This document shows, in pieces, positions 1 through 64,000 of a stretch of 64,000 nucleotides of DNA (its first letter is position 1; each line of letters starts with the position of its first letter). The translations under genes were made by a program, and so were the position numbers. Location: the NCBI RefSeq assembly GCF_029338515.1, contig NZ_CP119988.1, positions 248,001-312,000 of the forward strand. Direction: 5' to 3'. The notes under the pieces are model-generated. The model was not told where the DNA came from. It searched no databases and saw only the letters and a list, made by a program, of their open reading frames with translations. The stretch comes from Haloglomus litoreum (GTDB taxonomy: Archaea; Halobacteriota; Halobacteria; Halobacteriales; Haloarculaceae).

Positions 1-326
1 GCGGGCTCGTACCTCCGGGCGAGTTCCTGGCACACCTTCACGCCGTTGAGTTCGTCCCCGTGGATGGCCGCCGTACACAGGAGGCGCGGCCCCGGCTCCT
101 CGCCGTTGATGACGGTGACCGGAACCGAGACGGGGTCACCGAGGTAGGTCTCGCTCACCTCGTAGCGGAACTGGCGCTTCTCGCCCGGGCGGACCTCGCC
201 GTCGTACCGGAACGGGCGGGCCGTGTCGGGAACCGTGAACGGGCGGTGTGGGTCGCCGCCGTCACTCGCGTCCGTTCCGAGGGCACTCGCCCCCGGCGTC
301 TCGTCGCTCCCGTCGGACTGGGTCAT
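1..326 (-). CDS. Succinylglutamate desuccinylase/aspartoacylase family protein (partial)
   Basis: This gene runs off the left edge of the window, so only its first 108 codons are present. After an acidic, low-complexity leader of about 25 residues, the protein reaches AIHGDELNG, the N-terminal metal-binding motif (HGxE/D) of the M14-like desuccinylase/aspartoacylase fold. The family uses one zinc ion to hydrolyse N-acyl amino acids or related amides. The start is the ATG at 326, just before a spacer to the divergent kinase gene. The substrate cannot be told from this fragment. Confidence 0.8.
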   Translation of the reverse strand, partial: MTQSDGSDETPGASALGTDASDGGDPHRPFTVPDTARPFRYDGEVRPGEKRQFRYEVSETYLGDPVSVPVTVINGEEPGPRLLCTAAIHGDELNGVKVCQELARRYEP

Positions 327-409
327 ACGTCGCTGCCCGGCCGGCGCGGGGAAGTACCTGCCGTCGCGTGGGTAAAGCGATAAGTGGGGGTTGGCCGACC
401 GTCCGGTGG

Positions 410-895
410 ATGCTGTACGTCGTCTGTGGCCTGCCGGGCGTCGGCAAGACGACCGTCTCGCGCCACCTCGCCGACCGGGAGGGGTACGACCTCCTCCGGT
501 CGGACGTGGTCCGGGCCGACGTCGTCGAGGACCCCTCGTACACCGAGGCCGAGATCCGGCGGGTGTACGACGAACTGTTCGCCCGTGCACGCGAGCGCCT
601 CGAGCGCGACGGCGGCGCCGTGCTGGACGCGACGTTCGGGCGCGAGGACTACCGCGAGCGGGCCGCGACCGTCGCCGGGGACTGCGGTGTCGATGTCCGG
701 TTCGTGATGGTCGAGTGCGACCCCGCGGTCGTCCGCGAGCGCATCGCGGCCCGCGAGGACGACGCGAGCGACGCCGACTTCTCGGTCTACCGGGAGCACC
801 GCGACGCGTTCGAGCCCCTCTCGCGTCCCCACGCCGTGGTCGACAACTCCGGCGGCCGCGAGGCCACCCGCGAGCAGGTGGACGAACTGGTCTGA
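410..895 (+). CDS. AAA-type P-loop kinase (zeta-toxin/gluconate-kinase-like)
   Basis: The 161-residue protein opens with MLYVVCGLPGVGKTT, a Walker A motif only eight residues from the start. This supports the ATG at 410 over longer in-frame options. A region near residue 80 (LDATFGREDYRE) fits the substrate/lid segment of small ATP-dependent kinases, and VECDPAVVRERIAARE resembles the arginine-rich lid of nucleotide or sugar kinases. The family phosphorylates small molecules or RNA ends; the substrate is not evident. It stands alone, divergent from the desuccinylase-like gene. Confidence 0.75.
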   Translation: MLYVVCGLPGVGKTTVSRHLADREGYDLLRSDVVRADVVEDPSYTEAEIRRVYDELFARARERLERDGGAVLDATFGREDYRERAATVAGDCGVDVRFVMVECDPAVVRERIAAREDDASDADFSVYREHRDAFEPLSRPHAVVDNSGGREATREQVDELV

Positions 896-993
896 GACCG
901 GCGTCCGCTGGCTCTGCCCCGACACGAGTGGCACCCTGGCAACGTTCGCGCTCGCCCGACGCTTTATCAGACGGGCAGGGGTAGGGGGTGGTC

Positions 994-1233
994 ATGGCTC
1001 AGGTCGAAATCGAGTACGCCGCCCCGCGCCGCCTCGGCGGCGAGGCCACCACGACCCGCCGGGTCCTCGCGGACTGGCTCGGCCAGCGACACGACGTCGA
1101 GGTCTCCTGTTCGCCCTCCACCGAGGACTGCTTCTGCGTCAGCGTCGACGGCGACCGCGTCTGGTGTACGGACCCGGCCGGTCGCATCGACCCGTTCGAG
1201 GCGGTTGCCGCGGTCCGGTCGCGGCTGGCGTAG
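994..1233 (+). CDS. Rdx-like (SelT/SelW/SelH) fold protein lacking the CxxC motif
   Basis: This 79-residue protein begins MAQVEIEYAAPRRL and ends with a region resembling the Rdx family (VSVDGDRVWCTDPAG, then DPFEAVAAVRSRL). Rdx proteins have a thioredoxin-like fold with a CxxC or CxxU redox motif directly after the first strand (VEIEYC..C in haloarchaea). Here that position reads AAPRR, so both redox cysteines are gone. The remaining cysteines (CSPSTEDCFC) lie in the middle. The ATG at 994 is preferred to a GTG two codons earlier. The family call is by pattern only. Confidence 0.6.
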   Translation: MAQVEIEYAAPRRLGGEATTTRRVLADWLGQRHDVEVSCSPSTEDCFCVSVDGDRVWCTDPAGRIDPFEAVAAVRSRLA

Positions 1234-1425
1234 CCCGGCGGACGCCCGGGTGTGCCGGCGCGGACGGTGCCCGGCGACGGGGCCCCGGATGAACGCCCGG
1301 CGACGCGCCGGGTGATTGATGCCGCTGGGCACAGACCTCGGTCCCATGCGACAGCCATGCCGCCGGTGGGACGGCCACGTCGCGCCGAGCGACCGAGCCC
1401 CGATACGCGACGGGGTGGAGGGCCG

Positions 1426-2817
1426 ATGAGCGGCGACCGCGAGCGGCTCTCGGGGCCGGACAACGCCTGGCTCCAGATGGGACGCATCGAGAACCTGACC
1501 AACATCACGGGGATGCTCGTCTTCGAGGAGCGGGTCGCGTACGAGGAGCTGGTCGAGCGGCTCGACGAGCGGCTCCTGCGGTTCGACCGGTTCCGCCAGC
1601 GGGTCCACGGCGGCCACCGCCGGTTCCGCCGGCCGGAGTGGGAGTTCTCCCCCGGCCTCGACACCGAGACCCACGTCACCCACGTCGCGCTCCCCGAGCC
1701 ACAGGACAAGGCGGCGCTGGAGCGGTTCGTCGGGGGGTTGATGAGCCGGCCGCTCGACGAGGACCGTCCGCTCTGGGAGGCGTACCTCGTCGAGGGTGTC
1801 GGCGACGGGAACGCCGTCGTCTTCCGCATCAACCACTCCGTCGCCGACGGCTTCGCCCTGCTCTCGGTGATGCTGGGCCTCGTCGACGACCCGAGTGCCG
1901 TGGAGTTCCCCTTCGACGGCATCGAGGCGGTCGTCGAGGCGGACGAGGGGACGGATGGCGGTGACGGTGCCGGCGGCCCCGGGGCGGCTACCGACACCGG
2001 TGCTGTCGGCGCCGACGGGGATGGCGACGGCCTCCTCGACCGCGCCCGGTCGGCGGTGGGTGCCGCGGGGACCGCCGCGCGCGCGGTCACCGTCGCGTAC
2101 GACCTGCTGACCCGGCCGGACGAGCCGGAGACCTCGCTCCGTGGGGACCTGCAGACGGCCAAGCGGGCGGCCTGGACCGACGCCATCGACCTCGCCACGG
2201 TGAAGGCGCTCGGCCGGGAGCACGACGCCACCGTCAACGACGTGATGTTGGCGGCGACGGCGGGTGCGTTCCGTCGCCTGCTCGTCGAGCGCGGCGAGGA
2301 GGTCGCGGACCTGGAGCTCCGGAGCTCCGTGCCGGTGAACCTGAAGCCGATGAACGAGCGGTCGGAGTCGCTGGGCAACTACTTCGGCCTCATCTTCCTC
2401 CCCATCCCGGTCCACACCGCGGACTTCGGCGAGCGCATCGACATCGTCCACGAGCGGATGGACCGCGAGCGCGCGATGATCGAGGGCGTCCTGGTGTACC
2501 TCCTGTTCCAGTTCGTCGGCCGCGCCCCCGGGTTCGTCCAGGACTGGGTGCTCGAGCAGTTCGAGGACGCCGCTACCGGCGTCGTCACCAACGTCCCGGG
2601 GCCCGTGAACGCGCTCGAGTTCGCCGGCAGCGAGGTGTCGGACGTGCTGGTCTGGGCGCCCGAGGCGAACGACCAGGGCCTGTCGCTCTCCATCTTCAGC
2701 TACGCCGGGAGCATCCGGGTCGGCGTGGCCGCCGACGCCGGCCTCATCGACGAGCCGTCGAAGCTGGCCGACGCGCTCGAACGCGAACTCGAGGAGCGGG
2801 CCGCGGCGCTGGAGTAG
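1426..2817 (+). CDS. Wax ester synthase/diacylglycerol acyltransferase (WS/DGAT) family protein
   Basis: This 463-residue protein has the typical WS/DGAT opening (LSGPDNAWLQMGRIENLTN) and the acyltransferase motif NHSVADG at residues 136-142. The motif corresponds to HHxxxDG with the first His replaced by Asn and the second, catalytic His kept. The C-terminal half contains VNDVMLAATAGAFRRLL and a conserved NVPGP segment. The family esterifies acyl-CoA to alcohols or diacylglycerol, and is better known from actinobacteria than from ether-lipid archaea. A purine-rich GGTGGAG lies before the ATG at 1426. An Asp/Gly-rich insert sits near residues 175-205. It is monocistronic. Confidence 0.82.
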   Translation: MSGDRERLSGPDNAWLQMGRIENLTNITGMLVFEERVAYEELVERLDERLLRFDRFRQRVHGGHRRFRRPEWEFSPGLDTETHVTHVALPEPQDKAALERFVGGLMSRPLDEDRPLWEAYLVEGVGDGNAVVFRINHSVADGFALLSVMLGLVDDPSAVEFPFDGIEAVVEADEGTDGGDGAGGPGAATDTGAVGADGDGDGLLDRARSAVGAAGTAARAVTVAYDLLTRPDEPETSLRGDLQTAKRAAWTDAIDLATVKALGREHDATVNDVMLAATAGAFRRLLVERGEEVADLELRSSVPVNLKPMNERSESLGNYFGLIFLPIPVHTADFGERIDIVHERMDRERAMIEGVLVYLLFQFVGRAPGFVQDWVLEQFEDAATGVVTNVPGPVNALEFAGSEVSDVLVWAPEANDQGLSLSIFSYAGSIRVGVAADAGLIDEPSKLADALERELEERAAALE

Positions 2818-2908
2818 GCGGGCCCTCCCCGTTGCTGTGATGGCCCCCGGATCACTGTGGAATCGGCGGCCTTCCGTTCCCGTCCGGGTCCCGAACGCGA
2901 GGCGTGCG

Positions 2909-3817
2909 TTACCGAAGGAACTCCCGGATGGCCGCCGAGGAGGTCGGCTGGAACCGGAGCCGGACGGTCGTGCCCGTCTCGTCGGCCGTCTCCACGGTCG
3001 CGCTCCCGTCGGACTCCTGCACGAGGTAGCGGACGACCCAGAGGCCGAGCCCCTTCGAGTGGGTCGTCTGCGTCTCACGGAACCCCTCCTCGAGGATCGT
3101 CCGCTCGAGGTCCGGCAGCCCGGCGCCCCGGTCGGTGACCCGGACCAGCGTGTCCGTCGTCCCCACCTGGCGCACCTCCAGCTCCGCGGCGTTCCCCCCG
3201 TGCTTGATGGCGTTGACGAGCAGTTCCCGGATGGCCTGGTTGATCTTCGGGTGGGCGTAGACGGATGCCTCGCCGGGGAGATCGACCTCGACGGTCGCGG
3301 TCGGATAGGTGTCTGTGACCTCTGCGACGACCTGCTCGACGATGGGAACGAGATCGACCGCCACCGGCTGGCTCTCCTCCAGCGAGACGTTGCGGAGCAG
3401 GTTGCTCTGCTGGCTCAGGTGGATCAGCTCCGTGGTCTGCTGTTCGATGGTCGCTAGCGACCCACCCTTGTCGGCCTGGAGGGCCTCGGCGTGCCCGGCG
3501 ATGACGTTGCACTTGTTCCGGAGGTTGTGGCGCAGGAGGCGGTGGAGGAGGTGGGCCTGCTGGATGCGGTCCTCGAGGTCCGCGGTGGCCGCCGACAGCT
3601 TCCGCTGGTTGTAGCACGATAGGCCGTAGATCAGCGCCCCCGACGCGACGACGAACGCCGTCCCCTTCACGACCGCCAGCTGCGCTCGGGTTACCTCGGC
3701 CCCGGCCAGCGCGACCACGAGTTGGTCCGAGAGGAGGACCCACGCGACGCCGAACACGCAGTAGATACCCGTGATCTGGAGGGGAGATAGGCGGTGCTCG
3801 TACGGGGACCGTTCCAT
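2909..3817 (-). CDS. Membrane-anchored sensor histidine kinase
   Basis: This is a roughly 302-residue kinase. Two N-terminal membrane helices (around residues 12-33 and 44-65) precede a HisKA-like helix with LLRHNLRNKCNVI, which holds the phospho-acceptor His. The HATPase domain follows, with ELLVNAIKHGG (N box), DRGAGLP (G1) and GLGLWVVRYLV (G2). There is almost no extracellular domain, so it probably senses membrane state or partner proteins. No response regulator is adjacent. The next gene upstream, on the same strand, is a bat-type regulator. The ATG at 3817 is chosen over a TTG six bases earlier. Confidence 0.85.
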   Translation of the reverse strand: MERSPYEHRLSPLQITGIYCVFGVAWVLLSDQLVVALAGAEVTRAQLAVVKGTAFVVASGALIYGLSCYNQRKLSAATADLEDRIQQAHLLHRLLRHNLRNKCNVIAGHAEALQADKGGSLATIEQQTTELIHLSQQSNLLRNVSLEESQPVAVDLVPIVEQVVAEVTDTYPTATVEVDLPGEASVYAHPKINQAIRELLVNAIKHGGNAAELEVRQVGTTDTLVRVTDRGAGLPDLERTILEEGFRETQTTHSKGLGLWVVRYLVQESDGSATVETADETGTTVRLRFQPTSSAAIREFLR

Positions 3818-3893
3818 ACCCAATAACCCGGTCGCTTCCGCGGATAATATTGTCGCCCACCGTCGTGAGTGGAGGCCGTCGTCCGGGAGTCGG

Positions 3894-4583
3894 CTACGGG
3901 TTCGGGAGGGGTGGCCACGCCGTCGCCACGGTCTCCTCGATCAGCCGGGTCTGTGCACGCCGCAGCCGCTCCGAGACCGAGGCAGCCGTGATGTCGAGTT
4001 CGGCTGCGACCGCCTCCAGCGACGCCCCTCGCGGGATGTCGAAGTACCCCAACTCGTACGCCGTCCGGAGCGCCTCGTGTTGGTGGTCGGTCAGCCCGTC
4101 GCCGGGGGGTTCGGATTCGCCGTCCCGGGTGAGGCGGTTCAGCCGGAAGCCGGCGTTGTCCCGCCAGAACGATGCGAAGGCTCCGAACGCGTCCCGGTCG
4201 GCGAACCAGCCGGTCTGTCGCCACCCGGTGGACGTGACCTCGATCCGCTCGATGATGGCGTCGGCCGTGGCGAGCGCCTCGAGGTCGTCGAGGTCGTCGA
4301 GGTGGTCCCCGAGCTGCTCCGCCATGCTGAGGGCGGGGTCGGCCTTGTACCGACGGGTGTCGCCTGCCTCGCCCACCAGCGTCCACTCGCCGACGTCGTA
4401 GGCGTCGGTCAGGGCGGCCTCGATGGCTCCACGGGACCCGTCCGTCGCCGTCAACAGGAAGAGCGGCCGCGGTCCATGGTTGAACTGCAGCTCGAGCACC
4501 AGGGTCGCTCCGGGTACGGCCGCCGCGACCGTGGTCAGTGGGAGCGCCTCGCAGTCGATGTCGAACTCCGCGACCAGCCCCAT
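3894..4583 (-). CDS. Bat-type helix-turn-helix transcriptional regulator (HTH-10 family)
   Basis: This 229-residue protein has the layout of haloarchaeal bacterio-opsin-activator-like regulators: an N-terminal sensing domain (MGLVAEFDIDCEALPL...) and a C-terminal HTH-10 domain (GLTDHQHEALRTAYELGYFDIPR, then LEAVAAELDITAASVSERLRRAQ). It is probably a cytoplasmic transcription factor of unknown target. The internal ATG at 4583 matches the usual family start better than the in-frame start at 4661. It lies 76 bp upstream of the histidine kinase gene and reads in the same direction, so the two may be functionally linked. Confidence 0.85.
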   Translation of the reverse strand: MGLVAEFDIDCEALPLTTVAAAVPGATLVLELQFNHGPRPLFLLTATDGSRGAIEAALTDAYDVGEWTLVGEAGDTRRYKADPALSMAEQLGDHLDDLDDLEALATADAIIERIEVTSTGWRQTGWFADRDAFGAFASFWRDNAGFRLNRLTRDGESEPPGDGLTDHQHEALRTAYELGYFDIPRGASLEAVAAELDITAASVSERLRRAQTRLIEETVATAWPPLPNP

Positions 4584-4703
4584 GATCGTCCGTCTGCCCC
4601 GGAGCAAAAGGGCGTACCGGAACGACGGAACGGGATGCTCCCACTTCAATGGCCTAACCACTGAGAGAACGGCCTACCCGGCTCCCCCTCTGATCCGGAG
4701 TGT

Positions 4704-5495
4704 ATGCAGTCGACCAGGTCCCCCGACGGTAGCGACATCGTCTACGAACGACACGGCGACGGCCAGCCGCTGATCCTCCTCCACGGGGGCATGGCCCCCC
4801 GCGAGTACTGGCTGCCGGTGATCCCGGAGCTCGAGGAGTACGCCGCCATCGTCCCCCAGCGCCCGGGATTCGGGACGTGTCTCGACGACATCGACGGGAC
4901 CGGCCCCGACGAGGTGCTGGACCGCGAGACCGAGTACGTCCGTGAACTGGCCGCGGCCGTCGACGGCGCCCCCGTCCTGTTCGGCCACTCGTTCGGCGCG
5001 CTCACCGCCGTCGAGTCCGCGACCGTCGCGGACGTCGACGCGGCCATCGCGTACGAGCCCGCCGTCCTCCCGGCGGCGTACCGCGAGACGGCCGACCTCG
5101 CCGCCCGGATGCAGGCACTGCTGGACGAGGGCGAGCGCCGCGAGGCGGTGAAGCGATACGTCGAGCAGGTCCTCCACCCGGACGGCGTCGACGACCTCGA
5201 CGCGTGGCTGGCCGAGTGGCCCGTCTGGCCGGACTGTGTGGACCTCGCCGAGGAGGTCGTCCGGATGAACCGGGCCGTCGAGCGGTACCGTCTCCCCGAC
5301 CGACTCGACGTCGAGGCCCCCGTGCTCGTCATGTCGGGGACTGACGGCCCGGACTTCCTCCGCGAGAGCGCCCGCGCCGTCCACGACGCGCTGCCGCACA
5401 GCCGCTTCGTCGAGTTCGACGGCATCAGCCACAGCGGTCCGGCCGAGGCCCCCGCACGCGTCACCGCCGAGGTCGACGCCTTCCTCGACGGCTAG
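4704..5495 (+). CDS. Alpha/beta hydrolase
   Basis: The 263-residue protein has the alpha/beta-hydrolase signature. LILLHGG supplies the oxyanion-hole HG, GHSFGA is the nucleophile elbow with Ser, and VLVMSGTDGPDF probably carries the acid. The catalytic His lies near the C-terminus (DGISHSGPAEAP). There is no signal peptide, so it should act in the cytoplasm on an ester, epoxide or similar substrate that cannot be named. It is transcribed divergently from the bat-type regulator, which could control it. Confidence 0.85.
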   Translation: MQSTRSPDGSDIVYERHGDGQPLILLHGGMAPREYWLPVIPELEEYAAIVPQRPGFGTCLDDIDGTGPDEVLDRETEYVRELAAAVDGAPVLFGHSFGALTAVESATVADVDAAIAYEPAVLPAAYRETADLAARMQALLDEGERREAVKRYVEQVLHPDGVDDLDAWLAEWPVWPDCVDLAEEVVRMNRAVERYRLPDRLDVEAPVLVMSGTDGPDFLRESARAVHDALPHSRFVEFDGISHSGPAEAPARVTAEVDAFLDG

Positions 5496-5605
5496 ACGCC
5501 AGCGCCCGTCCGCGAGCCACGTGGCGCTCCCCGCTGTTTTTCGCTCGCCGATACACGCCGCTTCGGAGTCCGTCTGCTCGCAGAAGAGCGGCCAGCGAGG
5601 GAATC

Positions 5606-5977
5606 CTACAGTCCGAGGAAGCCGAGGACGGCGAGCGCCCAGCAGAACACGAGGCCCAGCAGTGCGAGAGCTGTCTGGTGGAGGCGCCCGGTCAGTGACC
5701 AGTACCGGTACCGCCACGCGAGGGCGGCCCCGAGCGTCGTCCCGGCCGTGAGGGCGACGACGACGTAGGGGAGTCCCAGGACGATCTGCACGGGGAGCGG
5801 CCGCGTGAGGAGGGTACGCGTCCCGCCGCCCACGACGAGCAGGAACGAGAGGACGAAGCCGAGTGCGGTGAGGCTTAGTCCGGCACCGGCCGCGCGAGCG
5901 AGCCACCGGGGGCTGGTGAGCCGGCGCGACCCCCGGGTAGGAGCGGTCGAGTGACGGTCGTGCGATCGGTCCGTCAT
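5606..5977 (-). CDS. Small three-helix membrane protein
   Basis: This 123-residue protein has a charged N-terminal tail and three predicted hydrophobic segments (around residues 28-48, 62-82 and 100-120). I do not recognise the family. Its ATG overlaps the stop codon of the serine hydrolase gene as ATGA, so translation is probably coupled. It is the last gene of a four-gene minus-strand operon and may act with the secreted hydrolase or the CPBP protease. Confidence 0.7.
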   Translation of the reverse strand: MTDRSHDRHSTAPTRGSRRLTSPRWLARAAGAGLSLTALGFVLSFLLVVGGGTRTLLTRPLPVQIVLGLPYVVVALTAGTTLGAALAWRYRYWSLTGRLHQTALALLGLVFCWALAVLGFLGL

Positions 5978-7680
5978 TCGGCACCCTCCGTCCCGTCGTC
6001 GGCTGCGTCGCGCCGTCGGTGCCAGTACCGTCGTGCAGCGCTCGCTCCCCGGCCGGTGAGCGAGAGGGCGAACCCGGCGAGGGGGGCCCCGGCGATGGCG
6101 CCGACGACGGACCGTCGCCGATGGGCCGGGACCGGCTCGAAGACGCCCGTCGGCTCGCTGTTCACGTTCAGTGCCGCGACTTCCCCATCCGAGACCTCGA
6201 AGGCGAGGACGTCGTGGCCGTCGACCGCCTCGTAGACGTACGGCTCCGTCTCGACCCACCGACGCACGTCGCCGCCGAGGGTCCGCGTCCGGAGGCGGCC
6301 ACCGTTCGCGGGTTCGACCGTGAGATGCGCAAGCACGTCGGCGACGTGGAGCGCCCCGCGATCCGGCAGGTACGAGGGGCTGTACTCGCCGGCGACCGTC
6401 TCGGCACGGCCACGGTGCCCCGGTTCGGTGGTGGGGATCGGGGTTTCGCCCGGAGGCTGGAGGTCGAACTCGGCGACGATCTCGTCGACGAGCGCTGCGG
6501 GTCGCTCGTCGCCGTTCGCGTTGTAGTTCACGAAGATCCCGATGTCGTGGTCGGGGCTCAGGACGAGGTGGCTCGTGAAGTCGAGCGTGGCCCCAGAGTG
6601 GCCGATGAGGTCACCGTCCGGGTGTCCGTACTCGTGGAACCCGTACCGCCAGTTGGTGACCGCGGGATGTCGGACGTGCTGTGTCGCGTGCATCGCCTCG
6701 GCCGTCGCCGACGCCAGAATCTGCGTCCCATCGACGGCCCCCGCTCCGAGGTGAGCGCGCATGAACGTCGCCATGTCGCTGGCCGTCGCCCGCATCGACC
6801 CCGCGGGGCGCATGTTGATGAACACCTCGTCGGTGGGCTCGAACTCTCCTCCCGTCCGGGTGTGTCCCCGCCCGAGCGTCCCGTGCTGATCGCCCGGGCC
6901 CGGTGGTGTGAACGTGCTGTGTGGCATCCCGAGCGGCTCGAAGATGGCCTCCTGGACGTACTCCTCGAAGGTGGTTCCGTTGACCTCGGCGACGACGTGG
7001 CCGGCCAGTGCCGCGCCGTAGTTGGAGTAGCCGACCAGTTCACCCGGGGGACGGACCCGGGTGGGCTCTGCCCGTGCGAGGACCGTCTCCAGCGGGGCGA
7101 TTGCGTCCCGGCTGGTGGCGAGGTCGGGGTCGAGGGTGGACTCGAACCCGGCGGTGTGCGTGCCGAGGTGGCGGAGCGTCACCGGGTCGTCGTACCCGCC
7201 CGGAACCGTGACGGCCGAGTCGGTGAGGTAGGTGGTGACGTCCGCGTCGAGGTCGAGAACGCCTCGCTCGACCCCCTGCACGACGGCGGTCCAGGTCACC
7301 AGTTTCCCGACCGAGCCGACGCGGAACGCCGTCCGGTCGGCATGGACCGGGGCGTCGGTGTCGACATCCGCCGACCCGTATCCCTTCACGAGCACGGGCC
7401 GGTCGCCACGGACCACCGCGACGCTCGCGCCCGGCGTCACCGACCCGAGGCGCTCGCGCACCCGGTCGTCGACGAACGCCTCGAGCGCGTCCGGGTCGCC
7501 GAACGGTGACGCGTGGGTCGCCGTGCCGTCCTGGTGAACCGTGCTGGCTGCTGTCGTCCCGGCGGGCCGTCCTGCACCGACGAGGCCCACGGCGCCGACG
7601 GCACCGATGGCCGCGAGGAACCCGCGCCGGGTGGCACTCGCCGTCCCGCGTCTCCTGGATGGAGGGCAGTCAGGCGTCAT
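5974..7680 (-). CDS. Secreted beta-lactamase-family serine hydrolase
   Basis: This 568-residue protein has a Tat-type leader (ATRRGFLAAIGAVGAVGLVGAG) and a class C beta-lactamase/DD-peptidase-like domain. The catalytic motifs are SVGK (Ser123, Lys126), YSN (218-220) and IGHSGA. A C-terminal hydrophobic helix followed by Arg/His-rich residues suggests a membrane anchor, with the enzyme facing outward. Archaea lack murein, so this branch probably cleaves D-amino-acid esters, lipids or peptides. Its ATG overlaps the stop of the CPBP gene by one base (TGATG), and its own stop overlaps the next start. Confidence 0.85.
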   Translation of the reverse strand: MTPDCPPSRRRGTASATRRGFLAAIGAVGAVGLVGAGRPAGTTAASTVHQDGTATHASPFGDPDALEAFVDDRVRERLGSVTPGASVAVVRGDRPVLVKGYGSADVDTDAPVHADRTAFRVGSVGKLVTWTAVVQGVERGVLDLDADVTTYLTDSAVTVPGGYDDPVTLRHLGTHTAGFESTLDPDLATSRDAIAPLETVLARAEPTRVRPPGELVGYSNYGAALAGHVVAEVNGTTFEEYVQEAIFEPLGMPHSTFTPPGPGDQHGTLGRGHTRTGGEFEPTDEVFINMRPAGSMRATASDMATFMRAHLGAGAVDGTQILASATAEAMHATQHVRHPAVTNWRYGFHEYGHPDGDLIGHSGATLDFTSHLVLSPDHDIGIFVNYNANGDERPAALVDEIVAEFDLQPPGETPIPTTEPGHRGRAETVAGEYSPSYLPDRGALHVADVLAHLTVEPANGGRLRTRTLGGDVRRWVETEPYVYEAVDGHDVLAFEVSDGEVAALNVNSEPTGVFEPVPAHRRRSVVGAIAGAPLAGFALSLTGRGASAARRYWHRRRDAADDGTEGAE

Positions 7681-8627
7681 CAGTCGGAGGTGGTGGGGGT
7701 GGATGTCTCGCTCGAGCGGGCTGGCCCGTCGGCCTGACGCCACCGGAGCCAGCCGAAGAGGAGGACGTACCCGGTGGCGATCGAGCCAAACAGCGGGAGT
7801 CCGCGGGCGGGGCTCCAGAGGCCCGTCGCCGTGACCTCGACCGCAAGCAGGCTCGGGACCCCGGCGAGTCCCTCCGTGCCGATGCCGAAGACGTTCAGGA
7901 GCGAGTAGTTCACACCGAGGTGCAGTCCCATCGGCAGCGCCAGTTCTCCGGTCCGGAGGTAGGCGACGCCGAGCAGGCCACCGAGCAGGCCCGTCTTCGC
8001 GACGACGAGGCCGGGGTTCGCGCCTGCCGCGAGCGCACCGGGCAGGTGGATGGCGGCGAACGCCAGGGTGCTGGCGAGCAGTGCCCCGGCCGCCGCGACG
8101 CGGGGGTTCACTCCCCGTTCGGAGAGTCCCTCGATCGTGTTCGTGACGAACGCGCCCCGGTAGATGAACTCCTCGTAGAGGGCGACCCCAACGAAGGCGA
8201 CGAGGAACGCCAGCAGCCAGCCCGGCGAGGTGCCACCGAGGGAGAGACTGCCGGTCACCCGCAGCCCACCAGTCTGCTGGCCGACGACGAACGTCAGGGC
8301 GACGACGAGGGACCCGATGACGGTCCCTCCGACGAGGTCGAGCCACCAGTCACGCGACAGGTTGAACCCGTACGCCCGTACCGGCCGACGGTCGAGGTAC
8401 CGTGCCGAGAGTCCGAGCGCGAGCAGCATCACGAGCGTCGTCGCGACGAACGACGCGACCATCATCTGTCCGGTGTTCAGCCCCAGTGCGAACGCCGTGG
8501 CTCCCGCCAGCTGCAGCGTGATGAACCCCGCGAGGACCGGCACGAGGACGCGCCAGACGGCACGCACGCGACCGTCCGTGCGCCCCCGGACGACCCTCCC
8601 GAACCACGTGCGGAGGGGGTTACGCAT
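7680..8627 (-). CDS. CPBP-family intramembrane metalloprotease
   Basis: This 315-residue polytopic protein has about seven or eight hydrophobic segments. It carries the CPBP (Rce1/Abi) motifs EEFIYRG, FAAIHL and GLHLGVN, which supply the Glu and His metal ligands in the membrane. The family trims prenylated proteins, bacteriocins or membrane substrates; here the substrate is unknown. It overlaps the methyltransferase gene by 8 bases and the hydrolase gene by one, so the group should be co-translated. The CPBP protease may process the Tat-exported hydrolase or the small membrane protein, which is inference only. Confidence 0.87.
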   Translation of the reverse strand: MRNPLRTWFGRVVRGRTDGRVRAVWRVLVPVLAGFITLQLAGATAFALGLNTGQMMVASFVATTLVMLLALGLSARYLDRRPVRAYGFNLSRDWWLDLVGGTVIGSLVVALTFVVGQQTGGLRVTGSLSLGGTSPGWLLAFLVAFVGVALYEEFIYRGAFVTNTIEGLSERGVNPRVAAAGALLASTLAFAAIHLPGALAAGANPGLVVAKTGLLGGLLGVAYLRTGELALPMGLHLGVNYSLLNVFGIGTEGLAGVPSLLAVEVTATGLWSPARGLPLFGSIATGYVLLFGWLRWRQADGPARSSETSTPTTSD

Positions 8628-9348
8628 CCGTCACCTCCGCAGTCCCGGACGGCCCCGGAACCACGTCGATCGCCGTGACGAGGCCGAAGAACCACCGGCG
8701 GACGTTCTCGACCACGAGTCCGGCCTCACGGACCGTCGTCAGCGGCTCGTGGTCCAGCCGGCAGCCGGCCTTCTCGTAGTGGGAGTCGGCGCGGCGGTCC
8801 TGCAGCCAGGCCAGCGGTGCAACGTCGCTCCGGCTGTGTTCGAGCAGGAGGATCTGTCCATCCGGTCTGCAGACCCGCTCCATCTCGCGCAGTGCCGCGG
8901 CCGGATCCGGGAACGTGCAGGTGGAGAACGAGGAGACGACGGTGTCGAACCGGTCGTCCTCGAACGCCAGCCGCTGGGCGTCCATCTGCCGGACGGTTCC
9001 CGACACCGGGCGGCGGGCGAGTTCCTCGCGGGCGTGGGTCAGCATCGCCTCGCTGACGTCGATTCCCACCACCTCGGACGTATCCTGCAGGGAGCGGAAG
9101 TTCTGTCCGGTCCCGCACGCGACGTCCAGAACGCGACCCTCCGCGCTCGAGAACTGTCGCCGGCGGTAGCGACCGGCGACCAGCCGGTCGAGCCACTGCC
9201 ATCGGGCCAGTCCGTCGGCCACCTCCGCGTACGCGTCGGCGATCTCATCTGCCGACATCGGCCGTGGTCGGTTCGAGGGGTCGATACTCCCGCCGCTGTT
9301 CGTCCGTCGCCGTCGGTCGCTGGAACGGTCTCGCTGGGTCGATTGCAT
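8620..9348 (-). CDS. Class I SAM-dependent methyltransferase (UbiE-like)
   Basis: The 242-residue protein contains VLDVACGTGQNF (SAM-binding motif I), VVGIDVSEAML (motif II) and DTVVSSFSTCTFPDP (motif IV), as in Methyltransf_11 enzymes. The N-terminal 30 residues are charged and could be leader, with an alternative start at 9258. It heads the four-gene operon, and an AT-rich palindrome lies 44-61 bp upstream of the ATG. The substrate is unknown; the membrane-protein neighbours suggest a lipid or quinone, but this is not shown. Confidence 0.85.
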   Translation of the reverse strand: MQSTQRDRSSDRRRRTNSGGSIDPSNRPRPMSADEIADAYAEVADGLARWQWLDRLVAGRYRRRQFSSAEGRVLDVACGTGQNFRSLQDTSEVVGIDVSEAMLTHAREELARRPVSGTVRQMDAQRLAFEDDRFDTVVSSFSTCTFPDPAAALREMERVCRPDGQILLLEHSRSDVAPLAWLQDRRADSHYEKAGCRLDHEPLTTVREAGLVVENVRRWFFGLVTAIDVVPGPSGTAEVTDA

Positions 9349-9391
9349 GGGTCGATTGCGAGTGGGTATCGCCCCGCCGAACCGGATAAAG

Positions 9392-9409
9392 TTATCGAAT
9401 ATTTGATAA
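9392..9409. promoter_or_regulatory. AT-rich palindromic operator/promoter candidate
   Basis: An 18-bp near-perfect palindrome, TTATCGAATATTTGATAA, stands out in very GC-rich DNA just upstream of the methyltransferase operon. Its position fits a TATA element overlapped by a dimer-binding site. The ArsR-like regulator encoded immediately upstream is a plausible binder, by position only. Confidence 0.5.
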
Positions 9410-9536
9410 TTTATCGAGCGCGTTTCAAAATCTGGATTGAGCTGAATGCGTACGCTCTGGATCCTTCGAGCGTCTCTCGGCGCGTTCGAACCGGAATCGG
9501 CGATCTCGGCTCAACGGCGATTTTGCAACTCTGCTG

Positions 9537-10460
9537 TCAGGAACGCGATGGCCGTCCGTCGTCACGGCGCACGCGCTCGGTCCGCTCCACCGTCGCTGTC
9601 GCGTCGAGGTGAAGGTGCACGGCGTCGTCCCCGTGGCGCAACACGACCTCGTACTGGTCGGGGTCGGTGGCCACCTGCTCGGAGGTCCAGCGGCCGTCCC
9701 GGAGGTACTCGTGGAACTCCCAGGCCCCCTTCGCGGTCACGTCGACGCCGCGGTCCCAGTAGAACGCCATCGCCGCGGGGTGGTAGACGGCGCTGTAGGT
9801 CAGGGGGCTGTTGTACTTTCGGAGGCACGTCTCGCAGGTGCTCGTCACGAGGAGGGGGTCGGCGTCCGGGAGCGGGCTGTCGGGGAGCGCGCGCACCGCG
9901 ACCGAGAGTACGGCGCCACACTCCGGGCACAGGCCGCGCCGGAGCTTCCGGTAGGTCTCGGCACTCTCGCGCTTGACGCTCCGGAGCAACGCCTCCGTGT
10001 CCCGGGTCCGGACCTGCGCGGGGGTGATCGGCTGTCCCGCGACCGGTCGTTCGCACGCGGTACAGTCGATGCGGAAGAACTGCTGGGAGAGCCGCGCTTC
10101 GAGCGCCGCCTCGCCACAGAGGGCACAGACGCCCGTCACCGGCTCCGGGTCGAACGGCTCAGGCGGCTCGTAGTTCCGTGACAGGATGAACCGGACGATC
10201 TGCTCCCCGGCGTGGGAGAGGGAGTACCCTGCCTCACCCTTGCGGAGGTAGGTTCCGGTGAGTTCACCCAGGTGGTAGGAGAGTTTCGAGGTGTTCTCCA
10301 CCTCGACGTGATCGTAGATCTCCGAGAAGGCGAGTTCGGCCGGCCCCGACCCCACCTGCTCGAGTTCGTACTGTGCGACCGCGACGGCCCGGAGGATCTC
10401 GACGCGCGTGGCATCCGAGAGCAGGCCGAAGACGTCCGTGGCCGAGTAGTCCCCTGTCAT
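9537..10460 (-). CDS. ArsR-like winged-helix regulator with zinc-ribbon C-terminal domain
   Basis: This protein of about 307 residues starts with an ArsR-type wHTH (DVFGLLSDATRVEILRAV, then SEIYDHVEVENTSKLSYHLGEL). A C-terminal domain has several paired cysteines (CALC, CTAC, CPEC, CETC), which read as two zinc ribbons. This arrangement is common among haloarchaeal wHTH proteins of unknown target. The ATG at 10460 is preferred to 10520 because homology starts at FGLLSD. It lies directly upstream of the methyltransferase operon on the same strand and could regulate it. Confidence 0.82.
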   Translation of the reverse strand: MTGDYSATDVFGLLSDATRVEILRAVAVAQYELEQVGSGPAELAFSEIYDHVEVENTSKLSYHLGELTGTYLRKGEAGYSLSHAGEQIVRFILSRNYEPPEPFDPEPVTGVCALCGEAALEARLSQQFFRIDCTACERPVAGQPITPAQVRTRDTEALLRSVKRESAETYRKLRRGLCPECGAVLSVAVRALPDSPLPDADPLLVTSTCETCLRKYNSPLTYSAVYHPAAMAFYWDRGVDVTAKGAWEFHEYLRDGRWTSEQVATDPDQYEVVLRHGDDAVHLHLDATATVERTERVRRDDGRPSRS

Positions 10461-10542
10461 CGTTCCCCGGCTGTTCGAGTTCCGGGTCGCTATTGAAACC
10501 ACGGTGGCGTTGTCGGCCATCCCGAATCGTCGGAGGAAGCAG

Positions 10543-10616
10543 TCCGCCCTCCCCGATTTGAACGGGGGACAAGTCGATCTACAGTCGACTGCTCTACCAG
10601 TCTGAGCTAAGGGCGG
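10543..10616 (-). tRNA. tRNA-Tyr (GTA anticodon)
   Basis: The minus strand folds into a full cloverleaf. The acceptor stem is CCGCCCT/AGGGCGG with discriminator A. The D-arm is GCTC/GAGC, the anticodon stem GTCGA/TCGAC, and the loop CTGTAGA gives anticodon GTA. The T-arm is CCCCG-TTCAAAT-CGGGG. C1-G72 with A73 is the archaeal identity element for tyrosine. No intron is seen and CCA is not encoded. Confidence 0.96.
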
Positions 10617-10797
10617 GCACGCGAAAGTGGGCCGGTCGCGGACTTAATCGTTATCATCCCATGAGGGCATGGGGCGTGGACACACGCTGTCCGACAGTGG
10701 TCGCGTCGACAGTGCGTCGACACGTCCGACTCCGCCGGCAGACGGGCGTCAGACGCACGCGAAGGTTGATGTACCGTGACACACAACGTCGGACAAC

Positions 10798-11340
10798 GTG
10801 AGCAAGATAACGTTCCGGGCCGACGACGACCTCGTGGCCCAGCTGGAGGAGTTCGACGCCTCCAAGAGCGAGGTCATGCGCGAGGCGCTCCGCGAGTACC
10901 TCGGGGAGCCGACCGGGACGTCCGTCGACACGTCCGACGCCGCCCAGGCGGCCGACGCGGGGACGCTCGACGAACTGGTCGCCGAGCGCGTCGACGCCAT
11001 CATCGCCGACCGCTTGGAGGGGTATCGGCCGCCCGCCGAGAGCCAGGATATCAACGTAAACATCTCGCTCGACGGCGAATCCGGAGCGAACGCGTCGGCC
11101 GAGGGGGTCGACCGTAAGACGCCCACCGAGGAGCCCGCAAACGAGCCCGAATCGGGGGAGAAGCAGTGTGCCCAGTGTGGCGAGAACCTGACGCAGGACC
11201 ACGTTTACTGCCCGAACTGTGGTGAGAAGGCGAGCCACCGCGTGTTCTGTGAGTGCGGCGACGAGCTCCGCTCTGACTGGGCGTTCTGCCCATCCTGCGG
11301 CCGTCGGACGACCGCCGCCGACGTGTTGGACAGTCCGTAA
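10798..11340 (+). CDS. cdrL: Ribbon-helix-helix and zinc-ribbon protein (CdrL-like cell-division regulator)
   Basis: This 180-residue protein starts at GTG with an RHH-type DNA-binding segment (SKITFRADDDLVAQLEEFDASKSEVMREALREYL). An acidic linker follows, then two C-terminal zinc ribbons (CAQCGENL...CPNCGEK and CECGDEL...CPSCGRR). A longer RHH protein next to cdrS-ftsZ2 matches CdrL of Halobacterium, reported to control the cdrS-ftsZ2 operon. The name rests on synteny and domain layout. It lies 358 bp upstream of cdrS and probably has its own promoter. Confidence 0.8.
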   Translation: MSKITFRADDDLVAQLEEFDASKSEVMREALREYLGEPTGTSVDTSDAAQAADAGTLDELVAERVDAIIADRLEGYRPPAESQDINVNISLDGESGANASAEGVDRKTPTEEPANEPESGEKQCAQCGENLTQDHVYCPNCGEKASHRVFCECGDELRSDWAFCPSCGRRTTAADVLDSP

Positions 11341-11698
11341 ACAGCGGATAAACGCGTTCTGACGGGGTTCTTCGGGACAATGATCGCTCTCTCCGGACCT
11401 AAATCGGCCGTCGATGACCGCCCGTGTCTGCCAGCTCGACGCGGTTCGCCGGCGCTCGATGCCGCTGTAAACGCCGTAATCGGGCGTCCCGGGCGGGTTT
11501 ACGCGGTTGTGGGACGTCCGTCATACGTTCGAGGAAAGGTTTAAGTGATAGCCGTCAATGCATACTTCTGCGTAAGACGGTCGTCTTACAGCGCGGGTGG
11601 TCGGATTACATCCGGCCGCTGTCGTGCGGTTTCGCGCCGTAGGACGCTTGCGGGTGTGTGCCGCACGCCGTCTTACCGACCAACAAGGGAGCAATACA
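11341..11698 (+). promoter_or_regulatory. cdrS-ftsZ2 promoter region with inverted repeat
   Basis: This 358-bp spacer has no gene. A good haloarchaeal TATA element (TTTAAGTG, 11540-11547) sits about 150 bp before cdrS. Close to the expected transcription start lies a perfect 8-bp inverted repeat, GTAAGACG-GT-CGTCTTAC (11572-11589). A third copy of the half-site, CGTCTTAC, lies at 11669-11676, in the leader. This is the kind of arrangement expected for an RHH repressor site, and CdrL or CdrS are candidates by location. Confidence 0.6.
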
Positions 11699-11875
11699 AT
11701 GGAGCGTGTGACACTACGGATTCCGAAGCAGCAGATCGAAGAGGTCGAGCGAATGGTCGATACGGGGGAGTTCCCCAACCGGAGCGAGGCGATCCGGTCG
11801 GCCGTTCGTGAGATGTTGAACGAACACGAGGACACCGACCGGGCCAGCGACCGGCGCGGCTGGGCCAAGGTGTAG
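11699..11875 (+). CDS. cdrS: CdrS ribbon-helix-helix regulator
   Basis: This 58-residue protein is a bare RHH domain ([19 protein letters not shown], then [16 protein letters not shown]). Size, sequence and position directly upstream of ftsZ2 match CdrS, the haloarchaeal cell division regulator (short), which in Halobacterium controls ftsZ2 and division. The gap to ftsZ2 is three bases, so the two genes form one operon. The ATG at 11699 begins the domain directly. Confidence 0.92.
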
Positions 11876-11878
11876 ACG

Positions 11879-13054
11879 ATGCAGGACATCGTCAACTCCG
11901 CCCTGGAGAACGCCGAGGCCGAGTCGCGCGAGATGAGCGACGGCGACGGCGCCAGCGACTTCGGTGACCCGCGCATCGTCATCGTCGGTGCCGGTGGCGC
12001 CGGGAACAACACGGTCAACCGGCTGTACAACATCGGCGTCGAGGGTGCCGAGACCATCGCCATCAACACCGACAAGCAGCACCTGCAGATGATCGAGGCC
12101 GACACGAAGATCCTCGTCGGCAAGTCCCTCACCAACGGGCTCGGTGCGGGTGGCGACCCCTCCATGGGCGAGCGCGCCACCGAGATGGCCCAGGGGACCG
12201 TCAAGGAGGTCATCGGCGACGCCGACCTCGTCTTCGTCACCGCCGGCATGGGTGGCGGCACCGGGACGGGTGCGGCGCCGGTCGTCTCGAAGATCGCCAA
12301 AGAGCAGGGCGCCATCGTCGTCGGCATGGTGTCGACGCCGTTCAACGTCGAGCGCGCCCGCACGGTGAAGGCCGAGGAGGGGCTGGAGAAGCTCCGCAAC
12401 GAGGCCGACTCCATCATCGTGCTGGACAACAACCGCCTGCTCGACTACGTCCCCAACCTGCCCATCGGCAAGGCGTTCTCCGTGATGGACCAGATCATCG
12501 CCGAGACCGTCAAGGGCATCTCCGAGACCATCACCCAGCCGTCGCTGATCAACCTGGACTACGCGGACATGACCTCGATCATGAACCAGGGCGGCGTGGC
12601 GGTGATGCTCGTCGGCGAGACCCAGGACAAGAACAAGACCGAGGAGGTCGTCAACGACGCGATGGAGCACCCGCTGCTCGACGTCGACTACCGTGGCGCC
12701 TCCGGCGGTCTCGTCCACATCACGGGCGGCCCCGACCTCACACTGAAAGAGGCCGAGGGCATCGCCCAGCGCATCACCGAGCGCCTCGAGGCCTCGGCGA
12801 ACGTCATCTGGGGCGCCCGTATCCAGGACGAGTACAAGGGCAAGGTGCGGGTCATGGCCATCATGACCGGCGTCCAGTCCGCACAGGTGCTCGGGCCGAC
12901 GACCCAGAAGCAGGCCGACGCCTCGCGTGCGGCCATCGAGGGTGAGGCGTCGCCCGAAACCGGTAGCTCCGACACCTTCGGCGTCGGCGAGACCGACGGC
13001 GGCAAGCCGGAGGTCGAGAGCGAGAAGAACAACGGTCTGGACGTTATCCGATAG
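11879..13054 (+). CDS. ftsZ2: Cell division protein FtsZ2
   Basis: This 391-residue tubulin homologue has the GTP-binding loop [13 protein letters not shown], the tubulin signature [11 protein letters not shown] and the T7 loop region [15 protein letters not shown]. Haloarchaea have two division tubulins. FtsZ2 is the one co-transcribed with cdrS and acts mainly in ring constriction at mid-cell. The C-terminus (from about residue 345) is an acidic, disordered tail ending GLDVIR, probably for partner binding. The three-base spacing from cdrS implies translational coupling. Confidence 0.96.
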
Positions 13055-13112
13055 ATACGGATACCGACAGCTTTCTTTCCGGCGTAAACAGTACTGGTAG
13101 CTCGTCTGAAGT

Positions 13113-13155
13113 GTTCTCAGAACTATCTATATCAGCACATCTGTGTGACAGATGT
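13113..13155. promoter_or_regulatory. Two palindromes upstream of the DUF7504 gene
   Basis: GTTCTCAGAAC (13113-13123) is a perfect 11-bp palindrome. ACATCTGT-GTG-ACAGATGT (13137-13155) is a perfect 8-bp-arm inverted repeat. An AT-rich CTATCTATAT lies between them and fits a TATA element. They lie 75-115 bp before the ATG of the downstream gene and could be operator sites, or the second a hairpin in its leader. Confidence 0.45.
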
Positions 13156-13228
13156 CTGTCGGCCGTCCGACCGTCGGCACCGTGGGCATCCGAGGCGTTA
13201 TACTGGTCGTCCCCCTTGCTGTGAGTGA

Positions 13229-13912
13229 ATGTACGAGCTGGTCGACCCCGGCCGCGTCGGTGGTCTCGAACCGCTCGCCCGGACGGTCTCCCCGGGAACC
13301 AGCCTGCTCGTGGCCGGCCCGACGATGACCCGGAAGGCGGAGGTGGTGGCTGCCGTCCTGGGCTCCGGGCACGCCGGAGGGGATGACATCACGATGGTCT
13401 CGACGGAGGACCACACCGACACCGTCCGAGACCGTCTCGACGGGATCGCCACCGTCGAGCGGTCCCGGCTCGGACTGGTGGACTGCACGGGTGGGGCGAC
13501 CGGCGAGGGGCTGTCCGGTCCCGGACGGGTCCAGGTCGTCCCCTCGCCGAGCGACCTCACCGGTCTGGGCATCGGCATCACCCGGGCGATGGAGGCGCTC
13601 CCGGGACGCGGCGGCCGCTACCGCCTGGGGTTCGACTCGCTGTCGACCTTGCTCGCCTACCGGTCCCCGGAGGACGTGTTCAAGTTCTGTCACCTGCTGG
13701 TCACCCGGCTGCGCGAGGCCGGCTGCTGTTCGGTCCTGACGCTGGACACCGACGCCCACGAGACGCGGACGGTGAACACCATCGCCCGGGCATTCGACGG
13801 GAGTATCGACATCCGCGATACACCGGACGATGCGTCGCACGGTCGACCCTACGAACTCCGCCTGCGTGGACTCGATGCGGCACCGGCCTGGACGCCCGTC
13901 GACCTCCCGTGA
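13229..13912 (+). CDS. DUF7504 family RecA/KaiC-like protein
   Basis: This 227-residue protein resembles the haloarchaeal DUF7504 family, which has a RecA/KaiC-like core. There is an opening P-loop-like segment (GTSLLVAGPTMTRKAEV), then SRLGLVDCTGG, and a strand/Walker B-like region (RLGFDSLSTLLAYRSPEDVFKFCHLL). The P-loop is degenerate (no GKT/S), so ATP hydrolysis is doubtful. Two paralogues occur in this window, at 49255-49962 and 63347-64000. The role is unknown; such proteins often sit near signalling genes. It is monocistronic with palindromes upstream. Confidence 0.75.
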   Translation: MYELVDPGRVGGLEPLARTVSPGTSLLVAGPTMTRKAEVVAAVLGSGHAGGDDITMVSTEDHTDTVRDRLDGIATVERSRLGLVDCTGGATGEGLSGPGRVQVVPSPSDLTGLGIGITRAMEALPGRGGRYRLGFDSLSTLLAYRSPEDVFKFCHLLVTRLREAGCCSVLTLDTDAHETRTVNTIARAFDGSIDIRDTPDDASHGRPYELRLRGLDAAPAWTPVDLP

Positions 13913-14081
13913 GTCGGCCGGTCGCTCGCCCTCGATGGCGAGGCTGCCGGCCAGCATCCGCTATCAGCGTCAGGTGAAGCCCGGTCGAACGGGCAGGCAC
14001 GCTCGGTGACGGCTGATCGGCCGGCCGGTCGAGGACAGCTCCCCGGAGCCGCGGATACCCGTCAGCTCCGACCGTCCGCGC

Positions 14082-15107
14082 TCAATCCGCGTCGGCGTCC
14101 GCGTCGGGCGTCGCGCCGTCGAGCCCGGCACCCGCCTCGTGGACGGACGCGACCAGCGCGCACTTCCGGCAGACCTCGCGCGTGGTCGGCGCGCCACACC
14201 GCTCGCACTCGCCGGTGCGTTCGGCGCCGCGGTCCCGCGCCTCGGCGGCCAGTCGCGCCAGCTCCTCGTAGCCCGACATGATGGAGTGGCGGGTCCCGGG
14301 GTGGCCGTCCTCGAGTTCGAGCAGGTGCTCCTGGATCTCCCCGCGGTAGGCCTCGCTGGCGTGTGGGCACTCGGCCATGTGGACCGGCAGGTCCCGGAGG
14401 TGGGCGTACAGCGCGACCTCCTTCTCGGGGACGTCGCGCAGGGGTTTCGCGCGGGGGACGAACGGCCCGCTCTCGGGCTGGTCGGCGGAGTCGCGCTCGT
14501 CCAGCGGCCCGAGCGAGGCCTCCCAGTGACGCGCCATCTTCGTCACGTCGCCCGAGAACAGGTTCATCAGCGCGGTCTGGGCCTCGTCGTCGAGGTTGTG
14601 GCCCGTCAGCAGGAGGTCGGCGTCGAGGTCCGCCGCGTACTGCGAGAGGAGGTCCCGCCGGAACACCCCGCAGTACGCACAGGGGGCCATCCCCTCCGGG
14701 TCCTCGCGTGCCACGTCGTCCATCTCCAGCCCGAACTCCTCGGCGTAGCTGACGACCTCGTGGGCGATGTCGAGTTCGTCCGCGAGGTCGAGGCAGGCGT
14801 CGAGCGAGGCGTCGCGATACCCCTCGATGCCCTCGTGGATAGTGAGCGCGACGAGTTCGATGCGCGGGTCCTCGTCGAAGGTCTCGTGGAGGACGGTGGT
14901 GAGGACGACGCTGTCCTTCCCGCCGGACAGCCCCACGAGCCACGTCGCCGGGTCCTCGGGCGTCGCCCCGTCGGGGACGAGGCTGTCCTCGCGGACCCGC
15001 GAGCGCACCCGGGACTCGACCGAGCGCCGGAAGTGCTCCCCGCAGAGGTGGAGCCCCGAGTACGCGAGGTGCGTAACGGCGTCCGCCGGGCACTTGTCGC
15101 ACTGCAT
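14082..15107 (-). CDS. ncsA: tRNA 2-thiolation protein NcsA (TtuA/Ncs6 family)
   Basis: This 341-residue protein has an N-terminal zinc finger (CDKCPADAVTHLAYSGLHLCGEHF) and the PP-loop SGGKDS for ATP-dependent uridine adenylation. It also has APCAYCGVFRR with the conserved cysteines and a C-terminal zinc ribbon (CERCGAP...CRKC). NcsA thiolates uridine 34 of tRNAs for Lys, Gln and Glu, taking sulfur from a ubiquitin-like carrier. That carrier, SAMP2, is encoded divergently 335 bp away. The acidic tail is haloarchaeal. The ATG at 15107 starts directly at the first zinc ligand. Confidence 0.9.
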   Translation of the reverse strand: MQCDKCPADAVTHLAYSGLHLCGEHFRRSVESRVRSRVREDSLVPDGATPEDPATWLVGLSGGKDSVVLTTVLHETFDEDPRIELVALTIHEGIEGYRDASLDACLDLADELDIAHEVVSYAEEFGLEMDDVAREDPEGMAPCAYCGVFRRDLLSQYAADLDADLLLTGHNLDDEAQTALMNLFSGDVTKMARHWEASLGPLDERDSADQPESGPFVPRAKPLRDVPEKEVALYAHLRDLPVHMAECPHASEAYRGEIQEHLLELEDGHPGTRHSIMSGYEELARLAAEARDRGAERTGECERCGAPTTREVCRKCALVASVHEAGAGLDGATPDADADAD

Positions 15108-15442
15108 CTGGTCGGTGGTCGGGGTGTGGGCGGTTGTGGGTTTCGCTCCGGGGTGTCGCGCACGGTCGGGTCGTCCGCCCGGGGCCGGGGGCCACGAGCC
15201 GCGGCGCCACCTGCGAAGCCCTAAGTAGGGCCATCGACTACGGACGGTCGGAATCCTGATCCGGGGCGCTACCAGGGCGCCAGCCCGGGCCGCTCAGGCA
15301 GGTAGGGTGACCCCACCCAACGTCATCCGCCCACCACTCATACTGCGATATCGAGCATCGACAGCGACCGGTCTCCCGGTGAGCGTTCTGCCCGGGCTAC
15401 GAACACCATCCTCAAGCCGATCTGGCTCCTGCCCACTCCCGT
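15108..15442. other. Divergent spacer between ncsA and samp2
   Basis: This 335-bp spacer carries the promoters of the two divergent genes. A 14-bp palindrome GCCCTAAGTAGGGC (15218-15231) includes the only AT-rich step near ncsA and may be its TATA/operator. I see no gene in it and no other clear structure. Confidence 0.4.
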
Positions 15443-15643
15443 ATGCAGGTCACCGTCGATGTCGTCGGCGAGGGCGAGCGCGACCTGGACCTCGACGCCG
15501 ACGCCACCTACGCCGACCTCCTCTGTGCGTGCTCGTTCTCGCCCCACGAGGCGACGGTGCTGGTCGAGGGGGCCCCGGTCCCGGAGGATGCCCCAGTGAC
15601 GGCCGACCGGGTCGAGGTGCTGCGGCTGGTCAAGGGTGGGTGA
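15443..15643 (+). CDS. samp2: Small archaeal modifier protein 2 (ubiquitin-like SAMP2)
   Basis: This 66-residue beta-grasp protein matches SAMP2 of Haloferax in length and pattern: MQVTVDVVGEG..., SPHEATVLVEGAPVPED, then VEVLRLVKGG. The C-terminal diglycine is adenylated by UbaA and used for protein conjugation and as a sulfur carrier for tRNA thiolation. Its location next to ncsA, the tRNA thiolase that needs it, supports the assignment. One cysteine pair (CAC) is unusual in a small modifier. Confidence 0.92.
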   Translation: MQVTVDVVGEGERDLDLDADATYADLLCACSFSPHEATVLVEGAPVPEDAPVTADRVEVLRLVKGG

Positions 15644-15730
15644 CGGGCGATGCACGGGCCGATGTCGGTTCCGCGCGTGCCGGACACGGCCGCCCTGCCG
15701 TTGAAACAGTTCCAGCCACGTATCACGGGT

Positions 15731-16240
15731 ATGAGCCACACCGGAGACTCGCACGAACTGGTCGGCGAGCCGGCGCCCGCCCTCGCGGCGCCCAACGTCG
15801 GGAGCGGCCCGGACCGCTTCGACCTCGACGCGCTCGACGACGGGACGGACGCGGTCGTCCTCGTCCTGATGCGGGACTACTACTGTACGAAGTGCAAGGC
15901 ACAGGCCGACCGCCTGGCCGACCACTACGAGGCGTTCCACGAGCACGACGCCGAGGTCGTCGCCGTCCTCCCCGAGGACCGAGACCGTGCCCGCGGGTGG
16001 GCCGACGTGCCCTATCCGCTCCTGGCCGACCCCGAGAAGGCGTTCGCCGAGGCGTACGACCAGCCGACGAAGTACGGCGCGCTGGGGGAACTGAGCGACT
16101 TCGCCGGCCGGATGCCCGAGGCCGTCGTCCTCGACACGACCGGCGACCCCGAGGTCGCCTACGTCCACCAGGGCGACGGCTTCGGCGACCGACCCAGCGA
16201 GGACGAACTGCTGGATGTCGTCGCGGAGGTGGGTTCGTAA
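15731..16240 (+). CDS. Peroxiredoxin family protein (AhpC/TSA)
   Basis: This 169-residue thioredoxin-fold protein has MRDYYCTKCKAQADRLADHY. Here the peroxidatic cysteine region carries a CxxC rather than the classic PxxxTxxC. The C-terminal part (PYPLLADPEKAFAEAYDQ, then PEAVVLDTTGDPEVAYVHQG) is typical of the AhpC/TSA family, which reduces peroxides. The ATG at 15731 is used because homology begins at VGEPAPALAAPNVG; an earlier ATG at 15650 adds unrelated residues. It is followed six bases later by a GNAT gene, so they may be co-transcribed. Confidence 0.8.
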   Translation: MSHTGDSHELVGEPAPALAAPNVGSGPDRFDLDALDDGTDAVVLVLMRDYYCTKCKAQADRLADHYEAFHEHDAEVVAVLPEDRDRARGWADVPYPLLADPEKAFAEAYDQPTKYGALGELSDFAGRMPEAVVLDTTGDPEVAYVHQGDGFGDRPSEDELLDVVAEVGS

Positions 16241-16246
16241 CGAGCC

Positions 16247-16690
16247 ATGTGGGCCGGTGGTGACGAGGGGGGTGACGGGAGCCGCGAGCCGACCGCCCGG
16301 AGCCACGACCCCGGTACGCACGCCCCCGCGGACGTGACCGTGGGACCGGCCCGCGAGGGCGAGCGCGCGACCGCGCTGGGCATCCTCGACATGGCCGCGC
16401 TCGAGGTCGACCGCGAGGCCGTGATGGCGGGCGAGCGCGAGGTGCTGGTCGCCGTGACCGATGGCCGCGTGCTGGGGGCGCTGGTACTCGACGGCGAGCG
16501 CATCGAGGCGGTCGCGGTGCGTCCCGGCCGGCAGGGGCAGGGCATCGGGAGCGGACTGGTCGCGGCGGCGGCCGCGCACCGCGAGCGATTGGTCGCGGAG
16601 TTCGACGCGAAACTCCGGCATTTCTACGAGAACCTCGGTTTCGACGCCGAAACCGAAGGAGAACAGAGGTGTCGCGGCGTGCTTGAGTAG
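16247..16690 (+). CDS. GNAT family N-acetyltransferase
   Basis: This 147-residue protein has the acetyl-CoA-binding signature (VAVRPGRQGQGIGSGLVAAAA) and a terminal strand (FYENLGFD), as in GNAT enzymes. The first 30 residues are charged and may be extra. The fold transfers acetyl from acetyl-CoA to an amine; the substrate is unknown. It begins six bases after the peroxiredoxin stop. Confidence 0.82.
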   Translation: MWAGGDEGGDGSREPTARSHDPGTHAPADVTVGPAREGERATALGILDMAALEVDREAVMAGEREVLVAVTDGRVLGALVLDGERIEAVAVRPGRQGQGIGSGLVAAAAAHRERLVAEFDAKLRHFYENLGFDAETEGEQRCRGVLE

Positions 16691-16715
16691 GGGGCGGAGC
16701 GTGGCGTATCTGCGG

Positions 16716-17210
16716 TCAGCGCTCGAGCCCGTGCTCGGCCATCAGCTCCGGGACGGTCTCCGGGCGCATCTCCATGCCGTACTCGGCCGAGACCGCCACG
16801 AGCCGCTCGATGGCGGCCATGTCGGGCATCTCGTCGGACGGGATGAACTCGGCGGCCGCCTCGAAGTAGGCCGCGAAGTCGCCGGGCGCGATGACCTCGA
16901 CGAACTCGACCGGTTCGTCGCCGGCGTTCCAGAACGTGTGCCAGACGTCGCGGGGCTTCACGGCGGTCTCGCCCGGGCCGGCCGTCGAGATCTCACCGTC
17001 CAGCAGGACGGTGAGTTCGCCCCGCACGACGTGGGAGATCTCGTCCTCGCGGCTGTGTCGGTGGAGCGGCGCGCCGAGCGCGTGCGGCGCGAGGGTGTGG
17101 TACACGACCGCGACGCCGCTCTCGCTCTCCTCGGGGGCCACGTCGAGTCGCGCGCCGAGGGCCGAAACCTGCACGTCGTACTTCTGGGGGTGTGTGGATG
17201 CTGAACTCAT
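16716..17210 (-). CDS. Cupin domain protein
   Basis: This 164-residue protein contains cupin motif 1 (HRHSREDEISHVVRGELTVLLDG), with metal-binding histidines and Glu, and motif 2 (VKPRDVWHTFWNAGDEP) with the last His. It is a single-domain Cupin_2 protein, probably metal-binding and cytoplasmic, with an unknown small-molecule substrate. It lies between a convergent GNAT gene and a phosphohexomutase gene reading the same way, 78 bp away. Confidence 0.85.
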   Translation of the reverse strand: MSSASTHPQKYDVQVSALGARLDVAPEESESGVAVVYHTLAPHALGAPLHRHSREDEISHVVRGELTVLLDGEISTAGPGETAVKPRDVWHTFWNAGDEPVEFVEVIAPGDFAAYFEAAAEFIPSDEMPDMAAIERLVAVSAEYGMEMRPETVPELMAEHGLER

Positions 17211-17288
17211 GCAGGAACTATCGCTGACTGAGGAGATAAACTACTGCGCGAGCCGAGTGAACAGCTGTCAGTTCCGGGGGGCGAGCCG

Positions 17289-18728
17289 TCAGACGAGCGG
17301 CTCGACCAGTTCCCGGCCCGCCTCCAGCAGCGCCGCGACCCGCGCCGGGTCGCCGGCCTCGGCGTAGACCCGCATCTTCGGCTCCGTTCCCGAGGGGCGC
17401 ATCAGCAGCCAGGTCCCGTCCGCCAGCAGCACCTTGAACCCGTCCACGTCGTTGACCTGCTCGACGTCGACGCCGGCGACCTGCTCCGGCAGGGTCTCGC
17501 CGAGCTCGGCGACGACGGCCGCCTTCCGGTCGTCGGGGCAGTCGACGGAGACGCGGTCCTGGTGGATGTCGCCGTGGTCCTCGCGGATGCGGCCGAGTCG
17601 GTTGTCGACCGACTCCTCGGCCTCGGCCTTCGCGGCCAGCAGCGCCAGCAGCACGCCGTCCTTGTTGCGGAGGTGGCCCCGGACGCCGAAGCCGCCGGAC
17701 TCCTCGCCGCCGAGCAGGGCGTCCGTCTCGGCCATCGCCTCGGCGACCCACTTGAACCCGACCGCCGTCTCCGTGACCGACTCGCCGTGGGCCTCGGCGA
17801 CCCGGTCGACGAGGAACGTCGTCGAGACGGTGCGGACGGCGCCGCCCGAGCGCGATTCGAGCAGGTGGTCGTAGACGACGGTGAACAGCAGGTTCGCGTC
17901 GACGTACCCCTCCTCGGGCGCGACGACGCCGATGCGGTCAGCGTCACCGTCGTTGGCCACGCCCAGGTCGGCGTCACCGTCGGTGACCCGCGAGACGAGC
18001 GCGTCCAGGCGCTCCGCGGCGGGCTCGGGCGGCGTCCCGCCGAAGGTCGGGTCGTCGTCGGTCCGCAGTTCGATGACGTCGGCGCCAGCGCGTTCGAGCG
18101 CGCGGTCGGTCACGCCGCGCCCGCTCCCGTGCATCGCGTCGTACGCGACGGTGAGCCCGGCGAGGCCGCCGTCGTCCAGTCCGAGGAAGCCCAGCAGGTG
18201 GTCGACGTACGGCCCGACGAGGTCGGTCTCGTCGACGCTCCCCCACTCGGCCTCGGGCAGCGGCTCGGGCGCCCGGAGGTTGGCCTCGAGTCGGTCCGTG
18301 ACCGCGGGGAGGGCGGGCGCGCCGTCCGCGGGGACGAACTTGACACCGTTGTACTCGGGCGGGTTGTGGCTCGCGGTCACCATCAGCGCGCCCGCGAGGT
18401 CCCGGTCCGTGACAGTCCACGCCACGGCGGGCGTGGGGCAGTCCCGCTCGGAGAGCACCACGTCGTGGCCGTTCGCACAGAGCGTGCGGGCGAGTTCCTC
18501 CGCGAACCCCCGCGAGGTGTCGCGGGCGTCGTAGCCGACGGCGACCGCCCGGCCGTCGTCCTCGGCGTCGAGGTAGTCGGCGACCGCCTGCCCGACCATC
18601 CGGACCCGGGCGTCCGTGAACTCGTCCAGCGTGTCGCGCCAGCCGTCCGTCCCGAACGCGATGGCGGAGGCGTCGTACTCCGTGCCGCCGTCCGCGGTGA
18701 GGGCGTCCGCGGCGAACTCGTCGTCCAT
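17289..18728 (-). CDS. Phosphohexomutase (phosphoglucomutase/phosphomannomutase)
   Basis: This 479-residue enzyme has all four alpha-D-phosphohexomutase signatures: TASHNPPEYNG with the phosphoserine, NDGDADR for Mg, GGEESGG for sugar binding and RPSGTEPK for the phosphate. It interconverts 1- and 6-phosphates of glucose or mannose, feeding glycosylation of S-layer and surface proteins or central metabolism. The ATG at 18728 gives the expected family length; in-frame upstream sequence is not homologous. The promoter region includes AT-rich sequence before the start. Confidence 0.93.
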   Translation of the reverse strand: MDDEFAADALTADGGTEYDASAIAFGTDGWRDTLDEFTDARVRMVGQAVADYLDAEDDGRAVAVGYDARDTSRGFAEELARTLCANGHDVVLSERDCPTPAVAWTVTDRDLAGALMVTASHNPPEYNGVKFVPADGAPALPAVTDRLEANLRAPEPLPEAEWGSVDETDLVGPYVDHLLGFLGLDDGGLAGLTVAYDAMHGSGRGVTDRALERAGADVIELRTDDDPTFGGTPPEPAAERLDALVSRVTDGDADLGVANDGDADRIGVVAPEEGYVDANLLFTVVYDHLLESRSGGAVRTVSTTFLVDRVAEAHGESVTETAVGFKWVAEAMAETDALLGGEESGGFGVRGHLRNKDGVLLALLAAKAEAEESVDNRLGRIREDHGDIHQDRVSVDCPDDRKAAVVAELGETLPEQVAGVDVEQVNDVDGFKVLLADGTWLLMRPSGTEPKMRVYAEAGDPARVAALLEAGRELVEPLV

Positions 18729-18890
18729 ACCCGAGGCCCGCGGCGGGAGGTGAAAAAACCGGGAGTCGGCCCGACGGTCAGCGGGGCCGACTGATCCGGG
18801 GGTGGCACCGGAGAAGGCACTTGCTCGACGGCGACGGGCTGAGGCTGCGAGTGCCGCACCGTTATATCCGACACGGTCGTCCCTTCCGGT

Positions 18891-19931
18891 ATGAGTCTGT
18901 ACGACGCCGTGTCGGACCTCCCGCTGACGGTCGAGGGACACGAGCGGACGCGCCGCGAGCGTGACACCTCCAGCGACTTCACCCGCGTCTCGACGACGTT
19001 CGAACTATCGGGCGCGGGCGAGACGGGCCGCGGCGAGGACGTGACCTACGACACGCCCGACCACGACGCGCTCGCCGAGGCCGACCCGGCGTTCGCGGCG
19101 TTCGAGGGGGAGTGGACGTTCGAGGAGTTCTCGGCTGCGCTGGACGACGTCGACCTGTTCCCCGAGCCGCCCGAGCGCGAGACGGCCCACCACTACCGCC
19201 GGTGGGCGGTCGAGTCCGCGGCGCTGGACCTCGCGTGCAAACAGGCCGGCCGGACGCTGGGCGAGGTGCTCGACCGCGAGTACGACTCCCTCCGCTTCAT
19301 CATCAGCACGCGCCTCGGCGACGCGGGCTTCGACCGCATCGAGCAACTGCTCGACGTGAACCCCGAGGCCGAGTTCAAACTCGATCCCACGGACGACTGG
19401 GACGCCGACCTGGTCGAGCGCCTCGCGGACACCGGCCGCGTCCGGGTGCTGGATCTGAAGGGGCTCTACGAGGGAACGCAGGTCGACATGACGCCGGACC
19501 CCGACCTCTACCGGCTCGTCGTGGAGGGGCTCCCCGACGCCGTCGTCGAGGACCCGCGCCTGACCGACGACACCCGGCCGGTCTTCGACGGCCACGAGGA
19601 CCGCGTCTCCTGGGACTACCCCATCACGGGCGTCGAGAGCGTCGAGGACCTGCCGTTCGAACCCGACTGGCTCAACATCAAGCCCTCGCGGTTCGGCACG
19701 GTCGAATCGCTGTTCGACACGCTCGAGTACGCCGCCGAGCGGGACATCGCGCTGTACGGCGGCGGCCAGTTCGAACTCGGCGTCGGTCGCGACCAGATCC
19801 AGGCGCTGGCCGCCCTCTTCTACCCGGACGGCCCGAACGACGTGGCGCCCGGCGGCTACAACGACCCCGAGCCGTCGCCGGACCTGCCGACGAGCCCGCT
19901 CGACCCGCCGGTCGGGTTCGGGGTGCGGTAG
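18891..19931 (+). CDS. Enolase-superfamily protein (haloarchaeal type)
   Basis: This 346-residue protein matches the haloarchaeal enolase-like family related to mandelate racemase/o-succinylbenzoate synthase enzymes. It shows a capping domain, then RFIISTRLGDAGFDRIEQLLDVNPEAEFKLDP, VVEDPRL and LNIKPSRFGTVESL. The usual Lys and acidic metal ligands of the barrel appear replaced or shifted in places, so activity is uncertain. It is divergent from the phosphohexomutase, with a shared 160-bp promoter spacer, and is followed 60 bp later by a DUF5519-like gene. Confidence 0.7.
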   Translation: MSLYDAVSDLPLTVEGHERTRRERDTSSDFTRVSTTFELSGAGETGRGEDVTYDTPDHDALAEADPAFAAFEGEWTFEEFSAALDDVDLFPEPPERETAHHYRRWAVESAALDLACKQAGRTLGEVLDREYDSLRFIISTRLGDAGFDRIEQLLDVNPEAEFKLDPTDDWDADLVERLADTGRVRVLDLKGLYEGTQVDMTPDPDLYRLVVEGLPDAVVEDPRLTDDTRPVFDGHEDRVSWDYPITGVESVEDLPFEPDWLNIKPSRFGTVESLFDTLEYAAERDIALYGGGQFELGVGRDQIQALAALFYPDGPNDVAPGGYNDPEPSPDLPTSPLDPPVGFGVR

Positions 19932-19990
19932 CGGACGCCCGTAGCTATCTGGCAATCTCGGTTGAATACCTCACACGCCGTACGGGGGGT

Positions 19991-20425
19991 ATGGCAATCA
20001 CACAGCAGCTGAGGCACGAGATCGCCGACCAGGTGACCGCCTGGGAGGGCGTCGCGACCACGGAGCAGGCGGACGGCCGGACGGTCTTCACCTACGCGGG
20101 CACGGAGTTCGCCCACATCGACAGCGACGGGTCGCTCGACCTGCCGCTGTCGCGGCGGCTCCGGACGGCACTGGTGGCGGCCGACCGCGCCGAGCACCAC
20201 CCCGTCTACACGGAGACCGGCTGGACCACGTTCGAGGTTCGCGGCGAGTCGGATATCGAGCCGGCCGTGACGCTCTGCCGGCTCGCCTACGTCTACCGCC
20301 GCCTCGACGAGAGCACCCACGACGACCGGGCCGAACTCGCCGAGGGCGTCGACCTCGACGCGGAGCTCGAGGCGTTCGGCGCCGACGACGGCGTGCGCGA
20401 CGCGATGCTCGCTCTCCGGGAGTAG
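19991..20425 (+). CDS. Luciferase-like (DUF5519) family protein
   Basis: This 144-residue protein has the layout of the DUF5519/luciferase-domain family: a short N-terminal helix, FTYAGTEFAHIDSDGSLDLPLSRRLRTALVAADRAEHHPVY, then GWTTFEVRGESDIEPAVTLCRLAYVYRRL. No enzymatic role is established for the family in archaea. It lies in the same direction as the enolase-like gene, 60 bp downstream, with its own possible start region. The family call is by pattern. Confidence 0.65.
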   Translation: MAITQQLRHEIADQVTAWEGVATTEQADGRTVFTYAGTEFAHIDSDGSLDLPLSRRLRTALVAADRAEHHPVYTETGWTTFEVRGESDIEPAVTLCRLAYVYRRLDESTHDDRAELAEGVDLDAELEAFGADDGVRDAMLALRE

Positions 20426-20475
20426 CGTCGTCCATCGTCGGGCGTACCCCTCCGCCGGACGTGGCGTCGTCGGCC

Positions 20476-21045
20476 TCACTCGGACCCGGTGCCGGCGTCC
20501 AGGTACTCCCCCTGCACCGCCACCACCTCGCTCGAGTCGGCGCAGTCGGCGTACCGCCGGAGCGGCTCGTCGTTCAACTCGAGGAACGTGTGGCCCCAGG
20601 AGAAGTGCGACAGGAGATCCTCGGCCCGCTCGCGGTGCCCGAGGATGACGAGTGCGCCGGCGAACGCCTCGGCCGTGTTCAGCTGGAACGGCGTCCCGTA
20701 GTTGATTGGGTTGGCCGCGACGAGGAAGGGGAGCCCCCGGTGGGGACCGTCGAGTCGGAAGGCTTCGGCCTCTGCCGTCTCCCAGGAGCAGTCGAGGGCG
20801 ACGAGCACCGACTCCTCCCCGTCCGCGTCCTCGGCGGCACGGCCGCCTGCGTCAGCGGGCGAGAGCGCCTGCTCGGCGTGCGGGTCCAGCACGATACCCC
20901 GCGGCGTCGCCCGCGCCGACTCGTGGAGCGTCACCTCGTCGAACTTCGCGAGCCGCCGGGCCGTACACTTCTCGGGGTCGTCGTCGCCCTCGTACCGGAC
21001 GTGCAGGTCCACGCCCTCCGTTTCGTGTCGAGGGAGAAAAGCCAT
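20476..21045 (-). CDS. tsr3: Tsr3, 16S/18S rRNA aminocarboxypropyltransferase
   Basis: This 189-residue protein shows the Tsr3 (DUF367) pattern: [19 protein letters not shown], then [33 protein letters not shown] and [10 protein letters not shown]. Tsr3 transfers the aminocarboxypropyl group of SAM onto a modified uridine near the ribosomal decoding site. The length is about normal for archaea, and the start at 21045 gives a short leader before the fold. It stands alone next to a hairpin-rich spacer. Confidence 0.87.
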
Positions 21046-21123
21046 CCGCTGGCACCCGCATCAGCCTTCAGTCGGTCAGTTAGCCACTGCATACGCGCGA
21101 CCGCAGGGAGCGCGGTTTTGGTT

Positions 21124-21290
21124 CGAAAGACGCCGGAGGCGTCTTTCGTCATCACGAGAGAGCTTTGCTCTCTCGAACGACACCGGCACGAGCGAAGCGA
21201 GTGCCGGCCTGTTTTCTGAACGTTTTTTACGCCGAGTGGTTCCGTAGCGCTCGCCGGAGGCGAGCGCGAGGAAACCCGAGGCGTAAAAAA
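21124..21290. repeat. Cluster of four hairpins upstream of tsr3
   Basis: The spacer between tsr3 and the DUF5808-like gene is packed with inverted repeats. Hairpin 1, at 21124-21148, has 11-bp arms and a GGA loop. Hairpin 2, at 21155-21175, has 9-bp arms and a TTT loop. Hairpin 3, at 21183-21207, is imperfect. Hairpin 4, at 21247-21267, has 9-bp arms and a GGA loop. Hairpin 4 is enclosed by a further pair of 11-bp arms, TTTTTTACGCC (21223-21233) and GGCGTAAAAAA (21280-21290). The T-run could terminate transcription, but four hairpins exceed what a terminator needs. Confidence 0.7.
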
Positions 21291-21297
21291 GCTCGTG

Positions 21298-21570
21298 TCA
21301 GTCGTCGACGACGACCTCGACGGGGTCGTCGGACTCCTCGACGGCCTCGTCGTCGCTCTGCGATTCGAGGTAGAACAGGAGGCCGGCGACGGCGAGGACG
21401 ACCCACGCGCGCCAGTTGGCGACGTTCAGCGTGTAGCCGACGCCGAACGGCTTCTCCACGAGCATCCCCTCGCCGGGCTGCCAGTACGAGGAGAGCATCC
21501 GCCCGAGCGAGGGCCGCTCGAAGTTGTACGGGATGCCGAACAGTTCGCCGGACTTGGGCATATCAGCCAT
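21298..21570 (-). CDS. DUF5808-like small membrane protein
   Basis: This 90-residue protein starts with a soluble segment (MADMPKSGELFGIPYNFERPSLGRMLSSYWQPGEGMLVEKPFGVGYTLN) typical of DUF5808. One membrane helix (WRAWVVLAVAGLLFYLES) and an acidic tail follow. The function is unknown. It is predicted to be anchored in the membrane with the N-terminal part on one side. It is transcribed towards the hairpin cluster, which may end its transcript. Confidence 0.75.
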   Translation of the reverse strand: MADMPKSGELFGIPYNFERPSLGRMLSSYWQPGEGMLVEKPFGVGYTLNVANWRAWVVLAVAGLLFYLESQSDDEAVEESDDPVEVVVDD

Positions 21571-21671
21571 ATCGCCGGGTACGACGGGCCGCCTAAAGGG
21601 GTTTCTGGTGGTCTCCCCGGCCCTCCACCGAGGGGGCTGGTGGTGGCGGCCCCCCCACCTCCAGGGTCGTC

Positions 21672-21851
21672 CTACCTGACCACGCCGGCCGACAGGAGGA
21701 CGAACAGGAGGACGACGAGCAGCAGTGCGAACCAGCTGACCACCTCGGCGGTCCAGTACGGTGCCGACGCCGCGAGCGGCGTCGGCCGGTCGCTTCGGTG
21801 CATCCCGTGCGTAGTTGTGACTCCAGCTACCTGTGTGTTACGGTCTGTCAT
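21672..21851 (-). CDS. Small single-span membrane protein
   Basis: A 59-residue reading frame begins at the ATG at 21851. It has a polar N-terminal half (MTDRNTQVAGVTTTHGMHRS...) and one C-terminal helix (VVSWFALLLVVLLFVLLSAG) ending VVR. The helix and the codon pattern look real, although no family is recognised. An internal ATG could give a 43-residue form. It lies just downstream of kae1-bud32 on the same strand, with a 40-bp gap. Confidence 0.55.
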   Translation of the reverse strand: MTDRNTQVAGVTTTHGMHRSDRPTPLAASAPYWTAEVVSWFALLLVVLLFVLLSAGVVR

Positions 21852-21891
21852 GCTCCGGCGATGGGTGGGCTCACGCGACGGTGCCGGGCCG

Positions 21892-23586
21892 CTACTGGTA
21901 CCGGCCGCGCCCCTCGATGGCGCCCAGTTGCCCGAGGACGGCGTCGGCGTCGAGCGCCCCGTCGGCCGACGCGGCGGTCGTCCGGTAGGCGTCGAGCGCG
22001 GCCTCGCGGAGCGCGTCGGCGTCGTCGGCCGTCCCGTCGAGCGCCTGTCCGAGGACGTGCAGGTCCATCGCGAAGTCCTCGGGGTCGGCGGTGTAGTAGC
22101 CCAGCCCGAAGTCGACGAGGTAGGTGCGGCCGTCGGTGTCGCCCGTGTCGTCGGTCCCCTCCGCCACGCGGACGTTCCGCGTCGTCGGGTCGCCGTGGAC
22201 CAGTCCGGCGGCGTGGCAGCGCGCGAGGTGCCCCGCGACGTCCCGGACCCGGTCGGCGGTCACGTCGGCGCGCAGGTCGTGCGTGCCGACGTACTCGAGC
22301 GTGAGCGTGGCCTCGACCGGGTCGACATCGAGCACGAGCGGGGTCGGAACCCCGGCTCGCCGGGCGTCGTGGGTGAGCCGGGCCTCGCTCCGTGTGCGGG
22401 TCGCGCGCAGGCGCTCGTCCAGCGCGGGGTGGCGGTACGCCTTCGGAACGCGGCGCTTCGTGACGCGGCCCGCCCCGGGCTGGAGGGTGACGACCGCCTC
22501 GGCGCCCTGGACCTCCGCCCCGGCGGTTTCGGTCCCCGTCCGGGCGACCTCGGTCGTGCCGTCCCGCCAGGTGACCGGGACCTGGTCCGGGCGGAAGTCC
22601 GGGTCGACGGCCGAGTCCGCGATGGCGAGCGTGTCGCCGGCGGCCGCCATCTCCGCGCCCAGCACCGCGATCATCCCGGCGTTATCCCGGAGGAAACGCG
22701 GCTCCGGGGCGAAGAACTCGGCGCCCCGGGCGTCGCACATCTCGGCGAGCATCTCGCGGAGGCGGTCGTTCTGGCCGACGCCGCCCCCGAGGACGAGTTC
22801 GTCGCGCCCGGTCAGCGAGAGCGCGCGCTCGGCGACCTCTGTCAGCATCGCGAAGATATGCTCCTGCAGCGCGAAGCAGACGTTCTCGACCGGTTCGCCG
22901 TCGTCGACGGCCGCTTTCGCCGCGGACATGATGCCCGAGAACGAGAAGTCCATCCCCTTCACGACGTACGGGAGGTCGGTGTACTCCCCTTCACGGGCGC
23001 GCTGCTCGACCTTCGGACCGCCCGGATGCGACCAGCCCAGATGCCGCGTGAACTTGTCGATGGCGTTGCCGACGCCCGTATCGAGCGTCTCGCCCAGCAC
23101 GCGGTAGCGGCCGTTCCGGTAGCCCAGGACGTGTGCGTTCGCGCCGCTGGCGTTCAGGCAGACCGGCGCCTCGAAGCCCGACTCGTGCCGGCCGATCTCC
23201 AGATGGGCGACCATGTGGTTGACGCCGACGAGCGGCACGTCGAGCGTCCCCGCGAGCGACCGTGCCGCGGTGCCGACGATGCGGAGGCACGGGCCGAGGC
23301 CGGGGCCCCGCGAGAACGCGACGGCGTCGATTGGAGGGTCGGCCGTCGCGTCGTCGCCCGCGGCGATGCCGTCGGTGGCGCCGCCGTGCGTCCCGCGTGC
23401 GTGGTCGAGGACGGTCGCGACCACCTCGGGGATGGCCTCGCGCATGTGCTCGGCGGCCTCGCGGGGGTGGATGCCGCCGCTCTCCGGGACGTACGCGTCC
23501 GTCTCGATGACGGTCTCGTCGGTCGCGGTGTCGTGCAGCGCCGCGCTGGCGGCCCACGCGGTCCCCTCGATGCCGAGCACGCGCAT
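21892..23586 (-). CDS. kae1-bud32: Bifunctional Kae1-Bud32 (tRNA t6A synthesis and kinase)
   Basis: This 564-residue fusion holds Kae1 at the N-terminus, with LGIEGTAWAASAAL, MVAHLEIGRHESGF (metal-binding His pair), SGANAHVLGY and VLGGGVGQNDRL. A Bud32 kinase follows from about residue 355, with HGDPTTRNVRV as the catalytic loop and VDFGLGYYT as DFG. The KEOPS complex adds threonylcarbamoyl to A37 of ANN-decoding tRNAs. The fusion is usual in Euryarchaeota. The Asp-rich linker near residues 470-485 is haloarchaeal. The start at 23586 gives the family N-terminus. Confidence 0.95.
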   Translation of the reverse strand: MRVLGIEGTAWAASAALHDTATDETVIETDAYVPESGGIHPREAAEHMREAIPEVVATVLDHARGTHGGATDGIAAGDDATADPPIDAVAFSRGPGLGPCLRIVGTAARSLAGTLDVPLVGVNHMVAHLEIGRHESGFEAPVCLNASGANAHVLGYRNGRYRVLGETLDTGVGNAIDKFTRHLGWSHPGGPKVEQRAREGEYTDLPYVVKGMDFSFSGIMSAAKAAVDDGEPVENVCFALQEHIFAMLTEVAERALSLTGRDELVLGGGVGQNDRLREMLAEMCDARGAEFFAPEPRFLRDNAGMIAVLGAEMAAAGDTLAIADSAVDPDFRPDQVPVTWRDGTTEVARTGTETAGAEVQGAEAVVTLQPGAGRVTKRRVPKAYRHPALDERLRATRTRSEARLTHDARRAGVPTPLVLDVDPVEATLTLEYVGTHDLRADVTADRVRDVAGHLARCHAAGLVHGDPTTRNVRVAEGTDDTGDTDGRTYLVDFGLGYYTADPEDFAMDLHVLGQALDGTADDADALREAALDAYRTTAASADGALDADAVLGQLGAIEGRGRYQ

Positions 23587-23668
23587 TGGTTGTCGGAGGG
23601 TGTCGGCCGGGCGGCTTAGGGGCGTCGGGTCGCGCTTCCGGGACCCACGGCGGGTCGCGCCCCGCCCC

Positions 23669-23893
23669 TCAGAGGCCCGCCGCGATGAAGACGAGCCCCA
23701 GGAAGGCGATGAAGACGCCGGCCATCCGCTCCCAGACCACCCGTGCCCAGGTCGGCTCCACCTCGCCGGGCCGCCGGCTCCCGATGGCGTCGATGCGTTC
23801 TCCCAGCCAGGCGGTCGACCGGGGGAAGACGGCCGATATCAGGCCCAGGACGAGCATGACGGCGCCCCCACCGACGGCCACCGGGTCAGCCAT
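23669..23893 (-). CDS. Two-helix membrane protein, paralogue of the next gene
   Basis: This 74-residue protein has two hydrophobic segments (around residues 5-25 and 55-74) joined by a charged loop (RSTAWLGERIDAIGSRRPGEVEPTWARVVWERM). The loop shares IDAIGS/LDAIGS and a following EVEP with the protein at 23973-24212, so the two are tandem paralogues. The function is unknown. They probably lie in the membrane as hairpins. Confidence 0.68.
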   Translation of the reverse strand: MADPVAVGGGAVMLVLGLISAVFPRSTAWLGERIDAIGSRRPGEVEPTWARVVWERMAGVFIAFLGLVFIAAGL

Positions 23894-23972
23894 ACCTGGT
23901 GGGTATCGGTGGCTGAAAATAAATCCCTTGCCGGCGGCTCCGGCGACACACGGGGCCCCGGGAACTGTGGCC

Positions 23973-24212
23973 TCAGAACCGCGGTGACAGCGCCGCAGCG
24001 ACGAGGAAGAGGCCGAGAACGACCACGGCGATGCCGCTCAGTCGCGTCCAGGTCACCTTCCACTCGGCCGGCTCGACCTCCGAGGCCGGTGTCTTGCTCC
24101 CGATGGCGTCCAGTATCTCGCTCGTCGCCGCCGTCGCCCGGGGCAGGACCGCCGGCACCAGCCCAGCCACCACCATGACCGCACCGAGCACCAGCTGGAC
24201 CGTATGCTGCAT
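23973..24212 (-). CDS. Two-helix membrane protein, paralogue of the previous gene
   Basis: This 79-residue protein has two membrane helices (residues 7-27 and 57-75) around the loop ATSEILDAIGSKTPASEVEPAEWKVTWTRL. It aligns end to end with the 74-residue protein at 23669-23893, with shared DAIGS, EVEP and the final helix start. It lies 57 bp downstream of S27ae on the same strand and may be read through from the ribosomal operon. Confidence 0.68.
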   Translation of the reverse strand: MQHTVQLVLGAVMVVAGLVPAVLPRATAATSEILDAIGSKTPASEVEPAEWKVTWTRLSGIAVVVLGLFLVAAALSPRF

Positions 24213-24269
24213 GGCGGTCGCTGTGGAGCGGGGACGGGAAAATCTACTGCCGTGACTGGGGCCGGCTCG

Positions 24270-24401
24270 TTACTTCCACTCGGTGTACGAGCAGCGACCG
24301 CAGTGCTTGCGGTCGTCGTGGTCCGCCAGGAACGCGTCCCCGCAGCGCGGGCACTGCTCCTTGGCGTGGGTGCCGTCGTCGTTGTAGTACTCCGAGCGCA
24401 T
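24270..24401 (-). CDS. rps27ae: 30S ribosomal protein S27ae
   Basis: This 43-residue zinc-ribbon protein, [20 protein letters not shown]..., has [21 protein letters not shown] and ends SYTEWK, exactly as in archaeal S27ae. It binds the small ribosomal subunit. It starts four bases after the S24e stop, in the standard archaeal S24e-S27ae pair. It is too short to be found easily by automated gene calling. Confidence 0.95.
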
Positions 24402-24405
24402 CTCT

Positions 24406-24729
24406 CTACGCCTCCTCGGCCTCGGTGTCGGCCTCGGCGTCCTCGGCCTCGGCGCCGATCTTGTTCCGGTCGAGCATGTAGTCCTGCTCGATCTCGGCCG
24501 CCTCGGCCGGGCTGTCGTAGACCTTCGCGTAGCCGACGGTCTTGCGCATCCCGAACTTGGTGTCCAGCTTGTGGACGACGACCTCGTCGGAGTCCTTGTT
24601 GAGCTTCGCGGCCAGCGAGTCGCGCACGGAGAGTCGCGACGGGCTCGCGTCCTCGTGGACCACCTGGAACCGCACGTCCGTCCGATGCAACATCGGGTTC
24701 GCCTCCTCGGAGATGATGTCGATATCCAT
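24406..24729 (-). CDS. rps24e: 30S ribosomal protein S24e
   Basis: This 107-residue protein starts [21 protein letters not shown] and has the S24e core [34 protein letters not shown]. The C-terminus is an acidic tail ([14 protein letters not shown]), longer than in many archaea. It belongs to the small subunit body. It is the first gene of the pair with S27ae; the AT-rich step just upstream (CGTAAAAGGATTT on the plus strand) is a likely promoter. Confidence 0.95.
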
Positions 24730-24887
24730 GGTTCGTTGCCCGTGAATCGTTCCGAAGCGCGTAAAAGGATTTCGAGAACCGCTCCCGCCGGTTTCGGGGG
24801 ATGCGCTGGGCCCGTGTGTCCGTGGTTGAGGCGGCGACAGCGACTCCGGGACCACGACGCCGACGACTCCCGCAACAGAATGACCTA

Positions 24888-25603
24888 CGAAGCCCTCGCG
24901 CGCTCCGGGTCCCTGACTCGCTGCGCGCCTCGCGCTCGCTTCGCTCGCGCTGCGGTGCTTACGTCGTCAGTTGACCCGGAGCGCGCTCGCCCTTCGATTC
25001 CACCAGGGGATTGAACGTGTCACGGCCGCTATGGCCCTGCCCTTCCCCAGGTCGCGCGCCGTCAGAGGCAAGCTCTGACGAGCCCTCGTTCGCTTCGCTC
25101 ACGAGGACGGCACTCGGCCGCAAGGGCCTCGGCACACGCTCCCGGCCGGTGAGCGGTTGCTAAGCCGGCCGGTTCCGGGACCAGGAAGCGCGTCAGCGCC
25201 ACTCGCGCCGAACCGCGAGCAGGGCGGGACTCCGTCCCGCTTGCAGTCGGGCGTAGCCCGACGACGAAGCGAGCGTGTTCGGCGTTCTCCGGCGCTGGCG
25301 CGGGGAGGTGTGGGGCCACTAGCACTCCGATGGAACCACCAGGCGCCTCGCTCGACCCGAAACACAGCCCCCTGGCGGAATCGAAGGTGAGCCGAGCGAA
25401 GCGAGGCGAACAGCGGGGGAGCAAAGCTCCCCCGAGCGAACGGCGGCTTCGCCGCCGTGAGCGTCGTCAGAGCTTGTCTCTGACGGAAGGCGAGCGCTCT
25501 CGAACCCTCCCGGACGACGTAAGCACCGCAGCGGAGGGAGCGAAGCGACCGGAGCGAGGAGCGCAACGAGTCCTGGAGTGGTCGAGAGCGCGAGGGCCTC
25601 GGG
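24888..25603. repeat. Non-coding element with long terminal inverted repeats and internal hairpins
   Basis: This stretch of about 716 bp has no convincing gene. Its ends are imperfect inverted copies of each other. A perfect 20-bp match pairs 24949-24968 with 25513-25532. TTCGATTCCACCAGGG (24993-25008) pairs with CCCTGGCGGAATCGAA (25370-25385), and the outer parts match over tens of bases. Inside and in the right arm are many short hairpins, such as GTCAGAG...CTCTGAC (25061-25079) and GGGGGAGC-AAA-GCTCCCCC. It resembles a MITE-like or structured-RNA element. I do not recognise a known IS. Confidence 0.65.
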
Positions 25604-25719
25604 ACCGCTCCTCTCAGCAGGGGATATTATGTCTGAAATGTCTTTCTAGCGAACAAAATATGAAAATAAGGGAAAATGCGGGGTATAGGAGAATAATAAT
25701 CGGGGTTATTATATTGTTT
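25604..25719. other. AT-rich segment between the inverted-repeat element and the FMN oxidase gene
   Basis: These 116 bases are strikingly AT-rich for this genome (for example ATATGAAAATAAGG and AATAATAATC). They lie just past the stop of the FMN oxidase gene, where T-runs on the minus strand could terminate transcription. I see no gene here. Confidence 0.5.
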
Positions 25720-26910
25720 CTACAGCTCCCGTTCGTGCTTCAGCTTGTCCCGGTCGATCTCTGCCACCGACGAACACCCCGCCAGTCCCATCGTCAGGTC
25801 CAGTTCGGCGAGGAAGTTCTCCAGGACGTGCCGGACCCCCCGTTGCCCGGCCATCGCGAGACCGTAGGCGTACGGCCGGCCCAGGAGGATCGAATCCGCA
25901 CCGAGCGCGAGCGCCTTGAACGCGTCCGAGGCCCGGCGCACGCCCGAGTCGAACAGCACGGGCACCTCGCCGTCGACCTCCTCGACCACGTCCGGGAGTG
26001 CCTCGATGGCCGTGATGGAGCCGTCGACCTGCCGGCCGCCGTGGGTCGAGACGTCGACCGCCGCGGCGCCGTGGTCGATGGCGAGGCGTGCATCCTCCGG
26101 GTGGAGGACGCCCTTGATGACGACGGGCAGGTCCGTGTTCTCGAAGACGAACGAGAGGTCGTCCCACGTGAGCGACGAATCGCCGAAGATGTCGAGGAAG
26201 TGCTCGACCGCCGCGTCCGGGTTCTCCTCGGGCGGTTCGTCCAGCGAGTCGCGGAACGCCGGGTCCGAGAAGTAGTTCGCGACGCCCTCGCCCGCCATGA
26301 ACGGGTAGTAGCCCCGGTCGATGAGGCGCTCGCGCCACCCCAGCGTCGGCGCGTCCACCGTGAGGACGATGGCGTCGTAGCCGGCCTCCTCCGCACGAGA
26401 CAGGAACGACCGGGCCACGTCGCGGTCCGAGGACCAGTAGAACTGGAACCACTTCGGCGTGTTCGGCATCGCTTCGGCGACCTCCTCCATCGGGGTCGAG
26501 GAGAGCGACGAGAGGATGAGCGGGACGTTCAGCTCCTCGGCGGCGGCCGCGGTCCCGAGTTCGGCGTCCTCGTGGAGCAGGGTCTGGACCCCGAGCGGGG
26601 TGATCATCAGCGGCCAGTCCATCTCCTGGCCCAGCAGCTCGACCGAGAGGTCGCGCTCGGCGACCCCCCGGAGCATCCGCGGGACGATACGGTACCTCGA
26701 GAAGTCCTTCCCCCGCTCGAACGTCTCGTCGCTCCCGGCGCCGCCGTGGACGTAGGCACGCCCCTCCTCGCTCATGTTCTCCCACGCGGCCTCCTGGATG
26801 TCCTCGAACGAGGTGGGCAGGTCCGGCGGGTCGTCGTGGAGCATCCCCTCCCGGTAGACCTCCTTCAGTTTCGCGTTGCCGATGTTCCCCCGCTTCGGCG
26901 TGTCGGACAT
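25720..26910 (-). CDS. FMN-dependent alpha-hydroxy-acid oxidase (lactate 2-monooxygenase-like)
   Basis: This 396-residue TIM-barrel flavoenzyme has PLMITPLGVQTLLHEDAE at the FMN site, the conserved VDVSTHGGRQVDGS (catalytic His in STHGGRQ), VLFDSGVRRASDAFKALALGAD and LLGRPYAYGLA. The family oxidises L-2-hydroxy acids such as lactate or mandelate. The pattern is closest to lactate 2-monooxygenase-like proteins. It is probably cytoplasmic. The ATG at 26910 is preceded by a TATA-like CATAAA on the minus strand. Its 3' flank is the AT-rich segment and the inverted-repeat element. Confidence 0.9.
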   Translation of the reverse strand: MSDTPKRGNIGNAKLKEVYREGMLHDDPPDLPTSFEDIQEAAWENMSEEGRAYVHGGAGSDETFERGKDFSRYRIVPRMLRGVAERDLSVELLGQEMDWPLMITPLGVQTLLHEDAELGTAAAAEELNVPLILSSLSSTPMEEVAEAMPNTPKWFQFYWSSDRDVARSFLSRAEEAGYDAIVLTVDAPTLGWRERLIDRGYYPFMAGEGVANYFSDPAFRDSLDEPPEENPDAAVEHFLDIFGDSSLTWDDLSFVFENTDLPVVIKGVLHPEDARLAIDHGAAAVDVSTHGGRQVDGSITAIEALPDVVEEVDGEVPVLFDSGVRRASDAFKALALGADSILLGRPYAYGLAMAGQRGVRHVLENFLAELDLTMGLAGCSSVAEIDRDKLKHEREL

Positions 26911-27091
26911 ACCGTCCCGTTTCACGCCGGACCGTTTATGGGTGGGCCTTGCGGCGCGTCCCGCCGGTGGTTGCCCCGACTCCGCGACGAGCATATGAAT
27001 AGTGAACCGTCCATACCCGACATTATTTCAGTACCGGGGTGGCTGAACGGCCCGTATGGGTTCAAGTCGGTGGACTCCCCACGTCCGAGCG

Positions 27092-27934
27092 ATGTCGGAC
27101 CAGTGTGCCACCTGTGGCGCGGCGGACGTCATCCTCTTCACCTGCGGGTACTGTGATCGGGTGTTCTGCACCGATCACACGCTCCCGCACCACTCCTGCG
27201 AGGGGCTCGCCCATCCGGGTGAGGGCGCCGACGAGGTGACGTTCGAGTGGCGGACGGCGGGGCACACGGGCGGGGAGGACCCGTTCACGGGGAGCGGGTT
27301 CCGGGCCGCCGACGGCCGGGCCCCCGCGAGCGAACCACCGACACCGCGGTCGCCATCGGGCCCGGCGACCCCCGCGGTCGAGCCGGCGCCGCGACGGACC
27401 GGGGCCGACCACACCCGGGCCACTGCTCGTGTGCCGCGCGACCCCGATGGGGACCCCACTCCGGCCGTCTCTCGCGCCTCCCGGACGCTCCCGGACGAGC
27501 CGGCGGCGGCTGCGGTCGAACGCGTCCCGCGGACCGTCGAGGGGGCAGCGACGGCCGCGGTCCGCCCGGCCCCACGCCGGCCGTCGGGCCTCGTCGTCCG
27601 CGCGGTTCGGCCCGCCCCCGACGCCGGCACCCCCGGCGACGCATCGTCGGCGGCGACCGGGGGGTTATCCACCGGTGCGTCGGCCGACGGGGGCGCCGTG
27701 TCGACCGCGGCGTCGCCGGCCGCCGAGCCAACTCCGTCGCCCCCCGTCCGGACGATGGACACGAAGCGCTCACCGGGAAGCACGGCACGCAACGAACCAC
27801 GGACCCTCCGTGAGTGGCTCGACCAGCAGACCTACGTCTCGCTGTCGGTCAAGACGGCCGCGCTCGCGACCATCATCAACGGCGCCCTCTATCTCGGGAT
27901 GACGCTGACCCTCCACGGGCTGCTCCCGATCTGA
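27092..27934 (+). CDS. AN1-type zinc-finger membrane protein
   Basis: This 280-residue protein begins with an AN1-like zinc finger: CATCGAADVILFTCGYCDRVFCTDHTLPHHSC, with eight Cys/His ligands at residues 5-36. A long, disordered Pro/Ala/Arg-rich linker (about residues 60-235) follows, with one C-terminal membrane helix (TAALATIINGALYLGMTLTLHG). AN1 fingers bind proteins or ubiquitin-like partners. A tail-anchored version is common in haloarchaea, but its role is unknown. The ATG at 27092 begins the zinc finger; the region upstream is the divergent promoter with the FMN oxidase. Confidence 0.82.
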   Translation: MSDQCATCGAADVILFTCGYCDRVFCTDHTLPHHSCEGLAHPGEGADEVTFEWRTAGHTGGEDPFTGSGFRAADGRAPASEPPTPRSPSGPATPAVEPAPRRTGADHTRATARVPRDPDGDPTPAVSRASRTLPDEPAAAAVERVPRTVEGAATAAVRPAPRRPSGLVVRAVRPAPDAGTPGDASSAATGGLSTGASADGGAVSTAASPAAEPTPSPPVRTMDTKRSPGSTARNEPRTLREWLDQQTYVSLSVKTAALATIINGALYLGMTLTLHGLLPI

Positions 27935-28019
27935 GACCGTCCACGGGTGGCCGTCTCGTAGCGACACTCGAAGAAGTAGCTTCGCCCGCATCCCCGTCGT
28001 GGGGGCCTGTATCCGGGTC

Positions 28020-28265
28020 TCAGGCCGATTCCGTCTCCGCGACGGCCTCGTCCGCGTCCTCGCTCAGCGTCCGGTCACGGGCGCCCCGGATCTCGGCCTC
28101 GACGGCCTGACGGCCCTTCTGGAATTCGCCCATCGCCTCCCCGGAGGACCGGGCCAGCTTCGGCAACCGGTCCGCGCCGAACAGGAGGACGACAAGCAGG
28201 AGGATGACCAGCATCTCGGGACCGCCCGGCAGGCCGAAGAACAGTGGTGTGGTGCTCTCGAACAT
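28020..28265 (-). CDS. tatA: Twin-arginine translocase subunit TatA
   Basis: This 81-residue protein has the TatA/Hcf106 layout. The short N-terminal helix (FFGLPGGPEMLVILLLVVLLFGADRLPKLARS) contains the FG hinge and is followed by an amphipathic helix and an acidic tail. TatA oligomers form the pathway for folded proteins, the main export route in haloarchaea. The ATG at 28265 is chosen because the helix starts within ten residues. Many Tat-type substrates lie nearby at 30-39 kb. Confidence 0.92.
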   Translation of the reverse strand: MFESTTPLFFGLPGGPEMLVILLLVVLLFGADRLPKLARSSGEAMGEFQKGRQAVEAEIRGARDRTLSEDADEAVAETESA

Positions 28266-28375
28266 ATCCACCCCATGGACGACTGGGGATATGAACACGC
28301 TCCCGTGACCGGCCGATACGGACATCTTAACGGTTCATTAACGGCAATTCTGGTCTGGTGGGTGACCCGCCGGCA

Positions 28376-29062
28376 TCAGTCCGGCGGGCGGAGCGATTCC
28401 GACAGGTCGGTCGGGTCGCCGCCACCGAGCCGGTCCGAACGCTGGACGTACGTGTGGACCACGCCGACGGCCAGCCACCCGGCCGCGATGATCCCGGCGT
28501 ACGCGATGTCCGGGAGGAGGGTGAACGGGTAGACCCCCAGCGCGACCGCCGTCACGAGCGCCGTGGAGAAGCTCCCCAGCGCGAGGGAGAGCTCGCCCCA
28601 CGACAGGTCCCGCTCCGGGACGATCTCCAGGTAGATGTCGAACGCCTCGACGGCCTCGGTCAACTCCAGGGTCCCGCGGTCGCGGTCGTAGTCGATGACG
28701 CCGACCTCGGCCATCTTCGGCAGGTGGGTCTGGTGGAGCGCCGTGTAGACCCGCTTGCGCTCCTTCGGGGTCACCGCGGCGAGTTTGATGCCGTTCTCCC
28801 AGGCGGCGACCTGCTCGGAGAGGTCTCGGACTGTGACCCGCTCGCCGGTCGCCTTGAGATGGTGGAGGACGTAGCGGCGGCGCTCGTTGCTCAGCACCTC
28901 GAAGACCGTCTCGGGAGCGATGGTGACAGCCTTCCCCTCGCTGGCGGTGGCGACCGCTGTGGCCGTGCCGCCGTCGCTTGCCGGCGCGTCACCGTTCGCC
29001 ATCGGCGCGGCGCGGCCGGTCTCTCCCCCCTCCTTGTCAGTCGGTATGTTGTCACTACTCAT
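28376..29062 (-). CDS. DUF7344 winged-helix protein with two membrane helices
   Basis: This 228-residue protein has a disordered N-terminus, then a wHTH domain typical of haloarchaeal DUF7344 (FEVLSNERRRYVLHHLKATGERVTVRDLSEQVAAWEN, KRVYTALHQTHLPKMAEVGVIDYDRDRGTLELT). Two membrane helices follow near the C-terminus (LSLALGSFSTALVTAVALGVYPF and IAYAGIIAAGWLAVGVVH). It may act as a membrane-bound transcription factor. It is a paralogue of the protein at 29172-29729, with the same direction and a 109-bp gap containing a TATA-like TTTTTATCC. Confidence 0.82.
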   Translation of the reverse strand: MSSDNIPTDKEGGETGRAAPMANGDAPASDGGTATAVATASEGKAVTIAPETVFEVLSNERRRYVLHHLKATGERVTVRDLSEQVAAWENGIKLAAVTPKERKRVYTALHQTHLPKMAEVGVIDYDRDRGTLELTEAVEAFDIYLEIVPERDLSWGELSLALGSFSTALVTAVALGVYPFTLLPDIAYAGIIAAGWLAVGVVHTYVQRSDRLGGGDPTDLSESLRPPD

Positions 29063-29171
29063 TCGGGTCTCGTTGTCCTTCAGGAGGTTGGCCGGGGATA
29101 AAAACTTATGCCGCCGATTCGGGCACGTAGCTGTCCGTTACCTGGGATTTCGTGTCGTCGGGTGGTTCCAG

Positions 29172-29729
29172 CTACTGGCCCTGGAACCGGCGGTGGGCCC
29201 GCCGACGCTCCACCCAGAGCTCGTAGACGCCCGAGACGGCGAAGGCCACGAGCGCGATCGTCGCCGGCACCAGCGGGTCCACCGCCGACAGCACCGGGAC
29301 GCCGGCCAGCGACGCCACCACGAGGAACAGCCCGATGATACCCAGCGCGCGGTAGTACCCTCCCCAGGTGATGCCCAGGCCCGTCAGGACCCGGGTGTGA
29401 CTGGTGACCTGGCGTGCGGCGGGGAGCGCCCGGACCCGCTTGTGCTCGACGTCGTAGTCGACGAGGCCGAGCGCGGCCAGCTTCGGCAGGTGCGTCCCGA
29501 CCAGCGAGTTGTAGACGCTGAGGCGGACGTCCCGGGGCGCCGGCCGGACGCCCGTCTCGGCGGTCGCGACGGCCTCCGAGAGGGCCTGCACGCTGGTCTC
29601 GCCCTCCCGTCGGAGGTACGACAGCGCCGCCGACCGCCGCGCGCTGCTCAACACTTCGTGGATCTCGTGGGCCGGGAGTCGACGGCGGAAGCGCCCCACG
29701 AACCCGCCTGCGTCGGTCGTGTCGGTCAC
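29172..29729 (-). CDS. DUF7344 winged-helix protein with two membrane helices (paralogue)
   Basis: This 185-residue protein has the same plan as its neighbour: a wHTH (HEVLSSARRSAALSYLRREGETSVQALSEAVATAE, SVYNSLVGTHLPKLAALGLVDYDVEHKRV) and two membrane segments (YYRALGIIGLFLVVASLAGV and LVPATIALVAFAVSGVYELWV). The start is GTG at 29729, overlapped by the TGA of a short upstream frame. The pair sits directly upstream of the surface-protein locus in divergent orientation and could regulate it, by position. Confidence 0.8.
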   Translation of the reverse strand: MTDTTDAGGFVGRFRRRLPAHEIHEVLSSARRSAALSYLRREGETSVQALSEAVATAETGVRPAPRDVRLSVYNSLVGTHLPKLAALGLVDYDVEHKRVRALPAARQVTSHTRVLTGLGITWGGYYRALGIIGLFLVVASLAGVPVLSAVDPLVPATIALVAFAVSGVYELWVERRRAHRRFQGQ

Positions 29730-29809
29730 GGTCGCTCTCCCGGGAGCGCTCTCACCGGTTCCGGATTCCCGATCGATGCGCCGTCTCCTGTCTGGTGTCT
29801 CGTGTTCAT
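29726..29809 (-). CDS. Possible leader peptide coupled to the DUF7344 gene
   Basis: A 27-residue frame, MNTRHQTGDGASIGNPEPVR..., starts at an ATG that follows a very strong purine-rich ribosome-binding site (GGGGGGAG, 8 bases upstream). Its TGA overlaps the GTG of the DUF7344 gene (GTGA). This is how a translationally coupled leader looks. Nothing in the peptide is recognisable, so it could also be only a 5' leader. Confidence 0.35.
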   Translation of the reverse strand: MNTRHQTGDGASIGNPEPVRALPGERP

Positions 29810-30162
29810 AGCTGGTTCTCCCCCCTTACCCGCGGTCGGTGACCACGGGGTACTGCAATCGAACGGTGATTCTCTCGCGGGGGGTATAGACATGGTTCGC
29901 CTATCCCGGAGTACGGTGTCATTACCGCCGAATTCCGCCGCGATGAATGGTTTCGATCCTTCGAGTATGGATATGCTACCGTGTTCTGTCACTGGCTGAC
30001 CGTATGTTCAATGGTCGGTAGTGTGCTATTCCGGCCGTCGATGTGGGTGCGGTACCGACTCCATGTCTAACCCCCTACCCCGCTCAGGAGGTAGCAACCG
30101 GAAGCGACACGCCGACACGGCCGCCGGGGCCGGGCCGCGACGCCGCCGGGGAGAAACCACCA
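29730..30162. promoter_or_regulatory. Divergent control region of the first surface-protein cassette
   Basis: This 433-bp region separates the DUF7344 gene from the first TasA-like gene. It holds GTACGGTGTCATTACC at 29911-29926, an inverted copy of the GGTAAT...GTAC motif also found before the other surface-protein units. It also has CCATGTCTAA (30061-30070), 93 bp before the start codon, shared with the leader of the second cassette. The short frame at 29726-29809 lies within it. Confidence 0.6.
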
Positions 30163-31074
30163 ATGAGCAACAACGACGACATCGGAAACGACTCACAGCT
30201 GTACAACCTCTCGCGCCGGAAGGTCCTCGCGGGCATGGGCGCGGTCGGTCTCGCCTCCGTCGGTGCCGGGCTGGGCACCTCCGCCCTGTTCAGCGACACG
30301 GAGAGCTTCACGAACAACTCCATCACCGCGGGTACGCTCGACATGCTGGTGACCGCCACCGCGGTCGCAGCTAGCCCGTACTGGGAGGGGCAGGTCAGCC
30401 TCCCGCAGAGCATCACCTCCGAGGAGGCCGAGGCAGCCGAGTTCTCCCTCACCGTGGACGACGTGAAGCCCGGCGACTGGGGCATCATCTGCTTCGAGAT
30501 CGAGAACGAGACCAACCCCGGCTACGTCCAGGTTTCGGTGCCCGGCGGCGTCACCAACGATGGTGGCGAACACCCCGAGCCCGAGCAGGATGTCGACGCG
30601 GGTAACAACGGTGACCTCGGCGACGCCATGCTGGCCTCCATCTGGCAGAGCTACACGGACAACGACAACGGCAAGGACGACCTCGCTGGGCTCGATGGGT
30701 GGACCAACGACGAGGGCGGCGTCTTCGTCGGCAAGCCGTACGCGGATGTCGCCCAGGACGACTTCACGGCGGGCGACTACGGCCAGACCGTGGAGACCGA
30801 CATGGACTACCCGACGCTCAACGAGCTCGGGACCTTCCTGAGCACCGGCCAGACTCTCAAGGACAACGCCGGGAACCTGCTCCAGGTCGGCTACGACGAC
30901 GAGACCGGCGAGCCGGCAGTCGGCGACGGCAAGGTGCGGTTCTGCCTCCTGCTGGAGATCCCGGCCGCGGTCGGCAACGAGATTCAGGGCGACTCCGTCA
31001 CCTTCGATCTGGTCTTCGAGACCGAGCAGGTCCGAAACAACCCGACCCCGTTCGACGGCGACCCGAACAACTGA
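30163..31074 (+). CDS. TasA-like surface protein with SipW-type signal (cassette 1, gene A)
   Basis: This 303-residue protein has a twin-arginine leader (LSRRKVLAGMGAVGLASVGAGLG). The SipW-dependent sequence GTSALFSDTESFTNNSITAGTLD follows directly. The mature part is a beta-rich, Asp/Gly-rich domain with DVKPGDWGIICFEIEN and a C-terminal block (CLLLEIPAAVGNEIQGDSVTFDLVFETEQVRNN) shared by all TasA-like proteins here. TasA/camelysin relatives polymerise into surface fibres. ATG at 30163 follows a GGGGAG site. A close copy of its leader and first 55 residues begins the gene at 33381. Confidence 0.85.
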   Translation: MSNNDDIGNDSQLYNLSRRKVLAGMGAVGLASVGAGLGTSALFSDTESFTNNSITAGTLDMLVTATAVAASPYWEGQVSLPQSITSEEAEAAEFSLTVDDVKPGDWGIICFEIENETNPGYVQVSVPGGVTNDGGEHPEPEQDVDAGNNGDLGDAMLASIWQSYTDNDNGKDDLAGLDGWTNDEGGVFVGKPYADVAQDDFTAGDYGQTVETDMDYPTLNELGTFLSTGQTLKDNAGNLLQVGYDDETGEPAVGDGKVRFCLLLEIPAAVGNEIQGDSVTFDLVFETEQVRNNPTPFDGDPNN

Positions 31075-31081
31075 TCGGGAA

Positions 31082-31099
31082 CGGCGACCCCGGTCGCCG
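31082..31099. terminator. Hairpin after the first TasA-like gene
   Basis: CGGCGACC-CC-GGTCGCCG is a perfect 8-bp-arm hairpin starting seven bases past the stop codon. Another, CCCCC-GGT-GGGGG, lies in the same 137-bp spacer. No T-run follows, so they may be RNA-processing or stability elements that set different expression of the two genes, rather than strict terminators. Confidence 0.4.
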
Positions 31100-31210
31100 C
31101 TAGCTGACGCTGTGCAACGCGCGTGACCTGCGCGCCGGGCCGCTCGCCCGGCACTCTCCCCCGGTGGGGGTAACCAACTCACACCACCCGGGGGCCACCA
31201 CAACACATCA

Positions 31211-32974
31211 ATGACTCAAGACAACCAACTGATCAACCTGACCCGGCGCCAGATGCTCATCGGCGTCGGCGCTGTCGGCCTCGCGTCCGCGGGCGCCGGA
31301 CTCGGTACGTCCGCGCTGTTCCGCGACACCGAGAGCTTCACCGGCAACTCCATCGTGGCCGGCGAGCTCGACCTCCTGGTCGACTGGCAGCAGCACTACT
31401 CCTACTGGGACGGCGGGATGAAGCACGTCTTCGTCAACGCCCACCCGGACCACGACGGCGACGGCGAGCAGTCCATCGAGGCCGACAACGACGCGGGGCA
31501 GCTCAAGTACAGCGACTTCCCGGACCCGGAGGACGAGGACAGCAACGGCGCGAACATCCCGACGCTGGGCTGTGACGACATCCCGCCGCTCTCGGAGGCG
31601 GACTACGGCGTCGACCCCATCACGGGAGAGCGCAACGAGACGCTCGTCCAGCTCCGCGACGTGAAGCCGGGCGACATGGGCGAGATCACCTTCTCGCTGC
31701 ACCTCTGTGACAACCCGGGCTACATCTGGATGCAGGCCGGCAACGTCAGCCAGGACGGCGGTACCGCCGCCGAGCCCGAGCTGATCGTCGACCCCGACAA
31801 CCTCGGCGACCTCGGCCAGGCCATCCAGGCCACCCTCTGGTACGACGAGGACTGCGACAACGTCTACGACCCCGAAGCGCCCGCGGACATCATGCTGACG
31901 CTGGACTTCTCCGGCTCCATGCTGTACCGGCGCTTCGGCGGCGTCGTCAGCGAGGACTCCATCGACGTGGACGGCGACGGCAGTGCCGACTACCCAGAGA
32001 CGACCAAGATCGACCTCGTCGAGAAGGGCGCCCGACAGTTCATCGAGTACCTGCAGGCCCAGGGCGCTGACGTGACCGTCGGCGTGGCCTACTTCGACGG
32101 GGACCAGCAGGGCGACACCGCTCCCCGCGTGGGGATCCTCGAGCCCCTGACGGCCAACCTCTCGGCGGTCGACACCGCGCTGTCGGGCCTGCGACAGAAG
32201 CTCGCCAACGTCGTGAGTGGCGGCGAGCCCACGACGCCGTTCGACGGCGACGGCGACCCCGACCCGAGCGCGGGCGGTGGCATCGCGGAGGGCACCTTCA
32301 TCGGTGAGGGTGTCGACGCGGCGCAGCTCGAGCTCACCAACAACGGTCGTGGCGGCGTCCGCCCGGCGAACCTCGTCCTCTCGGACGGCGAGTCGTTCAA
32401 CGGCCAGGGGAGCGCGCAGTTCTCCGACCCGACCGAGTCGGCGGACAACGCCCGTGCGCCCCTGGGGTCACCCGTCCACACGGGCCCGAACTCGCCTCCG
32501 GCCTCCATCGCGACGGACGTGTTCACCATCTCCGTCGGCAGCGCGAACGACGCGGTGCTCCAGGCCATGGCTGGCCCCGCCAACGGTGCCGGCGGGGCGG
32601 CGGCGTTCTTCAACGACGTCGACGACCCGCTGAACATCCCGACGGTGTTCGGGAACATCGCGGCGCAGTTCGTCGGCGAGAAGGTCATCATGGAGGACTC
32701 GCTCGCCAACATCCTCGCGGAGCTGGCCGACGGGAACGGCATCCCGCTCGACGGCAACCGCGCGACGATCTACGACGAACTGAGCGACCCCGCGACCGAC
32801 CCGGACCGCGACGCGTTCCGCGGCGACGGCGTGATGCACTGCATCGCGCTCGAGTGGGAGCTCCCGGCCGACGTCGGCAACGAAGTGCAGGGTGACACCA
32901 TCGGCTTCGACCTGGGCTTCTACACCGAGCAGGAGCGCAACAACGACGGCAGCGGTCCGGCGCTCCCCGCCTGA
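31211..32974 (+). CDS. TasA-like surface protein with inserted von Willebrand A domain (cassette 1, gene B)
   Basis: This 587-residue protein starts with LTRRQMLIGVGAVGLASAGAGLG and the SipW sequence GTSALFRDTESFTGNSIVAGELD. A TasA-like part (VKPGDMGEITFSLHLCDNPGYIWM) runs to about residue 220. Then a VWA domain begins (ADIMLTLDFSGSM, MIDAS Asp232-Ser236; later IVLSDG-like LVLSDGESFN). The chain returns to the TasA-type ending (ELPADVGNEVQGDTIGFDLGFYTEQERNN). The VWA therefore sits inside the TasA fold. VWA domains bind ligands through a metal ion, suggesting adhesion at the cell surface. Confidence 0.85.
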   Translation: MTQDNQLINLTRRQMLIGVGAVGLASAGAGLGTSALFRDTESFTGNSIVAGELDLLVDWQQHYSYWDGGMKHVFVNAHPDHDGDGEQSIEADNDAGQLKYSDFPDPEDEDSNGANIPTLGCDDIPPLSEADYGVDPITGERNETLVQLRDVKPGDMGEITFSLHLCDNPGYIWMQAGNVSQDGGTAAEPELIVDPDNLGDLGQAIQATLWYDEDCDNVYDPEAPADIMLTLDFSGSMLYRRFGGVVSEDSIDVDGDGSADYPETTKIDLVEKGARQFIEYLQAQGADVTVGVAYFDGDQQGDTAPRVGILEPLTANLSAVDTALSGLRQKLANVVSGGEPTTPFDGDGDPDPSAGGGIAEGTFIGEGVDAAQLELTNNGRGGVRPANLVLSDGESFNGQGSAQFSDPTESADNARAPLGSPVHTGPNSPPASIATDVFTISVGSANDAVLQAMAGPANGAGGAAAFFNDVDDPLNIPTVFGNIAAQFVGEKVIMEDSLANILAELADGNGIPLDGNRATIYDELSDPATDPDRDAFRGDGVMHCIALEWELPADVGNEVQGDTIGFDLGFYTEQERNNDGSGPALPA

Positions 32975-33021
32975 TCTGATCCCGTCGGCGGGGACGGCCC
33001 CCGCACGCTGACTCACCCGGA

Positions 33022-33061
33022 GACGGTTCAGGGCCCCGTGCCCCGGCGGTTCGACTCCGCC
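33022..33061 (+). repeat. T-arm-like hairpin repeat, copy 1
   Basis: GACGGTTC at 33022-33029 is followed by GGCGG-TTCGACT-CCGCC at 33045-33061. The seven-base loop TTCGACT fits the tRNA T-loop consensus TTCRANY, but no acceptor, D or anticodon stems surround it. The same pair occurs at 34848-34893, 36780-36810 and 36958-36998, always in spacers of the surface-protein locus. Confidence 0.65.
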
Positions 33062-33201
33062 GCCCGGCGTTCCCCGCTGCACAGGCGCCAGCGAGGACCC
33101 ACGACACGAGGAGGCACGCGCTCTTTTCGGTGCGAGACGGCCACCGGTACCGTACTTCGAACTCCGGGGCGATGAGCCGTCTCGAGTGCGTTCACCGTTC
33201 C

Positions 33202-33217
33202 GGTAATCCGACCCTAC
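33202..33217 (+). promoter_or_regulatory. GGTAAT...TAC motif before cassette 2
   Basis: GGTAATCCGACCCTAC differs at three positions from GGTAATGAGACCGTAC at 37206-37221. It lies 164 bp upstream of the start codon of the second TasA-like gene. A regulator of the whole locus is the simplest reading, but no binder is known. Confidence 0.5.
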
Positions 33218-33380
33218 AACCGGCAACGACGGCTCAACGGGCCATTGGATGCAACGCGGGCGGTATCGGGTGCTCGGTAGTCGATCCATGTCTAATGGGG
33301 TACCCTACCGAGAGAGGAACATCCCGATGAGGGCTCGCCGCCGCGATGTGCTGCGAGACCCCGAACGGGGAGAGAAACCA

Positions 33381-34766
33381 ATGAGCAACAACGACGACAT
33401 CAACCCCGAATCGACCCTGTACACACTCTCGCGCCGGAAGGTCCTCGCGGGCATGGGCGCGGTCGGGCTCGCCTCGGCGGGCGCCGGTCTCGGCACCTCC
33501 GCGCTGTTCAGCGACACCGAGTCGTTCAACAACAACGTCCTGACGGCCGGGACGCTCAACCTGTTGGTCGACTACTACAGCTACTGGGACCAGGACATCC
33601 GCGGGATGGGCACCGTAAGCGGCACCGCCGACGGCCCGGCCGTCACCGCGATGCTGGACGACATGAAGCCCGGGGACGAGGGGCTGCTGGCCTTCTGTTT
33701 CCGAATCGACGACAACCCGGCCTACATCTGGCTCTGTGGCGAACTCGTCGAGAACGCGGAGAACGGCCAGAACGAGGCCGAGGAGAACCACTCCGACGAC
33801 ACCTCGCTCGACATCGGTGAGCTCGCCGACAGCATCGTGGTCGACGTCGACTACTGCGATGTCGCCGAGGACCTCGACGCGAACGGAACCGACGGGTTCG
33901 ATCCCGGCGACGTGAGCAAGATCGCGGACGTGTTCGACGGCACGCTCGCGGAGTTCCTCGCCCTCGTCAACACCGGCGTTCCCCTCGACGGTGACGCGAG
34001 CGGCGGCGTCCTCGCGCCCGGCGATCAGGCCCCCTTCGACGGCCTCCGGGAGGAGGAGATCGACAACCCGTGCCTCTGCATCGAGTGGGAGATCCCCATC
34101 GAGGTGGGCAACGAGATCCAGTCCGACTCGCTGGTGTTCGACCTGGAGTTCTACGCCGAGCAGGCCCGCAACAACGACGGCACGAACAACCCCTGCGCCC
34201 CGAGCATCACGACCCGCACGGGCGAGGGCTTCGCCAAGCAGCAGGAGTTCGGCGGGGGCGTCGAGGCCTCCTTCGCACGCGGGCGCTACGGGAACAACGC
34301 TCCCCCGGCACCCTTCGAGGTCGGTATCGGCCTCCCGGGGAGCCCGACGCCGAACTGGCAGGACCAGGCGAACTACGTCTGGGACAGTGGCGTGACGGTC
34401 CCGTTCAGCTACTCGCAGGACGGCGCGGGGAACGGCAGCTTCACCCTGGACGGCGTGATGGTGAGCAGCGGCGCACTCCCCCCCGCCAACGGCAAGGTCG
34501 CCATCACGACGAAGGCGGACGAGGCCACCATCGACGTGGCGAACCTCGTGCTGGAGCTGGACGGGACCCCCGTCTCCCTTTCCGGCCCGGACGCGATCTC
34601 GGCCTCCAACGACGGCAGCGGCCGAGAGGTCACCTACCTGGTCTTCGACACCAACGTGGGCGACCTCGCGAACGGCTTCGAGGTCAGCGGCGACGTGACG
34701 GTCACGCTGCAGGGTGACTACTCCGGCAGCGACGAGGACGTGGCCTTCGACATCAGTGTCGAGTGA
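33381..34766 (+). CDS. TasA-like surface protein with C-terminal choice-of-anchor-type domain (cassette 2, gene A)
   Basis: This 461-residue protein has the same leader as the 30163 gene: MSNNDDI..., LSRRKVLAGMGAVGLASAGAGLG, then GTSALFSDTESFNNNVLTAGTLN. Its TasA-like part ends at about residue 270 (CLCIEWEIPIEVGNEIQSDSLVFDLEFYAEQARNN). A second, all-beta domain of about 190 residues follows (from ITTRTGEGFAKQQEFGGG), resembling choice-of-anchor/surface beta-sandwich modules. It is exported and probably part of a fibre or its decoration. It corresponds to gene A of cassette 1, which lacks the C-terminal domain. Confidence 0.82.
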   Translation: MSNNDDINPESTLYTLSRRKVLAGMGAVGLASAGAGLGTSALFSDTESFNNNVLTAGTLNLLVDYYSYWDQDIRGMGTVSGTADGPAVTAMLDDMKPGDEGLLAFCFRIDDNPAYIWLCGELVENAENGQNEAEENHSDDTSLDIGELADSIVVDVDYCDVAEDLDANGTDGFDPGDVSKIADVFDGTLAEFLALVNTGVPLDGDASGGVLAPGDQAPFDGLREEEIDNPCLCIEWEIPIEVGNEIQSDSLVFDLEFYAEQARNNDGTNNPCAPSITTRTGEGFAKQQEFGGGVEASFARGRYGNNAPPAPFEVGIGLPGSPTPNWQDQANYVWDSGVTVPFSYSQDGAGNGSFTLDGVMVSSGALPPANGKVAITTKADEATIDVANLVLELDGTPVSLSGPDAISASNDGSGREVTYLVFDTNVGDLANGFEVSGDVTVTLQGDYSGSDEDVAFDISVE

Positions 34767-34847
34767 GTGAGACGACACTCCCCGAGGACTGCGATCCTCC
34801 TCTCGCAGCCGGCCGCGACACGCCCTGTGCGCGGCCACGCCCGGCCT

Positions 34848-34893
34848 GACGGTTCACGCGGACGACGGGTCCGCGCGGCGGTTCGACTCCGCC
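34848..34893 (+). repeat. T-arm-like hairpin repeat, copy 2
   Basis: GACGGTTC (34848-34855) and GGCGGTTCGACTCCGCC (34877-34893) lie in the 174-bp spacer between the two genes of cassette 2, ending 47 bases before the next start codon. The flank after the hairpin (GGTCGGG) matches that of copy 3. Confidence 0.65.
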
Positions 34894-34940
34894 GGTCGGG
34901 CCTCCCCCCGACCCGATGAGAGGAAGGGGACCCCCACACC

Positions 34941-36683
34941 ATGCCCGACAACGACAACCAACTGATCAACCTGACCCGGCGCCAGATGCTCGCCGGAGTG
35001 GGTGCGGTCGGCCTCGCCTCGGCGGGGGCCGGACTCGGTACGTCCGCGCTGTTCCGCGACACCGAGAGCTTCACCGGCAACTCCATCGTGGCCGGCGAGC
35101 TCGACCTCCTGGTCGACTGGCAGCAGCACTACGAGTACTTCGACGGCGGGATGAAGCACGTCTTCGTCAACGCCCACCCGGACCACGACGGCGACGGCGA
35201 GCAGTCCATCGAGGCCGACAACGACGCGGGGCAGCTCAAGTACAGCGACTTCCCGGACCCGAACGACCCCGAGAGCATCGGCGCGAACATCCCGGGCCTG
35301 GGATGTGGGAACATCCCGCCGCTCACCGAGGCCGCGTTCGGCGAGGACCCGTTCACCGGCGAGTCGATGGACACGCTCGTCCAGCTCCGCGACGTGAAGC
35401 CGGGCGACATGGGCGAGATCACCTTCTCGCTGCACCTCTGTGACAACCCGGGCTACATCTGGATGCAGGCCGGCAACGTCAGCCAGGACGGCGGTACCGC
35501 CACCGAGCCGGAGCTGATCGACGATCCCGACAACCTCGGGACCCTCGGCGACGCCATCCAGGCCACCCTCTGGTACGACGAGGACTGCGACAACGTCTAC
35601 GACCCCGCCGAGCCGGCGGATATCATGCTGACGCTTGACTTCTCCGGCTCCATGCTGTACCGGCGGTTCGGCGGCGTCGTCAGCGAAGCCCCGATCCAGA
35701 TGAACGGCGACAGCTTCAACGAGACGACGAAGATCGATCTCGTCGAGCTGGGCGTCCTGGAGTTCGTCGACTTCCTGCAGGCCCAGAACGCCGACGTGAA
35801 GGTCGGCGTCGCCTACTTCGACGGCAGCCAGAGCGACGACCCCGCCGGCACCTCCCGGACGGGGATCCTCCAGCCGATGACGACCGACCTCTCCCAGATC
35901 ACCGCCGCAGTGGGTAATCTCCGGCAGAAGCTCGCCAACGTGGTCAGCGGGGACTGGCCGACCGACCCGCTCGACGGCGACGGCGACCCGGACCCCGACA
36001 ACGGTGCCGGTATCGCCGAGGGGACCTACATCGGCGAGGGTGTCAACGCCGCGCAGACCGAACTGGCCAACGAGGGCCGCGCGGGCGCCTCGAAGTCGAA
36101 CATCGTCCTCTCTGACGGCCAGAGCTTCAACGGCCAGTCCAACAACCAGTTCATCTCTCCGATCGACGCGGCCGCCGACGCCCGGCTCGGTGCCGGGGAC
36201 GGCGGGAACGACCCGGCGACGGACCTCTACACCATCTCCGTCGGCGAGGCCGACGACGCGACGCTCCTCTCGATGGCCGGCGCCGCAGGGACGGCCGTCG
36301 GCAGCGACAACGCGTACTTCGCCGATGTCGACGATCCGAACAACATCCCCGTGGTCTTCGGCAACCTCGCGGCCCGCTTCGGCGGCGAGGAGATCATCAT
36401 CCAGGACACCCTGGCGAACGTCCTCGCGGAGCTGGCGGACGGGAACGGCATCCCGCTCGACGGCAACCGCGGGACGCTGTACGACGAACTCGAGGAGCCG
36501 GCCAACGACCCGGACCGCGACGCCTACCCCGCCAGCAACGGGTTCATGCACTGTGTCGCGCTCAAGTGGGAGCTCCCGGCCGACGTCGGCAACGAAGTGC
36601 AGGGTGACACCATCGGCTTCGACCTGGGCTTCTACACCGAGCAGGAGCGCAACAACGACGGCAGCGGTCCGGCGCCCGCCTGA
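34941..36683 (+). CDS. TasA-like surface protein with inserted von Willebrand A domain (cassette 2, gene B)
   Basis: This 580-residue protein is a close paralogue of the 31211 protein. The leader (LTRRQMLAGVGAVGLASAGAGLG) and SipW sequence (GTSALFRDTESFTGNS) are the same, and so is the ending (ELPADVGNEVQGDTIGFDLGFYTEQERNN). The central VWA domain (DFSGSM, MIDAS Asp233) is more divergent. Its start and end are nearly identical at DNA level to the paralogue (for example 35035-35270 against 31311-31546), a sign of recent duplication or gene conversion. It is probably an adhesive subunit of the fibre. Confidence 0.85.
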   Translation: MPDNDNQLINLTRRQMLAGVGAVGLASAGAGLGTSALFRDTESFTGNSIVAGELDLLVDWQQHYEYFDGGMKHVFVNAHPDHDGDGEQSIEADNDAGQLKYSDFPDPNDPESIGANIPGLGCGNIPPLTEAAFGEDPFTGESMDTLVQLRDVKPGDMGEITFSLHLCDNPGYIWMQAGNVSQDGGTATEPELIDDPDNLGTLGDAIQATLWYDEDCDNVYDPAEPADIMLTLDFSGSMLYRRFGGVVSEAPIQMNGDSFNETTKIDLVELGVLEFVDFLQAQNADVKVGVAYFDGSQSDDPAGTSRTGILQPMTTDLSQITAAVGNLRQKLANVVSGDWPTDPLDGDGDPDPDNGAGIAEGTYIGEGVNAAQTELANEGRAGASKSNIVLSDGQSFNGQSNNQFISPIDAAADARLGAGDGGNDPATDLYTISVGEADDATLLSMAGAAGTAVGSDNAYFADVDDPNNIPVVFGNLAARFGGEEIIIQDTLANVLAELADGNGIPLDGNRGTLYDELEEPANDPDRDAYPASNGFMHCVALKWELPADVGNEVQGDTIGFDLGFYTEQERNNDGSGPAPA

Positions 36684-36779
36684 GACCCACGCCACGCGGT
36701 GGCGACCCCGAGGACCTCGGGATCGCCCAGCCCGCACCTCCCGTGAGAGAGACCGGGGGGCGCGGGGACACACCCGGCG

Positions 36780-36810
36780 GACGGTTCCACCACGGCGGTT
36801 CGACTCCGCC
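36780..36810 (+). repeat. T-arm-like hairpin repeat, copy 3
   Basis: GACGGTTC (36780-36787) and GGCGGTTCGACTCCGCC (36794-36810) sit in the first part of the long spacer after cassette 2. Only six bases separate the two parts, against 14 to 21 in the others. Confidence 0.6.
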
Positions 36811-36957
36811 GGTCGGGTCTCGCTTCGACATCCTCTGGCGGAAGGGATACACCGTGGCCGACGGACAGACGCCCTCGACGCGACGCAGGTTCGTCGTCTG
36901 TGTGCGGCTGGAACCTGCCCTGCTCCTGAAGCGACGGACAGCGTCCCCCCACCGAGC

Positions 36958-36998
36958 GACGGTTCGCGGCCCTCGTGCCCCGGCGGCTCGACTCCGCC
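36958..36998 (+). repeat. T-arm-like hairpin repeat, copy 4
   Basis: GACGGTTC (36958-36965) and GGCGGCTCGACTCCGCC (36982-36998). The loop has C instead of T at one position, and the five-bp stem is kept. The sequence between the two parts (GCGGCCCTCGTGCCCC) resembles that of copy 1. Confidence 0.6.
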
Positions 36999-37205
36999 AT
37001 CCCGGTATTCCTCGGTCCGTCATCGCGAGCGTGCTGGGTTGACGGTCATCTCCGCATCCGTGGTGGGTTCGGCGCCGACACCGACACTGGTTGGTGGGCT
37101 GGACAACCCGCGGTCCGTCGCACTCCTGGACGGCTTCCCCGTGTCGCGCCCCGGCCACCCGATTCACGGGCCGGATGAACGGTCCTGAACGATCCGCGGA
37201 ACCGT

Positions 37206-37241
37206 GGTAATGAGACCGTACCGCCGGTAATCAGACTGTAC
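37206..37241 (+). promoter_or_regulatory. Two direct copies of the GGTAAT...GTAC motif before the SipW operon
   Basis: GGTAATGAGACCGTAC (37206-37221) and GGTAATCAGACTGTAC (37226-37241) are spaced exactly 20 bp apart, two helical turns, so bound dimers would face the same side. They end 94 bp before the first start codon of the operon. Related copies are at 29911-29926 (inverted) and 33202-33217. Confidence 0.6.
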
Positions 37242-37335
37242 GCGACCCATACCTATGCCTTCCTCAAGCGAAGAGGGGATGTCGACCGGGCACTGCCCGG
37301 CCCCTCGCGACCGTCGCGGGGACAAGTAACACAGT

Positions 37336-38163
37336 ATGACACATCTAACCCGACGCCAACTACTCGCCGCAGCCGGCGTCGCCGGAGTAGGCACTGGGCT
37401 CGCCGGCGCGGGACTGGCCCGCGCGACGGCCCGAGACCCGCCCTACACGCGGTACACCTATGCCGCGCCCGGTGACACCGACGAGCGGCGCCTCCGCGTC
37501 GCGTGGTACGAGACCTACACGACCGACGGCACCGAGACCTTCGTCGAGAGCACGAACAGCTCCGGCGAGACCGACCGGACCACGGTCTTCGATCCCGCGA
37601 GCGAGCCGACCTACGTGAACGACCCTGGCCCGGTCATCAGCCTGCCGAACGCCCTCCCGGGCGACTCCGGCGTGCTGGTCGTCGGGCTGGAGGCCCAGCC
37701 GGTCGACGTCGACGACGAGGGCGTCGACGTCTGGCTCCAGGTGGGACTGACAGAGAACGCCGAGAACGGCGTCAACGAGCCCGAGTCCCTCGCAGCGGGC
37801 GAGGACGACCCGCTCGGCCCCGACAGCGGCGACGCCGACTCGGGCGAGCTGGCCGACGCCATCGAGATCCGCGTCTGGAAGGACGGCGGCTTCATGACCG
37901 GCTGTGACGGGAACTACGACTCCCTCTCCGAGACCAGCCTCGCGAACGACTCCCTGGCGGCCGTGAGCTCGACCGACCCCCTCGCCGACGGCGAGCTGGT
38001 CGTCGAGTGCCTCCCGCAGGGGAGTGCCCGCTGCGTGGGTTTCCGCTGGGAACTCCCCGAGGAGACGGGGAACCACATCCAGGGTGACGGCGTCAGCTTC
38101 GACCTGCGGTTCCACGGGCAGTCCTGTGGCGCGGAGAACCCGTTCGCCGGAGGGTCGCAATGA
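37336..38163 (+). CDS. Tat-exported TasA-like surface protein (SipW operon, gene 1)
   Basis: This 275-residue protein has a twin-arginine leader (LTRRQLLAAAGVAGVGTGLAGAGLARA). It lacks the FSDTES sequence of the other proteins here. The mature part has VDVWLQVGLTENAENGVNE and a C-terminal RCVGFRWELPEETGNHIQGDGVSFDLRFHGQSC, which fits the TasA-like ending; four cysteines could form disulfides. It opens the operon, and its TGA overlaps the next ATG (ATGA), so the products are made together. It may be a base or cap subunit. Confidence 0.78.
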   Translation: MTHLTRRQLLAAAGVAGVGTGLAGAGLARATARDPPYTRYTYAAPGDTDERRLRVAWYETYTTDGTETFVESTNSSGETDRTTVFDPASEPTYVNDPGPVISLPNALPGDSGVLVVGLEAQPVDVDDEGVDVWLQVGLTENAENGVNEPESLAAGEDDPLGPDSGDADSGELADAIEIRVWKDGGFMTGCDGNYDSLSETSLANDSLAAVSSTDPLADGELVVECLPQGSARCVGFRWELPEETGNHIQGDGVSFDLRFHGQSCGAENPFAGGSQ

Positions 38164-39323
38164 CCCAGCCGCGCGCGGGCATCGAGGACGAGCGTGCGCT
38201 GGCCGGTATGAGCCGGCGGCAGCTGCTCGCGGCGATGACGGCGGTCGGCGCGACCGGCGGCTTCGTCGGCGTCTCGACCGGCGCCAGCCTGTTCGACCGC
38301 GAGCGCCTCGGCGGGCGGTTCGTGGCCGGCGTCGTGGACCTCGGCATCCTGCACGCCGTGAACGACGGCCCCGAGCAGTACACCGACGGGAGTACCGTCT
38401 CGCTCGACCTGGGCGAGCTGGAGCCCGGCAGCGACAACGGCGGCCACGCCGACCTGCGCCTCCTGCTCCCCGAGACGGGGGACCCGGCGTCGCCGAACAA
38501 CCCGGCCTACCCCTGGTTCCGCCCCTCGTGTATCGACACGTCGGGCGGGCTCGTCGACGACCTCCGGGTGACGCTGAAGTACGTCGACTGCGCCACCGGT
38601 GACGTGGGTGCGGTCCTGTTCCCGTGGGGCTCGCTCCGCGAGTTCGTCGAGACGTTCCACGAGGGGTTCGCCCTCGACGGCCGGGCCCGACCGAACCGCC
38701 AGCCCGGGAACCAGGCGTGCCTGGACGATTCGCTCTGCCTCCGGCTCGACTACTACCTCGTGAGCGACTTCGAGGGCAAGGGCGACGTGCGGGTCGACGT
38801 CGACTTCGTCGGCGTCCAGTGTCGCAACCACACGGGCGAGGAGAACCCGTTCGCCGGGTCGCCCGGGCGGCTCTGCGACGCTCCCGACTACCACGGTGTC
38901 AGCTTCATCGAGGTCTGGGCCGACGTCGACGGCACCTGCACGAAGCTCGGGAAGCTGGAGCTCGACGACAACTACACCGCGAACTGTGGCACCGAGCTCG
39001 ACGTGTCCGGCAACGGCGACACGGAGCCCATCGGCGAGAACTACATCGTCGAGGGCACCTACGACCTCCCGGTCGACGACGACTGTGAGGACACGGGCTA
39101 CGACCTCCGCGTCACCGACACCGTGACGAAGACCGAGGAGGGGACGACGGAAGTCGTCGCCGTCGCGTTCGAGCTGCTGAACGGCGACGGAACCGCCGGC
39201 CCGGACCTCTGCAAGGTCGTCGTCAAGGGCGGCAGGGGCGGCGGCGAGGTCGTCTACGACGACCCGTCCGACTTCACCGACAACGCCACGAACGGGCCGC
39301 TGTACGCCCAGGAGGAGATCTGA
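38160..39323 (+). CDS. Tat-exported surface protein (SipW operon, gene 2)
   Basis: This 387-residue protein has a Tat leader (MSRRQLLAAMTAVGATGGFVG) starting at about residue 17. The following LFDRERLGGRFVAGVVDLG is a variant of the SipW-type start. The body is Asp-rich with eight or more cysteines (CIDTSGG, CLDDSLCLRLDYY, CRNHTGEENPFAG). A second beta-rich part follows from about residue 240. ENPFAG recurs in the gene 1 protein. It overlaps its neighbours by 4 and 1 bases. The role is probably structural, at the cell surface. Confidence 0.75.
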   Translation: MTQPRAGIEDERALAGMSRRQLLAAMTAVGATGGFVGVSTGASLFDRERLGGRFVAGVVDLGILHAVNDGPEQYTDGSTVSLDLGELEPGSDNGGHADLRLLLPETGDPASPNNPAYPWFRPSCIDTSGGLVDDLRVTLKYVDCATGDVGAVLFPWGSLREFVETFHEGFALDGRARPNRQPGNQACLDDSLCLRLDYYLVSDFEGKGDVRVDVDFVGVQCRNHTGEENPFAGSPGRLCDAPDYHGVSFIEVWADVDGTCTKLGKLELDDNYTANCGTELDVSGNGDTEPIGENYIVEGTYDLPVDDDCEDTGYDLRVTDTVTKTEEGTTEVVAVAFELLNGDGTAGPDLCKVVVKGGRGGGEVVYDDPSDFTDNATNGPLYAQEEI

Positions 39324-40357
39324 TGACCGCCGAGGGCACGGCGGCCGTCAACCGGGCGAACCGCGCACTCGTGAGTGCGCTGGTGCTCGTGCTGGTGCTG
39401 TCGGTGGTCGCGCCGTTCGCCGTGTTCGGCGTCCCGCAACTGATCGGCGCCGACCGGAGCTACGTCGTCCTCTCGGGGTCGATGGAGCCGTACATGTCCG
39501 CCGGCGACGCGGTCATCGTCGCCGCGGGCCCGGCCGCGAGTATCCGCGAGGGCGACGTCATCACGTACCAGCGCGGTGGCGACATCCCGACCACCCACCG
39601 GGTCATCGAGCGCGTGACCGACGAACAGGGGGTCGCCTTCCGGACGATGGGTGACGCCAACGAGGACCCCGACCCCGCGCTCGTCCGACCCGGCAGCGTC
39701 GTCGGGGAGGTCGTCCTGGTCATCCCGTACATCGGGTACGTGGTCCAGTTCGCCAACACCCCCATCGGCATCGCGTCGCTGGTGGTCGTCCCCATCGGCC
39801 TGCTGGTGATCTCGGAGCTCTGGCGCTACGTGGCCTCCCGGCGCCGCCGGAAGGCACCGACCGCCCCCCGACCCGCCGTCCGGCGGGTCGCCGAGGCGGA
39901 GCCCGCCGACGAGGCGGACGATTCCCGAGAGCCGACGCCACGGCCCCGGGCGACGTCGCAGGCGACGACCGCCGACACCGCGCCTGAGCCCCGGCGGACC
40001 GCGCCGGCCCCCCGGTCGGCGACGGCGAGCGGACCCGCCAGCGATGGCGCGTCCCAGCCCGTCTACGGCGTGAAGACGCTGGACCTCGGGCTCACGTTCC
40101 TGGTCCTCGTCGTGCTGGCGGCCTACAGCGGCTGGATGCTGTACAACGAGATCCGCGTCGAGTCCGCGATGGTGCTGGCGGGGGCCGTGATGGCCCTGCT
40201 GCTGCTCGCCGCGACCTGGCTGCTGGCGGCGCGTGCCGCCCGCGGCGGCCGGCGTGAGACCGCGGTGAACAGTTCGACGACCGACCGCCCCGGCGGTACG
40301 AGCGCCCCCCCGTTGCGCCCGGGATCCGAGCGGGGACAGGAGACAACCGATGACTGA
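39323..40357 (+). CDS. SipW-like signal peptidase I (archaeal/ER type)
   Basis: This 344-residue membrane protein carries the signal-peptidase catalytic sites: SGSMEPYM with Ser53, THRVIE with His92, and GDANEDPD with Asp111. That is the Ser-His-Asp set of the ER/archaeal type to which bacterial SipW belongs. An N-terminal helix (residues 16-40) and a second one after residue 125 anchor it. A disordered Pro/Arg/Ala linker and two more C-terminal helices follow, an unusual extension. SipW cleaves TasA-like precursors, and here the substrates are encoded on both sides. Confidence 0.9.
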   Translation: MTAEGTAAVNRANRALVSALVLVLVLSVVAPFAVFGVPQLIGADRSYVVLSGSMEPYMSAGDAVIVAAGPAASIREGDVITYQRGGDIPTTHRVIERVTDEQGVAFRTMGDANEDPDPALVRPGSVVGEVVLVIPYIGYVVQFANTPIGIASLVVVPIGLLVISELWRYVASRRRRKAPTAPRPAVRRVAEAEPADEADDSREPTPRPRATSQATTADTAPEPRRTAPAPRSATASGPASDGASQPVYGVKTLDLGLTFLVLVVLAAYSGWMLYNEIRVESAMVLAGAVMALLLLAATWLLAARAARGGRRETAVNSSTTDRPGGTSAPPLRPGSERGQETTDD

Positions 40358-40667
40358 GACACGAACGCGGAGGACGCTGCTGGTGCTGCTGGTGACCACG
40401 TTCCTCGTCGCCGCCGGAATCGGCGGCGGCGTGGCGACCGTCGCCACCCTCAGCGACACCGAGACGGTGAGTATCACGGCGAGTGCGGACGTACGGCCCC
40501 AGGGACCGCCGGGGCCGCCGGGGCCGCCGGGGCCGCCGGGGCCGTCGGCTGAGACGGGGACGGAGACACCGATAGAAACGGCGATATCGGCGGAGCCGGA
40601 GCCGGAGACACCGACCGAGCCGGAGCCGGAGACACCGACCGAGACGGAGAGTCAGGGGACCGAGTAG
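40350..40667 (+). CDS. Collagen-like Gly-Pro-Pro surface protein with SipW-type leader
   Basis: This 105-residue protein has a leader with hydrophobic segment TLLVLLVTTFLVAAGIGGGVATVATLSDTETVS, whose SDTE matches the SipW cleavage pattern. A collagen-like run follows at residues 52-66 (four GPP triplets then GPS), then a tail with two copies of PEPETPTE. Five triplets are too few for a stable free triple helix, so it may trimerise on another support or act as a rigid spacer. The repeat is a 9-bp tandem in DNA, so length variation between strains is likely. Confidence 0.75.
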   Translation: MTETRTRRTLLVLLVTTFLVAAGIGGGVATVATLSDTETVSITASADVRPQGPPGPPGPPGPPGPSAETGTETPIETAISAEPEPETPTEPEPETPTETESQGTE

Positions 40668-40669
40668 TG

Positions 40670-40939
40670 ATGAACGTCCTGACCCTCATGGTACCGTACC
40701 GTGGCCGCTCGCCGCCCCGTGATGCCGAGAACCTGGACGGCCGGTCGGCGAGCGACGTGCCGCCGGGCCGGAGTGGGAAGCGACGGGACGGTGACCGCCG
40801 GTCCGGAATCCGTCCCCCACGCTTCCTCCCGGGCTTCGTCCCCGGTGGCTGGAAGCGCAACGTCGTGGTGGGGCTGGGCTACCTCCTCGGGGCGCTGGCG
40901 TTCCTCGGAGTGCTCCGGTTCGTGATCGAACTCTTCTAG
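40670..40939 (+). CDS. Small tail-anchored membrane protein (last gene of SipW operon)
   Basis: This 89-residue protein has a basic, disordered N-terminal half (PYRGRSPPRD..., RSGKRRDGDRRSGIRPPRF) and one C-terminal membrane helix (NVVVGLGYLLGALAFLGVLRFVI). It starts two bases after the collagen-like gene stop; a GTG three bases earlier is also possible. The family is unknown. Its position suggests a membrane platform or accessory for export of the surface proteins. Confidence 0.7.
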   Translation: MNVLTLMVPYRGRSPPRDAENLDGRSASDVPPGRSGKRRDGDRRSGIRPPRFLPGFVPGGWKRNVVVGLGYLLGALAFLGVLRFVIELF

Positions 40940-40944
40940 AACGG

Positions 40945-40961
40945 CCCCGCCGCTGGCGGGG
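40945..40961. terminator. Hairpin terminator of the SipW operon
   Basis: CCCCGCC-GCT-GGCGGGG is a perfect 7-bp-arm hairpin five bases past the last stop codon. It has no long T-run. It is the best candidate for the operon end. Confidence 0.45.
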
Positions 40962-41301
40962 TACAGTACGAGTCGCCCGGGCCCACCGCAGGGCCCTGCG
41001 GGCGAACGAAAGGGAGTGTGTGTGCGTGTGTCCGCGTTACCGACCGCGGGGGTCGGGGAGCGGAGCGCGTGACTCCCACATCCTCCACCCGACCCCGGTG
41101 GTGTCTCCGTAATAGGCCTTGTGTCATACCGTCCGCCGACCGTCAGACGACGGTCACACGACCCCGCCCAGCGTCCGACACGCGACACACGACCGCCGGC
41201 TGCAAGGCCCGTTCGAACCGGGGGACAGCGGTCGGGCGCGCACCCGTCCGCCTCCGGCTCGTGGTCCGACCCGGCGACCGCCCGTCGTTCGGGGCGGCCG
41301 C
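40962..41301. other. Convergent spacer between the SipW operon and the cobalamin adenosyltransferase gene
   Basis: About 340 bp lie between two convergent transcripts. There is a short GC-rich inverted repeat near 40980-41005 and a GTGTGTGTG run at 41018-41026. I see no gene or clear regulatory site. Confidence 0.4.
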
Positions 41302-42000
41302 TCAGTACTCGGTGCCCTTCCGCGCCCGGTGGCCGTCGTCGAACGGGTGTCGGCCCTTCCGGACCTCGCTCACGAGGTCGGCCGCGTCGCCGAGGAACTC
41401 CGGCGGGGAGTGCCCGCCGGTCAGCACGAGTTCGAGGGCGTCTGGTTTCGATTCGACCAGTTCGCGGACCTCCGCCGGGGCGACCAGCTCGCGCTCGGCG
41501 GCGTACAGCACCTCGTCGAGCACGAGCATGTGCATCCCCTCGTCGGCGTCCCCAGCAGGGTCGAACGGGGTCGCGAGGTCGGCGTCGGCGGCGGCCGCCA
41601 CCAGTTCCCGGGCGCGCTCCAGCCCCGCCTCGGCCTCGGCCGAGTGGTCGCGCTCCTCGCTCCCGTCGGGCATCGCGTGCCAGCCGTAGTGGCCGAGGTT
41701 CTCGTAGCTGAACCCGGGGAGGGCGGCGATGGCGTTGTACTCGCCGCGGACGTCCTCGACGGAGTCGGCGCCGCCCTTCATGAACTGCAGCACGTGGACC
41801 TGGTAGCCGTGCCCGACCGCGCGCATCGCCATCCCGAGCGCGGCGGTCGTCTTCCCCTTCCCGTCGCCCCACCAGGCCTGCACCAGGCCGAACTCCTCGG
41901 GTGCAGCGGGCTCGATGTCCCGGGATTCGGGGCGGACGCCGCCGCCGGGCGTGTTCGCGCGGACCGGGTCGGGGTCGTCGGCCGCGGGGCCTTCAGTCAT
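41302..42000 (-). CDS. cobO: Cob(I)yrinic acid a,c-diamide adenosyltransferase (CobO/BtuR type)
   Basis: This protein of about 232 residues has the P-loop [20 protein letters not shown] and the CobA/CobO pattern [10 protein letters not shown]...[20 protein letters not shown] and [13 protein letters not shown]. It transfers the adenosyl group of ATP to cobalt in corrinoids, completing coenzyme B12. The acidic N-terminal 40 residues are a haloarchaeal extension. The ATG at 42000 gives an 8-bp overlap with nikR; a start 27 bases earlier is possible. It is co-transcribed with the NikR regulator. Confidence 0.9.
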
Positions 42001-42478
42001 CGTGGTCGTGCCCGTGCTCGTGGCCACCGTCGCCGTCCTCGGCGGCCGCCATCGCCTCCTCCAGCACGCCGTCGAAGTCGTCGACCGGCAGGACGGAGTA
42101 GTCGACGCTGAGGGTGTCCTGCGTGGCGCGGACCTTCCCGACGAAGCCCGAGATCTCCTCCAGCGATCCCTCCACGATGAACAGCTCCATGCAGTAGTGG
42201 TCGCCGACGTGGTTGTGGACGTTCGAGGTGACGAGGTCCTCGTGGGCGTGTCGCAGCTGCATCATCCGCTCCTCGGCGTTCGAGGTCTCGTAGTTGAACA
42301 CGACGGTCACGACGCCCAGCAGGTTCCGGCCCTCCAGCCGCCGGTCCTCGAACTCGCTCAACAGGTTCCGGGCGCCCTCACGGACGACCTCGCTCCGGCC
42401 GGTGTAGCCGTGCTCCTCGGCGAACTCGTCCAGCCGGTTCACGAGGGACTCGGGCATCGAGATGCTCACGACGGTCAT
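41993..42478 (-). CDS. nikR: NikR-type nickel-responsive regulator
   Basis: This 161-residue protein has an N-terminal RHH domain ([39 protein letters not shown]) and an ACT-like metal domain. [10 protein letters not shown] supplies His88, His90 and Cys96, and RHAHEDL supplies the fourth ligand, matching His87, His89, Cys95 and His76 of E. coli NikR. The C-terminal [10 protein letters not shown] adds extra metal-binding histidines. NikR represses nickel uptake. The operon with cobO suggests control by, or cross-talk with, cobalt. A TATA-like TTAATATC is on the minus strand at 42502-42509. Confidence 0.88.
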
Positions 42479-42734
42479 GTTAGTAACTCCAGGGCGTTCG
42501 GATATTAAGGATTGTGTGCCCGGGCCGGTGGGGAGCCGCCCGGGCCGGACCCATCATCACCGCGTACGTGAGCCTGACCGTCCGTGAGATGACGACGACG
42601 GGGACGACGGCACCTGTCGACCGTAGCCGTTCGCTCCGAGGCGGTGGTCGGTCCTGTATTACTCTTCAGAGTTCATTATAGATGGGAAAAACTTGTTCTT
42701 GTCCGCGGGATATTGCCAAATCTCGCTAATACAC

Positions 42735-44135
42735 CTAGTATGCGTCATCTGGAACGCCTTCGAATCCGACCCGGTCGACGCGGCCCGAGAGTTCGGGCAC
42801 CCCCAGGCCGTCCCGGAGCGCCCCGAGGACCGCCTCGTACTGCGGGCCGTGGCGGTCGACGACGAGGTCCGGCGTGAGGTCGGGGAACAGGTGGTCGCTG
42901 CGGACGTAGTAGTCCGTCGTCGCGAGCCGGTAGGTCCGGCGGTCGGCGAGCGGCGCACCGCCCACGTCCACCGACAGCACCTCGGCGGCGGCCTCGTCGT
43001 AGCGGAGCCGGACGCCGGCGTAGTGGCCGAAGTACCAGTCCGCCCACGCCGGATACGGGTCCCCGGTGGCCCGTGCCAGCGCCCGGCGGAGGGTGGCGCC
43101 GTCGACGGCGAGGCTCACCAGCTCGTCGCGGAACGGGACGAGCCGACAGAGGTCCCACGCGGTCACGGCCCCCGAGAGGTCCGGCCCGGCGCGGATGGCG
43201 GCGGGCGCCACCAGCGCGACGTCGGCCTCCGCCCGCCGGCGGTAGGCGTCGGCGACGAGGTTGCCGATGCGGGACTCCCCGGCCCGCACCGCGGGTCGAT
43301 CACAGCGCACCGGACGATCCAGCGTGGCGACCACGTCCGTGAGGCCGGCCTCGCGGGCACGCTCGCGGAGGCTCGTGGCGGTGCCCTCGTGAAGGGGGGC
43401 GTCTGGCCCGACCCGGCGTGGCTCGACCGACCGCGCGGCGAGGTCGACGAGGTTCAGGTGGCTCGCGCCCTGCCCGCCGCGGGCGTAGACGGTGCCGTCG
43501 ACGACCGTCGCGACGTGCTTGTGGGCGTGGCCGTCCAGCACCGCGGCGACGTCGAGGTCCTGGGCGAGGTCGCGCCCGCCGGGGACGCCGCCGGAACCGC
43601 CGTTCGACCCGCGCCCGAGGTGGGCAAGGACGACGACGTGGTCGACACCGCGCTCGCGGACGGCCGCGACGGCCTCGTCGACGGCCGGCCGGACCGGCTC
43701 GAACCGCAGGTCGGCGGCCTCGGGGTTCATCTTCCCGGTCTCCGGGTGCGCGACGCCGACGAGGCCCACGCGGGCGTCGGCCGTCTCGCGGACGACCCAC
43801 GGCTCGACCGCCGGGGCGCGCTCGGTCCCGTCGTAGAGGTTGGCCGCCAGGTACGGCTGCGGGGTGGCTGCCAGCACGTCGCGGGCGGCGGCGACGCCGG
43901 CGTCGAAGTCGTGGTTGCCGGGCACGTCGGCGTCGGGCGCGAGCGCGTCGACGGCGTCGAGCACGGCCCGCCCGTCGGTCACCAGCGGGAGCGCGCCGGG
44001 GGCGGTGTCGTCGCCGGTCCCGACGACGAGCGTCCGGTCGTCGCGGAGCGACTCGACGAGGCCGACCAGCCGGGCGAGCTGGTCGGGACGGTCGAGTGCC
44101 GTCTCGAGGTCGGAGTAGTGGAGGGCGAGGGGCAC
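42735..44135 (-). CDS. 5'-nucleotidase/UshA-family metallophosphatase
   Basis: This 466-residue protein has a two-domain plan. The N-terminal metallophosphatase part has GTGDDTAPGAL, PGNHDFDAGV (GNHD motif) and LAHLGRGSN with LDGHAHKH. The C-terminal nucleotidase domain has GNLVADAYRRRAEADVALV and a substrate region around WADWYFGHYAG. The usual first DxH motif is replaced by a shorter start (MPLALHYSDLET), so one metal site may be altered. No signal peptide is seen, unlike secreted UshA. It may hydrolyse nucleotides or nucleotide sugars in the cytoplasm. Confidence 0.82.
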   Translation of the reverse strand: MPLALHYSDLETALDRPDQLARLVGLVESLRDDRTLVVGTGDDTAPGALPLVTDGRAVLDAVDALAPDADVPGNHDFDAGVAAARDVLAATPQPYLAANLYDGTERAPAVEPWVVRETADARVGLVGVAHPETGKMNPEAADLRFEPVRPAVDEAVAAVRERGVDHVVVLAHLGRGSNGGSGGVPGGRDLAQDLDVAAVLDGHAHKHVATVVDGTVYARGGQGASHLNLVDLAARSVEPRRVGPDAPLHEGTATSLRERAREAGLTDVVATLDRPVRCDRPAVRAGESRIGNLVADAYRRRAEADVALVAPAAIRAGPDLSGAVTAWDLCRLVPFRDELVSLAVDGATLRRALARATGDPYPAWADWYFGHYAGVRLRYDEAAAEVLSVDVGGAPLADRRTYRLATTDYYVRSDHLFPDLTPDLVVDRHGPQYEAVLGALRDGLGVPELSGRVDRVGFEGVPDDAY

Positions 44136-44182
44136 GCCACGCGAATCCGGGCGACGAGCGCAAAACGGTTCCGGGAGGCGTC

Positions 44183-44659
44183 TCAGGGCGTCCGCCGGTC
44201 GAGCCGACGCGCGCCCGTCCGGGCGACGATCCCGACCAGGAAGGCCAGCACGCCGAGCCCGACAAGCGACGCCGGCGACGCCACCGAGACGGGAATCGGT
44301 CGCAGGCCGACGGCCTCCAGTGCGGCGCTGGCGAGCAGGACACCGGCCGGCGGGGCGGCGGCCAGCGCCAGCGCGACGACGAGCCCGTCGTTGAGGAAGG
44401 CGGCGACGGCGGCCGCGAGCAGCGAGACACTGGCGATGAACCAGCGGGCGAACAGCGACCGGACCGCCGGGTCGGCGAACGCCGCGACCGACACCGTCCC
44501 GAGCCCCCGGAGCGGGCCGAACGTCGCCGCCAGTTCGTAGGCCACGACCCCGACCCCGACCAGTACCGCGACCCCGACCGCGTACAGCGGCAGGAGTCGG
44601 GTCAGCGTCCGGTCCCGGCCCAGGAACACCCGTCTGACGATCCCCGGAACACCCACCAT
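44183..44659 (-). CDS. Four-helix membrane protein
   Basis: This 158-residue protein has four hydrophobic segments (around residues 25-45, 72-92, 95-115 and 130-148). The stretch FLNDGLVVALALAAAPPAGVLL matches YANDGLVVGATVAIAPFAGLL in the protein at 44757-45242, so they are tandem paralogues. The function is unknown. Both are read in the direction of the nucleotidase gene, and this one lies 47 bp upstream of it. Confidence 0.7.
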   Translation of the reverse strand: MVGVPGIVRRVFLGRDRTLTRLLPLYAVGVAVLVGVGVVAYELAATFGPLRGLGTVSVAAFADPAVRSLFARWFIASVSLLAAAVAAFLNDGLVVALALAAAPPAGVLLASAALEAVGLRPIPVSVASPASLVGLGVLAFLVGIVARTGARRLDRRTP

Positions 44660-44756
44660 CTTGCCGTGCTACGGCACCACACGAACAAGACCCTGCCGGT
44701 CGTGGCAGGCGTTCGCGGGAGCTCCGGGACGCGAACGGCGGGCTAGCGTCGAGGGG

Positions 44757-45242
44757 TCAGTCGCTGTCGAGCGGCGTCTCCTCGCGGACGTTGCGTGCCG
44801 GGTCCGAACTGGTCAGCCGCCCGACCATCGTGCCGACGAGGGTCAGCAGGACCCCGGTGACGAAGCCCAGGAGGGCGAGGCGGTCGAAGCCGGCCTGGCC
44901 CGCGCCCGGCGTGGCGAGGTCCAGCGACACGGCGACCGACCCCCACGCGAGGAGCCCGGCGAACGGGGCGATGGCGACCGTCGCCCCGACGACGAGGCCG
45001 TCGTTGGCGTAGCCGTGGAGGCCCGCCAGGACCGCCGCCAGCCCGCAGAGGCCGAGCAGGAGGGGCCGGCCGACGGCCCGGAACCGCTCGAAGCCGAACA
45101 CGGTGAGTCCACCCCAGACGGAGGCGGTGACGACGAACGCGAGCGCCACGACGATGGCCGCGTACGCGAGATAGATGCCGCTCCGACCCTGTTCGTAGCC
45201 GAACAGCAGCTCGAACGCCGTCCGGACGCGCGGATCCACCAT
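44757..45242 (-). CDS. Four-helix membrane protein, paralogue of the previous gene
   Basis: This 161-residue protein has four or five membrane segments, the shared NDGLVV motif and an acidic C-terminus (VREETPLDSD). It begins at the ATG at 45242, followed by VDPRVRTAFELLFGYEQGRSGIYLAY. The family is not recognised, and the pairing suggests a small two-component membrane unit. The gap to its paralogue is 97 bp. Confidence 0.7.
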   Translation of the reverse strand: MVDPRVRTAFELLFGYEQGRSGIYLAYAAIVVALAFVVTASVWGGLTVFGFERFRAVGRPLLLGLCGLAAVLAGLHGYANDGLVVGATVAIAPFAGLLAWGSVAVSLDLATPGAGQAGFDRLALLGFVTGVLLTLVGTMVGRLTSSDPARNVREETPLDSD

Positions 45243-45376
45243 GCCCCTCGGTGGCGCCCCCCGGCGTATAACGCTTGACACCCACGGTCCCCCCGGGGCG
45301 GGGCCGTGCCGGGCCCGCGGCACCGCCCGGCGGAGTCCGGCAGGGCTTTCCCGGGCGCCAGCCGACCGACGGACCG

Positions 45377-45874
45377 ATGGCTGCCACGAGCGAGCACGAC
45401 GGCCCCTTCCCGGGCGAGCGCGACGAGTCCCTCCGGACGCGGCTGGAGCGCCGACTGTTCAACTGCTTTCCCGCCTACCGCCTGGGTGGCGGCCGCGTGA
45501 CGTACATCCGGCGGGACTGGCGCGAGGTCCACGTCGCCGTCCCACGCTCGCTCTGGACGCGCAACTACGTCGGCACCATCTTCGGCGGCTCGATGTACGC
45601 CGCCGTCGACCCCATCTACATGCTGATGTGTATCCGCACCCTCGGTGACGACTTCACCGTCTGGGACAAATCGGCGGAGATCCACTTCCGGAAACCCGGC
45701 GAGTCAACCCTCCACGCGAAGTTCGAGTTGCCCGAGGCCGAAACCGATGCCATCCGCGAGCAACTCGCCCCCGGCGAGTCGACCGACCGGGTGTACGACG
45801 TGGAACTCGTCGACGAGGAGGGCGTGGTCCACGCCGAGGTCGAGAAGACGCTGTACGTCCGCCGGGACGAGTGA
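45377..45874 (+). CDS. DUF4442 (hotdog-fold thioesterase-like) protein
   Basis: This 165-residue protein has the DUF4442 pattern: RLFNCFPAYRLGGGRVTYIRRDWREVHVAVP, then RNYVGTIFGGSMYAAVDPIYMLM. The fold is that of acyl-CoA thioesterases, with a probable catalytic Asp in the AAVDP helix. It may hydrolyse acyl-CoA or another thioester; no partner is visible. The ATG at 45377 is used, with a GC-rich leader upstream, and is preferred to in-frame 45275. Confidence 0.82.
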   Translation: MAATSEHDGPFPGERDESLRTRLERRLFNCFPAYRLGGGRVTYIRRDWREVHVAVPRSLWTRNYVGTIFGGSMYAAVDPIYMLMCIRTLGDDFTVWDKSAEIHFRKPGESTLHAKFELPEAETDAIREQLAPGESTDRVYDVELVDEEGVVHAEVEKTLYVRRDE

Positions 45875-45976
45875 GCACGGCGACAGCAGGCCGCCCCGGG
45901 GTGAGTATCCGCGGGGGCGACCGACCAGTCGCCAGGAGCCGAGCGAGACTTGTGGCTCGGGTGACTACCGGCGACC

Positions 45977-46663
45977 ATGACAGACGACGCGGCGGGCGAG
46001 GGCTGGTCCCGCGAGGCGGCCGTCGACCGGCTCGACGACCTGGTCGAGACCGTCGAGACCGAGCGGATGCCCGTCCCCGTGCGGGAGGTGTGGGTGACCG
46101 GCGACCTCGTCCTCGGGGTCGACCCGGTCGAGCGCCTGGAGGTGTACCTGACGAAGGACCTGCTGTTCAAGGACGCGCCCGAGCGCGACGAGGAGTTCCG
46201 CAAGAGCCACGGCGTGCAGGGCGTCGGCAAGACCGTCTCGGCGGCGTGGGCCGACGAGTACCCCGAGCACCTCCGCGCGAACGCGAACGGCCACGCCGCC
46301 CCCGAGAAGTGCCTCGCGGCGCACCTGTTCGGCGACGGCGGCGAACCCGTCCACCTCGAAGTGTGCAACACCGGCTTCGAGAACAACGTCACCCAGCGCC
46401 TGCGCGGTGCCCGCGCCCGCGAGGACTACACGCAGTTGCTCGACCCGCGGGCCGCGTGCCTCTGGGTCGCCGGGGAGGACGGCGGCGTCCGGAGCGACGA
46501 GGCGTTCCGGAAACTGCGCGAGGGCGAGTTCGTCTTCCCGACGCTGTCGAAGGCGCTGGAGATGCTCGATATGGAGCCCGAGGAGGCCGCGGAAGCGGCG
46601 GCGGAACTCCGCGCGCACCGGCGCGAGCGCGACGGGCAGACCGTTCGTGGCGACGTGGTGTAG
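45977..46663 (+). CDS. Conserved haloarchaeal protein of unknown function
   Basis: This 228-residue acidic protein has no family I can name with confidence; it may match DUF7095. It shows DRLDDLVETVETERMPVPVREVWVTGDLVLGVDPVERLEVYLTKDLLFK near the start and HLEVCNTGFENNVTQRLRGARAREDY in the middle. There is no signal peptide or membrane helix. It reads in the same direction as the HTH gene at 46735, with a 71-bp gap. Confidence 0.65.
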   Translation: MTDDAAGEGWSREAAVDRLDDLVETVETERMPVPVREVWVTGDLVLGVDPVERLEVYLTKDLLFKDAPERDEEFRKSHGVQGVGKTVSAAWADEYPEHLRANANGHAAPEKCLAAHLFGDGGEPVHLEVCNTGFENNVTQRLRGARAREDYTQLLDPRAACLWVAGEDGGVRSDEAFRKLREGEFVFPTLSKALEMLDMEPEEAAEAAAELRAHRRERDGQTVRGDVV

Positions 46664-46734
46664 CACGGAGCCGGCGGCTCGCGTCGGTCCCCCGCCGGCG
46701 TCGGATTTAATCTCTGCTACCCACGTGTATCGAT

Positions 46735-47538
46735 ATGGTGGATGCGTTCGAGGCAGTCAGCTTCCTGACGCGGTCGGAGAACCGCGTCGACGTGCTGGAG
46801 AGCCTCGCAGGGGGGGCGCACACGGAGCGCGAACTGGTGGCAGATACCGGGATAACGGACGTGACGGTGGGGCGGGTGCTGGAGGACTTCACCGAGCGTG
46901 GCTGGGTCGTCGAGACCGGGGACGGCTACCGTCGGACCCGGCTCGGCGACATGCTGGCCGAGGACTACGCCCGCTTCGAGGACTCGATGGACCTCGCCTG
47001 TCGGCTCGGGCCGGTTCGGGACCTGCTGCCGCTCGAGGAGCTGCCGTTCGACCTGCGGTTGCTCGGCGAGGGACTGGTCTCGGACCCGGAGACGTTCGAC
47101 ACGCTGGGCGCGGTCGACCACTGGAAACGGCTCATCCGGCAGTCCGACCGCGTCGTGGGCACTGCGACCGCGGGCACCGCGACGACCGTCGTGGCCGAGC
47201 CGTTCCACCACGAGATCGTCGAGCGTGGGACCGAGTTCGAGGTGGTCGTCTCGCAGGCCTACTACGAGGCCGCGCGGAGCGACCCCGAGTCCCGACGGCT
47301 CGCGCGCGAGGTACTGGAGGCCGGGGCGGAGTACTACCTCGCCGAGGACATCGCGGAGTTCACCACCCAGGTCGCCAACTTCGACGACATCGCGACCGTC
47401 TCGGGCTACGACGAGGCGGGCAACATCCGTGTCGGCATCGAGACGCGGGCGAAGCCGGTCCACGAGTGGGTGCAGTCGGTCTACGACGAGCATCGCGAGA
47501 ACGCCCGGCGGCTGACGCCCGAGGACTTCGCCGAGTGA
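46735..47538 (+). CDS. Winged-helix regulator with FilR1-like domain
   Basis: This 267-residue protein starts with a wHTH (AVSFLTRSENRVDVLESLAGGAHTERELVADTGITDVTVGRVLEDFTERGWV). A C-terminal domain follows (HWKRLIRQSDRVVGTATAGTATTVVAEPFHHEIVERGTEFEVVVSQAYYE...) resembling the methanogen FilR1 middle domain common in haloarchaea. It is probably a transcription factor responding to a small ligand. An AT-rich ATTTAAT (46707-46713) lies before the start. The gene is followed 119 bp later by the acyl-CoA ligase, which may be a target. Confidence 0.82.
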   Translation: MVDAFEAVSFLTRSENRVDVLESLAGGAHTERELVADTGITDVTVGRVLEDFTERGWVVETGDGYRRTRLGDMLAEDYARFEDSMDLACRLGPVRDLLPLEELPFDLRLLGEGLVSDPETFDTLGAVDHWKRLIRQSDRVVGTATAGTATTVVAEPFHHEIVERGTEFEVVVSQAYYEAARSDPESRRLAREVLEAGAEYYLAEDIAEFTTQVANFDDIATVSGYDEAGNIRVGIETRAKPVHEWVQSVYDEHRENARRLTPEDFAE

Positions 47539-47657
47539 CGCCACACACCGTGTGTCTCGACACGGCGTGTGCCACAGACGTGGTTCGTATCATTTCACCG
47601 ATAATAAACAAGTGCCCGGCAGCCACAGCGTCGGGTGGGGATGCACCCCGGATTCCG

Positions 47658-49217
47658 ATGAACTTCGCGAACCACGTCGAGTTCCAGGCCGCGGACCGGC
47701 CCGACGAACTCGCCATCACCGACCCGAAGCGGGAGATGAGCTACGCCGAACTGGACGCCGAGACGAGTGCGGTGGCGAACGGGCTCGCGGCCCTGGGTGT
47801 GGCGCCGGGCGACCGCGTCGCGCTGTTCCTGCCGAACCTGACGACGTTCCTGACGAGCTACCTGGGGGCGATGAAGCTGGGCGCCATCCCGGTACCCATC
47901 AACCTCCGGTTCGGGCAGGCCGAGATCGCCCACGTCGTGACCGACGCCGACCCGGCGGCCATCGCCGTCTTCGACGAGGCCGCGCCGGCGTTCGCGGAGA
48001 AACCGCTGGACGCCGAACTCGTCGTGGTCGGCGACGAGGTGCCCGAGGGGACCACGCCGTACGGTGGCCTCGTCGCGGACGCCGAGAAGTCGTTCGAGAT
48101 CGAGTCGCGGCTGGACTCGGCGGTCGCGGAGATTCTCTACACCAGCGGGACGACCGGCCGGCCGAAGGGCGTCCAGCACACCCACGGGAACCTCGGTGCG
48201 AACGCGCGCGGGGGGCGCGCGCTGATGGGGTACGGTCCCGACACCTCGTTCCTGACGGTCGCGCCGTGCTTCCACGCCTCCGGGCTGAACGCGACCACGA
48301 CGCCGTCGCTGGTCCACGGCGCCGAGAACCACTTCCTGCCGGAGTGGGACCCGGAACTCGCGCTCCGGACGATGGCCGAGCGCGACGTGACCTACACGAT
48401 GATGATCCCGACGATGGTGCTCGACCTGCTCGAGCACGGCACCGAGGGGTACGACCTGTCGGCGTTCGAGTCGCTCAACGTCGGCGGCTCGCCGATGCCG
48501 GCCGAGCGCATCGCCGAGGCCGAGGCCGCGCTGGGCTGTGACCTCTACGAGGGGTACGGGATGACCGAGGTGACGCTCGGTGCCGCGGGCAACAGGCCCG
48601 GGCAGGACGTCTACAAGGCGGGCAGCATCGGCACCGTGGCCGGGCCCTGGGCCGAGGGACGCATCGAGGACCCCGAGACCGGCGAGGCGGTCGCGCAGGG
48701 CGAGAAGGGGGAGCTGCTCTGGCGTGGCGACGTCGTGATGAAGGGCTACTGGAACCTGCCCGAGAAGAACGACGAGGTGTTCGTCGAGCGGCCTGCTCCT
48801 CCGGAGCAGGCTGGGGGAGGCGGCGAAGCCGCCGAGCGCGAGAGCAAGGAGTGGCTCCGCTCGGGCGACATCGGTCACGTCGACGAGGACGGTCACCTCT
48901 TCCTCGACGACCGTATCGACGACATGTTCATCTCCGGCGGGGAGAACGTCTACCCCCGCGAGATCGAGGACGTCATCTACGAACTCGACGGCGTCCGGGA
49001 GGCCGCCGTCGTGGGCACGCCCCACGAGCGGTTGGGCGAGCAGGTGACGGCCATCGTCCGCGGCGACGTGACCGCCGACGAGGTGGAGGCCGTCTGCCGG
49101 GGCGCGCTGGCCGACTACAAGGTCCCACGCGAGATCCACGTTCGCGACGACCCGCTCCCGCAGACGGCGACGATGAAACTCGATAAGGTCGCGCTGCGGG
49201 ACGAGTACGGCGGGTAG
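47658..49217 (+). CDS. Long-chain acyl-CoA synthetase (AMP-binding ligase) with hairpin-derived insert
   Basis: This 519-residue adenylate-forming ligase has ILYTSGTTGRPKGVQHTHGN (A3), YEGYGMTEVT (A5), GDIGHVDEDGHLFLDDRIDD (A7/A8) and a C-terminal lysine region (TATMKLDKVAL). It activates carboxylic acids as acyl-AMP, then acyl-CoA. Between FVER and KEWLR, at about residues 379-396, lies an insert rich in Pro, Gly, Ala and Glu whose DNA consists of two hairpins (48791-48833). The ATG at 47658 is preferred; the frame is open far upstream without homology. The FilR1-like regulator precedes it. Confidence 0.9.
   Translation: MNFANHVEFQAADRPDELAITDPKREMSYAELDAETSAVANGLAALGVAPGDRVALFLPNLTTFLTSYLGAMKLGAIPVPINLRFGQAEIAHVVTDADPAAIAVFDEAAPAFAEKPLDAELVVVGDEVPEGTTPYGGLVADAEKSFEIESRLDSAVAEILYTSGTTGRPKGVQHTHGNLGANARGGRALMGYGPDTSFLTVAPCFHASGLNATTTPSLVHGAENHFLPEWDPELALRTMAERDVTYTMMIPTMVLDLLEHGTEGYDLSAFESLNVGGSPMPAERIAEAEAALGCDLYEGYGMTEVTLGAAGNRPGQDVYKAGSIGTVAGPWAEGRIEDPETGEAVAQGEKGELLWRGDVVMKGYWNLPEKNDEVFVERPAPPEQAGGGGEAAERESKEWLRSGDIGHVDEDGHLFLDDRIDDMFISGGENVYPREIEDVIYELDGVREAAVVGTPHERLGEQVTAIVRGDVTADEVEAVCRGALADYKVPREIHVRDDPLPQTATMKLDKVALRDEYGG
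48791..48833. repeat. Hairpin element inserted in frame in the acyl-CoA synthetase gene
   Basis: GCCTGCTCC-TCC-GGAGCAGGC (48791-48811) and GGCGG-CGAAG-CCGCC (48819-48833) lie inside the coding region. They encode the extra segment PAPPEQAGGGGEAAE. The arm/loop style is that of the hairpins at 21124-21290 and 24888-25603. The reading frame is kept, so the element behaves as a small insertion that is tolerated in a surface loop. Confidence 0.55.
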
Positions 49218-49254
49218 CTGCCGAGCGCGGGGGGCAGAGTGGCCGCGGCGCCGC

Positions 49255-49962
49255 CTACTTCACGGACGCGTCCCAGTCCTCGCCGCCGACGGCATGGTCG
49301 AGGGGTGCCCACGCGCCCGGCTCGGCCATCCGCTCGTCGACGCGGAGCTCGACGCCCCCGTCGCCGCCGTTCCGGACCTGGACGTGACGGTCGCAGAAGT
49401 GGCTCAGCGTCTCGACGGTCCGCTCGTCGGTGAGCGAGGCGTCGACCGCGAACACGCCGAGGTCGTCCGTCGCGATGATGCGACCCGTCAGCATGTGGAC
49501 GAAGCGCGACACCTCCCGGAGCGAGGCGTGGGCCAGCAGCGACGACAGCGACAGCAGCCCGATGCGGACGTGGCTGGCCTCCGCGGCGATCTTCTCGTAG
49601 AGCAGCGAGAACTCCACCTCGATGCTGGTCAGGTCGCCCGGGTTCGAGATGGGCTCACCGTGGGTCGTGAACCGCTCCTCGTCCCGGTCGCCGGGGCCCG
49701 TGCAGTCGACGATGCCGAGCCGGGACCGGTCGACCGAGCGCGCGGGGCGGTCGAGCCGGTCGAGCAGGCCGCGCCCGTCGAGGTCGGCGGCGACCAGCAA
49801 CAGCGACTCCTGACCCGACCCCGCGGCGAGGAGGTCGAGTGCGAGTTCGCGAGCGAGCACGCCGGAGGGACTGCTGACCAGCAGGTTCGTCCCCGGCGCG
49901 GCTGCTTCGAGGGGGATGCCGGGCTGGAACTCGTAGCGGAAGGCCTCGGAGCCCTGGGGCAT
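49255..49962 (-). CDS. DUF7504 family RecA/KaiC-like protein
   Basis: This 235-residue protein belongs to the same family as the 13229 protein. It has GTNLLVSSPSGVLARELALDLLAAG in place of a P-loop, SRLGIVDCTGPGD, and RIGLLSLSSLLAHASLREVSRFVHMLTGRI with a Walker-B-like strand. The normal GKT/S is missing. Its ATG overlaps the stop of the response-regulator/GAF gene by one base (TGATG), so the two are a coupled signalling pair. The role is unknown. Confidence 0.75.
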   Translation of the reverse strand: MPQGSEAFRYEFQPGIPLEAAAPGTNLLVSSPSGVLARELALDLLAAGSGQESLLLVAADLDGRGLLDRLDRPARSVDRSRLGIVDCTGPGDRDEERFTTHGEPISNPGDLTSIEVEFSLLYEKIAAEASHVRIGLLSLSSLLAHASLREVSRFVHMLTGRIIATDDLGVFAVDASLTDERTVETLSHFCDRHVQVRNGGDGGVELRVDERMAEPGAWAPLDHAVGGEDWDASVK

Positions 49963-50864
49963 CAGGTGTCACCCCCGGCAGCGGCGGCCTCGTGCTGGGC
50001 CAGTCGGCCGTACACCTCGAACCACTCGACCGCGGAGGCCGCGAGCAGTTCCAGGTACGACGCCTCCGCCTCGGAGAACGACCGCGGTTCGTCGTCGTAG
50101 ACACAGAGCGTCCCGACGGGGAGCCCCTCGTCGGTCCGGAGCGGCGCCCCGGCGTAGAAGCGGATGCCGTACTCGGCCAGCGCCTCGTTGTCGGCGAATC
50201 GGGGGTCCGTCGCCGTGTCCTCGATGACCGTGACCCCCTCCTTCAGGATGGAGTACGTGCAGATGGACTGCTCACGGGGCATCGACGGCAGGTCGGGACC
50301 GGCGCAGGCGAGCACCTCCTGTGTCGACTCCCCGACGATGTTGACCGACGCGCGTTCGAGGTCGAAATGCCGGACCGCGAGGTCGGTGATGCGGTCCAGT
50401 GCCGCGGCGAGCGCCTCCGATTCGAGGTCGAGCCCCGTCAGCGTGGCGAGCCGGGCGGACTCGTCGTCGGGGAGTGGGTAGGCGGTCCCGGTGCGGCGCC
50501 GGACGGTCACCGCGACGAGTGCCGCCAGCCGGTCGGCCGCCGCGGGACTCTCCCGGTGGAGGTACTCGACGACGAGCGGCGTCTCGAGCCCCTCGGTCAC
50601 CGTCGCCCGGTCGGCCGCGGTGAAGAGGATACACCCGATGTCTCGGGCCTGGTCGCGGACGTACCTGACGAGGTCGAGCCCGGTCCCGTCCGGGAGATCG
50701 AACTCGGTGACCAGGCAGTCGATGTCGGTCTCCTGTAACTGCTGTTTCCCTCCGGCGACCGAATCGCTCCCGATGACCGAGAGCTCCGGCTCCGCGGCCA
50801 GCCGGGCCCGTGGCCCGTCCGGCCCGTCGTCGGGGTCGACACAGAGGACGGTTGCCTCGCTCAT
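49962..50864 (-). CDS. Receiver-like and GAF-domain signalling protein
   Basis: This 300-residue protein has an N-terminal receiver-like fold (ATVLCVDPDDGPDGPRARLAAEPEL, ETDIDCLVTEFDLPDGTGLDLVRYVRD). The phospho-acceptor position (usually Asp in LxDxxMP) reads TEFDLPDG, a plausible acidic pocket. A GAF domain follows from about residue 145 (FDLERASVNIVGESTQEVLACAG, ...YAGAPLRTDEGLPVGTLCVYD). There is no kinase or output domain, so it must act through its partner, the DUF7504 protein. The ATG at 50864 is used. Confidence 0.8.
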   Translation of the reverse strand: MSEATVLCVDPDDGPDGPRARLAAEPELSVIGSDSVAGGKQQLQETDIDCLVTEFDLPDGTGLDLVRYVRDQARDIGCILFTAADRATVTEGLETPLVVEYLHRESPAAADRLAALVAVTVRRRTGTAYPLPDDESARLATLTGLDLESEALAAALDRITDLAVRHFDLERASVNIVGESTQEVLACAGPDLPSMPREQSICTYSILKEGVTVIEDTATDPRFADNEALAEYGIRFYAGAPLRTDEGLPVGTLCVYDDEPRSFSEAEASYLELLAASAVEWFEVYGRLAQHEAAAAGGDT

Positions 50865-50968
50865 GCCGGTTGACGGTGCGTACTCGCGTGGCCCCCGGCA
50901 TAAACGCTCGGGGCCCTGCGGTGACGGCGCGAGGACGCCCGCGACGGGGACCCCTCACTGTCGACCGC

Positions 50969-51802
50969 TCAGCCCTCGTACAGCTCCCGGACCCTCTCGA
51001 TGTTCCAGGCGAAGCTCCGGCCGTCCTCCGTCGGCGTCTCCAGCACGAACGGTACGTCCGCGACGGCGTCGTGGTTGACGAACGCGGCCATCCCGTCCTC
51101 GCCGATGTGGCCCTCGCAGATGTGGGCGTGCTCGTCCTTGTTGGTGCCGCACTCGTGTTTCGAGTCGTTGAGGTGGACGCAGGCGAGCCGCTCGGTGCCG
51201 ACCGTCTCGTCGAACTCGGCGAACGTCTCCTCGACCCCCTCGGGTGTGGAGAGGTCGTAGCCGGCGGCGAACATGTGCGCCGTGTCCAGACACACCTCCA
51301 GGTCGTGACGGGACTCGTCGCAGACGTACGCGAGGTGTTCGAACTGCCCGCCGAGCTTCGTCCCGGACCCGGCGTCGGACTCGACGAGGATCGTCACCCC
51401 GTCGGGCACGTCGAGTTCGTCGAACGACGCGACGGCGTTCTCGAGGCCGCCCTCGACGCCGGCGCCGGTGTGGGCCCCGAGGTGGACGTTGACGTAGTCG
51501 ATGTCGAGGCGGTCGGCCACGTCGAGTTCGGTCTGCATCGAGGCGACCGACTTCTCGTGGAGGTCCTCTTTCGGCGTGCAGAGATTGACCAGGTACGAGG
51601 AGTGGATGACCCACGGGCCGACCTCGTGTTCGGCGGCGAGGTCACGGAACGCCGCGGCGTCGTCGTCCTCGATGGACGGGTCGGCCCAGACCTGCGGCGA
51701 GTGCGAGAAGATCTGCCCGCAGTTGCCGTCGTACTCCAGTTGCTCCTCGACCGCGTTCTGGACACCACCGGCGATGGAGGTGTGTGCGCCGACTCTGAGC
51801 AT
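50969..51802 (-). CDS. nfo: Deoxyribonuclease IV (AP endonuclease, Nfo type)
   Basis: This 277-residue TIM-barrel enzyme has [55 protein letters not shown] and [19 protein letters not shown], the three-zinc ligand set of endonuclease IV. It cuts DNA on the 5' side of abasic sites in base-excision repair. The length is typical. It is monocistronic, and its upstream region marks the left border of the accessory island. Confidence 0.92.
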
Positions 51803-52413
51803 GGCCGGGGGTGTGACTGCGGGCGGGTAGTGCCTTCCGGTCGCGGCGAGGCGGTGGCGGCCCCCTTCCGACGGGTGCGAATCACTCAGCCGGGGAATCG
51901 TATCGTTGCCCGCCCGGCGAGTCTCCCTGCAAGTTCAAATTGGAGGGCACAGCTATACCCCCTGGTGATGGCCACAGATTCGCTGTCCGTGTCCGTCGAC
52001 CCTCATCCGGACAGTCCCGAAACGGGGCTATCGCTTTCGGCGGCAGCGCTTTCGAGTGACTGTTACCTCGAGGGTGAGACTCCCGAACGACAGACCACGC
52101 TGCTCCACGGGAGGTGTGTGCAGTGCGCGAAGGGTAGGCCCGGGTTCTGCTATGTCCATCCACGTAGTCCGGCACCGCGGGAGCTGCTGGCCCGCCTCCC
52201 GGAGCATCGGCTTGGGGATGTCGTCTCTCGATTTCAAACGGAGTCGCCAGCTCAAGCGGCTGGCTCTCTCGCTGGCCGGCGAGTCGGTATCGACCCCTTC
52301 GCAGGCGTTGCCCTCGATATCGATGGCGGCGAGTTGCTCCGACTAGATGCCACCAACAGCGGTGACCGTGGCCACGATAAGAAGTTAACACCCTCATCAC
52401 CCAATGAGGCCCC
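51803..52413. other. Unclear stretch between nfo and the accessory island
   Basis: About 610 bp without a confident gene. A plus-strand frame from ATG 51968 to 52417 would encode 149 residues (MATDSLSVSVDPHPDSPETG...) with a CxxC (CVQCAKGRPGFC). It has poorer codon bias than neighbours and no family, so I give it low weight. It could be a decayed gene. Confidence 0.35.
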
Positions 52414-52560
52414 ATGACCGACTTCGCCTCGCTTGAGTCCCAAGACGTCCGGGAGTACTGGGCGCACGAGGAGCGCAGCGAGTCGCAACCGGTCGAGCCG
52501 CTGGGGGCTTTCAACACCGACCGCTACGGACCAGAAGCCGCTCGACACGAAACAAGGCCC
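52414..52560 (+). pseudogene. Truncated gene start (haloarchaeal endonuclease-like N-terminus)
   Basis: The frame from ATG 52414 starts MTDFASLESQDVREYWAHEE. Openings like this, an xDxREYWxHE phrase, are typical of larger haloarchaeal DUF91/nuclease-like proteins. After about 20 residues the pattern is lost and the frame runs into the end of the convergent nuclease gene. It looks like the remnant of a gene cut off by insertion of the next one. The assignment rests on one short motif. Confidence 0.3.
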
Positions 52561-52561
52561 G

Positions 52562-53563
52562 TCAGTCCGAGCCCTCCAGCGCAGTCGTGGCAGCAGGCTC
52601 AGCCGTCAGCGCGGCGAACGAGACGTAGCGATGGCCCTGCACGAACGCCACGGTCTGGTCGGAGTCACTCGCGGTCTTGTCGTTCGGAATCGGCCCCTCG
52701 AGCTCGACCCCGTCCGCCAGAAAGAGCACCTTCTCTGCCTCCCCGTATCGCTCGGAGTCCGCCGCACGCAACTCCGCGACGACCTCTTGCAGTCGAGTCT
52801 CCTGAGCAGCCGACAACGCATCGCACTCCGCGACCCCCTCGGCAGTCAACACGACGCGCTCGACCGAGCCCGTCACTCGCGGGACGACAGGCTTGATCTC
52901 ACCGTCGGTGTAGAAGGCGAGATGCGCGACGGGTTTGAACGAGCGATGCGGCTGGCAGAAGTAGAGCCCGTACTGCTCGTACTCGGGCCACGCCTTCCGA
53001 GCCGCCACGACCAGCACCCGGTCGGACTGCCCACTCACTAGGTCTTCGTCGTAGAGGAAGCGACTGAGCTCACGCAACAGGAACGCTTCGCGCTCCGTGG
53101 GGACGGACAGGCTGGCCTCAGCGCTTCCCACGTCGCGGTCGAGCACCGCCTCGATGGTACCGACCACCGCATCGAAGTTCGCCCACACGACGCGGTCATC
53201 GTCGAGCGCCGCGACCGCCTCGGGCCGGTCGGGATCCGGGGTCAGCACGATCAGTCGACGGAGCTCCGCCGACCCCTCGTCGAGTACCTCTAGGTGGGCC
53301 GCCAACTGGTCCTGATCAACGGCCCCGCGACGCGTTTTCGTCTCGAACCAGAGCGCGGTCGAACTCGTGATGGCGGCATCAGGGACCGACGCGACGCCCG
53401 TCACCTGATTGTCAAACGAGACCAGCGAGATGTCGGATTCGTCGATCAGTGCCTCCAGGATATCCTCCGCGAGCTGGTTGTTGATGTGTTGGAGGACAGC
53501 CATCAGCGTCGAGGTGACCCGGTTCTCGCCCTGGGTGTACGTCGAGAACAGTGGATTCGGCAT
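52562..53563 (-). CDS. Predicted PD-(D/E)XK nuclease-like protein
   Basis: This 333-residue protein has a nuclease-like core near the N-terminus. VPDAAITSSTALWFETKTRRGAVDQDQLAAHLE places Asp62 and Glu74-Thr75-Lys76 as the PD...ExK site, followed by a helix with Gln. The rest (REAFLLRELSRFLYDEDLV..., VLVVAARKAWPEYEQYGLYFCQPHRSFKPVAHLAFY) is a second domain I do not recognise. It probably cleaves DNA, perhaps as a defence protein. The ATG at 53563 is chosen; the frame is open upstream, with no homology. GC content is lower than in the core genome. Confidence 0.65.
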   Translation of the reverse strand: MPNPLFSTYTQGENRVTSTLMAVLQHINNQLAEDILEALIDESDISLVSFDNQVTGVASVPDAAITSSTALWFETKTRRGAVDQDQLAAHLEVLDEGSAELRRLIVLTPDPDRPEAVAALDDDRVVWANFDAVVGTIEAVLDRDVGSAEASLSVPTEREAFLLRELSRFLYDEDLVSGQSDRVLVVAARKAWPEYEQYGLYFCQPHRSFKPVAHLAFYTDGEIKPVVPRVTGSVERVVLTAEGVAECDALSAAQETRLQEVVAELRAADSERYGEAEKVLFLADGVELEGPIPNDKTASDSDQTVAFVQGHRYVSFAALTAEPAATTALEGSD

Positions 53564-53717
53564 GAGTGGGGTACAGAGAGACGGAGTAAAACACTCCGGG
53601 GGCAATGCTTTGCTCCTCTTGAAACGCTCAGAATACGAACTTATCCGATAAATAGAACATGGTTCTCCGCCCGCCAGTATGTTGATTCCGAAGGTTAGCG
53701 GAATTCCGAACCGAATC

Positions 53718-54227
53718 TTAGCATATTCTCTTGGAGATATCCAGAACTTCCCCTTCCAGCGACGGATAGTCATAATACTCGCTTTCGTCGCTTTCCTGCA
53801 GAGACTCGATGTACCGCTCTTTCAGATGGTTCAGAATCCGCCACATCTTCATCACGACTTCGTCGCGTTGCTCCTCAGCAACGGTAACGTAGATATCCTC
53901 CATCGCTCTGTTCCCACTGTTAGCCTTCGATGTACTTGTCTTAGGATCGTACTCTGAGAGGTGCTCCTCGGCATACGGCACGAGTTCGTGTGAAAGATTG
54001 TGCCTCCGTTTCTTGTCCTCTCCCTCTACATCGGGATAGTTGTCGAAGTAGCCAGCCACGCCAGGCAGGTTCGCGGCGATAATCAGGACGTCACCGTCAT
54101 CCAGATATTCTACCATGACAGCTGCATTCCGTATCTGCAGCGTAGACTGCTGGACTTCGTAAGGGAAGGTGTAGATCTCATCGACTTCGTCTCGTTTCCG
54201 GAACGAAATGCTTCGTGTGGATCCCAT
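53718..54227 (-). CDS. Unknown protein in the accessory island
   Basis: This 169-residue acidic protein is of no known family: MGSTRSISFRKRDEVDEIYTFPYEVQQSTLQIRNAAVMVEYLDDGDVLIIAANLP opens it, and a helical part ends it. Codon use is AT-richer than in the core genome. It is in the same direction as, and 75 bp downstream of, the gene at 54303, so the two probably form a unit. Confidence 0.6.
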   Translation of the reverse strand: MGSTRSISFRKRDEVDEIYTFPYEVQQSTLQIRNAAVMVEYLDDGDVLIIAANLPGVAGYFDNYPDVEGEDKKRRHNLSHELVPYAEEHLSEYDPKTSTSKANSGNRAMEDIYVTVAEEQRDEVVMKMWRILNHLKERYIESLQESDESEYYDYPSLEGEVLDISKRIC

Positions 54228-54302
54228 TCTACTGTTCCTCCTCCCGAGCTCCGTTCAGATTGTTCTCGTACTGTTCTTGTTCCCTGGTGTCGGTATGGTC
54301 TA

Positions 54303-55034
54303 TCATTCTAAGTCCTCTTTTCCCACGCCGTGTTCTTTGTCGACGATCACCGGGAGCGGTTCTCGTTCCTGAACTGTTTCAGTCCACAATTTCTGGTGCT
54401 CTTCGATGCCTTCCGCAGTGAGCTCAGAGCCATCGAGGAGGTGAATCTTCGACAGAGCTTCCGCATCGACTGTCGGGTCTTTCAGAGCTCGTTCGAACAG
54501 AAGGTAGACGTATTCGAACTCTTGCTCGAGTTCATCTTTCAGTGCCGCTTCTTCAGCTGCTCGCAATTCTTCGGTTCTGAGTCGTTCCTGAATCTCCCGT
54601 ATTCGCTCCTCTTTGTGCTTCAGTGTTGCCAGCAGCAGATCGCCAGTAGGAACCGGCTCTGTCTCTATCTCGATATTGACGTTGGCCAGCTTGTTATTAG
54701 CGTAGAACGCCTGTGTGATTGCGTCTTCCAGACGCTCTGGGTGAGGGTCGCGATTCATCCACAGCCCAAGGATGAGGAGAGACAGTGCGTACTGGGACGA
54801 TGACCGTATCCGATGTCGTTCGTCCTCGTCGTCGGGGTAGAAGGTTTGCTCAAGATCGTTCTCGGGCAGGAACTCCCAGAGCAGGCGGGCGTCAAACAGG
54901 CTGTTTCGGATTCGTTCTCTAATCCGTTGTCGGGTATTACGTTCAGCCCCGTCTGAGAGGTCTTTCTGTCCCGCGAGGTACGCCCGGTCGTCGGGTGTGA
55001 GTATCCCTCGCGGTCTTTCTTGTTGTGTTGTCAT
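54303..55034 (-). CDS. Haloarchaeal accessory protein with conserved N-terminal domain
   Basis: This 243-residue protein starts MTTQQERPRGILTPDDRAYLAGQKDLSDGAERNTRQRIRERIRNSLFDARLLWEFL. The opening is shared by many haloarchaeal accessory proteins of unknown role. A coiled-coil-like, Glu-rich segment follows (LKHKEERIREIQERLRTEELRAAEEAALKDELEQEFEY) and an acidic end. It is probably soluble. With the downstream 53718 gene it forms a two-gene unit in the defence-like island. Confidence 0.6.
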   Translation of the reverse strand: MTTQQERPRGILTPDDRAYLAGQKDLSDGAERNTRQRIRERIRNSLFDARLLWEFLPENDLEQTFYPDDEDERHRIRSSSQYALSLLILGLWMNRDPHPERLEDAITQAFYANNKLANVNIEIETEPVPTGDLLLATLKHKEERIREIQERLRTEELRAAEEAALKDELEQEFEYVYLLFERALKDPTVDAEALSKIHLLDGSELTAEGIEEHQKLWTETVQEREPLPVIVDKEHGVGKEDLE

Positions 55035-55309
55035 CGACCCACCTGGTGACAGGTGGCCGGGTTGTAAAAGGAAATCCCATTTATGTAATATCGTCACCGG
55101 AATCCGATGACGAACTGGTCGGCTGGGTTAGACTGACGTTCGCAGTAAGCACATAGAGTTCATTATTGGCCGTTCATAGCAACTGCTGAGAGTGATGCTC
55201 GATTAGTGGCCGACTCGCGGAATAGGGCCAGTCACGCCCACGTCGAACGGTCATCGATTTGGAGGGCCCCCAGAGCCACCTTTTTCGACTATCCCTGATG
55301 TGAGTCGGT

Positions 55310-55774
55310 ATGAACCTCTGGCTGGTCCCCGTCGACGAGGAATCCTTCCAGCGCACGCTCGCCCAGCCGGTCGATCTCGCGGACTGGGACGAGCGCCCGG
55401 GCGACTTCCCCAAGCGGGCACGAGTATGGGGTGTCCGCACCGACCCGGCACAGGGCTCGTGGGAGCGCAACCGGCGCAACCTCGAACGGATGGACCGCGG
55501 CGACCCGTTACTCATCTACCGCAACTCGCAGAGCCGCTACACCGCCACGGGACGCGTGGGCCCGATGGCACACACCGAGTACATCCGCGACGAGTACTGG
55601 AACGGTGGGCCAGCCCTCGATGTCTATGCCATCGAGGACTACGACGAAATCGACGTGGCCCCAGACGTCGTCAACGACATTCTGGGCTACAAGGACTCGT
55701 TCTGGCCACAGGGGTTCTGGCGGGTGAGCGACGATCGACCCATCGACCGTGTCGTTCGCCGGTTCGATATCTGA
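55310..55774 (+). CDS. EVE-domain protein
   Basis: This 154-residue protein is a single EVE/PUA-like domain. MNLWLVPVDEESFQRTL opens it, then RARVWGVRTDPAQGSWERNRRNLERMDRGDPLLIYRNSQSRYTATGRV, and FWPQGFWRVSDDRP near the end. EVE domains bind modified bases in DNA or RNA and are often fused or linked to restriction nucleases. Here it is free-standing, near two predicted nucleases. It reads toward the DUF429 gene, 61 bp downstream. Confidence 0.78.
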   Translation: MNLWLVPVDEESFQRTLAQPVDLADWDERPGDFPKRARVWGVRTDPAQGSWERNRRNLERMDRGDPLLIYRNSQSRYTATGRVGPMAHTEYIRDEYWNGGPALDVYAIEDYDEIDVAPDVVNDILGYKDSFWPQGFWRVSDDRPIDRVVRRFDI

Positions 55775-55835
55775 AGGAGGCGATTGGAATCCCCCTGTCC
55801 CCAGAAGCGATAGCACTCGCCCGAGAGCGACCACC

Positions 55836-56579
55836 ATGGCCACCTACCTAGGTGTTGACTGGGCCGGCAGCTGTTGGCTGGTCGTCGCGGCCGGTGACGA
55901 ACCGACCGTCACCACCGAACCGTCGTTCCTCAACGTCTGGCACGAACACGGGCACGATGCAGCGTCGGTACTCGTCGATATCCCGATTGGCCTCCCAGAG
56001 AGGGGGACCCGAGCCTGCGATGAGGCGGCGATGGATGTCCTCGGCCCCCGACGCAGTACCGTGTTCGCCATCCCATCCAGGGAGGTCGTCGAGACGGACG
56101 ACTACGACACTGCCCGGGAACTGAACGGGGACACACTCGCCAGCCAGAGCTGGTGGCTGTTCCCACGGATTCGGGAGGTCGATGTCTTCCTGCAGGAGAA
56201 CGAGGATGCGACCGACCACGTCTATGAGAGTCATCCCGAGGTCTGCTTCGCGAAACTGGCCACGGAGCCGCTCCCGCCGAAGGACACGAACGACGGGCGG
56301 GACGAGCGGCTCGCACTCCTCGCGGATGCGCCAGCGCTCCACAAGCGTATCGACACAGTCCTGACCGAGCGCGAGGACGGAACCGAGTGGCACGACCGGA
56401 TCTCGGTAGGCAAACGCGACGACCTCCTCGACGCGGCCGTCCTCGCCTACACAGCACAGCAACTTGAGCTGGGCTCTCGGGAGACAGACCAGACGTATCC
56501 ACACCTCCCCGAGGACCCAGCAGAAGATGACGAGCTGGGGCTTCCGATGGAGATCATCTACCCCGAGATGAAGCGGTGA
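55836..56579 (+). CDS. DUF429 family protein (predicted RNase H-like nuclease)
   Basis: This 247-residue protein has the DUF429 signature: YLGVDWAGSCWLVVAAG (first Asp of an RNase H-like fold), VLVDIPIGLPERGTRACDEAAMDVLGPRRSTVFAIPSREV, VYESHPEVCFA and RDDLLDAAVLAYTAQQLE (final acidic residues). The role is not established. Members often accompany accessory or defence genes. The ATG at 55836 gives a fold-aligned start. Confidence 0.8.
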   Translation: MATYLGVDWAGSCWLVVAAGDEPTVTTEPSFLNVWHEHGHDAASVLVDIPIGLPERGTRACDEAAMDVLGPRRSTVFAIPSREVVETDDYDTARELNGDTLASQSWWLFPRIREVDVFLQENEDATDHVYESHPEVCFAKLATEPLPPKDTNDGRDERLALLADAPALHKRIDTVLTEREDGTEWHDRISVGKRDDLLDAAVLAYTAQQLELGSRETDQTYPHLPEDPAEDDELGLPMEIIYPEMKR

Positions 56580-57646
56580 TGATCGGACCGATTCGCCAGC
56601 CACAATGCATCCATTCTCCCTATGAACCGGAGCCGAACCGATGAGGGCTCCCCCTCGGAACGATCGGATTCACAGCTCCGTTTCGGGGATACATAGCATT
56701 TCGATGGCGAAATCGGACGATACAGGAAATTACCGACCGATCGATAGCGGACCGGGTAACGCGCGGAAACGCCATTCTGTCCGGAGAGCGCCGTATTCGG
56801 CAGTTCTGCTGATTCGGTAAGCATGCTGCTCACATTCGAGAATAACAGCTCCCGTTAGCGCCCGTCTCAGCTGTCAGATCGGCCCGGAGAGCGATTACAG
56901 CACCTTCCGACGGGGAATCACGGGGGGGTCCACAGGTCCGACAGACTCCACAACAAACGCCGTGAAACCGCCTGTGAATATCTCATGACGTGATCCGGAA
57001 TAGACACTGATCGACCCGATTGAATTCCTCCGGAAGAACCGCTCTCGATAGAGATTCTATCCTCCTGTTCTACTCACCGCTGGGGAGTCCTGTCGCGGCT
57101 GCCACACAGATTCGCCATCGAGAGGCAGTGTATCGTCTATATTCGGGAGAACGACCAGTCAGTATTCAGAGATTGCAGCGGCACACCGGCCAGTGGCAGA
57201 CGGGCAATTCATACCTCACAGACCGCCTCTTTGCCACTCATGGGGGATACCGAATCGAATAGCTCGCTCAGATTCAATCTCTCGATTCTGCGAATTTCGC
57301 CATGCAGAACCGAGTGTACGCCGGTTTAGGGGATAGCTGGTGCTACACCTGCAGTTCCGATACGTCGGCTACATCAGCGGACTGCCTGCAAACGGAGTGT
57401 AACGACCCATTATCGGCGATTCTCGAAGGTAGTCGACTGCGAAAGATGCTCGTGATAGCCTGCCTCTGTAACCCCGTTCTGGAGCCGCAGATTCACACGT
57501 CTTTTCACACGGCTATGTTGTGGGACATCGACTCGCTGTGCAATTGAAACGGTGGTGTGCAGCCGAGAACTGGAGTCGCGTCGGGACTGTCTCCAGCACG
57601 ACCTCCCCGCTGAAATTTAAGTACGAAAACGGGACCAAACGGCGGT
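56580..57646. other. AT-richer gap before the TnpB gene
   Basis: About 1.07 kb without a convincing gene. Two short frames (57020-57262 and 57302-57547) lack homology, ribosome-binding sites and haloarchaeal codon bias. The GC content is lower than anywhere else apart from the AT-rich spacers. The end (near 57611-57640, TGAAATTTAAGTACGAAAAC) matches the region expected before an IS1341-type TnpB. It is probably decayed mobile DNA. Confidence 0.5.
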
Positions 57647-58882
57647 GTGACCGACGACTACATCCGCCGGACGGCGATCACGCGGCTGGCCGTCGAGGAG
57701 CAACAGCACCAGCTCCTCGAACGGACGGTCACGGCGTGGAAGCGCGGATGTCAGGTCGCGGTCGAGAAGGGCTGGCCACGCTGTTCCAGCAAGCGTGCCC
57801 TCCAGTCACGCGCCTACGATACCATCAGGGACGAAACCGGGCTCGGAAGCCAACACGCAATCCTCGCCACCCACCAGGCGGCCGAGGCGATCAGCGCCTG
57901 TGAGACGCGAGCGGAGAACGGCCGCACCGTGTCGAAGCCGGAGTTCTCCGCGCCGACGGTCCGGTACGACTCGCGGACGATGACGCTGTTCGACGATGGC
58001 ACCGTTTCCCTTGCAACGGTCGAGAGTCGCGTCCGGTGTGACCTCGTCCTGCCCGATGACCAAGACGGCTATCAGTACCAGTACCTCGATGCCGACGAGT
58101 GGGAGGTGACCGAAAGCACGCTCACAATCCGGGATGGGGAGTGGTATCTGCACCTCGGGTTCCGTCGGTCTCCCCCGGCGACCGAACAGGCGGCTGCCGA
58201 GAACGGAACGGTTCTCGGGGTCGACCTGGGTATCGAGCACCTCGCCGTGACGAGTACGGGGCGGTTCTTCGCCGGTCGTGAACTGGAGCACCGACGGGCG
58301 GAAGTCACGAAGCGGCACCGACGCTTGCAGGAGACCGGCACGCGGAGCGCCCACCGAACCCTGACGCGGATGCGACGGCGGGATCGGCGCCGCACGAAGC
58401 ACGACTTGCACCGCGTCGCGAACGGCATCGTCGAGGAAGCCCGTGACCACTCCTGTACGGTGATTGCGTTCGAGGACCTGACGGGGATTACCGACCGCCT
58501 CCCCGGTGCGGAGATGTTACATCGGTGGGCGTTCGACCAACTGGTCACCTACGTCGAGTACAAGGCCGAATCGCACGGCATTCGCGTGTGTACCGTCGAC
58601 CCACGGAACACGAGTCGCCGGTGTTCGCGGACTGACTGTGACCACGTCGCTGCCGCCAACCGCCCCCAGCGCGACCGGTTCCACTGTCAGGCCTGTGGCT
58701 ACGAGGTCCACGCTGATTACAACGCTGCGAAGAACATCGGCCTCCGAGCAGTCCGGTGTGGCCACACGTCGTCACACCGGACGGGCGCCAGTCAATGTGC
58801 CCTGAAATCCGGGACCATCAGCCCCGAGGAGGGGTTCCACCCCGATTCCGATGAGCGGGCTGAGACGCCGGTCCACGGATAA
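57647..58882 (+). mobile_element. tnpB: Solitary TnpB (IS200/IS605, IS1341 group)
   Basis: This 411-residue protein starts at GTG 57647. It has the RuvC-like catalytic residues in GVDLGIEHLAV (Asp near 193), IAFEDLTGI (Glu near 276) and HADYNAAKNIG (Asp near 356), plus a zinc finger, CSRTDC...CQACG, in which the first pair is CxxxxC. No tnpA is next to it. TnpB is an RNA-guided DNA nuclease whose omega-RNA overlaps the 3' end of the gene and the right end of the element. The right end is probably in 58860-58920. The gene looks intact. Confidence 0.88.
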
Positions 58883-59060
58883 GTCCTCTTCAGGACAGTT
58901 GATCAAGGTTCGTGGGGACCCACCCTTTCCGGAGCGCAATCCAACGTATCCTGAGGCGTGGCAAGTCCAAAGTGGCGTTCCCTGCCGTGGAGTACGACCA
59001 CCATCAGCTACATAGGCTGGTCAGTCGTCGTGTCAGCGATGTCGTGGTGGGGAGTTCCAG

Positions 59061-59951
59061 ATGACTGACGACCAACGGACGCTGGATTCGTCGTTCGAGA
59101 GTGCGAACAGCAACGACGATTCGACCGAGACTGCCTCGAGTGGTGCTGCCGAAGGCGACCGCGTCACGGATCGAAACCGGGTGCTGGTCAAGCTGACGCG
59201 GGAGGCAGCGAAGACCGACGCCGAGTTGCTGGAGAAACGGACGACCAGCAGCGGCTCGTTCAGTTATCCGTCTGTGGCTGCAGCAGAGGCAGCCCTCATC
59301 ACGAACGAGGAGGTGAAACTCCAATCCGCCGCCGCGAACGAGGACAGGTACGACTACTACGTGGTCCGAACACGGCCACCCGAACCTGCCCCCGCCGAAC
59401 GGGGGGCGCCAGCGGATGGGTGGTCCGTCCAAGCGCGCGGCAACGAAGTGGGAGCACTCGCGCAGGCACTGATTGCTGGGGTCGGCCGGCGACCCACACC
59501 GATCGTCCACTACACCTGTCGGGACCTCGGTGTGGAGAACGAAGCCCTGCAGTTCCGAAAAGGCACCTCGCTGGACCAGTTCACACCCATCGAGACGCCG
59601 AGCAATCACTCGTGGGTCCCGGATGCGGTCTTCGCGGTCTACGACCGGACCGAGTGGAACAGCATCGAGTCGGAACGACGAGACACAGGCCAGGCAGGCG
59701 CGGACGAACACCGGCTGTCGCCGGACGAACTCTCCCACGAGCGCGAAGAGCGGGCACTTCGGCGAGTCTACCCCATCGAGGTCAAACACGATAACGCGAG
59801 TTTCGGGCGGAGTCAACGCCAAGCGATGAACGCCCTGACTGCGCTCGATGACGAGCGCGTGGTCCCCCTACTGATCCGGGTGACGCTCGACGACCTTCCC
59901 CAGCACTACGATGTTCGAATTCGGCCCGGGCCATTCGGAGACAGCCAGTAA
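59061..59951 (+). CDS. Predicted PD-(D/E)XK nuclease-like protein
   Basis: This 296-residue protein has a disordered, Ser/Asp-rich start, then a helical part. The nuclease-like core is SWVPDAVFAVYDR (Asp188), a 45-residue acidic insert, then RVYPIEVKHDNASFGRSQRQAMNAL (Glu240-Val-Lys242 and Gln). That is the PD...ExK...Q layout of restriction-type nucleases. The target is unknown. It is the last gene of the accessory island and lies just after the TnpB element. It is a distant relative at most of the 52562 nuclease. Confidence 0.65.
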   Translation: MTDDQRTLDSSFESANSNDDSTETASSGAAEGDRVTDRNRVLVKLTREAAKTDAELLEKRTTSSGSFSYPSVAAAEAALITNEEVKLQSAAANEDRYDYYVVRTRPPEPAPAERGAPADGWSVQARGNEVGALAQALIAGVGRRPTPIVHYTCRDLGVENEALQFRKGTSLDQFTPIETPSNHSWVPDAVFAVYDRTEWNSIESERRDTGQAGADEHRLSPDELSHEREERALRRVYPIEVKHDNASFGRSQRQAMNALTALDDERVVPLLIRVTLDDLPQHYDVRIRPGPFGDSQ

Positions 59952-60040
59952 GCTGTCTACAGCTATCCCGGCGGGAGTGAGCGACAGACCACGCCCTGCT
60001 GGACCAGTACTCCTGGCAGTCAAGTCGAGAGCGGAGCGAG

Positions 60041-60805
60041 TCAGGGTTGCTGTGGCTGGATTGCACTCCGTGCGTGCTTGGCGATCGTCCCAGCATCGCT
60101 ATCCTGCACCTCGAAGCGGTCAGCCGCCGCGCGGTATGCCTGAGCGGCGGCCGATTCGGGGGCGTGTGCGAGGAGTGGTATGTCCTGTTCGATTGCCCCG
60201 GGCACGACTCCACTCTCGGGAATCGTGCCGAGAACCGGAGCGTCGAGGTGCCGCTCGGCACGCTCGACGAGTTCGTCATCAACCGAGCCTTCGATCTTGT
60301 TGAACAGCACGCCCGCGACGTCCGTCCCGTAGGCGGTGGCGTACTCGCCGACCTTCAGCCCGTCCGACAGCGCCGGGATGGTCGGTTCGAGGACGACGAC
60401 CGTGCGGTCCGCGAGGACCACGGGCAGGACGGCGCTCTTCGAGCCCAGCGTGGCCGGCGAGTCCAGCAGGAGGATGTCCGTGTCCCGCGCGAGCGCGGCG
60501 ACGGCCTCGCGCAGCCGCTCCGGGTCGGCCGCCTCGAACGCCGCCAGCGACGTGCCGCAGGGGACGACCCGCATCCCGAACCGGTCGTAGGTCGCGGCGT
60601 CCACGGGCGCGTCGCCCAGCAACACGTTGTGGAGCGTCGTGTCGGCGTCCCCGAGCCCCGCGTGGAACAGCAGGTTCGCCATCCCCGTGTCGGCGTCGAC
60701 GACCGTCACGTCGTGCTCCTCGGCCAGCGCCATCCCCAGCGCGAGCGTGGTGGTGGTCTTGCCAGTTCCACCCTTCCCACTCGCGACAGCCACCGCCTCG
60801 ACCAT
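60041..60805 (-). CDS. MinD/ParA-family ATPase
   Basis: This 254-residue protein has the deviant Walker A AVASGKGGTGKTTTTLALG, VTVVDADTGMANL (switch I/A') and DILLLDSPATLGSKSAVL (Walker B). Members position proteins or chromosomes through ATP-driven dimer cycles on membrane or DNA. A membrane-targeting amphipathic end is not obvious. The ATG at 60805 is chosen from the P-loop position. The AT-rich AAAATTTTATC on the minus strand upstream is a good TATA. Haloarchaea have several such MinD homologues. Confidence 0.87.
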   Translation of the reverse strand: MVEAVAVASGKGGTGKTTTTLALGMALAEEHDVTVVDADTGMANLLFHAGLGDADTTLHNVLLGDAPVDAATYDRFGMRVVPCGTSLAAFEAADPERLREAVAALARDTDILLLDSPATLGSKSAVLPVVLADRTVVVLEPTIPALSDGLKVGEYATAYGTDVAGVLFNKIEGSVDDELVERAERHLDAPVLGTIPESGVVPGAIEQDIPLLAHAPESAAAQAYRAAADRFEVQDSDAGTIAKHARSAIQPQQP

Positions 60806-60954
60806 TACGCCCGATTCCAGCGGTCCCGTTGATAAAATTTTGGCGCGAGGGGGCGTCCGCCCCACGTCTGACATGTGTCCCCGTACCAACAATTAAGTCC
60901 CTGGGATAAGTGCGGTAGTGCAAACGCTTATTACGCGTCCGTCCTGTCGGGTTC

Positions 60955-60967
60955 TTTTAATTAATTT
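60955..60967 (+). promoter_or_regulatory. AT-rich promoter element of the DUF7503 gene
   Basis: TTTTAATTAATTT, about 30-45 bp upstream of the DUF7503 start codon, is the strongest TATA-like element in this part of the window. It implies a very short 5' leader, or leaderless transcription. Confidence 0.5.
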
Positions 60968-60997
60968 CAATACAATCAGCGATAAGTTTAGGATGCG

Positions 60998-61144
60998 ATG
61001 AACTCAGAAGATGCGGAGAAGACGGTCGCAACGTACCTCAAGGAGCACCCGCGGATGTCCGGCGTCCTGTTCACCATGCTGCTGCTGCTGAGTCAGGCCG
61101 GGAGTGCAGTCGCAGGAGTCGGGACTTCCGGAGCCGGGCCGTAA
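60998..61144 (+). CDS. DUF7503 family small membrane peptide
   Basis: This 48-residue peptide, MNSEDAEKTVATYLKEHPRM then SGVLFTMLLLLSQAGSAVAG, matches the haloarchaeal DUF7503 family by size and sequence. It has a short amphipathic N-terminus, one hydrophobic helix and a Gly-rich end (VGTSGAGP). It may be an exported or membrane-inserted peptide. It ends one base before the end of the CHAT gene (convergent), and the neighbourhood includes DUF7504. A toxin- or effector-like role is only a guess. Confidence 0.75.
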   Translation: MNSEDAEKTVATYLKEHPRMSGVLFTMLLLLSQAGSAVAGVGTSGAGP

Positions 61145-63328
61145 TCAGAGGTCTTCAGGATCGAACGCGTCGCCCCAGACGAGCCCGTCGGGCGTGCGCA
61201 CGGGCGGTGAACCGAGCTGGAAGAAATCGTGCACTTCTGCGGGCGAGAGTTCGAACGTGTCTATCCGTCCCGAGGAGATGTAGTAGGTGTTCTCCGCCTG
61301 GCTTACGAAGGGCATGAATTCGGTCCCGAGTCCGTGTGTCGGTGTCGGGTAGCCGCTCACGGTTAGCGAGATGCGCTCCTGGTCCAGTCGCCCGGCCTCG
61401 CATAGGACTGCCGTCCCGCTGGTACACTGGACGACCGAGAGACCGCCGTCCCCCACGACGATGTACTGCTGACCCGTTGGGTGGTGCTCCTGCGCAATCT
61501 TAAGCGCAGGGGCAAACGGGAATCCGTGTTCCAGTAGCCGTGCCATCGTCCGGCCGAGACCGACCGCCCCGGCGTTGGTCACGTCGCTGTGGCTCCCGAC
61601 ACCGACGATGGCACCGGCCTCGATGAGTCCGCGGGCCTGTCGGTAGGAGCGACAGGCGTTGAGGAAGAACGACTCCACACCGACCCCGTCGAGGTTCCTG
61701 CAGTCCAGTTTGCCGTCCTCGCAGACCAGGCCGTCCGGCTCGGCGTGGCCGATGTAGTGGAGGAAGTCGTGGTCGTCGTCGAGCAGGTCGGCCAGCTCGT
61801 CGGTCGACAGGTCGTGCCGGAGCTCGACCTCGAACGGGAGGATGTCACGCTGGCCGTAGACCGCCTCGACGTCGGTCTCCTCGTCCATCGCGGCGTCGTT
61901 GCAGACGACCGTGATGTCGATCTCACCATCGCCGGGTTCGCGGCCCAGCCGGTTGCGGTACGCCGTGAGGAGGGCCTCGCTCGCTCCGAACGGGATGCCC
62001 TCCCCGACCCACACCTGCTCGATGGCGTCGGCGGGCTCGGGGCTGACGAACGAGAGGTCGTCGGTGTCGCTGGCGGCGGCGACCCCCCCGCCGCTGCCGG
62101 ACGAGGAACTCCGGGTGAACCCGCCCGCGCTCGGCCCCCGCGTGAACCCGTCGGCTGCCCGGACCGAGCCGTCGTCCGAGAGGAACGACGCGACCGCCTC
62201 GGCCTGTGCCGACTCCGCGTCACTGCCGGTCTCGCCGGCTGCGCGGTTCGGGGTCCGGACCAGCGCGAGGTCGTCCACGAGGAACGGGAGGGTCTCGATG
62301 GCGGTCCCGGCGGGGCGGGCGGTCGCGGCCACCTTCCACTGCGGGAGGTGCGGCTCGATGGTCCGGTACGGGACCGTCAGGTAGCGCCGCACCCGCTCGG
62401 CGTGGTCGGCGTGGTAGAGGTAGTCGAAGTCGAGGCCCAGCTCCCCCGTCAGGGTCTCGCGCTCGTGGAGCCGGCGTCCGTGGCCGTACGCCCCGTCGTA
62501 GCGGGTGAGACAGTCCATGAAGAAGAGCGTCTTCAGCGCCTCCTCGACCGTCCGCTCGAAGCCCGCGCCGGTCGCGTCCGAGAGCGGGTGGACGGCGCCG
62601 TCGGCGACGATGCGTGCCTCATCGGCGGGACGCACCTCGGCGCCGAGGTAGTAGGCCAGCGGTGCGGCCGTCAGGGCCGCCTCGGTCGTCTCCGGGAGTT
62701 CGAGCCGGACGTCGCTCGACAGCGGCTCGAGCCCGCACGTGTCGAGTTCGTCCCCGAGTTCGACCGCCGGCGGATGCCCGCGGAGGCTCGGGTAGGACCG
62801 CTCGGGCATGGTCGTACCCAGCGCGGAACCGAACGTGGAGACGGTCGCCAGCAGGTCGGCCGGGTCCGTGGTCGTCGTCACCGTGGCTGCCGGCTGGGTC
62901 CGTCGCGAGCGCGCACCGACGACGATGTCCGTCTCGTCGCCGAAGTCGATCCGTGTCTCGGTGAAGTCGGCCTGGAGGTCGACCGTCGAGTCGAGACGGA
63001 TGTAGCACTTCACCGGTGTCAGCAGCTCCAGCGTGTACGGCCCGGGATCGAGCGTGGCCTCCTCCAGGTGCTCGACGCTCGCCACCAGCGCCCCGTCCGG
63101 GTCGCGGACGTAGACGTTGGTCGCCGTCGGGAGTCGGATGGCGGTGGTCCGCACCGCCACCGCCGCGTCCACCGGGTAGGCGAACCGGTCGACCGACGCC
63201 GGTGCCGGGTCGACCGGCGCCGGCGTGTCCAGCTGGTACTGGTGGTTGTCGACGGGGTCGAGCACCCGGAGCCCCGGCTCCTCGGTCGCGGCCTCGAACG
63301 AGACGCCGGGTGAGCCGTTACGTGTCAT
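61145..63328 (-). CDS. CHAT-domain (caspase-like) protease
   Basis: This 727-residue protein ends in a CHAT protease domain. FLHYIGHAEPDGL carries the catalytic His528 and FFLNACRSYRQARGLIEAGAIVGVG the Cys559. The N-terminal 400 residues are a large haloarchaeal domain with beta-rich (QYQLDTPAPVDPAPASV...) and mixed parts of unknown fold. A Gly/Ser-rich linker (GGFTRSSSSGSGGGVAAASD) precedes the protease region. CHAT proteases act in cell-death and anti-phage systems such as gasdermin or TPR-CHAT. The upstream DUF7504 gene is separated by 18 bp and reads the same way. Confidence 0.82.
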   Translation of the reverse strand: MTRNGSPGVSFEAATEEPGLRVLDPVDNHQYQLDTPAPVDPAPASVDRFAYPVDAAVAVRTTAIRLPTATNVYVRDPDGALVASVEHLEEATLDPGPYTLELLTPVKCYIRLDSTVDLQADFTETRIDFGDETDIVVGARSRRTQPAATVTTTTDPADLLATVSTFGSALGTTMPERSYPSLRGHPPAVELGDELDTCGLEPLSSDVRLELPETTEAALTAAPLAYYLGAEVRPADEARIVADGAVHPLSDATGAGFERTVEEALKTLFFMDCLTRYDGAYGHGRRLHERETLTGELGLDFDYLYHADHAERVRRYLTVPYRTIEPHLPQWKVAATARPAGTAIETLPFLVDDLALVRTPNRAAGETGSDAESAQAEAVASFLSDDGSVRAADGFTRGPSAGGFTRSSSSGSGGGVAAASDTDDLSFVSPEPADAIEQVWVGEGIPFGASEALLTAYRNRLGREPGDGEIDITVVCNDAAMDEETDVEAVYGQRDILPFEVELRHDLSTDELADLLDDDHDFLHYIGHAEPDGLVCEDGKLDCRNLDGVGVESFFLNACRSYRQARGLIEAGAIVGVGSHSDVTNAGAVGLGRTMARLLEHGFPFAPALKIAQEHHPTGQQYIVVGDGGLSVVQCTSGTAVLCEAGRLDQERISLTVSGYPTPTHGLGTEFMPFVSQAENTYYISSGRIDTFELSPAEVHDFFQLGSPPVRTPDGLVWGDAFDPEDL

Positions 63329-63346
63329 GGATGTGGGTTCCGGGTG

Positions 63347-64000
63347 TCACTCGCCGGGGAGCGAGAGCCAGTCCGAGCGGACGTCCGCACCGTGGATGTG
63401 CCAGCGCTGCTCCGGCCGGTCGTCGGTCAGGCGGAGTTCGACGGTCGCGTCGACCAGCGCCGCGAAGGTCCGCGCCGTCTCGCTGTCCGCCCCCAGCGGC
63501 AGGTGGAGGTGGCAGGTCCCCCCGAGTTGGCGGACCCGGCTGGTGAGGAGATGGAGGAACCGGAATGCCTGCTCCTCGCCGGCCGTCTCGACGAGCGGCA
63601 GAACCGAGTCCACACAGACGCGTGGGCCCTGGCCGGCGGCGGTGTCGAGCGCCGCGAGCTCCGCCTCGAAGGCGTCGCCAGCCGCCGCCAGCGTGGGGCC
63701 GACCCCGACAACCCCGTCACGCGACTCGCTCGCGACGTCGCCCGGGCCGCTGGCCGACGCCCCGGCCGTGGCGGCCCCCCGCGATGCCGCATCCAGCTCC
63801 AGTACCCGGTCGGTGATCCCGGGCTCGATGGCCGACCCCGGACCCGTGCTGGCCCGGACGAACAACCGCTCGTCGGTGCCGGTACCGAGCAGTTCGTCGC
63901 ACGTCCGCCCGTGGAGTCGATCCGGGACCGCGCCGGCGACCAGCAGCGCACTGCCGGACCGCCGCAACTCCGCGAGTGCCTCGCCGAACTCGTCCCCCCG
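63347..64000 (-). CDS. DUF7504 family protein (partial)
   Basis: The gene is cut by the right edge, and at least 217 codons are present. The frame is open to the edge (GDEFGEALAELRRSGSALLVAGAVPDRL). It has the family's core features: RRSGSALLVAGAVPDRLHG, GVVGVGPTL and CVDSVLPLVETAGEEQAFRFLHLLTSRVRQLG. It ends ADVRSDWLSLPGE. The 18-bp gap to the CHAT gene implies co-transcription, and it may be the sensor or regulator of the protease. It is a paralogue of the 13229 and 49255 proteins. Confidence 0.72.
   Translation of the reverse strand, partial: RGDEFGEALAELRRSGSALLVAGAVPDRLHGRTCDELLGTGTDERLFVRASTGPGSAIEPGITDRVLELDAASRGAATAGASASGPGDVASESRDGVVGVGPTLAAAGDAFEAELAALDTAAGQGPRVCVDSVLPLVETAGEEQAFRFLHLLTSRVRQLGGTCHLHLPLGADSETARTFAALVDATVELRLTDDRPEQRWHIHGADVRSDWLSLPGE

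Follow-up and report, generated by a model that had tools for sequence, protein, structure and literature searches.

A putative TasA-type surface-fibre locus with VWA-bearing subunits in Haloglomus litoreum and other haloarchaea

A group of exported proteins encoded beside a signal peptidase on the Haloglomus litoreum chromosome (NCBI RefSeq assembly GCF_029338515.1, contig NZ_CP119988.1) raises the question of what these proteins build or display at the cell surface. The locus was analyzed within a stretch of 64,000 nucleotides (positions 248,001 to 312,000, forward strand), here termed the window, to which all coordinates refer. The reading that we favor, at a probability of roughly two in three, is a Tat-exported, SipW-matured fibre of TasA type with swappable adhesion domains, of which polymerisation is a predicted element.

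Layout of the locus and its conservation

Nine open reading frames were located between 30163 and 40939 by ORF check and gene caller, in the order A, B, A', B', gene 1 (g1), gene 2 (g2), SipW, GPP protein and a small transmembrane (TM) protein. The locus was found to reach further left, into two divergent DUF7344 genes and a TatA-like gene. A tRNA was the sole Rfam match in the window. The features are as follows.

28020..28265, minus strand: TatA-like subunit of the translocase, perhaps a Tat component linked to the locus (Pfam TatA_B_E, E 5e-14)
28376..29062, minus strand: DUF7344 protein, divergent, predicted winged-helix regulator with membrane helices (PF24035, E 1.6e-33)
29172..29729, minus strand: second DUF7344 protein, divergent, adjoining A (PF24035, E 3.1e-22)
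30163..31074, plus strand: A, bare TasA-fold subunit (TIGR04088, PF12389, AF2 model, structural match)
31211..32974, plus strand: B, subunit of the TasA superfamily whose frame holds a VWA insert (A-profile, hhalign, model)
31871..32674, plus strand: VWA insert of B, complete MIDAS (DxSxS, T, D) (structural neighbours, alignment)
33381..34766, plus strand: A', TasA-like core, then a C-terminal choice-of-anchor W domain at about 34239-34757 (TIGR04088, NF041928, A-profile)
34941..36683, plus strand: B', tandem paralogue of B with a diverged VWA and near-identical frame ends (PF00092, tree, mosaic identity)
37336..38163, plus strand: g1, Tat signal and a TasA-superfamily core that lacks the F-x-D-x-E donor segment (hhalign, alignment)
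38160..39323, plus strand: g2, Tat signal, SipW-like LFDRE region, TasA-superfamily core and an extra C-terminal domain (hhalign, alignment)
39323..40357, plus strand: SipW, archaeal/ER-type signal peptidase with a long hydrophilic stretch and C-terminal membrane helices (TIGR02228, NF046067)
40350..40667, plus strand: GPP protein, signal/TM segment, donor-strand-like SDTETVSITASADV and a low-complexity tail of GPP and PETPTE repeats (72 homologues)
40667..40939, plus strand: small basic protein with a C-terminal TM helix, start probably the ATG at 40670 (homologues in the same place)

A preliminary description of this DNA had counted four exported TasA-like proteins. The TasA-like character of A, B, A' and B' was upheld, and the count within 30163-40939 rose to six since g1 and g2 were added by hhalign. 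The five-gene overlapping operon with its own signal peptidase, also described there, was recovered: successive overlaps from g1 to the small TM gene were 4, 1, 8 and 1 nt, and the peptidase passed TIGR02228 (103.9 bits, cut-off 51.85).

When the gene order was searched for in haloarchaeal genomes, 73 loci (that of the window and 72 fetched) could be compared. A divergent DUF7344 gene lay directly upstream in 71 of them; the genome of the window has 27 DUF7344 matches in all. The locus ended in SipW in 65/73; for the other eight, the sequence fetched contained no SipW on the same strand, in some cases due to contig ends. At least two TasA-like paralogues were encoded at all 73 loci. Several had no bare A-type protein, which bears on the identity of the shaft subunit. 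TatA-like genes were present at 10 of the 73 loci, and an annotated TatA/TatE gene adjoins the homologous loci of Halorientalis marina and Haloarcula halophila. Because the order is conserved in dozens of genomes, a chance arrangement is ruled out. A layout taken beforehand to be unfamiliar is the standard one of haloarchaea. Relatives of the proteins are encoded in about half of the high-quality genomes sampled from the haloarchaeal class (103/194) and in 46 of 66 genera, yet their database names are signal-peptide labels or 'hypothetical'. Cultured carriers include Haloglomus halophilum and several Halorubrum and Natronomonas species. Our literature search found no paper that links SipW with Halobacteria or that describes haloarchaeal TasA-type loci or DUF7344, and it found no experiment on fibres, cleavage or ligand binding by these proteins.

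TasA-like subunits, export signals and SipW

Protein A passed the Pfam camelysin/TasA model PF12389 (25.1 bits, cut-off 22.5); A', B and B', which have a core in common with A, scored below the cut-off (18.6, 15.3 and 11.8 bits). Haloferax volcanii, used as a control, had no match to PF12389. The mature part of an AF2 model of A (pLDDT 76, pTM 0.79) was compared with the PDB by Foldseek, and TasA (8aur) was the sole match below E 0.001 (E 5.7e-4, probability 0.99), with modest TM-scores of 0.35-0.39. In a second structural comparison the leading entries were 5of1, 5of2 and 8aur with Z of 8.2, 8.1 and 8.0 (rmsd 3.5-3.8 over 151-159 residues), followed by the next at 5.5; a Z of about 8 can be reached by unrelated models as their best match, but the TasA entries still stood well apart from the rest. 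The TasA-like fold anticipated for the mature protein was in this way found in the model of A. A PDB sequence search with the A profile gave no match to TasA and none of any weight, and direct hhalign to TasA alone was weak (15.5% in one comparison, 0.8% in another). Because the direct sequence match is weak, assignment to the TasA family rests on the fold, PF12389, TIGR04088 and the motifs.

The further subunits were connected to A by profile methods. The A profile matched A' at E 7e-59, and the C-terminal domain of A' was identified as choice-of-anchor W (NF041928, E 6e-19). B was matched in three pieces flanking the insert (E 1e-25, 6e-15 and 9e-12) and aligned to A by hhalign at 100% (E 7.5e-47), so that the TasA kinship of its frame runs through its sequence likeness to A; the model of B had a pLDDT of 75. 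Both g1 and g2, aligned with 8 and 11 homologues, respectively, matched the TasA-like set at 99.9% (E 4.6e-32 and 2.1e-32).

In TasA, residues F29, P62 and Q232 are the most conserved inter-subunit 'proline box' of the filament (PMC10151520). Their counterparts in A, by sequence correspondence, are F2, P62 (within KPGD) and Q248; the latter two were invariant in the alignment, and F2 was conserved to at least 90%. The KPGD proline motif was detected in 225 of 236 proteins of this kind, and A carries a donor-strand segment as well. Overall, the preliminary observation was confirmed, and most of its interpretation, though not all, was supported.

The export signal of A is of the twin-arginine kind and is accompanied by a SipW-type region, ALFSDTES. 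Twin arginines were present in 232/236 relatives, and the signals of the substrates are of Tat type. TIGR04088, the NCBIfam model of the SipW-cognate signal (cut-off 19 bits), matched A (31.9), B (22.4), A' (28.8) and B' (22.3) and also 49 of 53 further relatives.

The locus peptidase scored 108.9 bits against NF046067, and its catalytic Ser-His-Asp residues (S53, H92 and D111) were invariant across 12 homologues. The locus peptidases form a separate class with TIGR02228 scores of at least 85 bits; other signal peptidases reach at most 75, and such lower-scoring matches occur in nearly all haloarchaea. Among 59 genomes, 27 of the 29 strong SipW genes had a B-type protein encoded no more than 10 kb away (Fisher p 7e-11 at the genome level), and genomes without B-type proteins almost never had one. 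The proposed co-occurrence of substrates and peptidase was borne out by these counts.

The VWA insert and the small genes after SipW

Both B and B' were matched by a VWA profile (B' at 25.6 vs 23.8 bits for PF00092). The VWA domain of B aligned with VWA structures at a Z of about 20, with PTMP1, Mfa5, SpaC, PitA and RrgA among its neighbours. The five MIDAS residues were invariant in 12 aligned proteins. A full MIDAS was present in 105 of 108 relatives of VWA type, a count to which selection by the VWA-finding profile contributes in part. The VWA insert described earlier was confirmed, with a complete MIDAS and with pilus-tip adhesins among its structural neighbours. VWA-like domains were the commonest inserts, and in some relatives the site was filled by other domains.

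In the tree, B' was the sister of B. Identity between the two was mosaic: the frame ends were nearly identical and the VWA had diverged, changing faster than the frame. B and B' arose by duplication within the genus, with ends that were homogenised and a VWA that diverged. Of the duplicated A/B cassettes proposed beforehand, the B/B' duplication was retained at genus level; A and A' are different subtypes, not plain copies. Cassette duplication as the origin of the ABAB order was rejected, as A' has a domain added relative to A and other loci mix A, A' and B in many orders.

The place and anatomy of the GPP protein were common to 72 homologous proteins, 66 of which had a tail mostly rich in T/S/N/P/E/D. 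A collagen-type GPP repeat was found in 1 of the 72, and the short GPP stretch was below threshold for Pfam Collagen PF01391 (17.3 vs 27.2 bits). A collagen-like subunit, to which the preliminary description had given functional meaning, was rejected: relatives have TPTPAETP, NGNGN or D/E/T/N-rich tails instead, and the GPP tail is an incidental linker. A strict donor-like xDx[EAG] motif followed the TM segment in 39/72 homologues. No profile named a TapA homologue at the locus; the GPP protein is, speculatively, a candidate for a TapA-like starter or a membrane anchor. A close homologue of the small basic TM protein occupies the same position in genome G001, and similar tail-anchored ORFs follow the low-complexity gene at other loci.

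A fibre model, its alternatives and known systems

We propose that these genes specify cell-surface fibres of the kind of TasA or the archaeal bundling pilus. The six TasA-superfamily proteins would be exported folded, probably via Tat as judged from their signals. SipW, given its catalytic residues and the signal family, would cut beside F-x-D-x-E and free an N-terminal beta-strand, which, by fold and interface residues, may complete the open sheet of the subunit that follows, in a donor-strand exchange chain as in TasA. The shaft would comprise A (bare) and A' (with anchor-W), and the MIDAS VWA of B and B', placed at the fibre tip or along its length, may bind a ligand on a surface, a neighbour cell or the matrix. 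More speculatively, g1, without a donor segment, may cap one fibre end, and the short protein encoded after SipW, which contains SDTE, may be a TapA-like starter or a membrane anchor of the fibre. The divergent DUF7344 genes, by their conserved position, are probably regulators. A joint reading is tentative and rather doubtful as a whole: folded Tat-borne subunits whose donor strand is licensed by SipW cleavage, the SDTE protein as donor-only starter or anchor, g1 as acceptor-only cap, and VWA, propeller-like or beta-helix heads exchangeable on a frame kept uniform by gene conversion.

The proteins could instead be monomeric surface adhesins, with the TasA-like part as a membrane-proximal or S-layer platform, SipW acting only in maturation, and inserts binding ligands singly. 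Domain swaps at the insert site and a VWA evolving faster than its frame both fit a display platform, and fibre formation at this locus is a prediction. This explanation is nonetheless unlikely, as residues that contact neighbour subunits in TasA are conserved, every locus has several paralogues (at least two in 73/73), and A is a bare subunit without cargo.

A general secretion cluster, with an ordinary archaeal Sec11 as the peptidase and a linkage devoid of functional meaning, would draw on the wide occurrence of TIGR02228 matches in haloarchaea; it is very improbable in view of the separate score class of the locus peptidases, their proximity to B-type genes and their near-absence from genomes without them. 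Still harder to credit are secreted metallopeptidases of camelysin type, suggested by the score of A against PF12389 (Peptidase_M73): HExxH was sought in the proteins and was absent from all, and the solved relative in fold is the structural TasA fibre.

The favored reading, a TasA-type fibre, can be set beside known systems. The locus shares with the biofilm fibre operon tapA-sipW-tasA of Bacillus subtilis (and sipW-calY of Bacillus cereus) the TasA-type fold, the SipW-type signal region, a linked archaeal-type signal peptidase and counterparts of F29, P62 and Q232. By contrast to these, the haloarchaeal signals are twin-arginine rather than Sec-type, the paralogues number six, some of them with a VWA insert or an extra domain at the C terminus, DUF7344 genes stand in place of SinR-type control, and instead of a TapA homologue only a short protein was found, whose donor-like motif after the TM segment resembles the AFHDI start of TapA. 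A question of secretion is also raised: Tat exports folded proteins, yet a fibre needs an exposed strand.

The archaeal bundling pili (AbpA) of Pyrobaculum calidifontis are, according to citing papers, TasA-related donor-strand fibres, for which those papers, as far as consulted, mention no VWA-bearing subunits. The absence of AbpA from the fold-search lists is no evidence against kinship. In databases, the proteins carry the TIGR04088 label 'SipW-dependent-type signal peptide-containing protein', which says nothing on fold, system, gene order or function, and other genes of the locus are labelled 'signal peptidase I' or 'hypothetical protein'.

A MIDAS VWA in or on a pilus subunit is known from the sortase-pilus proteins RrgA, SpaC and PitA and from Mfa5 of type V pili, which rank among the best structural matches of B. 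The likeness is limited to the VWA, since the carrier domain of B is TasA-like, and no LPxTG sorting signal was found in the sequences of B or B'; the two proteins work like the VWA tip adhesins of sortase pili without being members of that group. If the favored reading is correct, fibres of TasA type are common on the surface of haloarchaea, and two designs known separately, donor-strand fibres and VWA pilus-tip adhesins, are joined in it.

Gene content and conservation of the locus

The nine genes reported in the preliminary description were all found in the window (bases 248001-312000 of the 4.70-Mb, single-contig genome), and were arranged with their divergent neighbors as follows.

28020-28265, minus strand: TatA-like gene
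28376-29062, minus strand: DUF7344 gene
29172-29729, minus strand: DUF7344 gene
30163-31074, plus strand: A, TasA-like protein
31211-32974, plus strand: B, TasA-like protein with inserted VWA domain
33381-34766, plus strand: A', TasA-like core with C-terminal domain
34941-36683, plus strand: B', TasA-like protein with inserted VWA domain
37336-38163, plus strand: gene 1
38160-39323, plus strand: gene 2
39323-40357, plus strand: SipW peptidase
40350-40667, plus strand: GPP protein (40350 product)
40667-40939, plus strand: small TM protein (40667 gene)

By profile search, the SipW-cognate signal model TIGR04088 matched A, B, A' and B', the Pfam TasA/camelysin model was passed by A, and a choice-of-anchor W domain was detected at the C-terminus of A'. 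The peptidase scored above the cut-off of the archaeal signal peptidase I profile and below that of the Bacillus SipW profile; it would cleave its substrates at the F-x-D-x-E site.

The anticipated co-occurrence of substrates and signal peptidase was borne out in 59 genomes, where 27 of 29 strong SipW genes were within 10 kb of a B-type match, and SipW was linked to TasA-like genes. Both were present in 17 genomes, B only in 3, SipW only in 1 and neither in 38 (Fisher p 7e-11, for related genomes that are not independent). We compared 73 loci, the window and 72 fetched (all 72 haloarchaeal). Some copies of the locus are carried on large plasmids. A same-strand SipW gene was downstream in 65 of the 73, at least one VWA protein was encoded in 65, and gene 1-type and gene 2-type genes were found in 62 and 64, respectively. 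A divergent DUF7344 gene was located no more than 1.2 kb upstream in 71/73 loci; with 27 DUF7344 matches in the 4.7 Mb of the H. litoreum genome, this position is far from random. The DUF7344 genes would regulate the locus. Relatives of the B alignment, a count that includes TasA-like proteins without VWA, were detected in 103 of 194 good genomes of the class and 46 of 66 genera.

The same genome was found to carry a second, divergent locus of this kind (L032, C1:3692000-3711500). There, a DUF7344 gene in divergent orientation accompanies SipW, a gene 2-type gene and five TasA-like genes, of which one or more encode a clear VWA. The genome also has an orphan A'-type gene (L033:7840-9816, C1 about 3.44 Mb; 658 aa) with a SipW-type signal and no SipW nearby. 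Smaller loci of some haloarchaea (L017, L018 and L021) encode, at about 1 kb or less from a SipW, one or two proteins of ~190-240 aa that share the signal region, and recall the Bacillus sipW-calY layout.

TasA fold and signs of donor-strand assembly

A model of mature A built from 13 aligned sequences (pLDDT 76, pTM 0.79) displayed the TasA fold, as had been proposed for the mature proteins. The single Foldseek match to the PDB below E 0.001 was the TasA fibre 8aur (5.7e-4, probability 0.99), and a second structural aligner ranked three TasA entries on top (Z 8.2, 8.1 and 8.0; next chain 5.5), with 151-159 residues aligned at 3.5-3.8 Å.

The N-terminal strand of TasA (residues 28-38) fits into the next subunit (PMC9674648), and the inter-subunit contact of highest conservation is made by F29, Q232, F200 and P62 (PMC10151520). 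The predicted mature start of A carries L-F-S-D, its KPGD motif places a proline at position 62, and its final EQxRxN strand holds an invariant Q that hhalign pairs with Q232. Among the 236 TasA-like proteins of the 73 loci, KPGD was present in 225 and an F-x-D type motif in 218. The interface residues are conserved, a sequence correspondence that does not by itself establish assembly; the subunits would form a donor-strand fibre. The would-be donor strand was disordered in the model (pLDDT < 50, residues 1-7 and 9-14), as expected of a donor strand lacking its partner, although low confidence can have other causes.

Of the claim of four exported TasA-like proteins, the assignment of A, B, A' and B' stood and the count did not, as genes 1 and 2 joined the set by profile comparison (99.9%; E 4.6e-32 and 2.1e-32, respectively), through a match that covers the C-terminal strand region and to which the Tat signal contributes part of the score. 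The gene 2 product retained the SipW-like LFDRE region. In gene 1, F-x-D-x-E and the following donor segment were absent from 8 of 8 homologues, such that its product could accept a strand and not donate one; we speculate that it is a cap.

A VWA insert in a probable carrier of exchangeable domains

The A profile matched B in pieces flanking an insert of about 270 residues, the N-terminal halves of the two proteins aligning at 100% probability. VWA profiles matched both B and B' (above cut-off for B'), the MIDAS residues D, S, S, T and D were invariant across 12 aligned proteins, and the structural neighbors of the B insert were VWA domains (Z 18-21), including PTMP1, Mfa5 and SpaC; the Foldseek list for B also included PitA, SpaC and RrgA. 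The VWA insert of the preliminary description was thereby confirmed, and of 108 VWA-type relatives (a somewhat selected set, collected with a VWA profile) 105 had every MIDAS residue. The domain would mediate adhesion. In relatives, this site of the TasA-like frame was occupied by divergent VWAs or, in single cases, gave propeller-type DUF4394/DUF6923 or beta-helix/NosD family matches; therefore, the frame looks like a carrier of exchangeable domains. VWA-negative relatives with small inserts often had ~175 extra C-terminal residues instead.

B and B' were sisters within Haloglomus (tree support 92). Their codons 31-90, 151-180 and last 16 were near-identical, synonymous sites included, whereas 22-34% of shared-residue codons differed in the VWA; DNA identity was about 94-100% at the frame ends versus 69-79% in the VWA middle. 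This mosaic suggests that the frame underwent gene conversion and the VWA diverged. Between species as well, the VWA was less conserved than the frame.

Export, small genes and relation to known fibres

A twin arginine was present in 232 of the 236 TasA-like proteins, with A, B and the gene 1 and 2 products fitting S/T-R-R-x-hydrophobic-hydrophobic, which points to probable export by Tat. A TatA-like gene was near the locus in 10 of 73 loci and on two annotated plasmids, and is possibly a locus-dedicated Tat component. In several genera this gene was just past the DUF7344 genes (window 28020-28265; fetched loci L124:3684-3938 and L125:2549-2773).

The 40350 product consists of a hydrophobic segment, then SDTETVSITASADV, then a low-complexity tail, a plan shared by 72 proteins at the same place, 66 with tails mostly of T, S, N, P, E, D, G, Q and A. 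Its description as collagen-like was not upheld, the collagen-type repeat being confined to the window among these 72. TapA starts with AFHDI, nearly the same as AFNDI of TasA, and secreted TapA residues 44-57 alone are enough for biofilm formation (PMC10151520). By this analogy, it is plausible, if speculative, that the 40350 product, with its donor-like peptide and flexible tail, serves as a starter or anchor. A close homologue of the 40667 gene was found in one other genome (G001).

Elsewhere in the window, GC fell to 0.57-0.64 at 52000-60000, a likely inserted or mobile stretch with an IS605 OrfB/Cas12f-like TnpB gene (57647-58882), and at 60041-63328 a ParA/MinD-type ATPase adjoined a 727-aa protein whose CHAT-protease match was weak and below threshold.

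In the literature searched, of incomplete coverage, no description was found of the TasA-type and VWA combination, the Tat-type signals, the multi-paralogue gene order with its DUF7344 genes or the exchangeable inserts. Earlier work has established both TasA-type fibres, with their archaeal relatives, and VWA tip adhesins on other pili.
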